From NCBI RefSeq assembly GCF_036711975.1, contig NC_091967.1, positions 27,776,001 through 27,840,000 of the forward strand: DNA of 64,000 nucleotides, given 5' to 3'. The position numbers and the translations under genes are program-made. Shown here piece after piece: positions 1-64,000 of this stretch (position 1 is the first letter of the stretch; each line of letters begins with the position of its first letter). Source of the DNA: Onthophagus taurus. Taxonomy: Eukaryota > Arthropoda > Insecta > Coleoptera > Scarabaeidae. The notes under the pieces were generated by a model. The model did no database searches, was not told the origin of the DNA, and saw nothing but the letters and a program-made list of their open reading frames with translations.

Positions 1-232
1 CACTTCCCTTGTAAGTGGACGTCAGGATACTTAACTTTTTGTAATTCCTCTCGATAGAAACCACCCATAATTTTTTCATTGGATGCATCTCTGAGCAGAT
101 ATGTTGTCGGGAAAGTATTTTGAACAGAATGTATTGTAAACACTTTGTTAGACCAATTGGGGATGTAGTTTTTGGTAAAGGCGTGTCAATGCCTGCTCAC
201 TCGGACATGATCACCGACACTAAATTTTTTAG
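1..232 (-). pseudogene. Polinton-type integrase, C-terminal fragment (P0)
   Basis: The minus strand reads as the tail of a Polinton/Maverick integrase: a stretch containing PNWSNKVF, TYLLRD, GGFYREELQ and YPDVHL aligns by eye with the integrase at 21,760-22,683 of this window (PNWSNEVF, TYLLQD, GAFYTEELQ, YPDIQL). A TGA stop interrupts the frame just upstream of the PNWSN segment (after VRVSRH), and the catalytic core is absent. The fragment runs off the left edge, so more of the element may lie outside. It lies within 400 bp of an errantivirus leader, echoing the other Polinton/errantivirus associations here. Confidence 0.75.
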
Positions 233-637
233 TATAAGGATCGGCGACCTTTATGTCGCCGAATTATAACAGTTTTTAACAAAGCTGGAGCGAGCTTTCT
301 TTTCGCAAATCAAAGACCGATTTTTAAAAAGAACTTATTTATGTTACTTTAACAGATTCTTTGTTTCTTTGTTTGAACTCTGGGCAATATCGTCCTCTGG
401 TTCGGGTTGGTACGTATTGGGAATAAGACCCTCACGTAGTTGGGGTGGTTCGAGCTTCGGAATAAGATCCTTACTCTGGGTTTTTGACTTCAGGAATGTT
501 GGCCCTCAGCCTTGGGTTCTTCTTGTGTAAGGGTGTTGTCCGTTTTCTTGTAGGATCGTTGCAATAAAGAATTGAAATTCACCAGCGTTTATAAATATTT
601 TCTTCGAGTAGTATAAGTCCATATACTGTTAGCACTT
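233..637 (-). other. Probable errantivirus 3 leader with repeated LTR piece
   Basis: No open gene is visible. On the minus strand this follows the primer-binding site at 638-655 and looks like a retroelement 5' leader. A segment of about 55 bp at 297-352 (cgcaaatcaaagaccgattt and following) recurs at 657-712 inside the LTR, so a partial LTR copy seems to lie in the leader. A small hairpin GGCGAC...GTCGCC lies at 242-259. Confidence 0.4.
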
Positions 638-655
638 ATCCTACTGACTGCGCCG
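638..655 (-). promoter_or_regulatory. Primer-binding site of errantivirus 3
   Basis: The minus strand reads GGCGCAGTCAGTAGGAT directly after the LTR end. The same 17-mer occurs next to the errantivirus 1 LTR at 19,092, and a near copy at 50,945-50,962. Known family: the serine-tRNA-type primer site of several insect errantiviruses. Confidence 0.7.
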
Positions 656-854
656 GTTTTCTTTTCGCAAATGAAAGACCGATTTTTAAAAAGGAACTTA
701 TTTATTTTATATTAACAGACAAATATTGACTCTAATACAACAATTGAAGAACTTAAATTAAATTAACGTATGCAACGCTTTACATACCTTTTCTATTCGC
801 AAACGGCAGATTCAGCATATTTATATAAGACGCACTGGATGGGAAGCCGTAACT
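655..854 (-). repeat. LTR of errantivirus 3 (minus orientation)
   Basis: The 200-bp block begins on the minus strand with AGTTACGG, has a TATA-like TATATAAATA and an AATAAA-type signal, and ends at the primer-binding site. The length and AGTTA start match the other two errantivirus LTRs here (about 209 and 250 bp). Its outer end abuts satellite-like sequence. No partner LTR is in the window, so this is a single end of a broken element. Confidence 0.6.
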
Positions 855-1100
855 CGCGCTCAAATATGACATTTACCATATAGAAATTTCAAACATGGCT
901 ATGACTCAAAATGTCGTATAACGTCAACAAATCACATTTTGGACACAATTTGTTTTTTAACTCTCTCGCGCTCCAATATAACATTTACCATATAGAAATT
1001 TCAAACATGGCTCAAAACGTCGTATACGTCAAAAAATCACATTTTGGGCCCATTTTGTTTTTTAGCTCTAACGCGCTTCAATATAATATTTGTTCAATCC
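855..1100 (-). repeat. Decayed satellite monomers, inverted
   Basis: About two units of roughly 105-110 bp. Read on the minus strand they match the big array at the right end: CAAAATG..CCCAAAA, a GACGTTTTGAGCCATGTTTG-like core and TGGTAAATGT. They resemble the array's left-end subfamily (GGTAAATG, ACGACGTTTTGAG) more than the main one. A stretch of about 45 bp present in array monomers is missing. The open frame across this stretch is a satellite artefact. Confidence 0.7.
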
Positions 1101-2787
1101 TACCTTCGAAATTGTCAGTTTCTAGCTTGGATACGAGTGTTGAAAGTTGTTATTTGTATTCACTCTGCCGACTTTCATAGAAACGAGTGAGTGAAAATTT
1201 TTTTCAACCAGTGTTAGTTAGTTAAATATAAGACTTTTAAAGGAACAACTCTTTGTTTAAACGTAACGGCTGTTAACTAAAATACGGTGGACAGCCACGT
1301 GGAAAGTTAATTAAGTATTTCACTTCTATAAAGTATTAATTTTAATCAATTTATTAATTTTATGCATAATGATGACAATTATCAATTTGACACAAATGGT
1401 TGTTTATATATATTATATCAATTAAGAGCATGACAATTAATGACAATGTCAAAAACTGCAGTCGTCGCCGACATGTCGACATGAAATTACTCAGGAATTA
1501 TCGAATTTTAAGACGGGTTTTCTCTAAATAGTAGGATTGAATAAAACGCTATACAGCACACGTGAGAATAAATAACTTTCTTGTTTAATTTCTTGTGAAC
1601 ATTTTCAGAACGCTTTGTTTATTTCTCCCGAATATCTGAATCTCAAAACAAAAAGTCGTAATAAAGTACTATTAACGAAAATAATAAATAATGGGTTTTA
1701 TCAAAGTAGGCTGATGAAAATTTGCATATGGCCATAACTTTTCATTATGAGTAAATTTTTTTAGTAACATTTTACCATACTGTAAACAGAAAAGGTACTT
1801 TACCTGACACACAAGAAGTTTTAGCTTCAGTATCAACACTCACTTGTTTTTTAAAATTTTAAAATATGTCCAAAATTAGTCTTTAAGCAAGCAGGCCTGA
1901 ACCCCAAAAGATGACAGCTAATATCGAAAAAAATTTACATTTTATAAGAGTCGTTTCACCTATCCGGGGACACACTGTTGTTGCGAGGTGTTAAAAATTA
2001 AACCCAACTCTGTCGTTTTATTTAATTTATTCCCAATTATAATTGCTACAAAGGTGTTGACATTTCGGTGGTAACTTATGATCTGAATTTCTTTTTCGTT
2101 GATTCCCAGTTCATCGAAGTTCGCACCTAGATCGTACGATTTTCTTAACCAATCACATTAAAGAATTGAACGATTATTTATTGATTTTGCAAAAAAAAGT
2201 AGAACTGGGAGTCAGCGATTCACGTGAGCACATATGTCGAAATCTAAACAACGAATTTAATATTTATTTTTTAAAATAACACAAATAAAATAACTAAAAG
2301 AATAAAATATGTATATATATACTTATATTATATAGGAGGTAAAGCAGGGCTTTACAACACTGTATACACATACAAAAATATAAGAAACTTCTTACTTGCT
2401 TATATTTTAAATACTTATTGGAACCGGTTTCGACACAAATCTATATATATATATTGCTAGGTAATTTTTCAAAATTTTTAATAACGATAATATAAAGTAG
2501 CGCGCACTCAAAAACAATGACACTCGTATTAAAAACACTTTATTACGCAAGACGCAATTATTAGAACAGCAATTGACACGGGGTCCGAACCAAGAATGTA
2601 TCTTTTCGGAAACCGATAGCGGTTCAAGTGTCGAGGGGCCTTAAGTAAACAAATACCAGGTACACGCTCATTCCCTCTAGACATAAACAGAATGAGCGGG
2701 TACAGTCTGTTTCATAGAAATATCAAATTAAATAACAATTCTTAACAATCTTTAAATTAAAACGCCTAATTGCTAACAATATATATA
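1101..2787. other. AT-rich non-coding stretch
   Basis: I see no gene. Two details: a mariner-end-like TCCGGGGACACACTG at about 1,964-1,978, resembling the TIR of the element at 2,788, and an imperfect 13-bp inverted repeat (cccagttc near 2,105, gaactggg near 2,204). Confidence 0.4.
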
Positions 2788-3189
2788 CAGTATGTCCCCG
2801 GATGGAGTTACAAAGAGAAAAAAAATTTTTGTTACTGATTTTTCAAATTTATCTCAGCGTAAATAATGCGTCGGATATGTTCAAACTACTAAATCGCATG
2901 CAGTTTATACTCTAACTATAAAAGTTAACTAATTATTCCAATTTTTATGTAAATATTGGATTTTTTTCTAAATTGAAAATTGAAATTGAAGTTCACGTGT
3001 AACCATAGAAACCATAAAACTTACAACTTATGTTAGTGAGATCAAGTCTTTTCATGCGATGTTAACCGTGAAAGGGAGACTTTATTTAGTACTGTACTAT
3101 GGTACTAGTGAATCATGTTTTCGTTATAGTCATTAGTATAGTCGTTATAGTTATACAAAAATTTTAGCAAAAATATCCGGTCACAAGAA

Positions 3190-3718
3190 TATCTCATGTG
3201 GGGCCCGCAAACTGATGAAAAAAGAATTTGGAAACGGGTTTTGTATTATCCATAAAGAGGCAGACAAAGAGACTAAATGAGGAAGACGCTGCTTTTCAGA
3301 TAGCTTTTCAACAAATGACATTGTTTCTTCCCAGCATTGTCGTTATTGGAGCGATGTAAATCCAATTGCCCTTAAATTTTATACGGTCAATGTACTTTCA
3401 GCAAGACAGTTGTCCAGCTTACCATTCACACATTGTGCCAAATGGTTAAATTAACAATTTCGTCAAAAATGGATTGAATTGAATGGTCCTAGTTGATGGC
3501 CAGCACGTTGTCCTGATCTTACAATTATGGATTTTTATTTTTGGGGGCGATTGAAACAAATTGTTTACAGTGAACCACAAGATGATGCAGAACTATTAAA
3601 ACTAAGAATAATTAAAGCGATAGAATCTCTACCACTGGCGGAAATTCGTACTTCTTATAAAGAATTTAGAACTCGTCTTCAAATGTGTGCCGAATTGGGA
3701 GGGAATTTGTTTGAATGA
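3190..3718 (+). pseudogene. Mariner transposase remnant
   Basis: In broken frames the translation shows the C-terminal half of a mariner transposase: FQQDSCPAYHSHIV (second catalytic Asp region), then WPARCPDLT and MDFYFWGRLK around the third acidic position, then a 63-residue open tail. Frameshifts and at least one TGA stop just before WPARC break it. The first catalytic Asp region is not readable. It lies inside the TIR element at 2,788-5,670 and is its own transposase, long inactive. Confidence 0.75.
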
Positions 3719-4254
3719 GGATTTATTCACTTACAAATAAATAATATTTATTACTTACATAGTGGTTTTTACATAAAAAAATTACATTTAAAATAATTTT
3801 ATTCAATTAGCCATATTTTAATTTGATTTGTCCGTATAGTTTTCACTAATATAAGTTGTAACTTTTATTTTATTGGTTTCTATGGTTATTTATCGTAAAT
3901 TGAACTTGAAAAATTTTTAATTTAGGAAAAGTATAATTTTTACATAAAAATGGGAATAATTAGTGAACTTCTATAGTTAGAATATAAAGTTCGTGCGATT
4001 TAGGTCCGCTTTTACCACCTCTAGTTAAACTGGTCGTTAGTCTAACTATCGGATAACGTTTATCTATTAGTTAACTACGAAACGACTTTTACCATTTCGA
4101 TCTAACTAATGGATAGGCTATCTAGTAGTTAACGTCAAAATCTAGGGGAATATTATAATGACTGTTGGTGACTACGTGTAAGAGAGGTATTACAGGTTTC
4201 TATGTCCTTTGTCCGTCGGTAATGGTCGGTAATTCGTGGGTAATTCTCATAAAC

Positions 4255-4744
4255 ATGTCAGTTCTGTTAGTGGCAATTAACGATCACGAAAAAACAAAAA
4301 CCGCAAATCAGGCCGAAAAGCGTATTCGGGGGGCAAATTTTAAACCTGAAGAAATAACACTTTTACTTGACTTGGTGGCGGATCATAAAAATGTCCTCGA
4401 AAATAAAAATAGCCACGTTAGTACGTGAAAAATAACGTTTCGGTTTTGCAAACAACAAGGAAAAGTAAAAGTACAATCAAAATATTAGCTGATACTAACT
4501 AACCTACTATGTATTTATAAAAAATTGATCTGCTTTATATGGTATAGTGTCCAATAAAGCTGTTCACGATACCTATAATGAGTTATTAAAGAAAAGATTA
4601 GAGTTAACAACATTAATGTTAGAAAATGAGAAGGAAAGAGATGGAAGTGATAAAATTGAAAAAAAAAGTGGAGATAAAAAAATTAAGAAAAGAAAAAGAC
4701 AGTTCTATCTATTTTTTAAATACTTGTTGACGATATTTAAATAA
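4255..4744 (+). pseudogene. Myb/SANT-like DNA-binding protein remnant
   Basis: The first open stretch (4,255-4,428) contains FKPEEITLLLDLVADHKNVL, which has the look of the first helix of the insect MADF/Myb-SANT-like proteins that accompany PIF/Harbinger transposases. After stops, a second stretch (4,547-4,744) encodes a charged, probably coiled-coil tail rich in Lys and Glu (ELLKKRLELTTLMLENEKER). The middle of the SANT domain is lost, so the gene is broken. The family call rests on one helix plus context. Confidence 0.5.
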
Positions 4745-5074
4745 TAATAATGTACATATTTATTGTAAATAACGTTTTTCTTATTATTATTTGTTATAAT
4801 TATAAAGTTTATTTTTATAAGTTCCGAAAATAATTGATAACTACTAATCTTCTATTATTGACCTAAAGCTAATGATTCGCTAATTCCACAAAAGTCAGCT
4901 ACATCCAATAACATGTTGCCTGTATCAAAAAAATCTTAAAGTAAGCAACAATCTATTTGAAACAGGGATTGCAGAATATCTAAAAAAAAATAATTATTAA
5001 TTCTTCTACTGATAAAAACTAGGTGCTATACATAATATATATAATACTTCCTCGTTCGTGGTTTGATGTCATTA

Positions 5075-5263
5075 TCAATTTGTGCTAAAATGTGGTGAAA
5101 ACACACATTCCTTTGATAATCGAAATCTTTTAATAAATTCATCAGTTTGATGGCGGACGTGGTCTATTCTGTCTTTTATTACGCGTCCACCCCGAAAGGG
5201 AAATAGATAATTAATTTTCTCCAAGATTTCTTGCTCATCAATTTCAAACCTTTCGAAATCCAT
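5075..5263 (-). pseudogene. PIF/Harbinger transposase, N-terminal fragment
   Basis: A 62-residue open frame contains KDRIDHVRHQTDEFIKRFRLSKECV. The F-x-KRFRLSK segment is typical of the N-terminal region preceding the DDE nuclease of Harbinger transposases. The DDE nuclease itself is absent, so the nested element was non-autonomous or was internally deleted. Confidence 0.6.
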
Positions 5264-5670
5264 GATTTTTTATTCTATCGCTGTGTAACACTGTTATAAC
5301 ACGACAATAACACCGTTTTAATCACTATTATGGAGTTTTGAGCGAACGTAAGCGTTTATTATGATTTTAGGTTAGATTTATGTTACGCCATCTAGTTAAA
5401 AATACCTTCAACCAAGTTTATCAATGAGGTAAATATTTAACCCGACCCCCAAACCGATAATTTCGGATAGACCGAAAATAACTATTAGTTAGCGCTATCA
5501 ACAAGGTAAATATGGTGGTAAAAGCCGATTTTTGCGCTAACCATTAGTTAAAGTTAACAACCATTGTAACTAGAGGTGGTAAAAGTGCTATTTATGCTGA
5601 GGTAAGTTTGAAAAATCAGTAATACATTTTTTTTCCTCTTTGTAACTTGGGGACATCCGGGGACATACTG

Positions 5671-6539
5671 TACATATAACTTACGTATATACTTACGGAT
5701 ATAACTTACATCATAAATGAAGAAAATGTTAACGTTAATGTTTTGGAGTCGTATATGTCATAAGCGGAAACACGCATTGATTGAAAGCCTTTGTTTTCAA
5801 ATATAGAGGGTTTGTCAGGTTTTTGTAGCAGGACTTTCACAGCCGATAGATCTTTAAAAATTAACACAAAAACTTCATATAAACATAGGCGACACACGCT
5901 TTTTTGGAAGATACAGGATTTCTTCAAAAGCAATAAAATGACTCCTCTAGAAACCTTCGTGGGCTCATGCACAACAACTTTGCTAAATATCATCACGTGA
6001 TCAAATGCATAGTTTACGATTCTGTAAAGGACATACAGACAAACATTCATTTTTAAATATATAGATTACACGTGTATTTCAACCGATTCTTTTCAAATTT
6101 GGTATACGGAGGATTTTTGGCATGAAAAAACGATTATGGAGTCCGTTTTACTATAGCCGGCACTCTGTAACGTATTCTCTTTACGGATTAAAATAACAAT
6201 AACTTTTCTGACAGTATACTTTTTGGCTTTTTGAATAAAAAATCTTATTCTCGGTACTTTTTTAAGCAAAAAGGGTACTCTTATCAAAATGCGCTAAAGT
6301 TTATCGTTTTCAAGATAATCCGGTTTTTATTATTCGATACAGACCAATGTTTTTAGAGGATAGTTAAAGATAGTTAAAATAATGTGTGCCATGGAAACAA
6401 AGTAGGTAAATTAACTAATGTTTTAGTTTATTAATATTTTTTAATCTAAATGTTAAAATAAAGAAATTGTTGAAAATGTAGAAAATTTTGCTTGCATAAT
6501 TCTAACCGACGAATTACTGATCGAGTAAGGGTATTTAAG
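5671..6539. other. Repetitive-looking non-coding stretch
   Basis: No recognised gene. A 114-codon minus-strand frame (5,706-6,050) overlaps a 69-codon plus-strand frame; neither shows a known domain. Phrases such as tttggtatacgg near 6,100 look like the non-coding tail of a dispersed element, but I cannot assign it. Confidence 0.3.
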
Positions 6540-7260
6540 AACGGCCTTATGTCATTCAAGCATTCCTAATCCTATTAAACGTTCATCCCTTGTAGGAACA
6601 GGTGTCTCATACAATTTTCCTCTCAAAAATACCTCCACACAAAAAAGTCTAAAGAATTAAGATCTGCAGATCGTGGGGGCATGTGTCTGGCCCACCACGA
6701 CCAATCCATCTTGCAAGAAAATGTTTGTCTAGCCAATTTCTTACCACCCTACCGTGATAAGCTGCACAATCATCAAGTTGAAACCAGGCCTGTCTTCTTA
6801 AAGCTAAATCAATGTTATCCCACATGCATGGTCAGCTACCAAAAATTACACGAACGCCGCAGCGGTTAGTTGTGGTGGTAAAAAGTATAGCCCGAAAAGA
6901 TAATTATTATAAACACCTACCCAGTGTTGACACTAAATTCATGTTGGGAATTTCGTGGCCGAATTGCGTAGGGATACCAAAACATGTAAACTGTGAAAGT
7001 TACAATCCCACATCTTGTGAAACACGATTCATCGTTCCACATTACATTATTTAAAAAATCTCTATTGTTGGCTGATGCTTTAGTAATCCACCGATAACAC
7101 GTTACACGCCGTTCTTCATCGTCTGGTTGCAATCCTTGCAAGGGTTGTAAATGATAAGCACGTCTATGATCATGTTTTAAAAGGCAATAAACACGCGCCC
7201 TAGAAATTCATAAGGTATTCGAAACTCTTCTAACACTCGTACTCGGGTCTGTGTCGAACT
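6540..7260 (-). pseudogene. Second mariner-family transposase remnant
   Basis: On the minus strand, in two or three frames: LQPDDEERRVTCYRW, then VMWNDESCFTRCGIVTFT around the first catalytic Asp, RPRNSQHEFSVN, then WFQLDDCAAYHG around the second Asp and RWIGRGGPDTCPHDLQ near the third acidic residue. The order matches a mariner-type DDE transposase. Stops and frameshifts are frequent. No paired TIR was found, and its sequence differs from the transposase at 3,190, so it is a separate family. Confidence 0.75.
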
Positions 7261-7559
7261 CACGCAAAATTCTTCTTCTAAAGTTTCTTTGCAGTTTAAC
7301 ATTTTCATTATTACAATCTACCCGTCATTATTTAGACCTTTTTCAACTATTTATTATTATGCACTTTCACAAACACAGAAGGATGCGGATGTCTTCTATT
7401 TCGGATATCTTCTCCTATACTCTAGGGCTACTTCTGCTGAATTTCCGTTTGCAAACCCATAAGTGAATATCTGCTAACTCTTGGTTGGGAAAAATAAACG
7501 GCATTTTATAAAGTTTTTATGCAGCAAACTCTCTTTAGGCTGTCCATGCGAGTGTGATC

Positions 7560-7880
7560 CTTCTGTTTATATCGCTTGTTTGATTATCTATATAATTAAT
7601 ATTTAGCTCGACTCTTGCACACACCTCCTGTAAGTCGTTCACCATTAATTTCATCTCTCTAAGGCTATCTAAAATAAGAACTATATCGTCCACGTAGCGT
7701 AAATTATTTAGGTATTTGCCATCAATGTTTATGCCTTCTTGGGTTCAATCCAGTTCTTTAAATACATTCTGCAGGACTGTGATGAACAATTTGGGTTCAA
7801 CATTGTATCTACTTGTTTTACTCTCTTCAGTACTTTTATGCAATTTTACCGTCATTGTAGCCTTCTTCGACTCTGCATTC
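7560..7880 (-). pseudogene. RTE-like non-LTR reverse transcriptase fragment
   Basis: The minus strand gives, with frameshifts, LFITVLQNVFKELD, GINIDGKYLNNLRYVDDIVLI and SLREMKLMVNDLQEV. RYVDD is the catalytic YxDD box of reverse transcriptase, and the surrounding NLR(Y/F)xDDI pattern is that of RTE-clade elements. Only the palm region is recognisable; the endonuclease and 3' tail were not found. Confidence 0.7.
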
Positions 7881-8214
7881 TTGAAGTGCTTCTTGCAAAA
7901 CTGCCATTTACTCAATTTAAATTAAATTTTTTAAATACCTGTAAATACCCATCTTTGGTAAATACCCCCGGGTATACAGGCGTCCCGTATCTTCCGCATC
8001 AGAGCATTATACGGTTGAAGGATGCATTATTCTGAAGCGATTTTTCTAATAAATTTTTTTCGAAATGTTTATAATAACCGCACGGGAACAGGTTGTAGAC
8101 AGGTTGTATTAGTGCAGCCACATAGCGGCTGCTACGCCACCATCTAGAATTAACAAAATAAATTCAAATAAGTTGTGAAGAAATACAATTAAGTAAAGCA
8201 TATTTAGAACTCAC
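7881..8214. other. No gene seen
   Basis: Low-complexity and AT-rich sequence without a supported feature. Confidence 0.3.
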
Positions 8215-8385
8215 CTTCATCATCATCGGTACCCATTTCTCGTAATTGATTTACGATGTTGCATATTATGCCTTTTTCTTTGACATGATTTTTGTCACTT
8301 AGGAATGCATAATTATCTCCTCACATTGCTTCCAATTCATTAACAAACTATCGTGATTAGTATCAAACCCTGCCGTAAAGTCCAT
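8215..8385 (-). pseudogene. Unrecognised coding-like fragment with a splice donor
   Basis: The minus strand opens with ATG and reads MDFTAGFDTNHDSLLMNWKQ, continues after a one-base frame change as KNHVKEKGIICNIVNQLREM and ends at an acidic run followed by a consensus donor (GAAG/GTGAGT). The acidic tail plus donor suggests a first exon, but the frameshift points to decay. I do not recognise the family. Confidence 0.3.
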
Positions 8386-8550
8386 GTTAATCTGTAAAAT
8401 AACATGTTGTAATCTTTTCTGGTATAATTACGAAAGAGATACTGTTTATACCAAACGAAACCCATATGGCCTTTTATAAAATGGCCATTTTTCAAGTAAT
8501 TCTGATGTTGAGGTTACCGTTTTAAGGTCTGTAAACCTTAACTGTCTGCA

Positions 8551-8814
8551 GGCTTTCCAAGCATGGCCAAAATCTTCGGAAGAGAGATTATCATATGTTA
8601 ATGATCAAATCATTATTATCAACAACTTAAAATACCTACCAAAAGTTATTATCATCAATGCACCTCAATTTAAGTATCCTACTAAAATATTAATAGACAT
8701 GTTAAAAAAAACAAGCAAAGTTGAGCACTTTGAAGAACAAAACTTATTTTATAAAAATTATCTCAAGTCAAATATAAATCTACAACAATTTAATAGTTTT
8801 TGTAACAGGTAAAA
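8551..8814 (+). other. Unrecognised open stretch after an acceptor-like CAG
   Basis: After ctgtctgcag the frame stays open for about 87 codons to a TAA and has a non-random composition (INNLKYLPKVIIINAPQFKY, then KKTSKVEHFEEQNLFYKNYL). It could be the last exon of a small gene or a transposon fragment. No domain is recognised and no start is present. Confidence 0.25.
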
Positions 8815-9269
8815 CAAAACAGTATTTTGCTTACCAAATTGCACAATTCACTAAATTCACTTCACCCAGAAGTTTCGTTACGCGAAGGAACACGTGATAT
8901 AAGCGAATGAGCTAGCACAGAATAAAGATACGATTTTTGGAAATAAGCAGAAACGGGTAGAAACAAGTAAACAAGGTTCGTAAAGGACGAATTGTAAATC
9001 ATAACTTATTGGATTCGTTCAGTTTTTTTAATGTTTAATACGTTCCGATAATCAATATTACGTTAATTTTACGAACTTGGCGCTCTTATATAATCTTGTT
9101 ATTGGCACAACAAATTATTTCGACATTATAATGAATAAAATACGTCTCCCTAATAAAATAATTTGTTGAGACAATGATCATTTGTACATTAATATCAATA
9201 AATCGGATTCGTAATGTTAGTAATTATGGTTATCAATTTTTTTTTCGATGTGTACATTAAGGTGATGTA

Positions 9270-10592
9270 CAGGGTGGTTCAAATTCGATGTCCGAATAGG
9301 CTAACTCGGAAACTATAAGAGTTAGAAAAAAAGTAGCTTACATGTTATGATCTCGTTTTTCGAGAAACTGCTAATGCCGAAAACCTCATAGCGCTATCGT
9401 CTTTTGTTTTTCTCCTAGAGACCAAAATTGAAAATATCGTAAAACCAATAAGTGCAATTATCTTGGTTGTTATTATAGGTGGAGTATTATAACTACGACA
9501 TTATATGGACACTTTTTTACAGAGAATTTCATGACAGTCAAAAAAAAGTTTTCGGTTTTAGATTTTGAGATATCATGAGAATTTTCGTTTTTTTAAATGG
9601 AAACAACCACTGATTATTCGCTTATTAAATTCTTTATTTTTTTCTGATTACAAAAATATAGGGTTCGACAGGTCTATTTCTTATTGTTTTAGAATAAAGC
9701 TAAAAATAAACTTTTTTTATAAAATTTCCATCTAGTGTTGTCGAGGAAATTAAATTTACAGTTTCCTATAAGTTACGGGGCGGTAGGTAAAATCTAAAAA
9801 GTTAACAATTAAATACGAAGATAACTTTTGGTATTTAAAAACAAATAATTTTTTAATATGTAACATTCTAACATGTCAAACTTTTCAAAATTTTCGTAAT
9901 TGATCTTAAAAACAGGATTTTTAAAGTGACACTTCAGAAAATTTTTGTTGCTGAAAATGTTGCTATGTTTATTTGAATTAAAAAAAACATATGAGCGCCA
10001 TCTATCGATAATTTATTGTCATTTAAAAATAATATTAAATCGTAATAAAAAATGTGAAATAATGCAATCTATTCCAACTTTTGTGTAAAACATATATAAA
10101 TTAAACAGTTCAACAAATATATTTGTTTCAAATATCAGAAATATGCTTTTCTAATTTTTAGTTACAGAAACGTAATTTACAGAAAACTGTAAATTTAATT
10201 TCTTCGACGACACTAAAAGAAAAGTTTATTTTTAGTTTTATTCTAAAACAATAAGAAATAGTCCTGTCAAACCTATATTTTAGATAATATCTCAAAATCT
10301 AAAACCGACAAATTTTTTTTGACTACTTCATCAAATTCTCTGTAAAAAAGTGTCCGTATAATGTCTTAGTTATAATACTCCACCTATAATAATAACCAAG
10401 ATAATTACATTTGCGGGTTTTACGATATTTTCAATTTTGGCCTCTAGCGGAAAAACAAAAGACGATAGCGCTATGAGGTTTTCGGCATTAGCAGTTTCTC
10501 GAAAAACGAGATCATGACATGTTAGCTACTTTTCTTCTAACTCTTATAGTTTTCTAGTTAGCCTATTCGGACATCGAATTTGAACCACCCTG
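9270..10592. mobile_element. Foldback element with long terminal inverted repeats
   Basis: The ends CAGGGTGGTTCAAATTCG and CGAATTTGAACCACCCTG are flanked by TA (9,268-9,269 and 10,593-10,594). Inverted similarity extends more than 500 bp inward on each side: the tcatagcgctatcgtctttt block near 9,390 pairs with the block near 10,460, and the jointed ttattgttttagaataaa region near 9,685 pairs with 10,230. A short AT-rich centre carries no gene. TA duplication and the CAGGG start suggest mobilisation by a Tc1/mariner-type transposase. Confidence 0.8.
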
Positions 10593-11421
10593 TACTTGTT
10601 CATTGACCAATAAACGTATACATTAATACTACGAATTCGTGTTATTGATTTTAATTATCAGCATACAGAAAAGTTTCATTGATGTAATGATTGAATACTT
10701 CGCCCGAATTAAGAAGGTTGTTGCCAGCATAATTCTTATACATTAATTTCAACAAATCGAATTTGTAATATTGATAAATGCATTATAGAGTCACCAAGAA
10801 AAATCTATAACATTTTCATAATATCGATGAAACTTTCAATGTGACAATGAAGTTGCTATTAATAAACAGCGTTTATTAATAATACGTATAAAATTTCTTT
10901 CAGTGTCCTATATCCGGACAAAATAGCAGTCGGCGCGTGATAAAAATGAAACGCTACCATTTGTAGCACCAGTTTTATTTTAGCTTTACACGTTTTTCAT
11001 CGCATCAATGTCGAATCAAAAACAAACTACTGAATTTATCTATAACTTTTTAGCTCACATTAAAATCGTAATATACATTTTTCTCTTTGTTTCGAGGGAA
11101 ATTATTTCTGTGGTGATATTTCAAAGGGGGTGCAAAATATGGGCCCCAATCGCTCATATAAGCATATTTAAGAAAAAATGTGGTTCATATGCCTATATGT
11201 GGGGAACGGTTAGCTTGCTTTGAAACTCATGGCACGAAGCATTTCGGAATGGAAATGGTCGGAAACCAGACGCATTACGACGTTAATATATCTCACCAAA
11301 AATACTGGAATATCAGAACCCTCGTGTTTAAATGTACGGTATATAATAATTTATACTTATATTGTAACCCTAAGTATTAATGGATTACGATATAGCAACA
11401 ATTATTTACTGTTAGTCAATT
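10593..11421. other. 5' flank of the nucleotidase-like gene
   Basis: AT-rich with several overlapping short plus-strand frames (11,008-11,495) that lack domains and end in stops. Promoter elements could not be placed with confidence. A short upstream non-coding exon cannot be excluded. Confidence 0.3.
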
Positions 11422-13262
11422 ATGTTGACATTAACAACGTCATATTTTCTAATTTACGCCGTGTTATTGCAATTGATTCCTGTAAAATCAATTGAATTAG
11501 TGATTTACCACACAAGTAATATTCACGGTTATTTTGACGAAACGTACAGTTCAATAGATGAAAAACCAGTTGGTGGATTTGCTAGAATTGCATACGTATT
11601 GAATAAGGCTAAAGAAAATTATCGCAAAGGTAAAGGACCACCTGTTCTTTACTTTGATTGTGGAGACGTTTATACTGGTAGTGCATGGTTTACAATTCAC
11701 AAAGACAAAATCGCCACGGCGTTTATGAATGCTATAAAACCGGATGCTGTGGTGTGTTTTTCCTTGCTCCGTTTAATCCAAATTGCACAATATTTGTTTT
11801 AGTGTTTGGGTAATGCGGAATTTTCGTATGGATTAGATGGGTTAATGCCATATATCTCGAATGTCACCTTTCCCGTGGTGGTGTCAAACCTAGGTTTTAC
11901 GAGAGAACCCAAACTTGAAAAATTAATAAAACGGAAACATATAATTAAAATTGAAAAGACAATTATCGGAATTTTAGGATATATGAGGAATCGCAGAGAT
12001 TCTTTCGGTAATTTAGCCCCTACTGTGGATATTTTGGAGGAAGTTGAAATTATAAATAGTCTTTCCGAATCTCTTCGAAAGGTGGATGGAGTTCATATAG
12101 TTATTGTATTGAGTCATGGTAGCTCAGCATCAGATATGATGCTGAGTAGGTTAGTGAGATACGTCGATATTATTATCGGCGGAGATTCTCAAATCTTTTT
12201 GTGGAATGGTGTACCGCCGGATAATGAAAAACCAACCGGTGTTTATCCCACCCTTGTTCAACGTTCCGATGGGGCTAAACTTGCAATTGCTTATGTACGT
12301 GGTAGAACAAAGTATCTTGGAAAATTACACGTATCGTTTGATGAAAGACGTTTTAGAGGGCAGTATAGTGGTCAACCTATTTTGTTGGACGAGTCCATTG
12401 GGCAGGATACATTTTTCTTAGAACTACTTGAGACATTTCGTCCTGCAATAACTGAGGCTAATGAAACATTTCTTGGTAAGTGCAGGGTTGTATTGAATGC
12501 GTCGTCTTGTAAATACGATGAGTGTAACTTTGGAAACTTGATAACGGATTCGTTTGTTCGATTTAACGCTAAACGGTATTTGTCTAAGTATGAAATTGAT
12601 TTTATCTATAAATAATTTTTGTAACAAATATCTCCTATTCAAGATATGAACAAGTTTCAAACGACATGTGGTCGGATGCTGCAATAGCCATAATTAACAG
12701 TGGAGCAATCCGTGAAAACATCATTCCCGGAAAAAGGAAGAACAATGTCTATAAACTCGACATATTAGAAGCACTCCCTGTCGACGATTTACTTTATTTA
12801 ATTAAAATATCCGGAGCTGATTTAATGTTAGCTTTAGAGCACGGCGCTAAAGGTAACGAATATAAGTTAAGAAATGAGTTTTTACACGTATCTGGCTTGA
12901 AAATTGTTTATGATTTCGCTAAACCAGAAGGTGAACGAATAAAATCCGTTTTTGTGAAATGCGCATATTGCAGAAACCCTAAATATGAGCCTATCCATAA
13001 TAGCAGTTTCTATGGAATTGTAACTACCGAGTATTTAGTGAACAACGGGGATGGTCATCTATCGTTAAGCAGCGGCAAATCTAATTTTTTGTTTACTACA
13101 AATATGTCTAACATCATCGAGTGCGTAATGGAGTATTTTGATACATTTCAAGTTCTTGCCCCTGAAATTGAGGAACGAATTATAATTGAAAATCCATTTT
13201 CTGTTGCATCACAGCTTAATTTTTTAGATTTATTTTTGATTCTTATATTTCTTATTCTTTAA
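11422..13262 (+). CDS. 5'-nucleotidase/apyrase-family protein, probably catalytically dead
   Basis: Three exons, 11,422-11,751, 11,803-12,587 and 12,644-13,262, join in frame to 577 codons. Introns of 51 and 56 nt have GT/AG ends, phases 0 and 2 (a donor at 12,576 is an alternative for the second). A hydrophobic signal peptide (residues 1-23) is followed by the metallophosphatase domain, a 5'-nucleotidase C-terminal domain (NSGAIR, FLHVSGLKIVYD, YLVNNGDGH) and a hydrophobic tail (FLDLFLILIFLIL) like a GPI-anchor signal, implying an ectoprotein. Family members hydrolyse extracellular nucleotides with two metals. Here the HTNDxH motif is HTSNIH, GNHEFD is GNAEFS and the GGHxH motif is GGDSQ, so metal ligands and the catalytic His are replaced. 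GDVYTG and LSHG remain. The frame is otherwise intact, which suggests a retained pseudoenzyme rather than a fresh pseudogene. Confidence 0.85.
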
Positions 13263-13309
13263 AACAGCAACAGTTTTTTGACGTAGCATCCACAAATTGT
13301 TAGATTTGG

Positions 13310-13315
13310 AATAAA
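13310..13315 (+). terminator. Poly(A) signal of the nucleotidase-like gene
   Basis: AATAAA lies 48 bp after the stop codon, with a further AATAAA at about 13,326. It is a plausible 3' end for the gene. Confidence 0.5.
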
Positions 13316-13320
13316 ATATT

Positions 13321-14033
13321 ATGTAATAAAAAATTCCGGTTTCATATTTACACATCAGGTATACCATTTATTTTAGGAGATGTAAAATAAGTTATAATAT
13401 GAATTAAAAAGTTATAAAGTTTCGTTTATGTTATATTCACTAATAAGGTGGTTTATATTAATGAGAAAGGTGCATGTTAAGCATTAAATCGATTAGTAAA
13501 CAAATCGTTCTTTCAGTGCCCATGAAACTCTATTAAACTTCGAATTTTCCAGTCATCAATTTTATGGTCCCGTGTGGGAAAAAAGTCCCATCGCCAATAA
13601 CGGTTTTTGCCCATCACGGTTCGCTAATTCGCCATCAAATATTAACCGTTCAATTCGTGCTTACTAAACCTAAGGCTGGCAACGTTTTGCTGAACGAGGA
13701 ACCGTCCTTGGATCTAAACTTGTAACGCCTGGTTGGTTACAGTTAATTTTAAATAACGAACGTTGGCGATAGAGCAAAGAAAAGCGATTTCTTTGTACTA
13801 TTTTATATTATAGAACATCGGAGTCGTGAGATTGCAATCATACGAAAATATTGCATGTTAACGGATTAAAACGTGTGTGTACGGAACTAATGTAAATCTC
13901 CACTCGTTGATAAAGTTGATTATCTAGTAGAGTAGATTTTCAGTTTCATCTCATGGTCGATGGCTCGTTTACGCAAGTGAATTTCGGATATTGCGGCTAA
14001 CGTATATAGGCGCCCATTATGTATAGAATATAG
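13321..14033. other. Intergenic, no gene seen
   Basis: No supported coding region. Short frames on both strands lack domains. Confidence 0.35.
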
Positions 14034-14182
14034 CAGGGGTGACCAAGCTCTGTGATAGTCCGAGCCATTTTTCAATTTGAAATTTTTCGCGAGCCGTATT
14101 AAATACGTATATATTAAAATGATATGCAAAAAAGGTATTACAAAACATTTGTTTACAAAGAGCCGCACTTTGGCCACCGTTG
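14034..14182. mobile_element. hAT-like MITE
   Basis: A 149-bp non-coding unit with imperfect inverted ends CAGGGGTGACCAA and TTGGCCACCGTTG, the CA(G/A)NGGTGNCCAA form common for hAT-derived MITEs. The 8-bp flanks gaatatag and gaaaatca match at only five positions, so the target duplication, if real, has decayed. Confidence 0.45.
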
Positions 14183-14210
14183 GAAAATCAATATTATTTA
14201 TTTTGTATAT

Positions 14211-14910
14211 GTATATCTTGGTAAATGTTGACTTTATAAAAAACATTTTATACAAAAGTTGTTTAATATTTTATTTGCCATAATAAGACTGCATTCAATT
14301 GTTTTTAATTCAGAAAACAAATGAGTAACTAATAACACTTGAATTTTTTAAAATGGCAATGTACTCTTTCGTTTTGCTCATTTGATAGAGATTACTTTTC
14401 TCTTTACGATGACGTAAAATTTTCGTACTCTTACATTAGAAAATTTTTGAAAAAAATGTAAATATTGTTTATTAATAAAAATTAATCAATAACATTAATC
14501 TAGATATCCGAGATCGTCAAGTACCTTGAATTATTACCGTAAATTAAATTTTCATACAAAATAAAACAAATAAACGAAAAATTAGTGTACATTTCCAATA
14601 ATACGAGGTACTTGACGATCTCGGATATCTAGATTAATGTTATTAGTTAATTTTTCTTAATAAACAATTTTTACATTTTTTTCAAAATTTTTTTGATATA
14701 AGGGTACTAAAATTTTACCTCATCGTAAAGAGAAAAAATCTCTGTCAAATGAAAGGGTACATTGCCATTTAAAAAACTTCAAGTGTTATTCGTACTCCTT
14801 TGTTTTCTGAAATAAAAACAATTGAATGCTGTCTTATTATGGCAAATAAAATATTAAACAACTTTTGCATAAAATATTTTTTTATAAAGTTGATACCTAC
14901 CAAGATATAC
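14211..14910. repeat. 700-bp near-perfect palindrome
   Basis: Sequence from gtatatcttggta (14,211) is repeated inverted and ends in taccaagatatac (14,910). Matching blocks include TTGCCATAATAAGAC with its complement near 14,832, and TCTAGATATCCGAGATCGTC (14,500) with GACGATCTCGGATATCTAGA (14,615). Arms are about 310 bp around a centre of about 75 bp near 14,560. A transcript would fold into a long hairpin. It may be a foldback MITE; no clear target duplication was found. Confidence 0.8.
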
Positions 14911-15058
14911 AGGCTATCTCCGAAATGCGTGTATAACGGAAGACCACAGATTCCTTGGCTCAAAATAGGTCGATTTAAGTTAAGTTATCTATATCCAAAG
15001 TTGCTTCGTTTCGCCGCTAGAGCACTTCAAAGTTAGCAAACAAATTCTTTTTCACAAG

Positions 15059-15610
15059 TGACTACCTAGGTTCAATTAACGACTTTTTATGGTTTTTGAT
15101 ACAATTTTAGAAACACAGGAAAGATGGAAAAGTCATGTGTTCCCGGATATTACTCCATATTCTTCTTTCTGGCCGGGCACCAATTACATTATTATAATTT
15201 CTGAATAGCCCATTTAGTTCTGAACCGTTTTTGTTTCATAAGATTTTGATTACATAAGTGATTAAGCCAGAAAAAAGGTATTTTTAAATATCTTCAAGTC
15301 TTGTTTACACCATTGCAGTTACAAAAGTTACCTCACCGTAGTTGGCACTGATTTCAACTAATTGCAATTTATGTTTAACGTGAATACAATATCATTAATT
15401 GATCAAAACCGTGGGAATTCAATGATCCTAAAAGCATACAGTGTTAGGAAAGAACGTAGTCCTATTTAGTTGTTTCAGTACTAAAGCTTTTAATCAATTC
15501 TCAGAAACAAAAGGATAATGCATGTGTTATTGCAATGATAAAGCCTAGTTGCTTTGCATTTAACTGTCAGTTAACATCAATAAATCGTGTTTAAGGTTAT
15601 TTTTATAATG
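15059..15610. repeat. Tandem duplicate block, copy 1 (carries empty sites)
   Basis: Blocks ccaggttcaattaacg-like at 15,068, GGTATTTTTAAATATCT at 15,277 and ttaacatcaataaatcgtgt at 15,573 recur in order in copy 2. At 15,276-15,279 (AGGT) and 15,361-15,362 (AT) this copy lacks the two insertions that copy 2 carries. It also has about 100 bp between 15,165 and 15,270 that copy 2 lacks. Confidence 0.75.
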
Positions 15611-15763
15611 GATACTAAAGGAGATACTAAGATACTAAGTGAGTTCCTAGGTTCAATTAACGTCTTTTTATGGTTTTTGATACAATTTTAGAAACACAGG
15701 AATGATGGAAAAGTCATGTGTTCCCGAATATTACTTCATATTCTATTACTCCAGAAAAAAGGT

Positions 15764-17293
15764 TGTTACGCCTTAAAAAAAAAGGAAAACTAAAACGCAC
15801 CCGAAATGAAAATTATGATAATTTTTGAAATTGTTACCCGAATGACACACAACCCGCAAAACAATTTACGTTATCATTAAACCTAACCAGTTTGTTGCGA
15901 ACTCCCCGGCAAACTCGTTTGGAGAAGGGAAGGTTCCATTTATTTAAGGCGCCACACAATCCGTTAATTCGCAACGGGCACTGATTGTGAAGTGATGTTG
16001 GAAACAAGAGGTTCATACAATAACGAAAATTTAACAACACAAAGATATAGAAAGAAAATAAAGAAACTCAATAGATGCAGGTAAGCAAAATGATATATAT
16101 ATATTGCAAAAAAAAAATCAAATAAAATAAATTATATAGGTAGGTTAAATCAAATCAAAATTAATATCAACCTAACGAAAAATATATATAAAAAAAAAAT
16201 GAAACTAAAAAGATTTAATTGGATAACCAAAAAAAAAAAACTAAATGAAACACCTGATTGACCGCGACACCGATTGTCTACCGCAAGTATTTGTTTCAGA
16301 AATCGATTAAATTAAAAAAAAATTGAATTTCAAAATAATAACCAACAAAAAATTCCAATTAAACTCTTTTACAAAAGTAAAACAAATTATAATAAATTGA
16401 TTCGCAATTTCAAAACAAAACAAAGTTATATATCCTAAATTTAGTTTGTATGTTACTCTTTTTTTTTTTCTTTTAAAAAAAAAGATCCTAAATTATACTA
16501 GGTAAGTATTATTATAATGTACAAAAAAAAATTGAATTATCAAACTTAATAAGTGAAACAATAGACAGACAATAAAGTAGATTAAAAAAAAATTCAAAGT
16601 TTAAAACTAATTGTTGATTTGACTTTAAGTTGTCTTCCTTTTTTTTCTTATATTTTATAGTCAACTTCGAAAAGGTATGAGTTGGATGATCTTCAGCAGC
16701 TTCCTTCAAGATGGTATGGTAAGGAATGGATATCCAGTGGTATTGAAGTTATTAAAATGTGCTCAGAATTTTAGGACCAAGAATTTCATTAAAAAAAAAA
16801 TGGTTCCCCCCCCCCAAACTTTCCAAAATGTCTATCTACGCTGATTTACACTCGTCGTTGCTTTTCTTCACCAACGGCGGAGAGAATTGTCACCAAAACC
16901 AAAGAGACCGAGTTTTCAAAACCCGTCCGAATTTATACTCGACTCGAATTTCAAAAAAAAAAAAGTACCTTATCGCGCAACTCCCAAAAGTAAAAGTCAA
17001 AATAAATACTGTAGGTATTAAAAATCTGTCTTTTATTTAAAAACTAAATCCCTTATTAACAAACAAAAAAAACCTCCCTCCCAAAAAAAATTAATAAGAT
17101 TATTAATAGATATTTTGCAAACAAAATTTTAAAGAAATAAGGAATAACGACATCTAATGGGTAAAAGGAAAGGTAAGGACAAAGGATTCTCAAATTCTGC
17201 TGCTGAAACAACAAAAAACATAAAACAAATTTTGCTACCTGTCTATTGAGAAGAAACACTAAGAAACAGAAAAAAAAAAATAAAAACGTAACA
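15764..17293. mobile_element. Solo-LTR-like insertion, 1,530 bp
   Basis: It starts TGTTACG and ends CGTAACA, and is flanked by AGGT on both sides (15,760-15,763 and 17,294-17,297). The paralogous copy at 15,276-15,279 has a single AGGT and no insert. TG...CA ends with a 4-bp duplication fit a Gypsy-type solo LTR. The interior is rich in A-tracts; its open frames show no domain. No internal retroviral genes are present. Confidence 0.65.
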
Positions 17294-17380
17294 AGGTATT
17301 TTTAAATATCTGCCAGTCTTGTTTACGCCATTGCAGTTATAAAAGTTACCTCATCGTAGTTGGCACTGATTTCAACTAAT

Positions 17381-17635
17381 AGACTGCCTAAGTCTGCCGT
17401 CACAGAGATGGGCGGAGCTTATACTGACTCCAAACAATTTCGTTGATAACCACAGTTGTTAACGATAAATCGGCAAAAAATTTCATTTGAAATGTGATCA
17501 CTTAGTTTATTTTATTTTAACACTAATGAAAAATTGCATATGGTGATTTACCGTTAGCAACACAGTTAGCAACGGAAATGTTTGGAGTTGGTATAAGCTC
17601 CGCCCATCTCTATGACGTCAAGGCTTAGGTTGTCT
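17381..17635. mobile_element. 255-bp MITE
   Basis: Imperfect inverted ends of about 55 bp (AGACTGCCTAAG.. and ..CTTAGGTTGTCT; the inner GAGATGGGCGGAGCTTATA matches TATAAGCTCCGCCCATCTC exactly). An AT dinucleotide lies on each side; the paralogous empty site at 15,361 has it once. No coding capacity. Confidence 0.75.
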
Positions 17636-17799
17636 ATTGCAATTTATGTTTAACGTGAATACAATATCATTAATTGATCAAAAGCGTTGGAATTCAATGA
17701 TCCTCAAAGCATATGATAAAACATACTTAGTATGCTTTGCATTTAACTGTCAGTTAACATCAATAAATCGTGTTTAACATTATTTTTATATCTTACACA

Positions 17800-17979
17800 T
17801 ATGATGAGCAAGTAGATATGATTTTAGTTTATGGCCAATGTCTATTTCATGGTCGCAAAAGCGTTCGAGTTTATAGCGAAAAGTTTCCTAATCGTTGAGT
17901 GCCAAATCACCAAACGTTTGGAAATATCGTAAGACGTCTCAGGGAAACAGGTAGCTTGAAACCGAAACACACAAACTGA
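17800..17979 (+). pseudogene. DUF4817-type helix-turn-helix remnant
   Basis: The plus frame reads YDEQVDMILVYGQC, SVRVYSEKFPNR, a TGA stop, then VPNHQTFGNIVRRLRETGSL. This pattern is the DUF4817 helix-turn-helix domain common in insect transposon-derived proteins. It has one internal stop and is truncated after about 58 codons. Confidence 0.65.
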
Positions 17980-18026
17980 AATTGAATAGTAAATTGTTGA
18001 TTGCAACGAAACATTAATAAACGAAA

Positions 18027-18061
18027 CTTTCATAGCGTATGATTATTATACGCTATGAAAG
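18027..18061. repeat. Perfect 14-bp inverted repeat
   Basis: CTTTCATAGCGTAT, a 7-nt loop gattatt, then ATACGCTATGAAAG. It sits at the end of the duplicated block and may mark a transposon end; it could equally be a chance hairpin. Confidence 0.6.
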
Positions 18062-18881
18062 TGTTCAAGCCGTATCTATTAATAAACGATAACGTCATGT
18101 TGGACATTTTTCGGTCTTGATAATTAAGTCCACACTGATCGAGATACAAAGTGCATACAGAACAAAACTATGAAAACAATGTAAAAAGATTGCCACTGTT
18201 ATTCCTTTGCTATGCGAAATATTTTGCACGTTCTAATTTTTCCCGTTACTCGCTCGGTTCGACAATGTTGGCACCGATGTAGCATTCCCGTAGCACCCCT
18301 AGTTTTTGACCGAGTAAAATTGAAAAAGGGATGGCTGTAACGAGTGAGCGTTTCTACTGTCGATGGGTCTGATGTGACGAATTCAGTAATTGCATTTACT
18401 CTGCCAGATTTGCTATACGTTTCGCTGAAAGATTCCACCGTTCGTTAACATTACACGCACGCGCTCTGACTACGGTGAAAGGTACAGACGATTACTATTA
18501 TTATTATTATTAAATTACGGTGAGATCGTCTTTCATTTCTTTGCCTTTTTTTGGATAAGGTCTATAAATATCTCGACACGACACCATTGATACTTATTTC
18601 AAGGGACGTCCACTTAATATGTCACTCATTCAAAGTTTATTTCGGAGATAATAAAATTCATTCGCAAAACAAAAGTTTCAAAGGAATAGAAAAAGGATAA
18701 TAGTGACTTCAACTGGAATAGACGACATCGTTCCTCGTCTTTGCGGTGCCTTGTCAATTAAGCAACAAGTAAATGCGACTATTCGGGGTGTACGGTCCAG
18801 GTTTAATTAAAGAAACAACTTTTTAAAAAGCTAATATTTCGGTTATTTATTGTAACCTTCCTCAGTGCATTTTATAGTGCT
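18062..18881. other. Non-coding stretch before the errantivirus LTR
   Basis: No supported gene. A short ATT microsatellite lies near 18,494-18,512. A minus-strand frame at 18,199-18,438 has no domain. Confidence 0.35.
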
Positions 18882-19090
18882 AGTTATATATTATTCCCGG
18901 AATGACTGACACCCGACGATTCCTGGAATTAAGATTACTATTGTTTTTATACGCTTAATTAGATTTTTCTTTGTTTGTTTCAATTTCCGTTTATTCATTT
19001 TTTAATTCAGTCTGTACGAAACTATTGTAGTTAAAACACCAAGAAATAAAACTTTTTTAAAAACGGTATCCGAATCTTATTGTTTATAAT
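18882..19090 (+). repeat. 5' LTR of errantivirus 1
   Basis: Starts AGTTATATATTATTCCC, carries an AATAAA at about 19,045 and ends just before the primer site at 19,091. The 209-bp length and AGTTA start agree with the other errantivirus LTRs here. No 3' LTR survives: the element is cut within pol at 33,244. Confidence 0.65.
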
Positions 19091-19108
19091 GGGCGCAGTC
19101 AGTAGGAT
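19091..19108 (+). promoter_or_regulatory. Primer-binding site of errantivirus 1
   Basis: GGGCGCAGTCAGTAGGAT directly after the LTR, complementary in type to serine tRNA as in several insect errantiviruses. It fixes the LTR boundary and the plus orientation of the element. Confidence 0.75.
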
Positions 19109-19265
19109 ATTTTCGTCGAAATATCCTTTTCGGACTATCCCGAGCAAAAATCCAGTGCTGAAGTACCAGGGCGCATCCAGATCTAGGATCCATCGAGGAA
19201 AACCAAGCAGGTCGTCGCACCAATGGAATTTACACTGGTGATACTGTGAGTAATTTTTCTTGTTG

Positions 19266-19912
19266 ATGTCAGGCTCCTCTATCTCTCCTGTTGATTCATT
19301 TGACGAAAACAACGCAGATTTAGGGCAAAATTTAGAGTTAGATTTAGATTTATTTGAAAGATTTAATAAATTAAAGTTAGAAACTCAAAACGAGACACAA
19401 TTAGTAGAATTAGGAGAAAATTTGCAAATGGCACCTCCAGTATTAGATATAAAAAATCTTAGTATAATTCCTAATTTTGACGGGAATCCGAATAAATTGC
19501 ATAGATTTATCGAGGCTTCAGAAGCAATATTAACATATTATTTTGATACAGCAAATGCAAGTAATTTTCAGAATGTTCTATTGCTTAATGGCATATTAAA
19601 TAAATTAGAAGGTATTAAAAGCAAAAAAATATTAAAAGCACCCTTATTCAAAATTTTGGAGACCAACGCGATGAAAATTGTTTAAATTAAGGTTTGGTTA
19701 ATTTGAGACAAAAACCTAACGAAACATCTTCTCAATTTCACGAACGAATAACTCATTTACTTAATACGATCTGTAATTACATTGATTTAAAATGTGACGC
19801 TGAACAAAGAGACAGTAAACGCGATTTTTTCAAAAAGCGAGCATTAAAAACATTTTTAGCAGATCTACGAGAACCTCTAGGGTCTATTATAAGAGCCATG
19901 AGACTAGATAAC
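19266..19912 (+). pseudogene. gag: Errantivirus 1 gag, 5' part (split by Polinton P1)
   Basis: From ATG at 19,266 the frame encodes an acidic N-terminus (SISPVDSFDENN) and a capsid-like segment IPNFDGNPNKLHRFIEASEA, matching IPNFDGN...LFIKACEEF in the gag at 49,484-50,494. A frameshift/stop occurs near 19,685; the second frame continues with FHERITHLLNTICNYIDLKC. The reading frame then meets Polinton P1 at its GATAAC target duplication. Gag packages the retroelement RNA. Broken by frameshift and insertion. Confidence 0.8.
19907..19912. repeat. Left target-site duplication GATAAC
   Basis: GATAAC immediately before the Polinton end AGTAGTGT; the same hexamer follows the right end at 31,850-31,855. 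Six-base duplications are the Polinton norm. Confidence 0.95.
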
Positions 19913-20013
19913 AGTAGTGTAAAAAGGCCGATTCTGGACAGGAAGTGATCCTGATCCTCCCTCGCGCATGCGCAGTGAAGCGGATATGACGTCAGCGCAT
20001 GCGCAGTACGTGT

Positions 20014-20295
20014 ATGTAATGTTGGTTGCCTACCTCGTGGGGCGCCACCTAGCGGTAGATAGCGGAACTAACCACCTAGCGGTGGGTGGTGAAACTAACG
20101 CCATGTTGGTTGGTTGCCTACTTCATGGGACGCCACCTAGCGGTGGGTGGTGGAACTAAGGTGGGTGGTGGAACTAACGCCATGTTGGTTGCCTACTTCA
20201 TGGGACGCCACCTAGCGGTGGGTGGTGGAACTAACGCCATGTTGGTTGCCTACTTCATGGGACGCCACCTAGCGGTGGATGGTGGAACTTAGCGG
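20014..20295. repeat. Minisatellite in left TIR
   Basis: Units of about 57-74 bp built on ttcatgggacgccacctagc and ggtgggtggtggaacta; three full units here against six in the right repeat. The open frame of repeated MLVAYFMGRHLAVGGGT is a by-product of the repeat. Confidence 0.85.
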
Positions 20296-21370
20296 TTTAG
20301 AGTTCCGTAGGGTGCGGTAAGGGGGTTGGGTGATAGATGGCGCGCGTAAATTTAAAATTGGTGTCACCTAGCGGTGGAACGTTGAGTGATAAATGGCGCG
20401 CGTCTGGGCGTTCTAAATCAAAATCCCATAAGATTTAACATAGGGGAGTCCGAAATCACATTTTATCCCTACCACTACCTCCTTTTGAGGTTCTGACCAC
20501 GCCCACATTTTAAAGTCCCAAGAACCCTCTTTTTCCGGAAAATTTGAATGCTGCTATCTAACACCACGATGACGTCATCGTCGATACATGAGGACACAAA
20601 GCTTGGTGTTGCCTGATGGGCGGTAGACGAACGAAATATACATAATACTTACTTGTTATAGGAATTGAACTGATAGCTGCAAGGAGAAATCTAGAAACTT
20701 TAAAGTCAATAAACCACCGAAACCTTTCCAGTTTATTGCAGTTGAACAGAACAAAAAATAAAAAAACAAAAATAAATATTAATTTATTAATTAAAACATA
20801 AATTTAATAATACAATTAGATTAATAAACCTCCGCGATACGTTTTGGTAAAAATACGAATAAACCATCCTACAAATCAACAACTGATCGCCATGTAGATG
20901 ATGTAATCCGCTTCACAGACGTAAATCACATATAATTTATTCACTTCTAATTCAGATATGTTCTTCTTCGGGGCAAATTGATACTGCTCTATAACTGATT
21001 TAAACGTGACATACTAGCTTGAGTTGCTTTATAACGTGAGCGAGCGGTGTGAGCAGTAGTAGAAGGTAACAACTGACTTCTATATGAAAATTTTAACCGT
21101 TTATACCATCGGGAACAACCTTGAAAAATGTTAGAATGTGTGTTGCACAACAACAACAATAACTTAAACGTTTATACGTAATTAGACGAATATAAAGTTG
21201 TTATACAATGCAAATAATATATTATGCATTTTATTTTCTCGAATCTTCGCCGCACCTTGATTTATTGACAGTGTATGCAAATAGAAATGCAAATGAAAAT
21301 AGAAATTTAAAATGCAATAAAATAAAGTTGACTATAATACAATGTATGACGTGTTTTAACTGGAATAAAT

Positions 21371-21565
21371 ATGAAATCGGTTCGATTTAAGGAAGAGATT
21401 GAGATTTATGAAGTAGAGTGTGATGATGTACATAAAAGAGCAAGAAGTGGACGGGGATGGTTAGAGGCGGTAATTGATAGACAACGATTTCAAAGACGTA
21501 TTAAAGAAATTGAACGAATTGTTGATAAAATATTGCGTGAAAAATTGTTAAAAATGAATGAATAA
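21371..21565 (+). CDS. PPP1R15/GADD34-like PP1-docking protein (left TIR copy)
   Basis: 64 residues. Residues 2-6 are KSVRF, a canonical RVxF docking motif for protein phosphatase 1. After an acidic stretch (EEIEIYEVECDD) comes RARSGRGW (23-30) and then IDRQRFQRRIKEIE (35-48). A PP1-docking motif followed at this distance by a Trp and a basic helix with DRxRFxxRI is the conserved core of PPP1R15 proteins and of viral counterparts known from large DNA viruses, which bring PP1 to phosphorylated eIF2alpha and restore translation. I infer the same role: countering host translation arrest. The frame is near-minimal for that core, sits at the inner end of the TIR, and is followed by AATAAA-type sequence. 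Alternative: chance resemblance in a small basic protein. The TIR location gives every P1 two copies. Confidence 0.6.
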   Translation: MKSVRFKEEIEIYEVECDDVHKRARSGRGWLEAVIDRQRFQRRIKEIERIVDKILREKLLKMNE

Positions 21566-21759
21566 ATAAAACTTAATAAAATATATATTGTTTTAATTAC
21601 TTTAGTTTTAGTATACAGTTGTATAAAACCTATTGATGCACAAAAGAAACGTTTAAACAAAACATATAATTTGAAGGTGGAGGAGATAAGTATACTACTA
21701 AAATAAGGGCCAGATAACATATTAAAAAAGTTGTTTTATTTAAAAAAATGTAATTACTA

Positions 21760-22683
21760 CTACACAATATCTGATTTCTTAATCCAACTTCTTTCATCTA
21801 TTCCAAACCACTTGACGTACATTCTGTTTCCTTTCCGTTTTAGAATCTTTTCAATCAACTGTATGTCAGGATAATGAGTCCGTTGTAATTCTTCAGTATA
21901 GAAAGCTCCTTTAATGTCATCACCTTTCAAATCTTGTAGTAAATACGTCACTGGATTACTATATTGAATCTTAACAATTTTAAAAACTTCATTGCTCCAG
22001 TTAGGAGTATACCCTTTGGTGAACACACCACGATGTTTAGATATTCTTACAAAGTCATTCAAATGAAATTTTGTGTGTAATGTTTGACTTTGATAATGTG
22101 TTTTTCTATTATAAACAGTACGCAATAGCTTTTCCTCATCCGCCTCTATTGGTTTCATACCTGTAGTGGAATGCTTGCGGGTATTATATATTAATAAAAT
22201 TTGCGGTAATAAATTTAACCATTTAAAAGATCCCTGAACACTAAATTCTTTCCACATTAAACCTTTTAAAGTTCTATTTAAACGTTCAACGATAGATGCT
22301 TTTAACGAGCTAAACGTAGAGTAATGATTAATTTTTAATTTACTCATAAGTGACATAAAATCTTTATTATAAAACTCTTTTCCTTGATCGGTTTGAAGGT
22401 TTTTTGGTACGTTTGCATCCTTTAAAATACTTTTCATTGCTTTAGTAACATCTTTACCTGATTTAGTTTTTACCGGAACAGCCCATGCATATTTGCTAAA
22501 GACATCAATTACAACGAGTATATAACGATAACCACTATTTTGTCGTGCATAAGGTATCATCTCTACTAAATCAGCCTGGTATAAATCATTTATCCCTTTA
22601 GTAAGTACATGTCTTCTTTTAAAATGTATTCGAGCAGGTTTATGAAGTTCTTCAGCTAATTTTCTTTTAATATCAGAGGACAT
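21760..22683 (-). CDS. Polinton integrase (DDE, with chromodomain-like tail)
   Basis: 307 residues, retroviral-type (rve) integrase. Putative catalytic acids: D38 (YQADLVEM), D99 (LQTDQGKEF) and E133 (ASIVERLNRTLK). The last 40 residues (QLIEKILKRKGN, YVKWFG) resemble a chromodomain, as in integrases of C. elegans F54H12.3 type. It joins the linear element ends to target DNA with a 6-bp stagger, consistent with GATAAC. The gene is the last on the minus strand; its start overlaps the upstream gene by 28 bp, indicating compact viral-style packing. Intact. Confidence 0.93.
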   Translation of the reverse strand: MSSDIKRKLAEELHKPARIHFKRRHVLTKGINDLYQADLVEMIPYARQNSGYRYILVVIDVFSKYAWAVPVKTKSGKDVTKAMKSILKDANVPKNLQTDQGKEFYNKDFMSLMSKLKINHYSTFSSLKASIVERLNRTLKGLMWKEFSVQGSFKWLNLLPQILLIYNTRKHSTTGMKPIEADEEKLLRTVYNRKTHYQSQTLHTKFHLNDFVRISKHRGVFTKGYTPNWSNEVFKIVKIQYSNPVTYLLQDLKGDDIKGAFYTEELQRTHYPDIQLIEKILKRKGNRMYVKWFGIDERSWIKKSDIV

Positions 22684-23060
22684 GTTAGTACGATTTCTAC
22701 AAACAGTGTATTAATCGTCGCAGTAGGAGATGGAATGAATTTTAATCTGTCACCTTTCTTCAATTTGATACCCTTCCCATTTGAGCTATCATAAATCCTA
22801 TTGTTTACTATAAGAGTGGTGTCCGATGGCACAATGGTGATAGAGTAAATTTCTCCTGATTCAATAGGAAAAATATAATATCTGTTGAAATTACTCAGCG
22901 CATAACTATGTCCAGCTTTCGCACCAGTCAAAGTAATATTCAAATAAGAATAATATTTATGTTCTATTGAGGAGGAGGAAGAAGAAGAAGAAGAAATATG
23001 ATGTCCGAACTTGTGGATAGTCATAACTAAAATGATATAATGTATTGTAGGTTTATACAA
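22656..23060 (-). CDS. Unrecognised Polinton protein, 134 aa, Ser tract
   Basis: The start may be residue 1 or the Met at residue 13 (MTIHKFGH). A run of nine Ser precedes a region that looks beta-rich (SYLNITLTGAKAGHSYAL, IFPIESGEIYSITIVPSD, LFVEIVLTC). No family is recognised. Its place between integrase and a scaffold-like gene, and its probable beta content, would suit a minor virion or spike component; this is a guess. It overlaps the next gene upstream by 8 bp and the integrase by 28 bp. The Ser run is encoded by a simple repeat (minus strand TCN), so its length is likely variable. Confidence 0.6.
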   Translation of the reverse strand: MYKPTIHYIILVMTIHKFGHHISSSSSSSSSIEHKYYSYLNITLTGAKAGHSYALSNFNRYYIFPIESGEIYSITIVPSDTTLIVNNRIYDSSNGKGIKLKKGDRLKFIPSPTATINTLFVEIVLTCPLILKEN

Positions 23061-24168
23061 TTATATGAGCTTCTCGTAACTCTTCTATAATACTGTTAAT
23101 TTCATTACCATGTGACGTATTACCGGCAAGCTGAGAGGCTATTAAAAGTTTTAATCTATCTACTAATTCATTAGGATCATCCCAATAAATAAAATTTGAC
23201 CGTTGATTATTGTACTGCTGCTGCATGAGACCTTCACCAGTTCTCATACGAACAGGAACGCTTTTTACTCTAGTCCGTCGTACAACTCCTTCCGTTGTAT
23301 TTAAAACAGGTGCAATTATTTGACGATACTTGTCCGACTTGTCACCCATAATTTGTTTGCTTTTATCTTGATTTTTGTTTAATGCTGCTGTTGTTTTAAG
23401 TATTTCAACGTAATTCTTTTGATCATCACTGGTATATTGTTCTGGTTCCCTCTTGAAGATTAGCTCATACAGACCTTTCGTACCCTTATAAGTTTTATTT
23501 GCAATGGTTATATCATTCGTTTTACTACTAAAGAATATTTCACTATTTCCAATGGTATATTTATCAGTTAAAATATCAACATGAACTCCCTTGTTGCTGG
23601 AATCGAATTCATTGCTATCATCTCTTACATAGCCCTCAATGTAAGATCTTGTTAGAGGAGCAAATTGTTCCAAGTATAAGAAAAATGATTCTTCAGGAAT
23701 ATTCATAGTTTCTGGTAATGGAGATACATCTGCTGCTGTCGCTGCTGCTGCTGCAGGTGGTGATGTTTGCGTTGGTTGCGGTGGTGGTGATGGAGATGTT
23801 GCAAAAACATCTTCATCATCATCGCTTAATATTGATATTGTTGGTGATTGAGGCGCTTGTTGTTGTCGATGAAGTTCTGGTAGACGTGATGCTTGCACTG
23901 CTTCTGATACTCTTCTTTTCTTTGTAGGTATTACTGTTTTAAATTCTTCTTCTTTAACTTCCTCCGATTTAAGCTCCTCCTCCTCCTTCTTAACTTTAAT
24001 AGGATGTTTAATTGTGGAAATTATTTTTTTTAAAGGGGTTGTTACTGCTTTATATTGCTGTTGAAGCAAATGTTCGGATTTATGTTTCCTTGCTTTTAAT
24101 GTATCCAATTTCTTTTTCACATTTGCTCTTGTTTTAATAAGCTTTCGTGTTAATTGTTTTGAGTCCAT
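23053..24168 (-). CDS. Unrecognised Polinton protein, 371 aa
   Basis: Residues 1-80 are basic and helical (KKKLDTLKARKHKSEHLLQQ), with an acidic Lys/Glu patch (KVKKEEEELKSEEVKEEEF). Residues 110-150 are disordered, with SDDDED and Pro/Ala/Thr runs. The C-terminal half is ordered and ends with IYWDDPNELVDRLKLLIASQ and a further helix, which I associate from memory with proteins repeatedly encoded in insect Polintons. Function unknown; the charged disordered N-terminus would suit a DNA-binding core or scaffold role. Intact, in tight linkage with its downstream neighbours. An unusual palindromic repeat lies just upstream (24,240-24,382) and may form its promoter. Confidence 0.75.
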   Translation of the reverse strand: MDSKQLTRKLIKTRANVKKKLDTLKARKHKSEHLLQQQYKAVTTPLKKIISTIKHPIKVKKEEEELKSEEVKEEEFKTVIPTKKRRVSEAVQASRLPELHRQQQAPQSPTISILSDDDEDVFATSPSPPPQPTQTSPPAAAAATAADVSPLPETMNIPEESFFLYLEQFAPLTRSYIEGYVRDDSNEFDSSNKGVHVDILTDKYTIGNSEIFFSSKTNDITIANKTYKGTKGLYELIFKREPEQYTSDDQKNYVEILKTTAALNKNQDKSKQIMGDKSDKYRQIIAPVLNTTEGVVRRTRVKSVPVRMRTGEGLMQQQYNNQRSNFIYWDDPNELVDRLKLLIASQLAGNTSHGNEINSIIEELREAHIIV

Positions 24169-24239
24169 GTTTTCTGTACAATGAATGAACGGTTACTGAC
24201 TAATGCATGTGCTTACTGTAGAGTTTTATTGAAACTATT

Positions 24240-24382
24240 CAGGCCGGTTTTAACCGATCCGTTTTATCCGATCGGTTTTAACCGATCTGTTTTATCCGAC
24301 CGGTTTTAACCGATCAGTTTTATCCGACTAACCGCATTTATCGGTTGTAACACCGATACTTTATCGGTTGTAACACCGATAC
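24240..24382. repeat. AACCGATC palindromic repeat cluster
   Basis: Three near-repeats of about 31 bp (GGTTTTAACCGATC then GTTTTATCCGA), followed by two copies of TATCGGTTGTAACACCGATAC. Many units are partly self-complementary (ATCGG/CCGAT). The cluster fills the gap upstream of the 371-residue gene and overlaps the last codons of the phospholipase gene. The same motifs occur in block P2 at about 40,610-40,955, 41,145-41,325 and 43,690-43,930. Confidence 0.75.
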
Positions 24383-24732
24383 TTTTTCGGATTCTTCAAA
24401 CCGAAACCTAACTTTCGTTTTACTTTCATCGCATTAGTAACAAACCATGCGTTAGCTTTTTCACCAATCGATGAATCTTTCGCCAATACTCTTTTCCATG
24501 CTTCTTCAGCTAATACTTTATCTGCTTTATGTCGATTGTGTAAATCTGTGTATTGTGTATAGGCTAAATCGTGACGTTTACATGCTCTATCAAGGTCATT
24601 AATACCAGGATCTCCACGTGCTAAGCGTTTCATAAGATTTGTCCCGGGTCCACAGAACTGATAGCCGGGTAAATGCAGCTCTCCACCTGTTCGTATCACT
24701 AACATGACTGATATAGAAACATACACAATCAC
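24361..24732 (-). CDS. Parvovirus-type phospholipase A2 domain protein
   Basis: 123 residues. The calcium-loop motif YQFCGPG is at residues 24-30 and the catalytic HD in KRHDLAY at 54-55, matching the small phospholipase domain of parvovirus VP1 rather than secreted PLA2 (no disulphide pattern). In particles this activity opens endosomal membranes. The tail is basic (KVKRKLGFGLKNPKKYR), as in virion core proteins. The start overlaps the ATPase stop by 4 bp (ATGA), so the pair is probably co-transcribed. Intact. Block P2 has lost it. Confidence 0.85.
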   Translation of the reverse strand: MIVYVSISVMLVIRTGGELHLPGYQFCGPGTNLMKRLARGDPGINDLDRACKRHDLAYTQYTDLHNRHKADKVLAEEAWKRVLAKDSSIGEKANAWFVTNAMKVKRKLGFGLKNPKKYRCYNR

Positions 24733-25424
24733 AGTTTTATATAGTAATGAAACCCATTACGATATCTACCATTGTTCATATCGTCCTCCTTACTGATTAC
24801 AAAAAATCCAAATCTATCTTTCCAACACATTGAACACATTTTCTTAAAGACATTGAATTTCATATCGGTTGTTACATGATCATTATAAATATGTTTTAAA
24901 TTTAGATCATCTTGTTTGAAAAGTATTAAAAAGTTTGCATTATCACGTATTAAATGCTTTGGAATATGTGTGTAACTCTGACATAAATAAAAACTATCTA
25001 TTGCCTTATGTCGTCCCATACAAAAATAATCACGAATAATTGATTGTTTATCGCATGCTACATCATCAAATATAAAAACCGAATCTTCATTCGCTTTAGA
25101 AGGATGCATTATGTCATCACTACTGCTATACTCATAATATCCTAAACCTTTTATAGGCTGCAGCAATTTTCTCAAATATTCATATTTGTTTTGATACAAT
25201 GACTTTGAATACACATACACATTTTTAAATGATAGTCCATTAGGATCCTGTAATAAGCTAATTATCAGATTTGTTTTACCAGAGTTAGAAGGTCCGGATA
25301 TAATGCAACGTAGATTATTTGGAAATAAATAACTATGCTTTCTGTTTTGAGGTGATTGATTATTATTAAATTGCATTGTTACATCATCAACACTTAATGT
25401 GTAAGGTTGTTTTATCACTTTCAT
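24729..25424 (-). CDS. Polinton packaging ATPase (FtsK/HerA, A32-like)
   Basis: 231 residues with Walker A GPSNSGKT (44-51) and Walker B VFIFDD (116-121), then FCMGRHKAIDSFYLCQSY, the sensor-like region of A32-type ATPases. Such enzymes pump genome DNA into capsids. It begins the minus-strand operon-like cluster; its start codon lies in the first of two tandem copies of a 128-bp sequence that also forms the intergenic promoter. Length normal for Polintons. Intact. Confidence 0.92.
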   Translation of the reverse strand: MKVIKQPYTLSVDDVTMQFNNNQSPQNRKHSYLFPNNLRCIISGPSNSGKTNLIISLLQDPNGLSFKNVYVYSKSLYQNKYEYLRKLLQPIKGLGYYEYSSSDDIMHPSKANEDSVFIFDDVACDKQSIIRDYFCMGRHKAIDSFYLCQSYTHIPKHLIRDNANFLILFKQDDLNLKHIYNDHVTTDMKFNVFKKMCSMCWKDRFGFFVISKEDDMNNGRYRNGFHYYIKL

Positions 25425-25637
25425 GTTTATTGTATAACTAACTATTATATAAGTTTGATTTTGAATATATAATGTTCATTTGTCTGTTGACCATTGAAGC
25501 GATTATCAATATCATCAATATTTAATGTGTAAGGTTGTTTTATCACTTTCATGTTTATGGTATAACTGACTCCTTTATAAGACTGAATTTAAACATATAA
25601 TATTCATTTGTCTGTTGACCATTGAAGTGATTGGACC
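25380..25637. promoter_or_regulatory. Divergent promoter region with 128-bp tandem duplication
   Basis: aatgtgtaaggttgttttat at 25,396 recurs at 25,524, and ttcatttgtctgttgacc at 25,472 recurs at 25,603. The duplicated unit includes the ATPase start codon and its first codons, so a second, decapitated ATPase start lies at 25,549-25,551. TATA-like tatataag/ttataag and catataatat motifs occur in both copies. The region separates the two divergent gene clusters. Confidence 0.7.
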
Positions 25638-26075
25638 ATGAAGAAAGGAGCAAGTGGAAAAGCGATTTCTTTTAATAAAGCCGTTAAAAATGCTAAAATA
25701 AAATTAAAAGAGTCAAGCACTAATGATTTCAAATCTGCTGCAAAGTTAGCTTTACGTGCCGTAAAAGGTATTGTCAAAAAGAAACCTCGTTCTAGAGTTA
25801 TTACAATTCCAAAAAGCGGTGGTATACTTCCGCTCATTCCAATTTTTGCTGGTTTAAGTGCATTAGGAGCTCTAGCAGGTGGCACTGCTTCCGTTATAAG
25901 TGCTGTCAATAAAACGAAGCAAGCACAAGCGGCACTCAAGGAAAGTCAAAGACATAATCAAACTATGGAATCAATAGCTTTAGGTAAAGGTCTGTATTTA
26001 AAACCATATAAAAAAGGATTAGGTGTTTTTTTAAAGACACGCCAAGAAAAACCATACAACAGCAGAAAGCGCTAA
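25638..26075 (+). CDS. Adenovirus core-protein-X/pVI-like minor virion protein
   Basis: 145 residues. The N-terminus is strongly basic (KKKPRSRVITIPKS), followed by GGILPLIPIFAGLSALGALA, a Gly/Ala-rich hydrophobic segment, then a short amphipathic helix and a basic tail (KPYKKGLGVFLKTR). The basic-then-hydrophobic layout is that of adenovirus pX/pVI-type minor proteins and their adintovirus/Polinton counterparts, which contact the genome and membranes. First gene of the plus cluster, 14 bp before the protease. A Gly-Gly within the hydrophobic start could be a protease site. Assignment is by layout, not strict identity. Confidence 0.65.
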   Translation: MKKGASGKAISFNKAVKNAKIKLKESSTNDFKSAAKLALRAVKGIVKKKPRSRVITIPKSGGILPLIPIFAGLSALGALAGGTASVISAVNKTKQAQAALKESQRHNQTMESIALGKGLYLKPYKKGLGVFLKTRQEKPYNSRKR

Positions 26076-26089
26076 CAAACGTTGACTTG

Positions 26090-26425
26090 ATGCGTTATGT
26101 GAAAATATTAGGGATACCAGAGTTTAGAGGGATATTCATGCAAGATAAATTACCTGTGCGTATTAATAATAATGAAAGAGGTATTATTAACTTGGATAGT
26201 GTGAAAGGACCTGGTACTCATTGGACAGCCTATATTAAAAAGGGAAATATAATTACTTATTTCGATAGTTTTGGTAATTTAAAACCAAGTAAAGAAATTG
26301 TCAATTATTTCAAGAGTGCAGGAAATAATGTAATTATTAAATATAATCACCATCAATATCAAACCTATAACACAAGTAATTGTGGTCATTTATGTTTAAA
26401 TTTCTTATCATCAGACGCATTATAG
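26090..26425 (+). CDS. Adenain-type cysteine protease (Ulp1 fold)
   Basis: 111 residues from the ATG at 26,090. His44 in GTHWTAY, Asp59 in TYFDSFG, Gln89/91 in HQYQTYN and Cys98 in SNCGHLC give the His-Asp-Gln-Cys order of the adenovirus maturation protease family. It cleaves precursor virion proteins during assembly. It is short even for Polintons, lacking most of the region after the Cys helix, but all catalytic positions are present. Sixteen bases separate it from the penton-like gene. Confidence 0.88.
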   Translation: MRYVKILGIPEFRGIFMQDKLPVRINNNERGIINLDSVKGPGTHWTAYIKKGNIITYFDSFGNLKPSKEIVNYFKSAGNNVIIKYNHHQYQTYNTSNCGHLCLNFLSSDAL

Positions 26426-26441
26426 TTTCAACAATCGAAGG

Positions 26442-27149
26442 ATGTGGACGTTTGATTTAGTAGGAAAAACGTCTGTTCTAACAGCAAATTATCACCCTGC
26501 AATAGAACTGAATCCTAATTATCAATATGAACTGGCACTTGTAAGCTTTGATGGATACAACTCAATTCCAAATATTGACGAAACAAATAATTGCTTAAAA
26601 ATTGATAATGAATTGATAGCACTACCAACAGGATCTTATGAATTAACACACATTTCGAATGCCATTAATAAACAACTTAAAGAAAAGAATATTAAAGGTG
26701 TGAACTTTAGCCTACAAGCAAATGAGGATACTCTACAAGCAGTGATCACATGTAACAAAACTATTGATTTTAATGTAAACAACTCCATCTCAACAATATT
26801 AGGATTTAATAAATCAGATGTACTGGATCCAATAAAATCCCCGCATAGAGCTCGCAATATTGTAGATATATTTAAAGTAAATTCTATACAAGTACTATGT
26901 AGCATAACACATGGAGCTTATCACAACGACATACCTGCGCACACTATCTACTCATTTTTCCCTACAGTACCTAAAGATTATAAAATATCAGAAACTCCCC
27001 ACAATTTAATATATATGCCTCTGAATACACAAATAATTAATAATATTACCCTTAAAATAGTTGATCAAAACGGATTGTTGTTCAATTTCAGAGGAGAAGT
27101 CATCAAGATAAGACTACATTTAAAGCTCTCTAGTAATAATGGTTCTTAA
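26442..27149 (+). CDS. Penton-like minor capsid protein
   Basis: 235 residues, predicted mostly beta. The opening WTFDLVGKTSVLTANYHPAI and the segment ELALVSFDGYNSIPNI are typical of the small jelly-roll proteins encoded next to the protease in insect Polintons, which form the capsid vertices. The ending GEVIKIRLHLKL is a terminal strand. Its last 11 bases overlap the next small frame. A degraded copy of its middle third lies at 28,489-28,637. Intact. Confidence 0.75.
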   Translation: MWTFDLVGKTSVLTANYHPAIELNPNYQYELALVSFDGYNSIPNIDETNNCLKIDNELIALPTGSYELTHISNAINKQLKEKNIKGVNFSLQANEDTLQAVITCNKTIDFNVNNSISTILGFNKSDVLDPIKSPHRARNIVDIFKVNSIQVLCSITHGAYHNDIPAHTIYSFFPTVPKDYKISETPHNLIYMPLNTQIINNITLKIVDQNGLLFNFRGEVIKIRLHLKLSSNNGS

Positions 27150-27273
27150 GGTAAAAGGTAATATAAACCCACAAAATCAAACCAATACTTTTAGTTCTCT
27201 TCACACTGTGAAACAGTTAACACCTCAAAACAAACAATTTCTTGAATCATTAGGTTTACAATTAATAAAATAA
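27139..27273 (+). CDS. Small Polinton protein, 44 aa
   Basis: ATG at 27,139 overlaps the penton-like stop and the frame ends eight bases before the capsid start. It reads MVLKVKGNIN..., ending LTPQNKQFLESLGLQLIK. The (N/E)xxFLxSLGL ending looks like a conserved peptide rather than noise, and the tight fit between two genes in a compact cluster supports it. Function unknown; such small proteins are often capsid cement or assembly factors. Confidence 0.6.
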   Translation: MVLKVKGNINPQNQTNTFSSLHTVKQLTPQNKQFLESLGLQLIK

Positions 27274-27280
27274 TAACAAT

Positions 27281-28483
27281 ATGAGTATCTTAAACGTCTC
27301 TGATAAAGTACAATTTGATAATTCACTCGTACGGATTCAGTATCATAATCATTTACCATACTCATCAAATTCTTTTAACAATAGCGATGAAATTCGTATT
27401 GCAATTCAACAACAGGACGTTTACACGTTACCAAGTCAATCTTTTATTTACGTACAAGGGAAACTATTGAAAGATGACGGAACCGTTGATAAAGATTCAA
27501 AATTGTCAGCAAATCCGATCGCTCATATGTTTAGTGAAGTACGATTTGAATGTGGAGGGAACGTAATTGACAGAGTAAGAAATCCAGGAATAGCTAGCAC
27601 ATTAAAAAATCTTTGCTCATTAACAAGATCGGAATACTATCATGCCTCTAACGCAGGTTTCGAATATCCAAATGTTAAAGTAAATGAAAATACAGGAGAT
27701 TTTAATTTTTGTGTTCCCTTGAAATATTTTCTTGGGTTCGCAGAAGATTATAATAAAATTTTGATAAATCTCCGTCAAGAATTAGTTTTAGTACGCAGTA
27801 ATTCAGACAAGAATGTTATCGAAAGTCTTTTACCTAATGTGGCGATTACTATTAATAAAATAGTATGGAAAGTTCCTCATGTTTCTGTAGCCGATGTTGA
27901 ACGTTTAAAACTTTTAGAGTACATTGAACAAGGAATTGAATTGGACATGGGATTTAGATCATTTGATTTACATGAATACCCATCATTACCAAAAAATAGA
28001 CAACACACATGGACAATTAAAACATCTACTCAATTAGAAAAGCCCAGATACTTTATATTAGGGTTTCAAATCAATAGAAAAGATAATCCGTTACGTTCTG
28101 CATCACAATTTGACCACTGTAATTTAACAGATATGAAAGTGTTTTTAAATAGTGAGAAATATCCCTATGAAGCTTTAAATTTAAATTTTAAGACAGGTCA
28201 AATTGCAGTTTTATATGAAATGTATTGTAATTTCGCAAAGACCTATTACGATCGAGAACTTGCAGAACCAATGTTTAACAGAGATACATTTTTAGCACAT
28301 ACACCGATTATTGTAATTGATTGTTCACGGCAAAATGATATTTTAAATGTTGGAACCGTTGATATTCGCATTGAATTTGAAACGAGTGAAGAGATACCTA
28401 ATGCTACTTCCCTCTACTGTTTAATCTTACACGATCGTGTTTTCAAATATGTTCCTTTAACTGGTATGATTAATCAAATATAG
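27281..28483 (+). CDS. Major capsid protein, lineage 1 (F54H12.2-like)
   Basis: 400 residues. Its sequence pattern (VQGKL near the start, VRNPGIASTLKNL, KYFLGFAEDY, FQINRKDNPL, HCNLTDMKVFLNSEKYPYEA, FNRDTFLAHTPIIVIDC) parallels the capsid gene of block P2 at 37,568-38,800, and the set matches what is widely annotated as F54H12.2-like protein and interpreted as the double jelly-roll capsid of Polintons. It forms the hexons of the icosahedral particle. The two in-window versions are clearly homologous but far apart, so two Polinton lineages are present. Intact. Confidence 0.85.
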   Translation: MSILNVSDKVQFDNSLVRIQYHNHLPYSSNSFNNSDEIRIAIQQQDVYTLPSQSFIYVQGKLLKDDGTVDKDSKLSANPIAHMFSEVRFECGGNVIDRVRNPGIASTLKNLCSLTRSEYYHASNAGFEYPNVKVNENTGDFNFCVPLKYFLGFAEDYNKILINLRQELVLVRSNSDKNVIESLLPNVAITINKIVWKVPHVSVADVERLKLLEYIEQGIELDMGFRSFDLHEYPSLPKNRQHTWTIKTSTQLEKPRYFILGFQINRKDNPLRSASQFDHCNLTDMKVFLNSEKYPYEALNLNFKTGQIAVLYEMYCNFAKTYYDRELAEPMFNRDTFLAHTPIIVIDCSRQNDILNVGTVDIRIEFETSEEIPNATSLYCLILHDRVFKYVPLTGMINQI

Positions 28484-28776
28484 ATCAGTTTGTAAACAAC
28501 TCTATCTCATCGACATAACGTTTTAGTAAATTAGATGTACTGGATCCAATAAAATTCCCACACAGCGCTCGAAATATTGTAGATATATTTAAAGTAACTT
28601 ATATGCAAGTATAATGTAACATAACACATACCTGCATAATTTTACTGAAACATAAATAACTTTGGAATTCGAAATACTCAGAAGTTATTTATAATCATTA
28701 CGTACATTCTTTAATAATTTTACAAAAACCTTTGAGTGGGGAGGTATCTATAGTTATAAATTACATTTATTACAAT
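28484..28776 (+). pseudogene. Recombination scar: penton fragment plus foreign capsid tail
   Basis: 28,489-28,637 is a decayed copy of 26,773-26,930 within the penton-like gene (shared blocks AGATGTACTGGATCCAATAA and AATATTGTAGATATATTTAA). 28,726-28,767 encodes KPLSGEVSIVIN, the C-terminus of the lineage 2 capsid (KPLSGEVSVIIN at 37,571-37,606), not of the adjacent lineage 1 capsid, which ends VPLTGMINQI. The next gene is also the one that follows the lineage 2 capsid in P2. Confidence 0.8.
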
Positions 28777-29286
28777 ATGAAGTTCAGATGTGCGGTTGTA
28801 GACGTTCAAGGGTTTTACGTCAACTGTAAATTCGAAGTTAAAGAATTTACTCTTCTGGATATTACCGCCACCGGCTACATTATACATTTACACCTAAAGC
28901 CGAGCGTACCATTCCAACGATTAAACGTTGAAGATCAGAGGTCAGTAAGATATTTAGAACGCAACCATCATAGGTTGATATATAACGATGGGTGGATAAA
29001 TCAATCGGAAGGTCTAAATGTAATTGATGGTTTTATTTCCTCCTACGATCAAATATTTGTTAAGGGAAATCAAAAGAAGCAGTTTTTGGAAACACGTAAC
29101 CATAATAATAATTCAATAATAACAGATATTGCGTTAGAATTTGCGGAAGAGGATGAAACTAAATTAAATTCAACCTCCAATCAATGTTGGTTTCACGTCG
29201 GCTGTTGTCCAGCGGTATGTTCACAGAACAATGTTTTAATTTTAAAAAAATTTTTATGTAAACAAAATAAAGTTACTTGTATTTAA
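28777..29286 (+). CDS. Conserved Polinton protein, possible RNase H-fold nuclease
   Basis: 169 residues from ATG at 28,777, chosen because the homologue at 37,038-37,535 starts at the same MKF. The start VVDVQGFYVN with a beta-strand-like run (IIHLHLKPSVPF), SVRYLERNHH, a run ending FVKGNQKKQFLE and a C-terminal CWFH...CSQNNVLILKKFL recall DEDD-type exonuclease layout, with Asp in the first strand and a conserved His/Cys end. The second acid of a D-x-E motif is Gln here, so activity is doubtful. Function is inferred weakly. Present in both P1 and P2, downstream of a capsid gene. Confidence 0.65.
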   Translation: MKFRCAVVDVQGFYVNCKFEVKEFTLLDITATGYIIHLHLKPSVPFQRLNVEDQRSVRYLERNHHRLIYNDGWINQSEGLNVIDGFISSYDQIFVKGNQKKQFLETRNHNNNSIITDIALEFAEEDETKLNSTSNQCWFHVGCCPAVCSQNNVLILKKFLCKQNKVTCI

Positions 29287-29946
29287 GTTGCCTGAATTAT
29301 TATTAGAAATATTCCTATTGTATTATTAAATTTATGTTTTAATCAATAAATTAATATTTATTTTTGTTAAAAAATATGCATTTTAATACTATCAAAATAA
29401 TTGTATCTTTATTCTCTTTTACCACCATCACCAGATGGCGTCACATGAATTTTAAATTTACGCGCGCCATCTATCGCCCATCAGGCAACACCTAGCGCGC
29501 GTCATTTATCGCTCAACGCTTTGTGTCCGCATGTATCGACGATGACGTCATCGTGATAAGGCCCGTCGATCTAGATAGCCTCATTCAAATTTCCCGCCAA
29601 AAAGAGGGTTCTTGGAGAATGCTGCGCTCCGATTGGTTGAATTTAAAATGTGGGCGTGGCCAGAAGGAGGTAGTGGTGGGGATAAAATTTGATTTCGGAC
29701 CCCCCTATATTAAATCTTATGGGAGTTTGGTCCAGAACGCCTATAGCTATACGCACGCTATCTATCGCTCATCAGATGAATTTAAAATGTGTACGTGGTC
29801 AGAAGGAGGTAGTGGTGGGGATAAAAAGTACTTTTGGACCCCCCTACGTTAAATCTTATGGGATTTTGATTTAGAACGCCCATAGATATATGCGCGTCAT
29901 TTATCGCTCAATAAAAATTTTAAAGCTACATGTATTTTAATACTAC
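29287..29946. repeat. Relic of a second, diverged TIR end
   Basis: 29,430-29,900 contains gcgcgccatctatcgccca, atgtatcgacgatgacgtca, aaaatgtgggcgtgg and aatcttatgggattttgatt, all found in P1's outer inverted repeat (30,960-31,250), but in diverged and partly doubled form (the ggaggtagtggtggggata block occurs twice, at 29,664 and 29,803). It lies just inside the intact right TIR, so an older end has been capped by a newer one. Confidence 0.75.
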
Positions 29947-30008
29947 TTTATACAACTGTATACTAAAACTAAAGTAATTAAAACAATATATATTTTATTA
30001 AGTTTTAT

Positions 30009-30203
30009 TTATTCATTCATTTTTAACAATTTTTCACGCAATATTTTATCAACAATTCGTTCAATTTCTTTAATACGTCTTTGAAATCGTTGTCTATCAA
30101 TTACCGCCTCTAACCATTCCCGTCCACTTCTTGCTCTTTTATGTACATCATCACACTCTACTTCATAAATCTCAATCTCTTCCTTAAATCGAACCGATTT
30201 CAT
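30009..30203 (-). CDS. PPP1R15/GADD34-like PP1-docking protein (right TIR copy)
   Basis: Same 64-residue protein as at 21,371-21,565 with one visible residue change: SGREW here, SGRGW on the left. KSVRF docking motif and DRQRFQRRI helix are intact. The Glu version is nearer the acidic residue expected around the Trp in this protein core. Identical copies in both repeats are expected from TIR conversion during replication; the single difference shows the copies are beginning to diverge. Confidence 0.6.
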   Translation of the reverse strand: MKSVRFKEEIEIYEVECDDVHKRARSGREWLEAVIDRQRFQRRIKEIERIVDKILREKLLKMNE

Positions 30204-31282
30204 ATTTATTCCAGTTAAAACACGTCATACATTGTATTATAGTCAACTTTATTTTATTGCATTTTAAATTTCTATTTTCATTTGCATTTCTATTTGCATA
30301 CACTGTCAATAAATCAAGGTGCGGCGAAGATTCGAGAAAATAAAATGCATAATATATTATTTGCATTGTATAACAACTTTATATTCGTCTAATTACGTAT
30401 AAACGTTTAAGTTATTGTTGTTGTTGTGCAACACACATTCTAACATTTTTCAAGGTTGTTCCCGATGGTATAAACGGTTAAAATTTTCATATAGAAGTCA
30501 GTTGTTACCTTCTACTACTGCTCACACCGCTCGCTCACGTTATAAAGCAACTCAAGCTAGTATGTCACGTTTAAATCAGTTATAGAGCAGTATCAATTTG
30601 CCCCGAAGAAGAACATATCTGAATTAGAACTAAATAAATTATATGTGATTTACGTCTGTGAAGCGGATTACATCATCTACATGGCGATCAGTTGTTGATT
30701 TGTAGGATGGTTTATTCGTATTTTTACCAAAACGTATCGCGGAGGTTTATTAATCTAATTGTATTATTAAATTTATGTTTTAATTAATAAATTAATATTT
30801 ATTTTTGCTTTTTATTTTTTGTTCTGTTCAACTGCAATAAACTGGAAAGGTTTCGGTGGTTTATTGACTTTAAAGTTTCTAGATTTCTCCTTGCAGCTAT
30901 CAGTTCAATTCCTATAACAAGTAAGTATTATGTATATTTCGTTCGTCTACCGCCCATCAGGCAACACCAAGCTTTGTGTCCTCATGTATCGACGATGACG
31001 TCATCGTGGCGTTAGATAGCAGCATTCAAATTTTCCGGAAAAAGAGGGTTCTTGGGACTTTAAAATGTGGGCGTGGTCAGAACCTCAAAAGGAGGTAGTG
31101 GTAGGGATAAAATGTGATTTCGGACTCCCCTATGTTAAATCTTATGGGATTTTGATTTAGAACGCCCAGACGCGCGCCATTTATCACTCAACGTTCCACC
31201 GCTAGGTGACACCAATTTTAAATTTACGCGCGCCATCTATCACCCAACCCCCTTACCGCGCCCTACGGAACTCTAAACCGCT

Positions 31283-31745
31283 AAGTTCCACCATCCACCG
31301 CTAGGTGGCGTCCCATGAAGTAGGCAACCAACATGACGTTAGTTCCACCACCCACCGCTACGTGGCGTCCCATGAAGTAGGCAACCAACATGGCGTTAGT
31401 TTCACCACCCACCTTAGTTCCACCACCCACCGCTAGGTGGCGTCCCATGAAGTAGGCAACCAACATGACGTTAGTTCCACCACCCACCGCTAGGTGGCGT
31501 CCCATGAAGTAGGCAACCAACATGGCGTTAGTTTCACCACCCACCTTAGTTCCACCACCCACCGCTAGGTGGCGTCCCATGAAGTAGGCAACCAACATGA
31601 CGTTAGTTCCACCACCCACCGCTAGGTGGCGTCCCATGAAGTAGGCAACCAACCAACATGGCGTTAGTTTCACCACCCACCGCTAGGTGGTTAGTTCCGC
31701 TATCTACCGCTAGGTGGCGCCCCACGAGGTAGGCAACCAACATTA
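31283..31745. repeat. Minisatellite in right TIR
   Basis: Six units of ggtggcgtcccatgaagtag with flanking caccacccaccgctaggtgg, against three in the left repeat. The added units account for nearly all of the 188-bp difference in TIR length. Confidence 0.85.
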
Positions 31746-31849
31746 CACGCACGTACTGCGCATGCGCTGATGTCATATCCGCTTCACTGCGCATGCGCGA
31801 GGGAGGATCAGGATCACTTCCTGTCCAGAATCGGCCTTTTTACACTACT

Positions 31850-31855
31850 GATAAC
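31850..31855. repeat. Right target-site duplication GATAAC
   Basis: Matches 19,907-19,912 exactly and directly follows ACACTACT, the P1 right end. Confidence 0.95.
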
Positions 31856-32491
31856 CTTGCACAAGCTTTACAGTATATCACTGAAGAAGACAACATTAGG
31901 TATTACCAAAGATCCCAAACGTTTACAGCTCCAATTGTCGCTAAAAAAACAAATACTCACATGTTTAACAATTCACCTAATGTTCTTTCTAACAATCAGC
32001 AATATAATCGTTCGCCAACAGGTTTTAACAATCAGAATAATTTTCATCAACACCAATTTAAACCACTACCTTATTTTTCAAATCAGATGACGAATCAATT
32101 TCCACGTGGCCCAATAAACATCCAAAAATATCCAAACCAACAACAGCAAAAAATCGTAACAAATTCACATGTGTTCGGAAAACCACAAAACGCCTGGAAA
32201 CCTAATCCAAACGCCCAGAGACCTTTGTCTAAACCAACACCTATGAGTAGAGTAAGTTCACGGCCCTTCCAAATGCATAATACAGAGCTTTTCGAGAACA
32301 CACCTTCTTGTTCCTACCCTGCTCAAGAGTTTAATCAGTTCGATCAAGATTTTGATAATTATTGTTGCCAAGAACAATACCCGTATTCTCAAGAAACAGT
32401 ACCTGAAGAGGAATATCACGATACCTCTGAAGAACGTATTGACGAGCAGACAAATTTTCATTCAGGCCCCGATCAAATCGGTCCGGGTTAG
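31850..32491 (+). pseudogene. gag: Errantivirus 1 gag, 3' part
   Basis: The frame resumes exactly at the duplication in the same phase as the left part and runs about 213 codons to a stop. It is rich in Asn, Gln and Pro (FNNSPNVLSNNQQYNRS), ends acidic (TVPEEEYHDTSEERIDE) and lacks a zinc knuckle, as does the gag at 49,484-50,494. The second half of gag binds RNA. The element was already frameshifted upstream; whether before or after P1 arrived is unknown. Confidence 0.8.
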
Positions 32492-33244
32492 TGGAATCCT
32501 ATACTCTATCAGCTCAAGATCTATAATCTATCATCAAGATCTTTTATAAATCCGCATATCGCATCCAAATATTTTACGACCCATTCGAAGTTTCTTCAAT
32601 TTATCAAACATCTCGACATAATTATTACGATTCTCTAAAATTTAATCTGTTTAAATTTCATGATTCCTATGATATATAGGTTTAGATGTCATAAAACTAT
32701 TAAATATCCAATTAAATTTTAAAAATGCTAAACTTTATACTCCTTACTGTGTACTGCCTATTAAATATCAAAAATCTGTCCCAAAAATTATCTTTAAATT
32801 AAAATTAGAACCACACACTCGTATTGTAACTAAAGTTAGAGAGAGAAGAAGTTACAGTACCCCAAAAAACTATTCAAAATTGTGAAATACCCGAAACACT
32901 TACTGTTGTTCAGAATGGCTTTGCTTCCGTAGAAATATCTGATAAAACTGGGAAAGAAATTAATTTACTTTTAATTAACCTTATTGAAACCATTGCATTT
33001 AATAACACCGATTTCGAATTATATCACATAGACGTTAACCTATCAAACGCTAAACAGGATCTAAATATGGAAGAATTAAATCGCACTTCTCGCATGAATT
33101 CTGAAGAAAAACACCATATATTAAAATTATGCAAAAAATATTCTGATATCTTTCATACAGATAACCAATTTTTAACGTTCACCAACCAAATCAAGCACTG
33201 TATAAAAACCAAAGACGAAATTCCGGTTTACACAAAATCCTATA
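32492..33244 (+). pseudogene. pol: Errantivirus 1 pol remnant (pre-RT region)
   Basis: In broken frames, then open from about 32,875: VVQNGFASVEI, LYHIDVNL, a 33,067-33,240 stretch MNSEEKHHILKLCKKYSDIF, FTNQIKHCIKTKDEIPVY. The last phrases are the linker leading into Gypsy reverse transcriptase and match KNFVYKYHEIIHND, HSKIKHEV, NNNVPVYQ at 47,811-48,254. Protease is not recognisable. The frame stops at a TA where the mariner fragment begins. Confidence 0.8.
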
Positions 33245-33542
33245 CAGTATGTCCCCGGATCGAGTTACAAAGAGGAAAAAAATTTTTGTTACTGATTTTT
33301 CAAACTTATCTCAGCATAAATAATGCGTCGGGATATGTTCAAACTACTAAATCGCATGAATTTTATACTCTAACTATAAAAGTTAACTAATTATTGCAAT
33401 TTTTATGTAAAAATTGGACTTTTTTCTAAATTCAAAATTTTTCAAGTTCAATTTATGATATGTAATCATAGAAACCATAAAAGTTACAACTTATGTTGGT
33501 GAGATTAAGTCTTTTCATGCGATGTTAACCGTGAAAGAGATA
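33245..33542 (+). mobile_element. Mariner fragment (left end only)
   Basis: From CAGTATGTCCCCGGAT onward it is a close copy of 2,788-3,080, including TAATGCGTCG and AACTATAAAAGTTAACTAAT. It was inserted at a TA in errantivirus 1 pol. It breaks off at GTGAAAGAGA where the errantivirus 2 target duplication TATA follows, so its right part is missing. Confidence 0.85.
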
Positions 33543-33546
33543 TATA

Positions 33547-33795
33547 ACTTTTGTTTTTGAAGTTAGAAGTTTTATTTTTAAAAACTCTTCAAAAATTAAG
33601 TTATTTTTATTTTAGAATTAATCAAAGTTCAAACTAACACTATAACGACGTCGAGCGAAATGAATTAATTATTAAGATTTTCGTGGCCTTTTATACTATT
33701 TTCAGAAGATTTATGCTGAATAAGGGCTTTTTATGGAAGTTTCTGGGGATTCTAGGATGATTCATAGTTCTTCTTAGATATGGTGACATATAACT
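33547..33795 (-). repeat. 3' LTR of errantivirus 2
   Basis: On the minus strand it starts AGTTATATGTCACCATATC and ends AAAACAAAAGT. It differs from the 5' LTR by about six substitutions and a few small indels. It carries TATAAAAGG and AATAAAA signals. Confidence 0.9.
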
Positions 33796-35170
33796 CCTCC
33801 CTCTCTAAATTGGACATTCTCCTGGATGTCTTCTTTTCTTGTTGTTTTATAATGTAGATATCTTCTGTGTAGATACTTATAAATGACGCATATTATAACA
33901 ATTACAATCATTATTATTGTCACGTAAATTAATACATTATTTTTGTTTGCGTTTAAATTTAAATATATATTATACATATGGTATATTATTTTGTATTATA
34001 CCGGTAATATTTTTTAACATTATTTGAGGATGTTTTTCAATTTTAATATTTTCAAATTTTATTTTGGTTACAAAATTTCTTAAATTTTTGTTAATTTTAA
34101 AATAATTTTGTATTACGGTTCCGTTAATGTTATACTGACACTTATTATTGTTTACAATTTGATATGTACCTTTTAATTTTAGGATTCTAGTTAATTTTCC
34201 ACATGTTTCTTTAATTTCTACATTTTCTTTTAAAAATTAAAAAAAAAAAATTCTTTTAAAATTAGAATTGTTATATCTGGATGTTCTAGTATATTAATAG
34301 ATTTGATATTTATTTCATATAGTTTGCAATATTTTATACTACCATGTGTCACAATTCACAATTTTCTTTATTGTATCGATTAATTTGATTGAAACATAAG
34401 AATTCGTTTTGTTTTAAACTTTGACATGGTTCGTTCATTAAAATGTACGTATCGTTATTAACGGCTATAAATCGTAATTCTGGTTCGATTTGAACATATG
34501 TCTATCATTTGATAATATTGATACTCATTATTATCAATTATAGGTACCTGAATGATAAAAACGTAAACGTTTCGTTTTTGGTATGCTTTTACGTTTAACA
34601 TACTTTCAATTAAATACTCATTTTCAATTAATACTTCAAAAGGAAATTTATGATTATCTTCGAAATTAATATTTTTCATTTCTTCAATTAATTTTTCCGG
34701 CGGTATTAATAGTGAATGTAAAATATTTCTTTTTGCCAAATTTATGATTTCAATTAAATCACTTAATTTTACGTTAAATTCATGTAAATATGATATTTGA
34801 GCATGTAATTTATCTTGTTTTGATTTTCTTTTATTTAAATTATTGATTTCTTGACTTATTTGCATAAAGTTATTATTAATTTTATCAGTTGTTTCATTCA
34901 GATAATTGATAGTATTCATATAATTGTTTGAAATATGATTTTGTGAATCACTGATTTTAGTAATTATTTGGTCATAACGTTCAGCATCAGTTTGATCTAG
35001 ATTTCCTGTGACAAACTTTATAGCGTTTCCTAATAGATTTATTAATCCTCTTTTATGTCTGGTTTTTAAATTTAAAGCATTGATTTTATAAGAAATCTCA
35101 TTATCTAATTCTTTTAACAATTCTGTTTCAGTAAAATTATTATTTTTATTTACAGACTTATTTAATTTAA
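33774..35170 (-). pseudogene. env: Errantivirus env remnant (baculovirus F-like fusion protein)
   Basis: 34,458-35,120 is open for 220 codons: a basic cleavage-type site RHKR (residues 21-24) is followed by a Gly/Leu-rich fusion-peptide-like stretch, then long helical heptads (NNFMQISQEINNLNKRKSKQ), the layout of the F-type envelope of errantiviruses. A later frame (33,774-33,977) supplies a membrane span (VLIYVTIIMIVIVIICVIY) and a short charged tail that ends in the 3' LTR region. Stops lie between the two (33,978-34,457), and the part before the cleavage site is cut at about 35,170 by the P2 junction. Non-functional. Confidence 0.8.
33796..33806 (-). promoter_or_regulatory. Polypurine tract of errantivirus 2
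   Basis: AGAGAGGGAGG on the minus strand immediately upstream of the 3' LTR, the primer for second-strand synthesis in such elements. Confidence 0.75.
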
Positions 35171-35175
35171 TTTTA

Positions 35176-35440
35176 CGCGAATTGAACCGATAGCTGCAAG
35201 GTGAAATATAAATACTTTAAAGACAATAAACCACTGAACCACCGAAACCTTTTCAATTTAATATTAAAAGCCTAGCAGTTGAACGGAAATACAAACAAAA
35301 AAGATGCGTGTTTAAGAGATATATAAAACTTACTTATTTAATTGAATTTAAGCGGATTGAATTGATAGCTGTAAGGTGAAATAGAAACAACAAAATGATG
35401 TGTTTAAGAAATACATTTGTTATTATTTAATTTTTAAGAA
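35176..35440. repeat. Two partial copies of inner TIR sequence
   Basis: TTGAACCGATAGCTGCAAGG (35,182) and the diverged TTGAATTGATAGCTGTAAGG (35,358) both resemble 20,661 in P1's repeat. They mark the truncated left edge of P2. Confidence 0.65.
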
Positions 35441-35512
35441 TATATAATTTTTATAATACAATTACATTTATATTAATACAGATGAACATCAGGGTCATCG
35501 GTCGGAAAGTTT

Positions 35513-35818
35513 TTACGTTTCAAGCTTCTTGACGAAATCCAATAAATATACAGGGTGTGTTTTACCAATGTCTTTTGCACCCTTATAAATTATAGACATT
35601 TTGCTAAGTTCCATAATTTCTTCGTCGGTAATATCTTCTGCGATGCGTCTTGGTAAATAAATTACGAATCCAGCCTCCAGTTAAAGTACCACGGACGGCC
35701 AAGAACACTTTTTAAGCCGTTTCGCACACTTAATCGGGTATGGAGTGTCTGTTTGAAGCGCAGAAATTGATTTTTTCGGTGGGAAATTGCACTGACCCAA
35801 TTGACTTAGACGAGACAT
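35513..35818 (-). pseudogene. Small Polinton protein, OB-fold/SSB-like, one nonsense codon
   Basis: A 101-codon frame from ATG at 35,818 is interrupted by a single TAA about halfway, with the same frame continuing on both sides: DTPYPIKCAKRLKK before, then FVIYLPRRIAEDITDEEIM and KTHPVYLLDFVKKLE after. The YPI..A.R / (V/I)xLPxR / ITDEEI pattern is one I associate with small proteins repeated in insect Polinton-like elements, possibly single-strand DNA binders. Function uncertain. P1 has no copy, so P2 may carry replication-side genes P1 lacks. Confidence 0.5.
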
Positions 35819-35937
35819 GATTTGTTTCGTAGATTAATAATAATAAAACGTAACCTGTTAGCTTGGAAATAGCTGTCATACTAAATAAATTATTTAGAAC
35901 ATGTAATTATATGTATGAAAATAATGGGGGTGGGGAA

Positions 35938-36104
35938 ATGTGTAATAGAAGTTTCTAGAAGGATGATGCAATTCGCACGTCAGGTGTTATTGTTATCTAA
36001 AATGCAAATCAAGCAGTTTTTGTGTAATAGAAGTTTCTAGAAGGATGATGCAATTCGCACGCAGGTGTTATTGTTATCTAAAATGCAAATTAAGCAGTTT
36101 TTAT
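35938..36104. repeat. 85-bp tandem duplication
   Basis: tgtgtaatagaagtttctag at 35,939 recurs at 36,022 with the following ggatgatgcaattcgcacg and tattgttatctaaaatgcaa. Non-coding. Confidence 0.85.
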
Positions 36105-36245
36105 TATTAAATCACCAAAGTTATGTAAAGTTCATTGAACCTCACCAACACTTGTTTCAACATGTTTAAACTTGTTTAAATTAAAATAAATATAATTTTT
36201 TAACGCAAGTATTCGTCAACATTCTTAATAGTAGTAAGTTTAAAC

Positions 36246-36887
36246 TCATGAAATCATATCAATATATTCCATTAAGTAATAATTTATTTCAGATAAATTT
36301 TGCAAGCAAAATTCTCGAATTAATTTTAACTTATCCTTCGAAAATTGAGTGTTCATAATAAAATCAATGTAATCATTAAAATGCAAATTGTCTAATACTT
36401 TTAATTTGTATGAAATTAAAAATTCCTTAGATAAAATGTCTTGAACTTCCATCAAGGTTAATATAATCGGAATAAAAAAATTATTTTCAGGGTCCATATC
36501 TTCATATGTGATGCACACACAATTCTCAACGTCTGCAGTAACTCTAAGAATTCCATCCACTAACGGTATAATTTGGTCAGAAAAGTTCATTTTAAAACGA
36601 ATGATTTTAAATACATTAATCAATTGTTCCCAATCTTCACGTAGAAAAGAGAGTATATGTGATTTCGATTCTACATCATTCCAAGATTTAAAAATCAATT
36701 TCACACATGTTATAAAACCTCTCGCCACACTAATACCAACTTTTATGTTAAATCTATCGATCGAATATAAGGTTTCACCAATAAATTTATTTTCTTTCTC
36801 TATATCATCACGAAACTTCTTCCATTGTTTATTAATTGATACCCAGTAAGGGCTTTCAGAAATTTCACACCCAGTGTTAACATCCAT
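36246..36887 (-). CDS. Unrecognised Polinton P2 protein, 213 aa
   Basis: An intact 213-codon frame starting MDVNTGCEISESPYWVSINK. It looks mostly helical with scattered Cys and many Ile/Phe (CVKLIFKSWNDVESKSHILS, FFIPIILTLMEVQDILSKEF); no signal peptide. No domain recognised and no counterpart in P1. A decayed copy of its 3' half lies at 42,870-43,060 in the same block, so it is a P2-lineage gene. The intact frame among broken neighbours suggests recent constraint or a recent insertion. Role unknown. Confidence 0.65.
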   Translation of the reverse strand: MDVNTGCEISESPYWVSINKQWKKFRDDIEKENKFIGETLYSIDRFNIKVGISVARGFITCVKLIFKSWNDVESKSHILSFLREDWEQLINVFKIIRFKMNFSDQIIPLVDGILRVTADVENCVCITYEDMDPENNFFIPIILTLMEVQDILSKEFLISYKLKVLDNLHFNDYIDFIMNTQFSKDKLKLIREFCLQNLSEINYYLMEYIDMIS

Positions 36888-37037
36888 ATTTCATCAAATT
36901 TAGTTGTAAACTGAATACATTAATTTTTTAATTATATGATATAACTCACACCCCCACCCTCTCCCAATAAATTTTACAACTATTATAATAATAAAACTAC
37001 AATCAATTTTTTATTTAAAAATTATTATATTTACAAC

Positions 37038-37535
37038 TTAAATACAAGTAACATTATTGTGATTATATAAAAATTTTTGTAAAATTAATACATTGTTTTG
37101 TGAACATACTGCTGGAGAGCCGGTGTGGAACCAACATTGATTGTTGGATGAATTTAATTTAGTCTCATCCTCTTCCGCAAATTCTAACGCAATATCCGTT
37201 AGTATTGAATTGCTGTTACGTGTTTTCAAAAACTGCTTCTTTTGATTTCCCTTAACAAATATTTGATCGTAGGAGGAAATTAAGGTATCAATTACATTTA
37301 GACCTTCTGATTGATTTATCCACCCATCGCTATATAGCAACCTGTGATGGTTGCGTTCCAAATATCTCACTGATCTTCGATCTCGAACGTTTAACTGTTG
37401 GAATGGTATACTAGCTTTTAAGTGTAAATGTATTATGTAGTCGGTGGTGATATCCACAAGAGTAAATTCTTTAACTTCGAATTTAGAATTGATGTAAAAC
37501 CCCTGAACGTCCACAACCGCGATTTTGAACTTCAT
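37038..37535 (-). CDS. Conserved Polinton protein (P2 copy of 28,777 gene)
   Basis: 165 residues, starting MKFKIAVVDVQGFYINSKFE; strongly similar to the P1 protein at 28,777-29,286 throughout, including SVRYLERNHHRL, DGWINQSEGLNVID, FVKGNQKKQFL and EFAEEDETKLNS. The C-terminal His/Cys set (CWFHTGSPAVCSQNNVLIL) is conserved. The start shared by both copies is used rather than an ATG five codons upstream. It follows the lineage 2 capsid gene by about 30 bp. Function open; an RNase H-like fold is a weak guess. Confidence 0.7.
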   Translation of the reverse strand: MKFKIAVVDVQGFYINSKFEVKEFTLVDITTDYIIHLHLKASIPFQQLNVRDRRSVRYLERNHHRLLYSDGWINQSEGLNVIDTLISSYDQIFVKGNQKKQFLKTRNSNSILTDIALEFAEEDETKLNSSNNQCWFHTGSPAVCSQNNVLILQKFLYNHNNVTCI

Positions 37536-37567
37536 ATTGTAAACTAACATATGACCTCATGTGTAAT

Positions 37568-38800
37568 TTAATTTATAATTACAGATACCTCCCCACTCAA
37601 AGGTTTGTATGTATACATGGATTCTTGGAGTAGTATACAGTATGCTTTTGTATCAGGCGGAAAATCTTTACCGCTTTGAATTTCGATACGCACCTCACAT
37701 GATGCGGATGGGGCGGCTTCTTCATCGTTATTCTTAGTGGTATCCACCACGAATAAAGGTCTTTTTTTAAAGCTTGCGAAATCCATAATCGGTTGTTTTC
37801 GAGATGTTTCCCAAATATATGGTTGAAATTCGGTATACATTTTATAGAGTTCAACATAATTTTCTTTCGCAAACTCCAAATTCATCGACTCGAATGGATA
37901 GCAGTATGAGTTTAGATATACTTTAAGATCTATAATGTTCAAGTGATCGAAAAGTGTACAATCTGAATTCGGCTGATCCTTTCGATTGGTTTGGAATGCA
38001 ACTATAACGTATTGAGGTCTACCTCTGTTAGTTGTTGACGTGACCGACCAAATCTCTTTATTTCCCTTTCTCATTGAAGGTAGCTCATAAAAAGACCACT
38101 TCCGAAACGGTACGGGAATGTTTGCGTTTTTATTTAAACCATCTAACAGCTTCATCTTTATAGATGGGCTTGGGTACACATGTTTCGCCAACAATGTAAC
38201 CGTTTTTACAGTAAACTCTGCGGTGCTAGAATCGGCTTTTGATGTAGATTTATAACAATTGGAGTCAGTACGACTTCTAACAAATCTAAATTTGAAGCGA
38301 CCTCTCATAACGTGATTATAGTCCCTAAATAATCCGAAAATATGACTTAATGGGATTTGAAACGTGAAATCCTTGTTCGCACTAACTGTAGGCAAATTTC
38401 CTTCGGGTGGCCATTTTAAACCAGCTATTTCTAAAGATTTGCATTCCACTTCGTTTTGTTGAAGTAGGGTTCGAATCAATGATGTTAAACCGGGTTCACG
38501 TACCCGTTCGATTTCAGTACCGTTATGCTCAAATGCGATATACTCAAATAGATATGTTGGTAAGTTGTGCGTTAGCTGGATAGTATCAGTTGGATCGTTT
38601 AATTTTTCTTTGTAATCTCCCTCAATACGTATATAATTTTCGAAGAACGAAAATAAAACATCTTCTTGGTTTAGTTCAATGGTGAATATATCGTTATTTT
38701 GAAAAGAATTTGTGGAAGGATGGTAACTATGCACTTCTTCTCTAGCGATCGAATTATCCACGATGGGTTCGCGGTATATATTTAACTTTTGTGTAGACAT
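37568..38800 (-). CDS. Major capsid protein, lineage 2
   Basis: 410 residues from ATG at 38,800 (MSTQKLNIYREPIV); an upstream in-frame ATG at 38,884 adds 28 residues with no similarity. Shares with the lineage 1 capsid: VREPGLTSLIRTLL, HIFGLFRDYNHV, FQTNRKDQPN, FDHLNIIDLKVYLNSYCYPF and a final beta region, with low identity elsewhere. It would form the double jelly-roll hexon of its own particle. Intact, which is notable in a rearranged element. Its last codons (KPLSGEVSVIIN) are the ones found as a scar in P1. Confidence 0.82.
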   Translation of the reverse strand: MSTQKLNIYREPIVDNSIAREEVHSYHPSTNSFQNNDIFTIELNQEDVLFSFFENYIRIEGDYKEKLNDPTDTIQLTHNLPTYLFEYIAFEHNGTEIERVREPGLTSLIRTLLQQNEVECKSLEIAGLKWPPEGNLPTVSANKDFTFQIPLSHIFGLFRDYNHVMRGRFKFRFVRSRTDSNCYKSTSKADSSTAEFTVKTVTLLAKHVYPSPSIKMKLLDGLNKNANIPVPFRKWSFYELPSMRKGNKEIWSVTSTTNRGRPQYVIVAFQTNRKDQPNSDCTLFDHLNIIDLKVYLNSYCYPFESMNLEFAKENYVELYKMYTEFQPYIWETSRKQPIMDFASFKKRPLFVVDTTKNNDEEAAPSASCEVRIEIQSGKDFPPDTKAYCILLQESMYTYKPLSGEVSVIIN

Positions 38801-38940
38801 GATAACCCAACTGCTCGAGAAAACGTCTGTTGTCCGCTCGCAATGAAGTCTTTCTTTTAACTGATCTAGATGTTCTCTTTCCACCTGAGTTATAATGTTT
38901 TCTTTTGATAGATGAACGCTGTTGAGGATCGGTGGCTTTT

Positions 38941-39680
38941 GGTTGGTAGTGGAACTAAACCACTACCAACCAGGTAGACTGTTACTTTTTTAAAAATCAC
39001 CAGGTCTGGTTACCAACCTATTTTTCCCCCAAGCCTTTGGTTGACACCCCTCCCTATCCTTTTACATCGGGCGGATGACGTCACGGAGGTGCGGAGGTGC
39101 GACAACTTCCTGTCTAGAATCGGCGTTTCTGAAAGATGGCGCGCCTCACAACTCTTGAATGCGCGTGCGCAGGAGCTTGGGAATATTCCGGAAAATAATA
39201 ATAACACAATTTAATTTTTCCCCCCAATCAACCCAATAAAAGTATTAATAAACATTTTAATTACATAATAAATAGTAAAAAAATAATAAAAACCTTAATG
39301 TTATGGTACTTTTTTTACAAATTCAATTATATGAGCGGGCTTCGGTTTACCAACATCCTTTATTATTATTATTATTATTATGCACTATACATTGATCTTG
39401 TAACCTTCTTGATCGATAATACCCTTAGCGAGCCGGGTAAGTAAAAACGTTGAGAAGCAAGCCGCCCCCGCTTCTAACTCCATCACAACGGAAGGTGACG
39501 ACCATGCGCAGCTCGACGAAGACGTTTTCCATGAACAATAAATAGGGTAAATCCAACTCAACTTCGAATAAATTTTTTCTTTGGTTTAAACTCACAAAGA
39601 CTGAAAAAAAAGAAGAAAAAAAAACACAGAGACGACTATGAGACATTGCGCGCGGTTTACGTATCCTAACCACTTAACGA
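38941..39680. repeat. P2 left inverted arm
   Basis: Nearly identical inverted to 46,375-47,035. Contains the GACGTCACGGAGGTGCGGAG motif, an inward-facing tip-like sequence (CTGTCTAGAATCGGCGTTTC at 39,109), a TTA microsatellite (39,359-39,379) and GAGCCGGGTAAGTAAAAACG. The left arm starts abruptly within a minisatellite-like ggttggtagtggaactaaac and lacks the outer 250 bp present on the right. Confidence 0.8.
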
Positions 39681-39738
39681 ACACTTGATTCTTTCTTCTC
39701 TTTAACACTTTTTCAACAAGATACACATCAGGTTGTTT
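39661..39738 (-). pseudogene. Polinton integrase chromodomain-like fragment
   Basis: The minus strand reads QPDVYLVEKVLKRRKNQVFV and KWLGY, matching the integrase tail of P1 (YPDIQLIEKILKRKGNRMYV, KWFG). Only this piece remains next to a CAT microsatellite. Confidence 0.75.
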
Positions 39739-39740
39739 AA

Positions 39741-39742
39741 CC

Positions 39743-39812
<70 letters not shown>
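39741..39812. repeat. (CAC/CAT)n microsatellite
   Basis: About six CAC followed by about 17 CAT units. It creates spurious poly-Met, poly-Val or poly-His frames. Confidence 0.95.
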
Positions 39813-39827
39813 ACAACATCACAAAAA

Positions 39828-40050
39828 GGAATGGTTGCAATTAATTTGAATGATGATGATGATCGAGAAGAAGAAGAAGAAGAGCAAGACAGTACTAAAA
39901 AGAGGAAAGTCACGTTTCCAGATGACGATGATGACTTTCAAGCCTGTTGTAGTAAAATAGTGGTAGATGAGGATGATCAATGTAAAATGAAAAATTTTTA
40001 AAAAAATAGAAATAGTTAATAAAAATCATAATAAAACAAAAAAAATTTTT
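39828..40050 (+). pseudogene. Inverted partial copy of the acidic-protein gene
   Basis: Reads GMVAINLNDDDD, EEEQDSTKKRKVTFPDDDD and DQCKMKNF on the plus strand, corresponding to the last 70 codons of the gene at 41,517-42,187 on the minus strand. The 5' part is lost. The flanking ATTTTTATTGTATAAACCG also recurs inverted. Confidence 0.8.
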
Positions 40051-40147
40051 ATTGTATAAACCGATTATATAATTCTTTCATTAGTGCAACTTAATTGAAC
40101 TTAAAGTTTGCAGCCACTAATAATACATTATTCTTTTAAATTTACAG

Positions 40148-40321
40148 GGGGTTATAGTATTAGTGGAGAAAGAGGAGATGGATGACATCCTGAACACGGA
40201 TGCCGGTCACATCATCACAATAACAGATGCCCCAGGTGGATATATCATTATAGCCACCTGGGGCGAATTTTATTGTACAACATGTAAGCAATTTACGTCT
40301 ATGAATATCAAACATAATTAA
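40148..40321 (+). CDS. Possible first exon or small gene, unrecognised
   Basis: An acceptor-like tttacag precedes 40,148, the frame is open to a stop at 40,321, an internal ATG is at 40,178 (MDDILNTDAGHIITITDAPG), and a donor-like CAT/GTAAGC is at 40,283-40,284, which would end the exon in phase 1, the phase used throughout the gene at 44,845-45,701. A perfect 11-bp hairpin stem lies in the coding part (40,229-40,264). No known domain. Whether it is spliced or read through to give 47-57 residues cannot be decided from sequence. Confidence 0.45.
   Translation, partial: GVIVLVEKEEMDDILNTDAGHIITITDAPGGYIIIATWGEFYCTTCKQFTSMNIKHN
40229..40264. repeat. 11-bp perfect hairpin in coding sequence
   Basis: GCCCCAGGTGG, a 14-nt spacer, CCACCTGGGGC. 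GC-rich stems are rare in this AT-rich block. A similar element sits in the first exon at 44,881-44,904. Confidence 0.8.
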
Positions 40322-40770
40322 TTCAATTTAATTTTTAGTTGTTCCATCACAATAAAAAATAGTTTTTACATAAATTTCATTACATTACGCTTCTTAGGGT
40401 GCGTTTACGTTGGAGCTGTGATAAACAATAAAAGCGACGTTGCAATAAAAGCGACGTTGCTATGTAAAACAAATAAATTGTAAATTAAACAGTTTTTGTT
40501 ATTAGAATAGTCCAATGTCTTTTGATACGACAAAAAGTTTGCAGAAATAATATGTATTACTATTACATAAATTGTAAACCAATGTCTTTTGAATTTCAAT
40601 AAAATATTATTCCATCCGCTATCGATATAATTTGATTAGAAATCGATCTGTTTTATTCGACTAACCGCTTTTATCTGTTGTTACATCGATAGCAGTAACT
40701 CTAAAGAATTCCGTCTGTTAACGATATAATTCGATTAGAAACCTATCAGTTTTTATCTGTTCCATCCGCT

Positions 40771-41518
40771 AACGATATAATTCGATCTGAAACCGATCAG
40801 TTTTTATCGGTCCAATCGCTTTTTATCAGTATAATTTGAACAGAAGTCGATCATTTAAACCGAAGCAGATATCTACTATCAAACAGGTCTGTTTTAATTG
40901 ATCTGTTTCATCCAGCCAACCGCTTTTATCGGTTGTAACACCGATACTTTGATCATGATCCGTTTGAAGATTTTTTAGTACGATTGCATCCTTTAAAAAT
41001 ACTTTCCATTGCTTTCGAAATATCTTTACCTGATATATAGTATTGCTTTTGAACTTTAAGTTCAATTAAGTTGCACTAATGAAAGGATTATATAATCGGT
41101 TTATACAATAAAAAATTTATTTGTTTTATTATGATTTTTATTTTAACGATATAATTCGATCTGAAACCGATCAGTTTTTATCGGTCCAATCGCTTTTTAT
41201 CAGTATAATTTGAACAGAAGTCGATCATTTAAACCGAAGCAGATATCTACTACCAAACAGGTCTGTTTTAATTGATCTGTTTCATCCAGCCAACCGCTTT
41301 TATCGGTTGTAACACCGATACTTTGTTCATGATCCGTTTGAAGATTTTTTAGTACGATTGCATCCTTTAAAAATACTTTCCATTGCTTTCGAAATATCTT
41401 TACCTGATATATAGTATTGCTTTTGAACTTTAAGTTCAATTAAGTTGCACTAATGAAAGGATTATATAATCGGTTTATACAATAAAAAATTTATTTGTTT
41501 TATTATGATTTTTATTTT
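40771..41518. repeat. 374-bp tandem duplication with integrase scraps
   Basis: Units 40,771-41,144 and 41,145-41,518 are almost identical (AACGATATAATTCGATCTGA starts both). Each joins the AACCGATC-type motif cluster to an integrase fragment; the minus strand reads KDAIVLKNLQTDH, from the second catalytic Asp region (P1: KDANVPKNLQTDQ). A third, more diverged fusion lies at 43,860-44,020. Confidence 0.85.
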
Positions 41519-41744
41519 AACTATTTCTATTTTTTAAAAAATTTTTCATTTCACATTGTTCATCATCATTTACCACTATTTGAGTACAACAAGCTTGAAA
41601 GCCATCATCGTCATCCGGAAACGTGACTACTTTCCTCTTTTTAGTACTGTCTTGCTCTTCTTCTCGATCAGCATCAGCATCATCATCATCATCATCATCA
41701 TCAACATCATTCAAATTAATTGCAACCATTCCTTTTTGTGATGT

Positions 41745-41793
<49 letters not shown>

Positions 41794-42187
41794 TGTCTCT
41801 TGAGATTTTTTCGATGACTTTCAATTTGGGGGGATTGCTCATCCCCATCAACACTTAAATCAAAAACATATTTATGCATCACCGATGCCAACATCTGTAC
41901 TTCCGTTTCATTTTCAACTCCCAGCCTCATATATTGCACTGGGAGGTTTCCGAACTTCCTCTTCAGCGTCTCATTTTTGGGTGTATACATTAGTGCGATG
42001 ATCACGCAATTCCCCCTTGTTGCAACGCTTTTTAAACCATACCTAATTCAGAATTATTAATAAAGGAAAAAAAAGAAAAAGAAACTTACCGGGAGAACAG
42101 GTGTTTGCACACTACATGTAATGTTTTTACTGGCACATTCATTATGTCAGTACTGCTAACCAGCAAAGTGCATGGTGGTGTAGACAT
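41517..42187 (-). CDS. Two-exon acidic low-complexity protein
   Basis: Exon 1 is 42,090-42,187 (MSTPPCTLLVSSTDIMNVPV...), the intron 42,043-42,089 (47 nt, GTAAGT...TTAG), exon 2 41,517-42,042; together 207 residues. The N-terminal half is ordered (VVCKHLFSRYGLKSVATRGN, MYTPKNETLKRKFGNLPVQY). The second half has poly-Pro, poly-Ser and a poly-Asp run, KKRKVVTFPDDDD (a possible nuclear signal) and a short Cys-containing end. No family recognised. Introns are unusual for Polinton genes. A partial inverted copy is at 39,828-40,050. The poly-residue runs come from CAT/TCA microsatellite and will vary in length. Confidence 0.6.
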
Positions 42188-42446
42188 TCTTTCTTTTGTT
42201 ATAAAATTGAACTGTTGAAGGCTAAGTGCAGGTATGCTAATCGAACCGATTGAGAGACATTTATACGTTGAATAATTTGCTAATTAAGCATAAATGTATA
42301 TATAAAGACAATTGTCAATTTATGATTTTAAAAAGTGCTGATTATCATGGTTTAATAATAAAATTCAAATCCATTTCGAATGGTTAAGATGTAATTGTCA
42401 TGGATTAAATTGGAATCGTGATCCGGATAACGAACACAACTTTCGG

Positions 42447-42800
42447 CTTATCGAAGCTTATGAAATAAAATAATTATGTTATTAAACTTTTAATTTTTTT
42501 ACTTTTAAATTTCTATTTATCTGTATTTATCGGTTGACGCAAAACGCTAATTAGGAATATTTCAAAAATAATACAATTTACCAATTAACCCAATTTAAAT
42601 AATATATTTAAACATTTTAAAATTATCGAAGCTTATGAAATAAAATAATGATGTTATTAAACTTTTAATTTTTTTTACTTTTAAATTTCTATTTATCGGT
42701 TGACGTAAAACGCTAATTAGGAATATTTCAAAAATAATACAATTTACCAATTAACCCAATTTAAATAATATATTTAAACATTTTAAAATAAAAACTGCAA
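42447..42800. repeat. 175-bp tandem duplication
   Basis: tcgaagcttatgaaataaaa at 42,451 and 42,626, followed in both by acgctaattaggaatatttc and caatttaaataatatattta. A third partial copy lies at 43,260-43,350. Confidence 0.85.
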
Positions 42801-42869
42801 TGAAAATAATACAAATTATAAAATTGTTTTAATACCTTTTCATTAAAGGATTTATCCCACCTGCAAAAT

Positions 42870-43060
42870 TCATGAAGTCATTCCATTAAGTAATAATAAT
42901 TTATTTCAGATAAATTGCGCAAACAAAATTCTCAAATTAAATTTAACTTATCCTTTGAAAATTTTGTGTTCATAATAAAATATAAATTACCCAATACTTT
43001 TAATTTGCATGAAATTAAAGGTTCCTTAGATAAAATATCTCGCATAAAAAAATGAAAAAA
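42870..43060 (-). pseudogene. Fragment of the 213-aa P2 gene
   Basis: Closely matches 36,260-36,440 (ATTTCAGATAAATT, TTGTGTTCATAATAAAAT, CTTTTAATTTG.ATGAAATTA), with deletions. A further short scrap lies at 43,430-43,470. Confidence 0.75.
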
Positions 43061-44790
43061 TTTATTCTTAAAGTTTCTAGAAATAATTGATATTATTGCT
43101 ATATAAAATGCAAATTAAATAGTTTTTATTAAACCGCCGAGGTTCGGCAAAGGTCGATGCACCACGCCAGCGGAAGTGTAAAGTTACATGATGGTTACAA
43201 TAATGCTGAGCGATAGAATTATTGACGCCAAAGGAAATACATACAGATAAATAGAAATTTAAAACGCTAATTAGGAATATTTCGGAAATAATACAATTTA
43301 CCAATCAACCCAATTTAAATAATATATTTAAACATTTTAAAATAAAAGCTACAATGAAAATAATACAAATTATAAAATTGTTTTAATACCTGTTCATTAA
43401 AGGATTTAGCCCACCTGTAAAATTCATGAAGTCATTCCCGTATATTCCATTAGTTCCTTAGATAAGATATCTCGCGTAAATTGCAAACCAACATGAAAAT
43501 GGAAAAATTGTTATATAATTTTGTTTTTTCTTAACATCTGCTACTTTTTAAAAAGTTTCGTTTCCACCGTTGATTCCGACTTCAATAAATTTGAAAACGT
43601 GTACGGGGTCCGGATGCACCTCAAGTTTTTATCTCTAAATTAATTGTTAATTCCTCCTCAACGCCCACAGTAATTCTAAAGAATTTCGTTTGCTAACGAT
43701 ATAATTCAATCGGAAACCGATCAGTTTTTATCGGACCAACCGGTTTATATCAGTTGTAATAACACAGCTTCTTCAAACCGAATTGTGAAGCATTCCACCC
43801 GTTGACGGTATAATTTGATCAGAAGTCGATGATTCAAACCGAAACAGGTATCTACAATCAAACAGGTCTGTTTTTAATTGATCTATTTTATCTGACCAAC
43901 CGCTTTGTTCGCTTGTAACACCGATACTTTATTCTTGATCCGTTTGAAGATTTTTGTTAGTACGTTTGCATCCTTTAAAATACTTTCCATCGCTTTCGTA
44001 ACATCTTTACCTGATATAGTAGTCCTTGTGACAAATACTATATTGAAACAGATATAATGGCGTGAGGGTGGTTAAGAGATATTCTCTCATTTTGTTAATT
44101 GGAACATGGTGTTGAAGCTGATGATTACATAATGTTGTGTAATTTATATTCGACTTAATGATTATCAAAAGTTATTTCCTAATTATAATGATTATCAAAA
44201 CTTGTTGTTTCTTTCTTTGTGCAACTTAACATTTCCGGTGACGATCCGATTACTCCGATCGGTGTGTTTCGGTATTAGTCGGCTGTCGAAGTGTTAAGTT
44301 ACAATTTTAGAACGCAATCAATTAAAAGTTTAAATTTAAAATAATTGAGTGTATTAACATTTAAGTTGGCTGTAATGCGTGTATTAACATTTAAGGTGGC
44401 TGTAATGCAAATAATACAAATTAAAAAAATAGATTTAAATTATAACCGCATGAAATTTAAGTTGTGATGCTTGAATACGCACGCTTAAATTCCCGCTTAG
44501 GAATATGTCGAATAAAACAGATCAGTTTCTGATCAAATTATATCGATAGCGGATGGAATAATATTTTATTGAAATTCAAAAGTCATTGGTTTACAATTTC
44601 CCGTAATAAACTAAATCTGATGCTTTCTCACTATTCTAATAACAAAAACTGTTTAATTTACAATTTATACGGTAACAATACATATTGTTTCTAGGATCCT
44701 TTTTCATGTAATAAACCGAATCCGATCTTTATGTTGCTAGTCTAATATATAAAAAAGAGAAATATTTTTTCCCCTCTCTTACGTAAAAAT
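43061..44790. other. Non-coding P2 interior
   Basis: Contains AACCGATC-motif sequence (43,690-43,930), an integrase scrap (43,930-44,030), and at 44,540-44,700 an inverted match to 40,440-40,640 (AACAAAAACTGTTTAATTTA against TAAATTAAACAGTTTTTGTT), which extends the inverted arms inward. No gene seen. Confidence 0.5.
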
Positions 44791-44795
44791 TAAGT

Positions 44796-44803
44796 ATAAA
44801 TAC
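44796..44803 (+). promoter_or_regulatory. TATA box of the six-exon gene
   Basis: TATAAATA 41 bp upstream of the ATG at 44,845, with an initiator-like tcatct/tcattg about 25-30 bp downstream of it, as in insect core promoters. Confidence 0.55.
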
Positions 44804-44844
44804 GATGTGATCATTTTCATCTATCATTGTTAAAGTAAGTTAAA

Positions 44845-45701
44845 ATGGATCTTGAATATTTACTCCACGTTAGAGAAAATCCGGATGGTACAACGACCAT
44901 CCGGAAATACAAATTTGAGGTGGAAGTGGTTGTAGGTAAGTTTTGCAAAATATATCATCAATATTTTCAATAAATTTTGAAGTCCTGAACTTTTGAGTCG
45001 TTAAAAAAAGATTTATAAACAAGTTTCTCGAATTTATTTTTTATTTTTTTCTTTTTTAGCGTCTTCCTCCTCCTCCTCCTCCTCCTCCTCCTCATCCTCC
45101 TCCAACATTAGGAGGATCATAGATGAGATGGAAATGCGGGATCGTAAGTCGTTATTTTTTTTTATTTTGCTTTATAGTATTATTTTATTTTCTCAATATT
45201 TTTTCATAGTGGGGTTATATGATAGCCCTAGATCCCCGTCTCCAACTTCACGAGGGGTAATAATTAATCGGATGGAGGAGGTTGATTGTAAGTCCTTGTT
45301 TTTTTCTTTTGCTTTACAATATTATTATTAATTTTTTCTTTTTTCTTAGCGGAATGTGTGGATGATGATAATGAATCTTCATCCTCCTCCTCCTCCTCCT
45401 CCAACATCAACGAGATGGGAATGCGGGATCGTAAGTCGTTATTTTTTATTTTGCTTTATAGTATTATTTTATTTTCTCAATCTTTTTTCATAGTGGGGTT
45501 ATATGATAGCCCTAGATCCCGGTCTCCAACTTCACGAGGGGTAATAATTAATCGGATGGAGGAGGTTGATTGTAAGTCCTTGTTTTTTTCTTTTGCTTTA
45601 CAATATTATTATTAATTTTTTCTTTTTTGTGTTTGAGGATGTACAAACAAGGTAATGGGGATGGGCGCTCCAGGATATGTAGTGACTTAAAAAATAAATA
45701 A
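44845..45701 (+). CDS. Six-exon Ser-rich gene with duplicated exon pair
   Basis: Exons: 44,845-44,935; 45,060-45,143; 45,210-45,287; 45,350-45,430; 45,494-45,571; 45,652-45,701 (last acceptor least certain). Every junction is GT/AG and phase 1, so all internal exons are multiples of three (84, 78, 81, 78). Exon 1 starts MDLEYLLHVRENPDGTTTIR; exons 2 and 4 encode a Ser run then an acidic end (MEMRD, MGMRD); exons 3 and 5 encode LGLYDSPRSPSPTSRG and VIINRMEEVD almost identically. Exons 4-5 with introns duplicate exons 2-3. Total about 153 residues. No domain recognised; SPRSPSP resembles an SR-like or phosphorylation-rich linker. The frame stays open across all junctions, which argues for a real gene. 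Confidence 0.65.
44881..44904. repeat. 9-bp perfect hairpin in exon 1
   Basis: CCGGATGGT, a 6-nt loop acaacg, ACCATCCGG, wholly inside coding sequence of the six-exon gene. Confidence 0.8.
45144..45651. repeat. Tandem duplication of an exon-intron module
   Basis: 45,122-45,345 and 45,411-45,627 match across exons and introns (GATCGTAAGTCGTTATTTTT, TTGATTGTAAGTCCTTGTTT), with small differences (one lost T-run, one P to R change). Introns are 66, 62 and 63 nt in the module. Confidence 0.9.
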
Positions 45702-45989
45702 TTAAATTGGGTTAATTGAGAAAATTAAATTGTATTATTTAAACCTTTTCCGTCTTTTATTTAAATGTATTTTTTTCACGTACATCATTTTTTGTTACTG
45801 AAAATGCATTAAAACAATTTTATAATTTGTATTATTTTTGCTCAGCATTATTGCAGCCGCTAGGTAATTTGACACTTCCGTCGGCGAGGTGTATTGCACC
45901 TTAGCCATGCGCCGCGGTCGTAATTTTACACCATTTCCGCCCGGCGAGGAAAGCATTGTATCGCGTAACTCATAATCAGTTTTACTTTA

Positions 45990-46500
45990 GAAACCGCGCG
46001 CAATGTCTCTGTGTGTTTTTTACGATCTTTGTGAGTTTAAACCAAAGAAAAAATTTATTCGAAGTTGAGTTGGATGAATTTACCCTATCTATTGTTCATG
46101 GAAAAAACGTCTTACGAGCTGCGCATGGCCTTCCGTTGTGGTGGAATTAGAAGCGAGGGGGTTTGCTTCTCAACGCATGTCTCGTCGTTAATCTTTTTTC
46201 AAGCATATAATTACATGTTCTTAATTTACTTACCCGCTCATAATCAGTTTTACTTTAGAAATCGAACGTGTCAAACGTAAACCGCGCGCAATGTCTCGTA
46301 GTCGTCTCTGTGTTTTTCTTTTTTTCGGTCTTTGTGAGTTTAAACCAAAGAAAAAATTTATTCGAAGTTGAGTTGGATTTACCCGTCAAACGTAAACCGC
46401 GCGCAATGTCTCATAGTCGTCTCTGTGTTTTTTTTCTTCTTTTTTTCAGTCTTTGTGAGTTTAAACCAAAGAAAAAATTTATTCGAAGTTGAGTTGGATT
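45990..46500. repeat. Triplicated ~110-bp segment
   Basis: aaaccgcgcgcaatgtctc and the following tttaaaccaaagaaaaaatt, ttcgaagttgagttggat occur at 45,990-46,076, 46,279-46,379 and 46,394-46,500. The last two are part of the right inverted arm. Short frames starting MSRSRLCVF or MSHSRLCVF result from the repeat and have no domain. Confidence 0.8.
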
Positions 46501-47035
46501 TACCGCTGCGCATGGTCGTCACCTTCCGTTGTGATGGAGTTAGAAGCGGGGGCGGCTTGCTTCTCAACGTTTTTACTTACTCGGCTCGCTAAGGGTATTA
46601 TCGATCAAGAAGGTTACAAGATCAATGTATTATGAATTTGTAAAAAAAGTACCATAACATTAAGGTTTTTATTATTTTTTTACTATTTATTATGTAATTA
46701 AAATGTTTACTAATACTTTTATTGGGTTGATTGGGGGGAAAAATTAAATTGTCTTAAATTGTGTTATTATTATTTTCCGGAATATTCCCAAGCTCCTGCG
46801 CACGCGCATTCAAGAGTTGTGAGGCGCGCCATCTTTCAGAAACGCCGATTCTAGACAGGAAGTTGTCGCACCTCCGCACCTCCGTGACGTCATCCGCCCG
46901 ATGTAAAAGGATAGGGAGGGGTGTCAACCAAAGGCTTGGGGGAAAAAATAGGTTGGTAACCAGACCTGGTGATTTTTAAAAAAGTAACAGTCTACCTGGT
47001 TGGTAGTGGTTTAGTTCCACTACCAACCACTAGGT
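46375..47035. repeat. P2 right inverted arm
   Basis: Inverted match of 38,941-39,680 with small indels, including the CGCACCTCCGTGACGTCATC motif and TCAGAAACGCCGATTCTAGA (46,837). Continues outward to the tip at 47,286. Confidence 0.85.
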
Positions 47036-47286
47036 GGCGCGTTACTTTTTTAAAAAAGGTAACCGTCTACCTGGTTGGTAATGGTTTAGTTCGACTACCA
47101 GCCACTAGGTGGCGCGTTCCTTTTTAAAACATTCACCAGATCTAGTTACTTTTCCAATACCAACCTATTTTTTTTTTCACCTCCGCCTTAGGTTGGTACC
47201 CTTCCCTATCCTTTTACATTGGATTGATGACGTCACGGAGGTGCGGAGGTGCAATTTCCGGTCTAGAATCGGCGTTTCTATACTAC
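46839..47286. repeat. Head-to-head Polinton tips (450-bp palindrome)
   Basis: Left AAACGCCGATTCTAGACAGG and right CCGGTCTAGAATCGGCGTTT face each other, each followed inward by GAGGTGC/GACGTCA motifs, then CCTATCCTTTTACAT and a ggttggta..ccaccaac minisatellite (two units of gtctacctggttggta). The outer tip at 47,286 joins errantivirus RT. Confidence 0.75.
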
Positions 47287-48254
47287 TTTGATCCTTCGCT
47301 AAATATTTAGTCATTGGTTTGATGATTTTCGTGTAATCCTTTATAAATTTTCTGTAATATCCTATCAATCCTGTGAATGATTTAATTTCTGTTTTCGTCT
47401 TTGGTATAGGATACTTCTTTATAGCTTCTATTTTAGATGGATCTGGTTTTACTCCTTCGTTGGTAATCAGATGTCCTAGGTATTTTAATTCTTTACGTGG
47501 AAATTCACATTTATCAAGTGATATTTTCATTCCATTTTCTTTTAATCTCTGAAATACTTTTTCCAATCTACCCTTGTGTTCTTGTAAGGATGTCGAAAAT
47601 ATTATGATGTCATCTAGATATACATGACATATGTCGTCGGTTAATCCTCTTAAGATGTTGTCCATTGTCCTTTGGAATGTCGATGGTGCATTACATAATC
47701 CAAATGGCATTCTGTTAAATTCAAATAGTCCTTGATCTGTTATGAAAGCTGTCTTTTCCTTATCCTGTTCTTTCATTTCTATCTGATGATATCCCGATGC
47801 TAAATCTAAACTAGTGAAGTAATTTGCTCTGCCTAGTTTGTCTAATATCTCGTTGATGTTTGGTAACGGATTTGTCTTTGATAGTTTTCTCATTAAGTCT
47901 TCGATAGTCAATTACTAATCGATATTTCTGTATTCCTGAAGCATCTAGCTTTTTCGGTACTAACGAAATTGGGGATGACCATGGTGATGAGCGTTCTCTT
48001 ATTATATCTTGATCTAACATTTTATTGATTTGCTTATTTATTTCCATCTTTTGGTTATACGGCTTTCTATACGGTTTTTGATATACTGGGACGTTATTAT
48101 TCAAATTTACTTCATGTTTTATTTTTGAATGAAATGTAAGAGGTATGTCATCATTATGTATGATTTCGTGGTATTTGTAAACAAAATTTTTAATCATGTT
48201 TTTCTCTTCTTTATTTAGATGATCTATTCTTAATTTTTCCTTTATTGTATTCAT
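47287..48254 (-). pseudogene. pol: Errantivirus 2 reverse transcriptase (frameshifted, truncated)
   Basis: 47,811-48,254 supplies the N-terminal part (KYRLVIDYRRLNEKTI) and 47,287-47,911 the rest (TSLDLASGYHQIEM, FGLCNAPSTFQRTM, the catalytic VYLDDII, KYLGHLITNEGVKPDPSK, FTGLIGYYRKFIKDY). The frames change near 47,875-47,911, so one indel breaks the gene. It ends after KYLAKDQ where the P2 tip begins; RNase H and integrase are absent. RT copies the element RNA into DNA. Very similar in organisation to other insect Gypsy elements. Confidence 0.9.
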
Positions 48255-48660
48255 TTGAATAATTTTAATATCTTTCGATGATAATTTTGATGTTATTATA
48301 TTTTCTTGATTTTGATTATATTCATTAATATTTTCAACTTCTATAGGCTCTATGTTTATTTTAATAGGATACTCATTAAAGTTTGCAATTTCAACTAAGG
48401 CTTCGTTTTGATTTACTTGGGTATTTCTACACCTTTCATAATTTCTTTATGATTTATAATGAACTCTCCTTTGTTATTTTGAATAGGTATTTTAAATATT
48501 TGTCTTGATCTTGGTTGTAATCCTAATGTCGGGTTATTTGTATAAAATGGTATGGATGCATACGGTGTTTCTAATAATTTATTTTTATAGTTCAAATTTG
48601 CATTTAACATTTTTAAAATATCGTTTCCGATTATGCCATCATATTTTTCAGATACATCTA
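48255..48660 (-). pseudogene. pol: Errantivirus 2 pol linker between protease and RT
   Basis: An open piece at 48,413-48,610 (YASIPFYTNNPTLGLQPRSR, EIMKGVEIPK) has the pattern of the region following Gypsy protease. Frame breaks lie on both sides. Confidence 0.6.
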
Positions 48661-48963
48661 TTATGTTAAATACATATGTATGATCTGGGTCGTTAAATGT
48701 TTGTAAACTTGGAATTTCGATTTTATAATATTGTTTTTAGTAATGCCATGCATTGTTTTTATTAAATATGGTTCAAAAAATATGTAATTTTTAAAATAAT
48801 TTTCAACTAGCTTTTGAGATATTGTTGATACGGATGCTCCATTATCTATTAAAATTTTGGTATTGTCTAATTCTGGTAATATTATGTATGGTAGTCTAGT
48901 ATTGTCTTGAATATTATTGATGTTTATAATTTTTAATTCTGAGTTTCCGAGGCTGTTTCGCAA
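48661..48963 (-). pseudogene. pol: Errantivirus 2 protease
   Basis: 100 residues with ILIDNGASVSTIS in the position of the retropepsin active site (normally D-T/S-G) and a hydrophobic run before it (LPYIILPEL). The Asn in the second position is unusual and may abolish activity. A later motif (MHGITKNN) fits the flap region. Frame broken from its neighbours. Confidence 0.7.
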
Positions 48964-49483
48964 AAATCCTCATTCGCGATTTCTTCGATTTCGGGTGTAT
49001 TAGAATCGTGTCCTAATTGTTCAATAGTTTCTTCTTCTTCTGAGGGTATTATTTGTATGTAATAGTTTCCGTCATTCTCATTATAAATTACATTTTCATC
49101 ATTTATATTTTAATTATGAAGGTTGTTGCGGAAAATTCCGTGGAATGTGATTTCGGGATAAGGTGGCAGAATTAGATGTTTAAAATTCCAAAGGAAAACT
49201 GGTTTATTAACCAAACTCTGAATAAAATACAAAAATTAACAATTAATTGAAAATACAAACTTAATTATGACAAACCTGAGCACAAGGACAAACAGCTTAC
49301 AAAAAATATCTTGTAAGTTCCCAAGAGGTCACTCGAGTCTGGTGTTACAAACCAATGTGGAAAACGAAATCAAAACCAGACTCGAAGGACCCTCACAAAT
49401 TCACATCCTAACTTCGCACGCGTTAAACAAAAATTACCTAAAATTCAAATAAACGATAATACAAACGGGAATATACAAAAATC
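48964..49483. other. Errantivirus 2 gag-pol junction, decayed
   Basis: Acidic coding scraps on the minus strand (near 48,980-49,110) belong to the start of pol. 49,111-49,450 has no match to gag or pol and may be a small insertion. Confidence 0.35.
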
Positions 49484-50494
49484 TTATGTTTCAAGGTCTT
49501 CTCTGGGTCTTTTAGCCGATATACGAATTGAACTGAATGATCTATCTACTTCCATAGGTTGCACGTTATTATTTTGATTTTGTTTGAATAAATTTTGGTG
49601 TTGTTTAAATAAATTTTGATTTTGAAAATAAGTACTGTTATTAGATAATTGTTTGTGTTGTGAAATTGAAAAAGGATTATTAACAGTATTAAATTGTGGT
49701 TTTTGTAATAGAGCTGGCGTATTCCAATTATGGTATGGATTTCGCGGTATATTAAAATTATTACTTTTAAAATTTCGATTTGGGTTAGCTAAATATATTG
49801 GTTTATAAACTACTTTTGAATTTTCTTTTGATTTTTCTGAAAATAAATTTTTACCTGGAGGTACTGGTTTTAATTTTGGTGAATTATTAATATTTAAATG
49901 GGTTTTTTGTTTACATAAGTAAAGCCAATTTTGTCTTTCTAAAACTATATCCATCGCTGATTCTAAATTAGCGGGTTCTTTTGTATATACGAATTCTCCA
50001 TAATCATTGTAGCTCATTAAACCTCTTAAATAAGTTTGTAACGCGGTCTTTTTATATAAATTTGTTTTTAATACTCTTTCTGTTTGATGTACTGTTATTT
50101 TAATTTTGGTTAATAGTAAATTTAATGCATCTCTAATTCTATCACCTAATGAGTAAGGATTTTCATTTAATTCTGGATTTATTTGCATTAAGTCTGTCAA
50201 AAGGCAATCTTCTGATCGCTGATCTGAATAATTTAATTGTAAACATGTTTTAATATCATGCAAGGTTGTCAATTCGCGTGAAGCAATTAAGTTTTGTGCT
50301 TCTCCTATAAATTTCCCTTTTATAATCTTAATTATAAATGAGTTTATTGCATTTGCCAAATTATCAACGTCAAAATAAACTGAAATGAACTCTTCACAAG
50401 CTTTAATAAATAATGGTAATACTATTGCATTGCCATCAAAATTTGGAATAGCGTTTACTTCGGTTGGTGTTATCGAAGAGCGTGTAAAAGGCAT
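49484..50494 (-). CDS. gag: Errantivirus 2 gag, intact
   Basis: 336 residues from ATG at 50,494. The capsid-like part contains AIPNFDGNAIVLPLFIKACE, aligned with the gag of errantivirus 1, and QTERVLKTNLYKKTALQTYL near the middle. The second half is rich in Asn, Gln and Phe (repeats of NLFKQ(H/N)QN) with basic stretches (KRPRED near the end) and no zinc knuckle, as usual in errantiviruses. It would assemble the intracellular particle. Open throughout although pol and env are broken. Confidence 0.85.
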   Translation of the reverse strand: MPFTRSSITPTEVNAIPNFDGNAIVLPLFIKACEEFISVYFDVDNLANAINSFIIKIIKGKFIGEAQNLIASRELTTLHDIKTCLQLNYSDQRSEDCLLTDLMQINPELNENPYSLGDRIRDALNLLLTKIKITVHQTERVLKTNLYKKTALQTYLRGLMSYNDYGEFVYTKEPANLESAMDIVLERQNWLYLCKQKTHLNINNSPKLKPVPPGKNLFSEKSKENSKVVYKPIYLANPNRNFKSNNFNIPRNPYHNWNTPALLQKPQFNTVNNPFSISQHKQLSNNSTYFQNQNLFKQHQNLFKQNQNNNVQPMEVDRSFSSIRISAKRPREDLET

Positions 50495-50944
50495 TTTGTT
50501 CGAAATGTTTAAGTTTCTAATGTTTAAAATTAATTCGTCAATTTTGTTTTGAAATAATTGATAATTATGGTTTACAAAAAATATTAAAATTACTTACAGG
50601 CTAATTATTGTGATTAATGTTTTCATGTGTTTCTTCTCTGTTGTTTTTGAATAGGGGAAATTTTATCAGCTGGTCGGGGTTGGTGTGTACGGCCGGAAAG
50701 GTTGATCCGTATGTACGTTTCGGGGCTGGTCGGCACTTAGGAAAAATATCCTTCGTCCTGGGGTTGATACTCTCGCCAATTTTAGACTTTGGTACCTTGA
50801 ATCCAATTCACTGTTCGGAAGCCAATGTCGTTCTCTCGTATCTTGTAATTATTCTCGGATCGCGGGTTATAATGTTTTGAAAAACACCACACTTGAAAAT
50901 TTCCAATGTGTTAACTGTAATCTTTAATGTGTTAACCACTTTGT
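50495..50944 (-). other. Errantivirus 2 5' leader
   Basis: Between the primer site and the gag start on the minus strand. No gene. It includes a GC-richer block (50,670-50,740) unlike the rest of the element. Confidence 0.5.
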
Positions 50945-50962
50945 ATCCTTCTGACTGCGCCA
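50945..50962 (-). promoter_or_regulatory. Primer-binding site of errantivirus 2
   Basis: TGGCGCAGTCAGAAGGAT on the minus strand, directly after the 5' LTR; one base differs from the site of errantiviruses 1 and 3. Confidence 0.8.
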
Positions 50963-51213
50963 CTTTTGTTTTTGAAGTTAGAAGTTTTATTTTTAAAAAC
51001 TCTTTTCAAAAATTAAGCTATTTTTATTTTAGAATTAATTACAAAGTTCAAACTAACACTATAACGACGTCGAGAAAATGAATTAATTATTAAGATTTTC
51101 GTGGTCTTTTATACTATTTTCAGAAGATTTATGCTGAATAAGGGCTTTTTATGGAAGTTTCTGGGGATTCTAGGATGAGTCACAGTTCTTCTTAGATATG
51201 GTGACACATAACT
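50962..51213 (-). repeat. 5' LTR of errantivirus 2
   Basis: Pairs with 33,547-33,795. Minus-strand signals: start AGTTATGTGTCACC, TATAAAAGACC, AATAAAA. Followed by TATA, the target duplication, and then at once by satellite. Confidence 0.9.
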
Positions 51214-52275
51214 TATATGTGACATTCAGATGGTAAATGACATGTTGGAGCACGTTTGAGATAAAAAACAAAATGTGCCCAAAACGTGATAAGATGACGT
51301 TATACGACGTTTTGAGCCATGTTTGAACTTTCTATCTTTTTTGGTTTCGATAATTCTGTCAACCATATATGTGATATTCAGATGGTAAATGACAATTTGG
51401 AGCACGTTGGAAATAAAAAACAAAATGTGCCCAAAACGTGATAAGATGACGTTATACGACGTTTTGAGCCATGTTTGAACTTTCTATCTTTTTTGGTTCC
51501 GATAATTCTGTCCACCATATATGTGATATTCAGATGGTAAATGTGATATTGGAGCATGTTGGAGATAAAAAACAAAATGTGCCCAAACGTGATAAGATGA
51601 CGTTATACGACGTTTTGAGCCATGTTTGAACTTTCTATCTTTTTTGGTTCCGATAATTCTGTCGACCATATATGTGATATTCAGATGGTAAACGTGATAT
51701 TGGAGCACGTTGGAGATAAAAAACAAAATGTGCCCAAAACGTGATAAGGTGACGTTATACGACGTTTTGAGCCATGTTTGAATTTTCTATCACTTTTGGT
51801 TGCAATAACTCTGTCGACCATATATGTGACATTCAGATGGTAAATGACATGTTGGAGCACGTTGGAAATAAAAAACAAAATGTGCCCAAAACGTGATAAG
51901 ATGACGTTATACGACGTTTTGAGCCATGTTTGAACTTTCTATCTTTTTTGGTTCCGATAATTCTGTCGACCATATATGTGATATTCAGATGGTAAATGAC
52001 AATTTGGAGCACGTTGGAGATAAAAAACAAAATCTGCCCAAAACGTGATAAGATGACGTTATACGACGTTTTGAGCCATGTTTGAACTTTCTATCTTTTG
52101 TGGTTCCGATAATTCTGTCGACCATATATGTGATATTCAGATGGTAAATGTGATATTGGAGCACGTTGGAGATAAAAAACAAAATGTGCCCAAAACGTGA
52201 TAAGATGACGTTATACGACGTTTTGAGCCATGTTTGAACTTTCTAGCACTTTTGATTCCGATAATTCTGTCGACC
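51214..52275 (+). repeat. Satellite array, subfamily A
   Basis: About seven monomers at a 152-bp period, distinguished by AAGATGACGTTATACGACGTTTTGAG. Reverse-strand open frames repeating at 152-bp steps (MFFISNVLQ..YHLNITYMVD) come from a monomer length that is not a multiple of three but lacks stops for about 65 codons. Confidence 0.95.
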
Positions 52276-55200
52276 ATAAATGTGATATTCAGTAGAAAAG
52301 TTGGAGATAAAAAACAAAATGTGCCCAAAACGTGATATTATGACGTTATACGCCGTTCTAAGCCATGTTTGAACTTTCTATCACTTTTGGTTCCGATAAT
52401 TCTGTTGACCATATTTGTGATATTCAGGCGTCAAATGTCATCTTGGAGCATGTTGGAGATAAAAGCAAAATGTGCCCAAAACGTGATATTATGACCTTAT
52501 ACGCCGTTCTGAGCCATGTTTGAACTTTCTATCACTTTTGGTTCCGATAATTCTGTCGACCATATATGTGATATTCAGGGGCCAAATGTCATCTTGGAGC
52601 ATGTTGGAGATAAAAAACAAAATGTGCCCAAAACGTGATATTATGACGTTATATGCCGTTCTGAGCAATGTTTGAACTTTCTATCACTTTTGGTTCCGAT
52701 AATTCTGTCGACCATATATGTGATATTCAGGGGCCAAATGTCATCTTGGAGCATGTTGGAGATAAAAAACAAAATGTGCCCAAAACGTGATATTATGACG
52801 TTATGCGCCGTTCTGAGCCATGTTTGAACTTTCTATCACTTCTGGTTCCGATAATGCTGTTGACCTTATTTGTGATATTCAGGCGCCAAATAACATGTTG
52901 AAGATAAAAAACAAAATGTGCCCAAAACGTGATATTATGACGTTATACGCCGTTCTGAGCCATGTTTGAACCTTCTATCACTTTTGGTTCCGATAATTCT
53001 GTCGACCATATATGTGATATTCAGGGCCCAAATGTCATCTTGGAGCATGTTGGAGATAAAAAACAAAATGTGCCCAAAACGTGATATTGTGACGTTATAC
53101 GCCGTTCTGAGCCATGTTTGAACTTTCTATCACTTTTGGTTCCGATAATTCTGTTGACCATATTTGTGATATTCAGGCGCCAAATGACATGTTGGAGCAT
53201 GTTGGAGATAAAAAATGAAATGTGCCCAAAACGTGATATTATGACGTTATACGCCGTTCTGAGCCATGTTTGAACTTTCTATCACTTTTGGTTCCGATAA
53301 TTCTGATGACCATATTTGTGATATTCTGGCGCCAAATAACATGATGAAGATGAAATACAAAATGTGCCCAAAACGTGATATTATGACGTTATACGCCGTT
53401 CTGAGTCATGTTTGAACTTTCTATCACTTTTGGTTCCGATAATTCTGTTGACCATATTTGTGATATTCAGGCGTCAAATGACGTGATGGAGCATGTTGAA
53501 GATAAAAAACAAAATGTGCCCAAAACGTGATATTATGACGTTATACGCCGTCCTGAGCCATGTTTGAACTTTCTATCACTTTTGGTTCCGATAATTCTGT
53601 TGACCATATTTGTGATATTCAGGCGCCAAATGACATGTTGGAGCATGTTGGAGATAAAAAACAAAATGTGCCCAAAACGTGATATTATGACGTTATACGC
53701 CGTTCTGAGCTATGTTTGAACTTTCTATCACTTTTGGTTCCGATAATTATCTTAGACCATATATGTGATATTCAGTGTTGGAGATAAAAAACAAAATGTG
53801 CCCAAAACGTGATATTATGACGTTATACGCCGTTCTGAGCCATGCTTGAACTTTCTATCACTTTTGGTTTCGATAATTCTGATGACCATATTTGTGATAT
53901 TCAGGCGCCAAATAACATGATGAAGATGAAAAACAAAATGTGCCCAAAACGTGATATTATGACGTTATACGCCGTTCTGAGCCATGTTTGAACTTTCTAT
54001 CACTTTTGGTTCCGATAATTCTGATGACCATATTTGTGATATTTAGGGGCCAAATGTCATCTTGGAGCATGTTGGAGATAAAAAATGAAATGTGCCCAAA
54101 ACGTGATATTATGACGTTATACGCCGTTCTGAGCCATGTTTGAACTTTCTATCACTTTTGGTTCCGATAATTCTGATGACCATATTTGTGATATTCTGGC
54201 GCCAAATAACATGATGAAGATGAAATACAAAATGTGCCCAAAACGTGATATTATGACGTTATACGCCGTTCTGAGTCATGTTTGAACTTTCTATCACTTT
54301 TGGTTCCGATAATTCTGTTGACCATATTTCTGATATTCAGGCGTCAAATGACGTGTTAGAGCATGTTGAAGATAAAAAACAAAATGTGCCCAAAACGTGA
54401 TATTATGACGTTATACGCCGTCCTGAGCCATGTTTGAACTTTCTATCACTTTTGGTTCCGATAATTCTGATGACCATATTTGTGATATTCTGGCGCCAAA
54501 TAACATGATGAAGATGAAATACAAAATGTGCCCAAAACGTGATATTATGACGTTATACGCCGTTCTGAGCCATGTTTGAACTTTCTATCACTTTTGGTTC
54601 CAATAATTCTGATGACCATATTTGTGATATTCAGGCGCCAAATAACATAATGAAGATAAAAAACAAAATGTACCCAAAACGTGATATTATGACGTTATAC
54701 GCCGTTCTGAACCATGCTTGAACTTTCTGTCACTTTTGGTTCCGATAATTCTGTTGACGATATTTGTGATATTCAGGGGCCAAATGTCATCTTGGAGCAT
54801 GTTGGAGATAAAAAACAAAATGTGCCCAAAACGTGATATTATGACGTTATACGCCGTTCTGAGCTATGTTTGAACTTTGTATCACTTTTGGTTCCGATAA
54901 TTATCCTAGACCATATATGTGATACTCAGTGTTGGAGATAAAAAACAAAATGTGCCCAAAACGCGATATTATGACGTTATACGCCGTTCTGAGCCATGTT
55001 TGAACTTTCTAGCACTTTTGGTTCCGATAATTCTGTTGACCATATTTGTGATATTCAGGCGCCAAATGACATGTTGGAGCATGTTGGAGATAAAAAACAA
55101 AATGTGCCCAAAACGTGATATTATGACGTTATACGCCGTTCTGAGCCATGTTTGAGCTTTCTATCACTTTTGGTTCCGATAATTCTGTTGACCATATTTG

Positions 55201-58200
55201 TGATATTCAGGCGCCAAATGATATGTTGGAGCATGTTGGAGATAAAAAACAAAATGTGCCCAAAACGTGATATTATGACGTTATACGCCGTTCTGAGCCA
55301 TGTTTGAACTTTCTATCACTTTTGGTTCCGATAATTCTGATGACCATATTTGTGATATTCTGGCGCCAAATAACATGATGAAGATGAAATACAAAATGTG
55401 CCCAAAACGTGATATTATGACGTTATACGCCGTTCTGAGTCATGTTTGAACTTTCTATCACTTTTGGTTCCGATAATTCTGTTGACCATATTTGTGATAT
55501 TTAGGGGCCAAATGTCATCTTGGAGCATGTTGGAGATAAAAAATAAAATGTGCCCAAAACGTGATATTATGACGTTATACGCCGTTCTGAGCTATGTTTG
55601 AACTTTCTATCACTTTTGGTTCCGATAATTATCCTAGACCATATATGTGATATTCAGTGTTGGAGATAAAAAACAAAATGTGCCCAAAACGTGATATTAT
55701 GACGTTATACGCCGTTCTGAGCCATGTTTGAACTTTCTATCACTTTTGGTTCCGATAATTCTGTTGACCATATTTGTGATATTCAGGCGCCAAATGACAT
55801 GTTGGAGCATGTTGGAGATAAAAAACGAAATGTGCCCAAAACGTGATATTATGACGTTATACGCCGTTCTGAGCCATGTTTGAACTTTCTATCACTTTTG
55901 GTTCCGATAATTCTGTTGACCATATTTGTGATATTTAGGGGCCAAATGTCATCTTGGAGCATGTTGGAGATAAAAAATGAAATGTGCACAAAACGTGATA
56001 TTATGACGTTATACGCCGTTCTGAGCCATGTTTGAACTTTCTATCACTTTTGGTTCCGATAATTCTGATGACCATATTTGTGATATTCTGGCGCCAAATA
56101 ACATGATGAAGATGAAATACAAAATGTGCCCAAAACGTGATATTATGACGTTATACGCCGTTCTGAGCCATGTTTGAACTTTCTATCACTTTTGGTTCCG
56201 ATAATTCTGATGACCATATTTGTGATATTCTGGCGCCAAATAACATGATGAAGATGAAATACAAAATGTGCCCAAAACGTGATATTATGACGTTATACGC
56301 CGTTCTGAGTCATGTTTGAACTTTCTATCACTTTTGGTTCCGATAATTCTGTTGACCATATTTGTGATATTCAGGCGTCAAATGACGTGTTGGAGCATGT
56401 TGAAGATAAAAAACAAAATGTGCCCAAAACGTGATATTATGACGTTATACGCCGTCCTGAGCCATGTTTGAACTTTCTATCACTTTTGGTTCCGATAATT
56501 CTGTTGACCATATTTGTGATATTCAGGCGCCAAATGACATGTTGGAGATAAAAAACAAAATGTGCCCAAAACGTGATATTATCACGTTATACGCCGTTCT
56601 GAGCCATGTTTGAACTTTCTATCACTTTTGGTTCCGATAATTCTGATGACCATATTTGTGATATTCTGGCGCCAAATAACATGATGAAGATGAAATACAA
56701 AATGTGCCCAAAACGTGATATTATGACGTTATACGCCGTTCTGAGCCATGTTTGAACTTTCTATCACTTTTGGTTCCAATAATTCTGATGACCATATTTG
56801 TGATATTCAGGCGCCAAATAACATAATGAAGATAAAAAACAAAATGTACCCAAAACGTGATATTATGACGTTATACGCCGTTCTGAACCATGCTTGAACT
56901 TTCTGTCACTTTTGGTTCCGATAATTCTGTTGACGATATTTGTGATATTCAGGGGCCAAATGTCATCTTGGAGCATGTTGGAGATAAAAAACAAAATGTG
57001 CCCAAAACGTGATATTATGACGTTATACGCCGTTCTGAGCTATGTTTGAACTTTGTATCACTTTTGGTTCCGATAATTATCCTAGACCATATATGTGATA
57101 CTCAGTGTTGGAGATAAAAAACAAAATGTGCCCAAAACGTGATATTATGACGTTATACGCCGTTCTGAGCCATGTTTGAACTTTCTATCACTTTTGGTTC
57201 CGATAATTCTGTTGACCATATTTGTGATATTCAGGCGCCAAATGACATGTTGGAGCATGTTGGAGATAAAAAACAAAATGTGCCCAAAACGTGATATTAT
57301 GACGTTATACGCCGTTCTGAGCTATGTTTGAACTTTCTATCACTTTTGGTTCCGATAATTATCCTAGACCATATATGTGATATTCAGTGTTGGAGATAAA
57401 AAACAAAATGTGCCCAAAACGTGATATTATGACGTTATACGCCGTTCTGAGCCATGTTTGAACTTTCTATCACTTTTGGTTCCGATAATTCTGTTGACCA
57501 TATTTGTGATATTCAGGCGCCAAATGACATGTTGGAGCATGTTGGAGATAAAAAACAAGATATGCCCAAAACGTGATATTATGACGTTATACGCCGTTCT
57601 GAGCCATGTTTGAACTTTCTATCACTTTTGGTTCCAATAATTCTGATGACCATATTTGTGATATTCAGGCGCCAAATGACATGTTGGAGCATGTTGGAGA
57701 TAAAAAACAAAATGTGCCCAAAACGTGATATTATGACGTTATACGCCGTTCTGAGCCATGTTTGAACTTTCTTTCACTTTTGGTTCCGATAATTCTGTTG
57801 ACCATATTTGTGATATTCAGGCGCCAAATGACATGTTGGAACATGTTGGAGATAAAAAACGAAATGTGCCCAAAACGTGATATTATGACGTTATACGCCG
57901 TTCTGAGCCATGTTTGAACTTTCTATCACTTTTGGTTCCGATAATTCTGTTGACCATATTTGTGATATTTAGGGGCCAAATGTCATCTTGGAGCATGTTG
58001 GAGATAAAAAATGAAATGTGCCCAAAACGTGATATTATGACGTTATACGCCGTTCTGAGCCATGTTTGAACTTTCTATCACTTTTGGTTCCGATAATTCT
58101 GATGACCATATTTGTGATATTCTGGCGCCAAATAACATGATGAAGATGAAATACAAAATGTGCCCAAAACGTGATATTATGACGTTATACGCCGTTCTGA

Positions 58201-61200
58201 GTCATGTTTGAACTTTCTATCACTTTTGGTTCCGATAATTCTGTTGACCATATTTGTGATATTTAGGGGCCAAATGTCATCTTGGAGCATGTTGGAGATA
58301 AAAAATAAAATGTGCCCAAAACGTGATATTATGACGTTATACGCCGTTCTGAGCCATGTTTGAACTTTCTATCACTTTTGGTTCCGATAATTCTGATGAC
58401 CATATTTGTGATATTCTGGCGCCAAATAACATGATGAAGTTAAAAAACAAAATGTGCCCAAAACGTGATATTATGACGTTATACGCCGTTCTGAGCCATG
58501 TTTGAACTTTCTATCACTTTTGGTTCCGATAATTCTGATGACCATATCTGTGATATTCTGGCGCCAAATAACATGATGAAGATGAAATACAAAATGTGCC
58601 CAAAACGTGATATTATGACGTTATACGCCGTTCTGAGCCATGTTTGAACTTTCTATCACTTTTGGTTTCGATAATTCTGTTGACCATATTTGTGATATTC
58701 AGGCGCCAAATGACATGTTGGAGCATGTTGGAGATAAAAAACAAAATGTGCCCAAAACGTGATATTATGACGTTATACGCCGTTCTGAGCCATGTTTGAA
58801 CTTTCTATCACTTTTGGTTCCGATAATTCTGTTGACCATATTTGTGATATTTAGGGGCCAAATGTCATCTTGGAGCATGTTGGAGATAAAAAATAAAATG
58901 TGCCCAAAACGTGATATTATGACGTTATACGCCGTTCTGAGCCATGTTTGAACTTTCTATCACTTTTGGTTCCGATAATTCTGATGACCATATTTGTGAT
59001 ATTCTGGCGCCAAATAACATGATGAAGATAAAAAACAAAATGTGCCCAAAACGTGATATTATGACGTTATACGCCGTTCTGAACCATGTTTGAACTTTCT
59101 ATCACTTTTGGTTCCGATAATTCTGTCGACCATATATGTGATATTCAGTGGCCAAATGTCATCTTGGAGCATGTTGGAGATAAAAAACAAAATGTGAGCA
59201 AAACGTGATATTATGACGTTATACGCCGTTCTGAGCCATATTTGAACTTTCTATCACTTTTGGTTCCGATAATTCTGTTGACCATATTTGTGATATTCAG
59301 GGGCCAAATGTCATCTTGGAGGAGGTTGGAGATAAAAAACAAAATGTGCCCAAAACGTGATATTATGACGTTATACGCCGTTCTGAGCCATGTTTGAACT
59401 TTCTATCACTTTTGGTTCCGATAATTCTGTCGACCATATATGTGATATTCAGGGGCCAAATGTCATCTTGGAGCATGTTGGAGATAAAAAACAAAATGTG
59501 CCGAAAACGTGATATTATGACATTATACGCCGTTCTGAGCCATGTTTGAACTTTCTATCACTTTTGGTTCCGATAATTCTGTTGACCATATTTGTGATAT
59601 TCAGGCGCCAAATAACATGTTTAAGATAAAAAACAAAATGTGCCCAAAACGTGATATTATGACGTTATACGCCGTTCTGAGCCATGTTTGAACTTTCTAT
59701 CACTTTTGGTTCCGATAATTCTGTCGACCATATATGTGATATTCAGGGGCCAAATGTCATCTTGGAGCATGTTGGAGATAAAAAACAAAATGTGCCGAAA
59801 ACGTGATATTATGACGTTATACGCCGTTCTGAGCCATGTTTGAACTTTCTATCACTTTTGGTTCCGATAATTCTGTCGACCATATATGTGATATTCAGGG
59901 GCCAAATGTCATCTTGGAGCATGTTGGAGATAAAAAACAAAATGTGCCGAAAACGTGATATTATGACGTTATACGCCGTTCTGAGCCATGTTTGAACTTT
60001 CTATCACTTTTGGTTACGATAATTCTGTCGACCATATAAGTGATATTCAGGGGCCATATGTCATCTTGGAGCATGTTGTAGATAAAAAACAAAATGTGCC
60101 CAAAACGTGATATTATGACGTTATACGCCGTTCTGAGCCATGTTTGAACTTTCTATCACTTTTGGTTACGATAATTCTGTCGACCATATAAGTGATATTC
60201 AGGGGCCATATGTCATCTTGGAGCATGTTGTAGATAAAAAAGAAAATGTGCCCAAAACGTGATATTATGACGTTATACGCCGTTCTGAGCCATGTTTGAA
60301 CTTTCTATCACTTTTGGTTCCGATAATTCTGTTGACCATATTTGTGATATTCAGGCGCCAAATGACATGTTGGAGATATAAAACAAAATGTGCCCAAAAC
60401 GTGATATTATGACGTTATATGCCGTTCTGAGCCATGTTTGAACTTTCTATCACTTTTGGTTCCGATAATTCTGATGACCATATTTGTGATATTCTGGCGC
60501 CAAATAACATGATGAAGATGAAATACAAAATGTGCCCAAAACGTGATATTATGACGTTATACGCCGTTCTGAACCATGTTTGGACTTTCTATCCCTTTGG
60601 GTCCGATAATTCTGTTGACGATATTTGTGATATTCAGGGGCCAAATGTCATCTTGGAGCATGTTGGAGATAAAAAACAAAATGTGCCCAAAACGTGATAT
60701 TATGACGTTATACGCCGTTCTGAGCCATGTTTGAACTTTCTATCACTTTTGGTTCCGATAATTCTGTCGACCATATATGTGATATTCAGGGGCCAAATGT
60801 CATCTTGGAGCATGTTGTAGATAAAAAACAAAATGTGCCCAAAACGTGATATTATGACGTTATACGCCGTTCTGAGCCATGTTTGAACTTTCTATCCCTT
60901 TGGGTCCGATAATTCTGTTGACGATATTTGTGATATTGAGGGGCCAAATGTCATCTTGGAGCATGTTGGAGATAAAAAACAAAATGTGCCCAAAACGTGA
61001 TATTATGACGTTATACGCCGTTCTGAGCCATGTTTGAACTTTCTATCCCTTTGGGTCCGATAATTCTGTTGACGATATTTGTGATATTGAGGGGCCAAAT
61101 GTCATCTTGGAGCATGTTGGAGATAAAAAACAAAATGTGCCCAAAACGTGATATTATGACGTTATACGCTGTTCTGAGCCATGTTTGAACTTTCTATCAC

Positions 61201-64000
61201 TTTTGGTTTCGATAATTCTGATGACCATATTTGTGATATTCAGGCGCCAAATAACATGATGAAGATGAAAAACAAAATGTGCCCAAAACGTGATATTATG
61301 ACGTTATACGCCGTTCTGAGCCATGTTTAAACTTTCTATCACTTTTGGTTCCGATAATTCTGATGACCATATTTGTGATATTCAGGCGCCAAATAACATG
61401 TTTAAGATAAAAAACAAAACCGATAATTCTGTTGACGATATTTGTGATATTGAGGGGCCAAATGTCATCTTGGAGCATGTTGGAGATAAAAAACAAAATG
61501 TGCCCAAAACGTGATATTATGACGTTATACGCTGTTCTGAGCCATGTTTGAACTTTCTATCACTTTTGGTTTCGATAATTCTGATGACCATATTTGTGAT
61601 ATTCAGGCGCCAAATAACATGATGAAGATGAAAAACAAAATGTGCCCAAAACGTGATATTATGACGTTATACGCCGTTCTGAGCCATGCTTGAACTTTCT
61701 ATCACTTTTGGTTTCGATAATTCTGATGACCATATTTGTGATATTCAGGCGCCAAATAACATGATGAAGATGAAAAACAAAATGTGCCCAAAACGTGATA
61801 TTATGACGTTATACGCCGTTCTGAGCCATGTTTAAACTTTCTATCACTTTTGGTTCCGATAATTCTGATGACCATATTTGTGATATTCAGGCGCCAAATA
61901 ACATGTTTAAGATAAAAAACAAAATGTTCCCAAAACGTGATATTATGACGTTATACGCCGTTCTGAGCCATGTTTGAACTTTCTATCACTTTTGGTTCCG
62001 ATAATTCTGTTGACCATATTTGTGATATTCAGGCGCCAAATGACATGTTGGAGATATAAAACAAAATGTGCCCAAAACGTGATATTATGACGTTATATGC
62101 CGTTCTGAGCCATGTTTGAACTTTCTATCACTTTTGGTTCCGATAATTCTGATGACCATATTTGTGATATTCTGGCGCCAAATAACATGATGAAGATGAA
62201 ATACAAAATGTGCCCAAAACGTGATATTATGACGTTATACGCCGTTCTGAACCATGTTTGGACTTTCTATCCCTTTGGGTCCGATAATTCTGTTGACGAT
62301 ATTTGTGATATTCAGGGGCCAAATGTCATCTTGGAGCATGTTGGAGATAAAAAACAAAATGTGCCCAAAACGTGATATTATGACGTTATACGCCGTTCTG
62401 AGCCATGTTTGAACTTTCTATCACTTTTGGTTCCGATAATTCTGTCGACCATATATGTGATATTCAGGGGCCAAATGTCATCTTGGAGCATGTTGTAGAT
62501 AAAAAACAAAATGTGCCCAAAACGTGATATTATGACGTTATACGCCGTTCTGAGCCATGTTTGAACTTTCTATCCCTTTGGGTCCGATAATTCTGTTGAC
62601 GATATTTGTGATATTGAGGGGCCAAATGTCATCTTGGAGCATGTTGGAGATAAAAAACAAAATGTGCCCAAAACGTGATATTATGACGTTATACGCCGTT
62701 CTGAGCCATGTTTGAACTTTCTATCCGTTTGGGTCCGATAATTCTGTTGACGATATTTGTGATATTGAGGGGCCAAATGTCATCTTGGAGCATGTTGGAG
62801 ATAAAAAACAAAATGTGCCCAAAACGTGATATTATGACGTTATACGCTGTTCTGAGCCATGTTTGAACTTTCTATCACTTTTGGTTTCGATAATTCTGAT
62901 GACCATATTTGTGATATTCAGGCGCCAAATAACATGTTTAAGATAAAAAACAAAACCGATAATTCTGTTGACGATATTTGTGATATTGAGGGGCCAAATG
63001 TCATCTTGGAGCATGTTGGAGATAAAAAACAAAATGTGCCCAAAACGTGATATTATGACGTTATACGCTGTTCTGAGCCATGTTTGAACTTTCTATCACT
63101 TTTGGTTTCGATAATTCTGATGACCATATTTGTGATATTCAGGCGCCAAATAACATGATGAAGATGAAAAACAAAATGTGCCCAAAACGTGATATTATGA
63201 CGTTATACGCCGTTCTGAGCCATGTTTAAACTTTCTATCACTTTTGGTTCCGATAATTCTGATGACCATATTTGTGATATTCAGGCGCCAAATAACATGT
63301 TTAAGATAAAAAACAAAACCGATAATTCTGTTGACGATATTTGTGATATTGAGGGGCCAAATGTCATCTTGGAGCATGTTGGAGATAAAAAACAAAATGT
63401 GCCCAAAACGTGATATTATGACGTTATACGCTGTTCTGAGCCATGTTTGAACTTTCTATCACTTTTGGTTTCGATAATTCTGATGACCATATTTGTGATA
63501 TTCAGGCGCCAAATAACATGATGAAGATGAAAAACAAAATGTGCCCAAAACGTGATATTATGACGTTATACGCCGTTCTGAGCCATGCTTGAACTTGCTA
63601 TCACTTTTGGTTTCGATAATTCTGATGACCATATTTGTGATATTCAGGCGCCAAATAACATGATGAAGATGAAAAACAAAATGTGCCCAAAACGTGATAT
63701 TATGACGTTATACGCCGTTCTGAGCCATGTTTAAACTTTCTATCACTTTTGGTTCCGATAATTCTGATGACCATATTTGTGATATTCAGGCGCCAAATAA
63801 CATGTTTAAGATAAAAAACAAAATGTTCCCAAAACGTGATATTATGACGTTATACGCCGTTCTGAGTCATGTTTGAACTTTCTATCACTTTTGGTTCCGA
63901 TAATTCTGTTGACCATATTTGTGATATTTAGGGGCCAAATGTCATCTTGGAGCATGTTGGAGATAAAAAATAAAATGTGCCCAAAACGTGATATTATGAC
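52276..64000 (+). repeat. Satellite array, subfamily B with higher-order structure
   Basis: Monomers carry CGTGATATTATGACGTTATA and CGCCGTTCTGAGCCATG. Three length classes differ in the segment after gatattc: about 152 bp (GACATGTTGGAGCATGTTGG), 142 bp (AACATGATGAAGATGAAA) and 130 bp (cagTGTTGGAGATAAAAAAC, with ATTATCCTAGACC). Truncated monomers joined at CAAAACCGATAATTCTG recur at 61,418, 62,955 and 63,318. The array continues past the window; I estimate roughly 80 monomers. Confidence 0.95.

What the first reader, a model, noticed from the sequence alone, without database searches (positions are those of the whole stretch)
21371..21565. A Polinton carries a PPP1R15/GADD34-like PP1-docking protein in both inverted repeats
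The 64-residue frame has KSVRF at its start (RVxF PP1 docking), an acidic spacer, a Trp at 30 and IDRQRFQRRIKEIE, the order of the PPP1R15 core that directs PP1 to eIF2alpha. Large DNA viruses are known to encode such proteins to undo translation arrest. I know of no report of one in a Polinton. If real, this element carries a tool against the integrated stress response, doubled by its place in the TIR.
Basis: partly seen in the sequence, partly recalled or inferred. Interest (0 to 1): 0.85.

Follow-up and report, generated by a model that had tools for sequence, protein, structure and literature searches.

The report
Transposon-virus gene resembling GADD34 protein
A virus-like mobile DNA element in an animal (probably insect) genome carries a small gene that closely matches the part of GADD34 and of a swine-fever-virus protein that restarts protein synthesis after stress, and related elements in the same genome carry their own versions of it.

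Summary
A 64-codon ORF (21371-21565 +) and its near-identical copy (30009-30203 -) lie in the long terminal inverted repeats of an 11.9-kb Polinton-type element (19913-31849, 6-bp target duplication). The protein is a genuine homologue of the PPP1R15/GADD34 C-terminal core. A single-sequence PDB search gives ASFV DP71L at E=1.9e-6; a profile of this genome's two closest clades gives DP71L 8.2e-9 and PPP1R15B 1.7e-4. It fits the published eIF2alpha-binding motif exactly and keeps PPP1R15A residues shown by mutation to matter. Between the two clades the frame is under purifying selection (pS 0.68-0.71, pN 0.32-0.33). It is not isolated: four families of the gene were seen in Polintons of three capsid lineages of this genome, one over the Pfam cut-off and fused to a conserved Polinton protein. 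The window copy alone is below that cut-off. Doubling by the TIR is real here but not general (19 of 41 clade-1 matches form head-to-head pairs). The likely mechanism, recruiting host PP1 to dephosphorylate eIF2alpha, is inferred and not shown. The literature searches I could run listed no report of this in Polintons; two key papers were not held.

The parts
19907..19912 (.). target-site duplication gataac, left
   Evidence: read; same 6 bp at 31850-31855
19913..21627 (+). left terminal inverted repeat, holds the PPP1R15-like gene
   Evidence: inverted-repeat arms; terminus
21371..21565 (+). PPP1R15-core-like gene, left copy, 64 aa
21374..21388 (+). RVxF PP1-docking motif (KSVRF, residues 2-6)
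   Evidence: aligned with DP71L and PPP1R15B
21443..21502 (+). eIF2alpha-binding motif RSGRGWLEAVIDRQRFQRRI (residues 25-44), exact fit to the published pattern quoted in PMC5346070
21760..22683 (-). integrase (rve)
   Evidence: Pfam rve 55 bits
22656..23024 (-). 122-aa ORF, unknown
23053..24168 (-). 371-aa ORF, unknown
24361..24705 (-). phospholipase A2-like protein
   Evidence: Pfam Phospholip_A2_4 55.7 bits
24729..25424 (-). A32-like packaging ATPase
   Evidence: Pfam Pox_A32 35.7 bits
25638..26075 (+). 145-aa ORF, putative virion protein (name inferred)
   Evidence: homologue in L032
26090..26425 (+). putative cysteine protease
   Evidence: Peptidase_C48 16.8 bits, E=0.0061, below cut-off 20.7
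26442..27149 (+). putative minor capsid (penton) protein, named by position only; no Pfam match
27281..28483 (+). major capsid protein, double jelly roll
   Evidence: Pfam DJR-like_dom 362 bits
28777..29286 (+). 169-aa conserved Polinton protein; its homologue in another family is fused behind a PPP1R15 core
29947..31849 (-). right terminal inverted repeat
30009..30203 (-). PPP1R15-core-like gene, right copy (one residue different)
31850..31855 (.). target-site duplication gataac, right
   Evidence: read

Best explanation
The frame is a functional PPP1R15-core gene carried by a Polinton. Shown here: it is homologous to the GADD34/CReP/DP71L core, it keeps the PP1-docking and eIF2alpha-facing residues, it evolves under purifying selection, and relatives occur in other Polintons of the same genome. 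Inferred: when the element is expressed, the short protein docks host PP1 through V4 and F6, its C-terminal helix (W30, D36, R39, F40, R42, R43) brings in G-actin and the eIF2alpha N-terminal domain, and the complex removes the stress phosphate from eIF2alpha. That would keep translation of capsid and replication proteins going against the host's stress kinases; in insects these would be PERK and GCN2, since PKR is absent there (recalled).
For: PDB phmmer with one sequence: DP71L 1.9e-6; reversed control finds no PPP1R15. Profile A1 (12 sequences of this genome, two clades): DP71L 8.2e-9, PPP1R15B 1.7e-4; 5 of the 6 hits at E<=10 are this family. Profile A3 (four families plus a fifth subtype and 3 ENA proteins): the best 7 of 16 hits are this family, PPP1R15B 8.5e-13. 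Pfam PF10488 over its cut-off (26.1) in relatives: 1 of 4 clade-2 proteins scanned (L041, 26.3) and third-family L061 and L051 cores (30.7, 29.6). Human PPP1R15A W582, R591, F592, R594, R595 (mutants in passages of PMC8500838) correspond to W30, R39, F40, R42, R43, identical in 32 of 32 clade-1 rows; in 12 clade-2 rows W, R591, F592, R595 are kept in 12 and R594 in 11. pS 0.68-0.71 vs pN 0.32-0.33 between clades, 0 of 2000 bootstraps of one pair reversed; similar between other families. AlphaFold2: low confidence at residues 2-17, helix 29-63 with mean pLDDT 87-95 over residues 31-60. 29 of 30 clade-1 loci lie beside Polinton genes.
Against: No expression, binding or enzymatic data. The window's protein scores 15.6 bits, below Pfam's 26.1; PPP1R15B is only E 0.4 with the single sequence. 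One of DP71L's two important leucines (L57) is V51 in the window copy. One school holds that the C-terminal region binds PP1 and actin but that substrate recruitment needs the middle region of PPP1R15 (PMC8633803, passages), absent here; the core complex is about ten times slower on the eIF2 trimer than the extended one (PMC10998612, passage), though viral and invertebrate counterparts share just this core (same paper). Foldseek found no PDB match for the monomer model. 4 of the 41 clade-1 rows have stops inside, and 3 of 15 clade-2 copies are broken. The most numerous family (family 4) has KVRI in place of KVxF, so its PP1 docking is doubtful. A weak competing Pfam match, Hen1_L, appears at E 0.18 for the window protein and 0.007 for L042.
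Confidence: 0.82

Rival explanations
1. It is a PP1-targeting protein descended from PPP1R15 but now sends PP1 to another substrate, for example a phosphorylated capsid, nuclear or antiviral protein.
For: RVxF is generic among PP1 partners; the spacer between RVxF and W is not conserved with PPP1R15; family 4 has lost the canonical RVxF phenylalanine.
Against: Across the families W30, R39, F40, R43 and L55 are invariant and D36 and I44 nearly so: the substrate- and actin-facing part is what is kept, not just the docking motif.
Confidence: 0.1
2. Captured fragment of a host PPP1R15 gene that hitchhikes in the TIR without function.
For: Small, terminal, duplicated by TIR expansion; some copies are broken (L043-L048).
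Against: Purifying selection between clades and between other families; in L018, L027 and L029 no piece of at least 150 bp on the terminal side aligns to the window's arm (blastn, E<=1e-10) while the block 21347-21633 round the ORF stays at 92-93%; the core recurs in other families.
Confidence: 0.04
3. Chance resemblance of a basic helix preceded by a VRF tripeptide.
For: Short protein; Pfam E only 0.013 for the window copy; a whole-genome PF10488 search did not list clade 1.
Against: PDB E-values, 0 motif hits in 24 Mb simulated DNA, reversed control, and a third-family query that reaches the window copy at E 0.036 and clade 2 at 0.0046 in the whole genome.
Confidence: 0.01
4. It works against PP1, sequestering it or blocking the cell's own PPP1R15, and so prolongs translational arrest.
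For: The authors of PMC5346070 (passage) saw more phospho-eIF2alpha with one DP71L mutant that may still bind PP1, and suggest sequestration.
Against: Here the substrate-contact residues are kept; the L61 equivalent L55 is invariant in A3.
Confidence: 0.03

Closest known systems
African swine fever virus DP71L (short form)
   Same: Size (64 vs about 71 aa), VRF docking motif, W, DRxRFQRRI; best single-sequence PDB match, E=1.9e-6; carried by a large DNA virus
   Different: Longer N-terminus, shorter spacer between RVxF and W, LSAVL instead of VDKIL; carried by a virion-forming virus, not by an integrated Polinton
PPP1R15A/GADD34 and PPP1R15B/CReP C-terminal core (PF10488)
   Same: RVxF, eIF2alpha-binding motif, residues mapped by mutation; profile A1 E 1.7e-4 (R15B) and 0.16 (R15A), profile A3 8.5e-13 and 3.3e-12
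   Different: Mammalian proteins exceed 600 aa with further N-terminal regions; here only the core
Herpes simplex virus ICP34.5 C-terminal domain
   Same: Viral PPP1R15 core with RVxF and eIF2alpha motif (from passages of PMC5346070 and PMC8633803)
   Different: Larger protein; not compared by sequence here
Polinton/Maverick elements
   Same: DJR capsid protein, rve integrase, A32-like ATPase, protease-like ORF, long TIRs, 6-bp target duplication
   Different: No PolB-like gene in this element; PPP1R15-core gene in the TIRs

Membership tests
PPP1R15 core (GADD34/CReP/DP71L) | RVxF PP1-docking motif | tested here: met
   KSVRF; V and F in 32 of 32 clade-1 rows (30 genome places, two read twice), F in 12 of 12 clade-2 rows and V in 11
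PPP1R15 core (GADD34/CReP/DP71L) | eIF2alpha-binding motif Rx[Gnl]x1-2Wxxx[Arlv]x[Dn][Rg]xRFxx[Rlvk][Ivc] | tested here: met
   RSGRGWLEAVIDRQRFQRRI; motif text from a PMC5346070 passage; scan
PPP1R15 core (GADD34/CReP/DP71L) | Residues whose mutation weakens human PPP1R15A: W582, R591, F592, R594, R595 | tested here: met
   W30, R39, F40, R42, R43; mutants in PMC8500838 passages; positions counted on the alignment with 7nzm, tallies
PPP1R15 core (GADD34/CReP/DP71L) | Pfam PF10488 curated cut-off 26.1 bits | tested here: inconclusive
   Window copies 15.6 and 15.3 bits, not met. Relatives: L041 26.3 met, L031, L033, L042 not; L061 and L051 met, L060, L062, P0003 not
PPP1R15 core (GADD34/CReP/DP71L) | Statistically significant homology to solved members | tested here: met
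PPP1R15 core (GADD34/CReP/DP71L) | Two leucines of the DP71L LSAVL motif | tested here: inconclusive
   L61 to L55 kept; L57 to V51 in the window, L in other copies
PPP1R15 core (GADD34/CReP/DP71L) | Binds PP1, with G-actin, and dephosphorylates eIF2alpha | not testable with these tools
   needs biochemistry
Polinton/Maverick | Double jelly-roll major capsid protein | tested here: met
   DJR-like_dom 362 bits
Polinton/Maverick | Retroviral-type integrase, A32-like ATPase | tested here: met
   rve 55 bits, Pox_A32 35.7 bits
Polinton/Maverick | Adenovirus-type cysteine protease | tested here: inconclusive
   Peptidase_C48 16.8 bits, cut-off 20.7
Polinton/Maverick | Long TIRs and 6-bp target duplication | tested here: met
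Polinton/Maverick | Protein-primed PolB | tested here: not met
   The longest ORF in 19913-31849 is the 400-aa capsid protein. In the clade-2 stretch opened for ORFs (L031) there are 914-aa and 311-aa ORFs with PolB-like motifs (recalled), without a Pfam DNA-polymerase match at E<=1. So the element is called Polinton-type

The most novel reading that the evidence does not exclude
Interference with the integrated stress response is a standing trait of insect Polintons. PPP1R15 cores were acquired or swapped repeatedly, occur in this one genome as stand-alone TIR genes, as single genes and as fusions to a conserved Polinton protein, and are kept by selection because these elements still go through, or recently went through, a virus-like productive phase in cells that sense them.
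Probability: 0.6. Interest if true: 0.85.

Novelty: new variant of a known kind. Interest (0 to 1): 0.74.

Why it matters
Polintons have virion genes, but proof that they act as viruses in animals is scarce (recalled). A host-takeover gene aimed at translational arrest, kept under selection in several families, is what an infecting virus needs and a purely intragenomic transposon would seem not to need. It makes the viral lifestyle testable in insect cells, extends the PPP1R15 mimics beyond the herpesvirus and asfarvirus examples, and supplies very small natural variants of the core for structural work.

Tried and rejected
Chance similarity, a captured pseudogene and a broken frame were considered and rejected. 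The single-protein search of 5.8 billion proteins found nothing. The profile A1 found one protein, P0001, at a non-significant E of 2.0; a profile that includes P0001 then found it and two close relatives. These three 75-aa proteins come from ENA contigs of 7.8-24.4 kb of unknown context; their membership rests on the motifs and, for P0003, on PF10488 at E 0.00045, under the cut-off. Six scans of viral contigs found no confirmed relative, so I cannot show the gene in free viral contigs. The host's own PPP1R15 gene was not located in whole-genome searches with the window protein, PF10488 and a third-family core; the places opened were members of these families, decayed relatives, or stretches too short to place, and most of the 88 PF10488 matches were not opened. 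Host capture is therefore untested. The monomer model gave no Foldseek match. The 5.2 kb round a fifth subtype (L062) holds retroelement genes but no capsid gene. Papers that could say whether Polinton accessory genes of this kind are known (Koonin et al. 2024, Starrett et al. 2021) are not held, nor is Rojas et al. 2015; its motif is taken from a passage of PMC5346070. How many Polinton capsid genes have a PPP1R15 core nearby could not be counted: the search did not complete.

Full report
Observation. The ORF is present as described: 21371-21565 (+), 64 codons, and 30009-30203 (-), one residue different. Both lie in inverted repeats; the arms 20754-21627 and 29947-30820 are 99% complementary. 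The element's ends are perfect 17-bp inverted termini at 19913 and 31849, found in the window only there, flanked by the direct 6-bp repeat gataac. Between them lie an rve integrase, a phospholipase A2-like protein, an A32-like ATPase, a weakly matched C48-like protease and a double-jelly-roll major capsid protein of 362 bits. It is therefore a Polinton-type element of 11,937 bp. Its longest ORF is the 400-aa capsid protein, so it has no PolB-sized frame.

Homology. The protein alone matches PF10488 (PP1c_bdg) at E=0.013, below the curated cut-off, over profile positions 170-215 of 230. A single-sequence search of the PDB chain sequences gives DP71L of African swine fever virus at 1.9e-6 and PPP1R15B at about 0.4. 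The reversed sequence gives no PPP1R15 chain. A profile of two clades of this genome (A1, 12 sequences) gives DP71L 8.2e-9, PPP1R15B 1.7e-4 and PPP1R15A 0.16, with 5 of 6 hits at E<=10 in this family. A profile of all families found (A3, 12 sequences, 3 of them ENA proteins) gives PPP1R15B 8.5e-13, PPP1R15A 3.3e-12 and DP71L 9.8e-11; the best 7 of 16 hits are this family.

Functional residues. A passage of PMC5346070 quotes the eIF2alpha-binding motif of Rojas et al. 2015; the window protein fits it without a mismatch. In six frames of the window the motif occurs only in these two ORFs, and 0 times in 24 Mb of simulated DNA. Passages of PMC8500838 report that W582, R591, R594, F592 and R595 of human PPP1R15A matter for substrate or G-actin contact. 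Counted on the alignment they correspond to W30, R39, R42, F40 and R43 here. They are identical in all 32 clade-1 rows examined (30 genome places, two of them read twice). In 12 clade-2 rows there is one exception, R594 to K in one row. Of the two important DP71L leucines, L61 is kept as L55; L57 is V51 in the window and L in some other copies. AlphaFold2 gives low confidence at residues 2-17 and a confident helix 29-63 (a first run with closer relatives only was similar), which is what an extended docking segment plus a helical substrate segment would look like without partners. Foldseek found no PDB match.

Selection. The search of the window's own genome with the protein gave 59 matches. 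I count 41 as clade 1 (39 at 91-100% identity, 2 lower; 4 with stops inside), 15 as clade 2 (44-49%), and leave out 3 fragments of one broken place. Between clades pS is 0.68-0.71 and pN 0.32-0.33; 0 of 2000 codon bootstraps of one pair reverse this. Within clade 1 there are 16 synonymous and 20 nonsynonymous variants, ratio about 0.3 (including a few past the early stop of L030); within clade 2, 4 and 6, ratio about 0.32. Broken copies were not in these counts. The paired arms are probably not independent, so the between-clade figure is the stronger. The sense frame is open in one copy of each clade compared, while the other five frames have stops in both. In L018, L027 and L029 no piece of at least 150 bp on the terminal side aligns to the window's arm, yet the block 21347-21633 keeps 92-93%.

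Spread. 29 of 30 clade-1 loci lie next to Polinton genes: 20 next to the integrase, 9 next to the 169-aa protein. 10 of 15 clade-2 stretches of 9.9 kb show the capsid gene or part of it. Most of their capsid pieces are 83-92% identical to the window's; the PPP1R15-like protein is 44-50% identical. An integrase of about 54% lies beside the gene in 2 of the 15 (L038, L039) and may belong to a neighbouring element. L031, opened for ORFs, has large ORFs with PolB-like motifs. PF10488 over the whole genome gave 88 matches, which did not include clade 1. A third family (L061) has a 409-aa capsid protein of 335.7 bits and a 222-aa ORF whose first 59 residues are a PPP1R15 core of 30.7 bits, over the cut-off, fused in frame to the 169-aa-type protein. 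A more distant subfamily repeats that fusion (L066, L067). A fourth family (L060) has capsid, minor-capsid-like, protease-like and phospholipase-like genes and a 74-aa core in which KVRI replaces KVxF; 58 matches, this one included, have the same score and span, and only this one was opened with its neighbours. A fifth subtype (L062) keeps KKVTF, with no capsid gene in 5.2 kb. The capsid proteins of the window type, the third and the fourth family are only 39-43% identical, while clade 1 and clade 2 share theirs at 88%: four families of the gene on three capsid lineages. Purifying selection also shows between the fourth family and the fifth subtype (pS 0.83, pN 0.29) and among the third family's subfamilies (0, 1 and 0 of 1000 bootstraps reversed); two close third-family copies show nothing either way (pS 0.027, pN 0.028). 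P0001-P0003, 75-aa proteins with the same motifs, come from ENA contigs.

Duplication by the TIR. 41 clade-1 matches make 10 head-to-head pair links 8.6-9.0 kb apart, involving 19 matches and 9 elements; two of the links share one partner because of a local tandem copy. 22 are unpaired (counts are lower bounds, since only the best candidates are scored). No two clade-2 matches listed lie within 15 kb. So the doubling looks like a state of one subfamily, in which the repeat has come to include the gene.

Mechanism. The anatomy points to a minimal eIF2alpha holophosphatase targeting subunit like DP71L. Shown: homology, motif and residue conservation, selection, linkage to Polinton genes. Inferred: PP1 binding, G-actin use, eIF2alpha dephosphorylation, benefit to the element. 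Against: some authors place substrate recruitment in the middle region of cellular PPP1R15 (PMC8633803 passages), and the core complex acts about ten times more slowly on the eIF2 trimer than an extended one (PMC10998612 passage). For: the roughly 70-residue core is what viral and invertebrate proteins share and it acts efficiently on the eIF2alpha N-terminal domain with PP1 and G-actin in vitro (same paper); it is reported as sufficient in cells (PMC8500838 passage); conservation among the viral proteins is confined to it (PMC4394352 passage).

Novelty. Searches of the held library for Polinton or Maverick with PPP1R15, GADD34 or DP71L, Polinton with eIF2 or phosphatase 1, and adintovirus with related terms listed no paper whose title or start of abstract reports such a gene. 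Searches show only 40 of 706 and 15 of 1,566 papers; of the 6 distinct papers listed I looked at passages of one (PMC13390420), which is unrelated; two key Polinton papers are not held. 'Unreported' is limited to that. Viral PPP1R15 mimics are a known kind; their presence in Polintons, in several families and as a fusion, is the new part.

Limits. Insect origin is an inference, helped by a Baculo_F-type envelope gene in a retroelement. The host PPP1R15 gene was not found, so the time and source of acquisition are open. The share of Polintons that carry the gene could not be counted (search did not complete).

Noticed in passing
window 36246-38800: A second Polinton-type lineage: 410-aa double-jelly-roll capsid protein (30% identical to the first) and a 170-aa protein 82% identical to the first element's 169-aa protein; none of three genome searches matched a PPP1R15 core there (capsid and protein comparisons).
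   Followed up: partly
L032, L031, L038 against window 19913-31849: Mosaic evolution: capsid, protease and minor capsid 85-92% identical between the two clades (L032), but PPP1R15-like protein only 44-50% and integrase about 54% (two loci), and large PolB-like ORFs seen in one clade only. The window type may depend on a helper for replication.
   Followed up: partly
L061:2788-3456, L066, L067: A PPP1R15 core fused in frame to the 169-aa-type Polinton protein, in two subfamilies about 51% identical over the core; an internal ATG at the junction would also allow separate products.
   Followed up: partly
window 19266-19685 and 31793-32491: The Polinton appears to sit inside an LTR-retrotransposon gag-like frame, which resumes beyond the 6-bp duplication (by reading only).
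   Followed up: no
L024 (C6:27857408 and 27857831): Two copies of the PPP1R15-like gene in tandem, 423 bp apart, in one arm.
   Followed up: no
L031:2533-3261: A 242-aa ORF without Pfam match beside the PPP1R15-like gene in clade-2 loci L031 and L033.
   Followed up: no
L060:2974-3198 and the equal-scoring places: The most numerous family has KVRI instead of KVxF in the copies opened; either docking is lost or another contact compensates.
   Followed up: no
L062:2205-2429 and L060:3443-3925: The fifth subtype's neighbour ORF reads like the ORF next to the fourth family's core, so L062 may be a Polinton remnant (by reading only).
   Followed up: no
window 11845-13262: 5'-nucleotidase-like gene pieces.
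   Followed up: no
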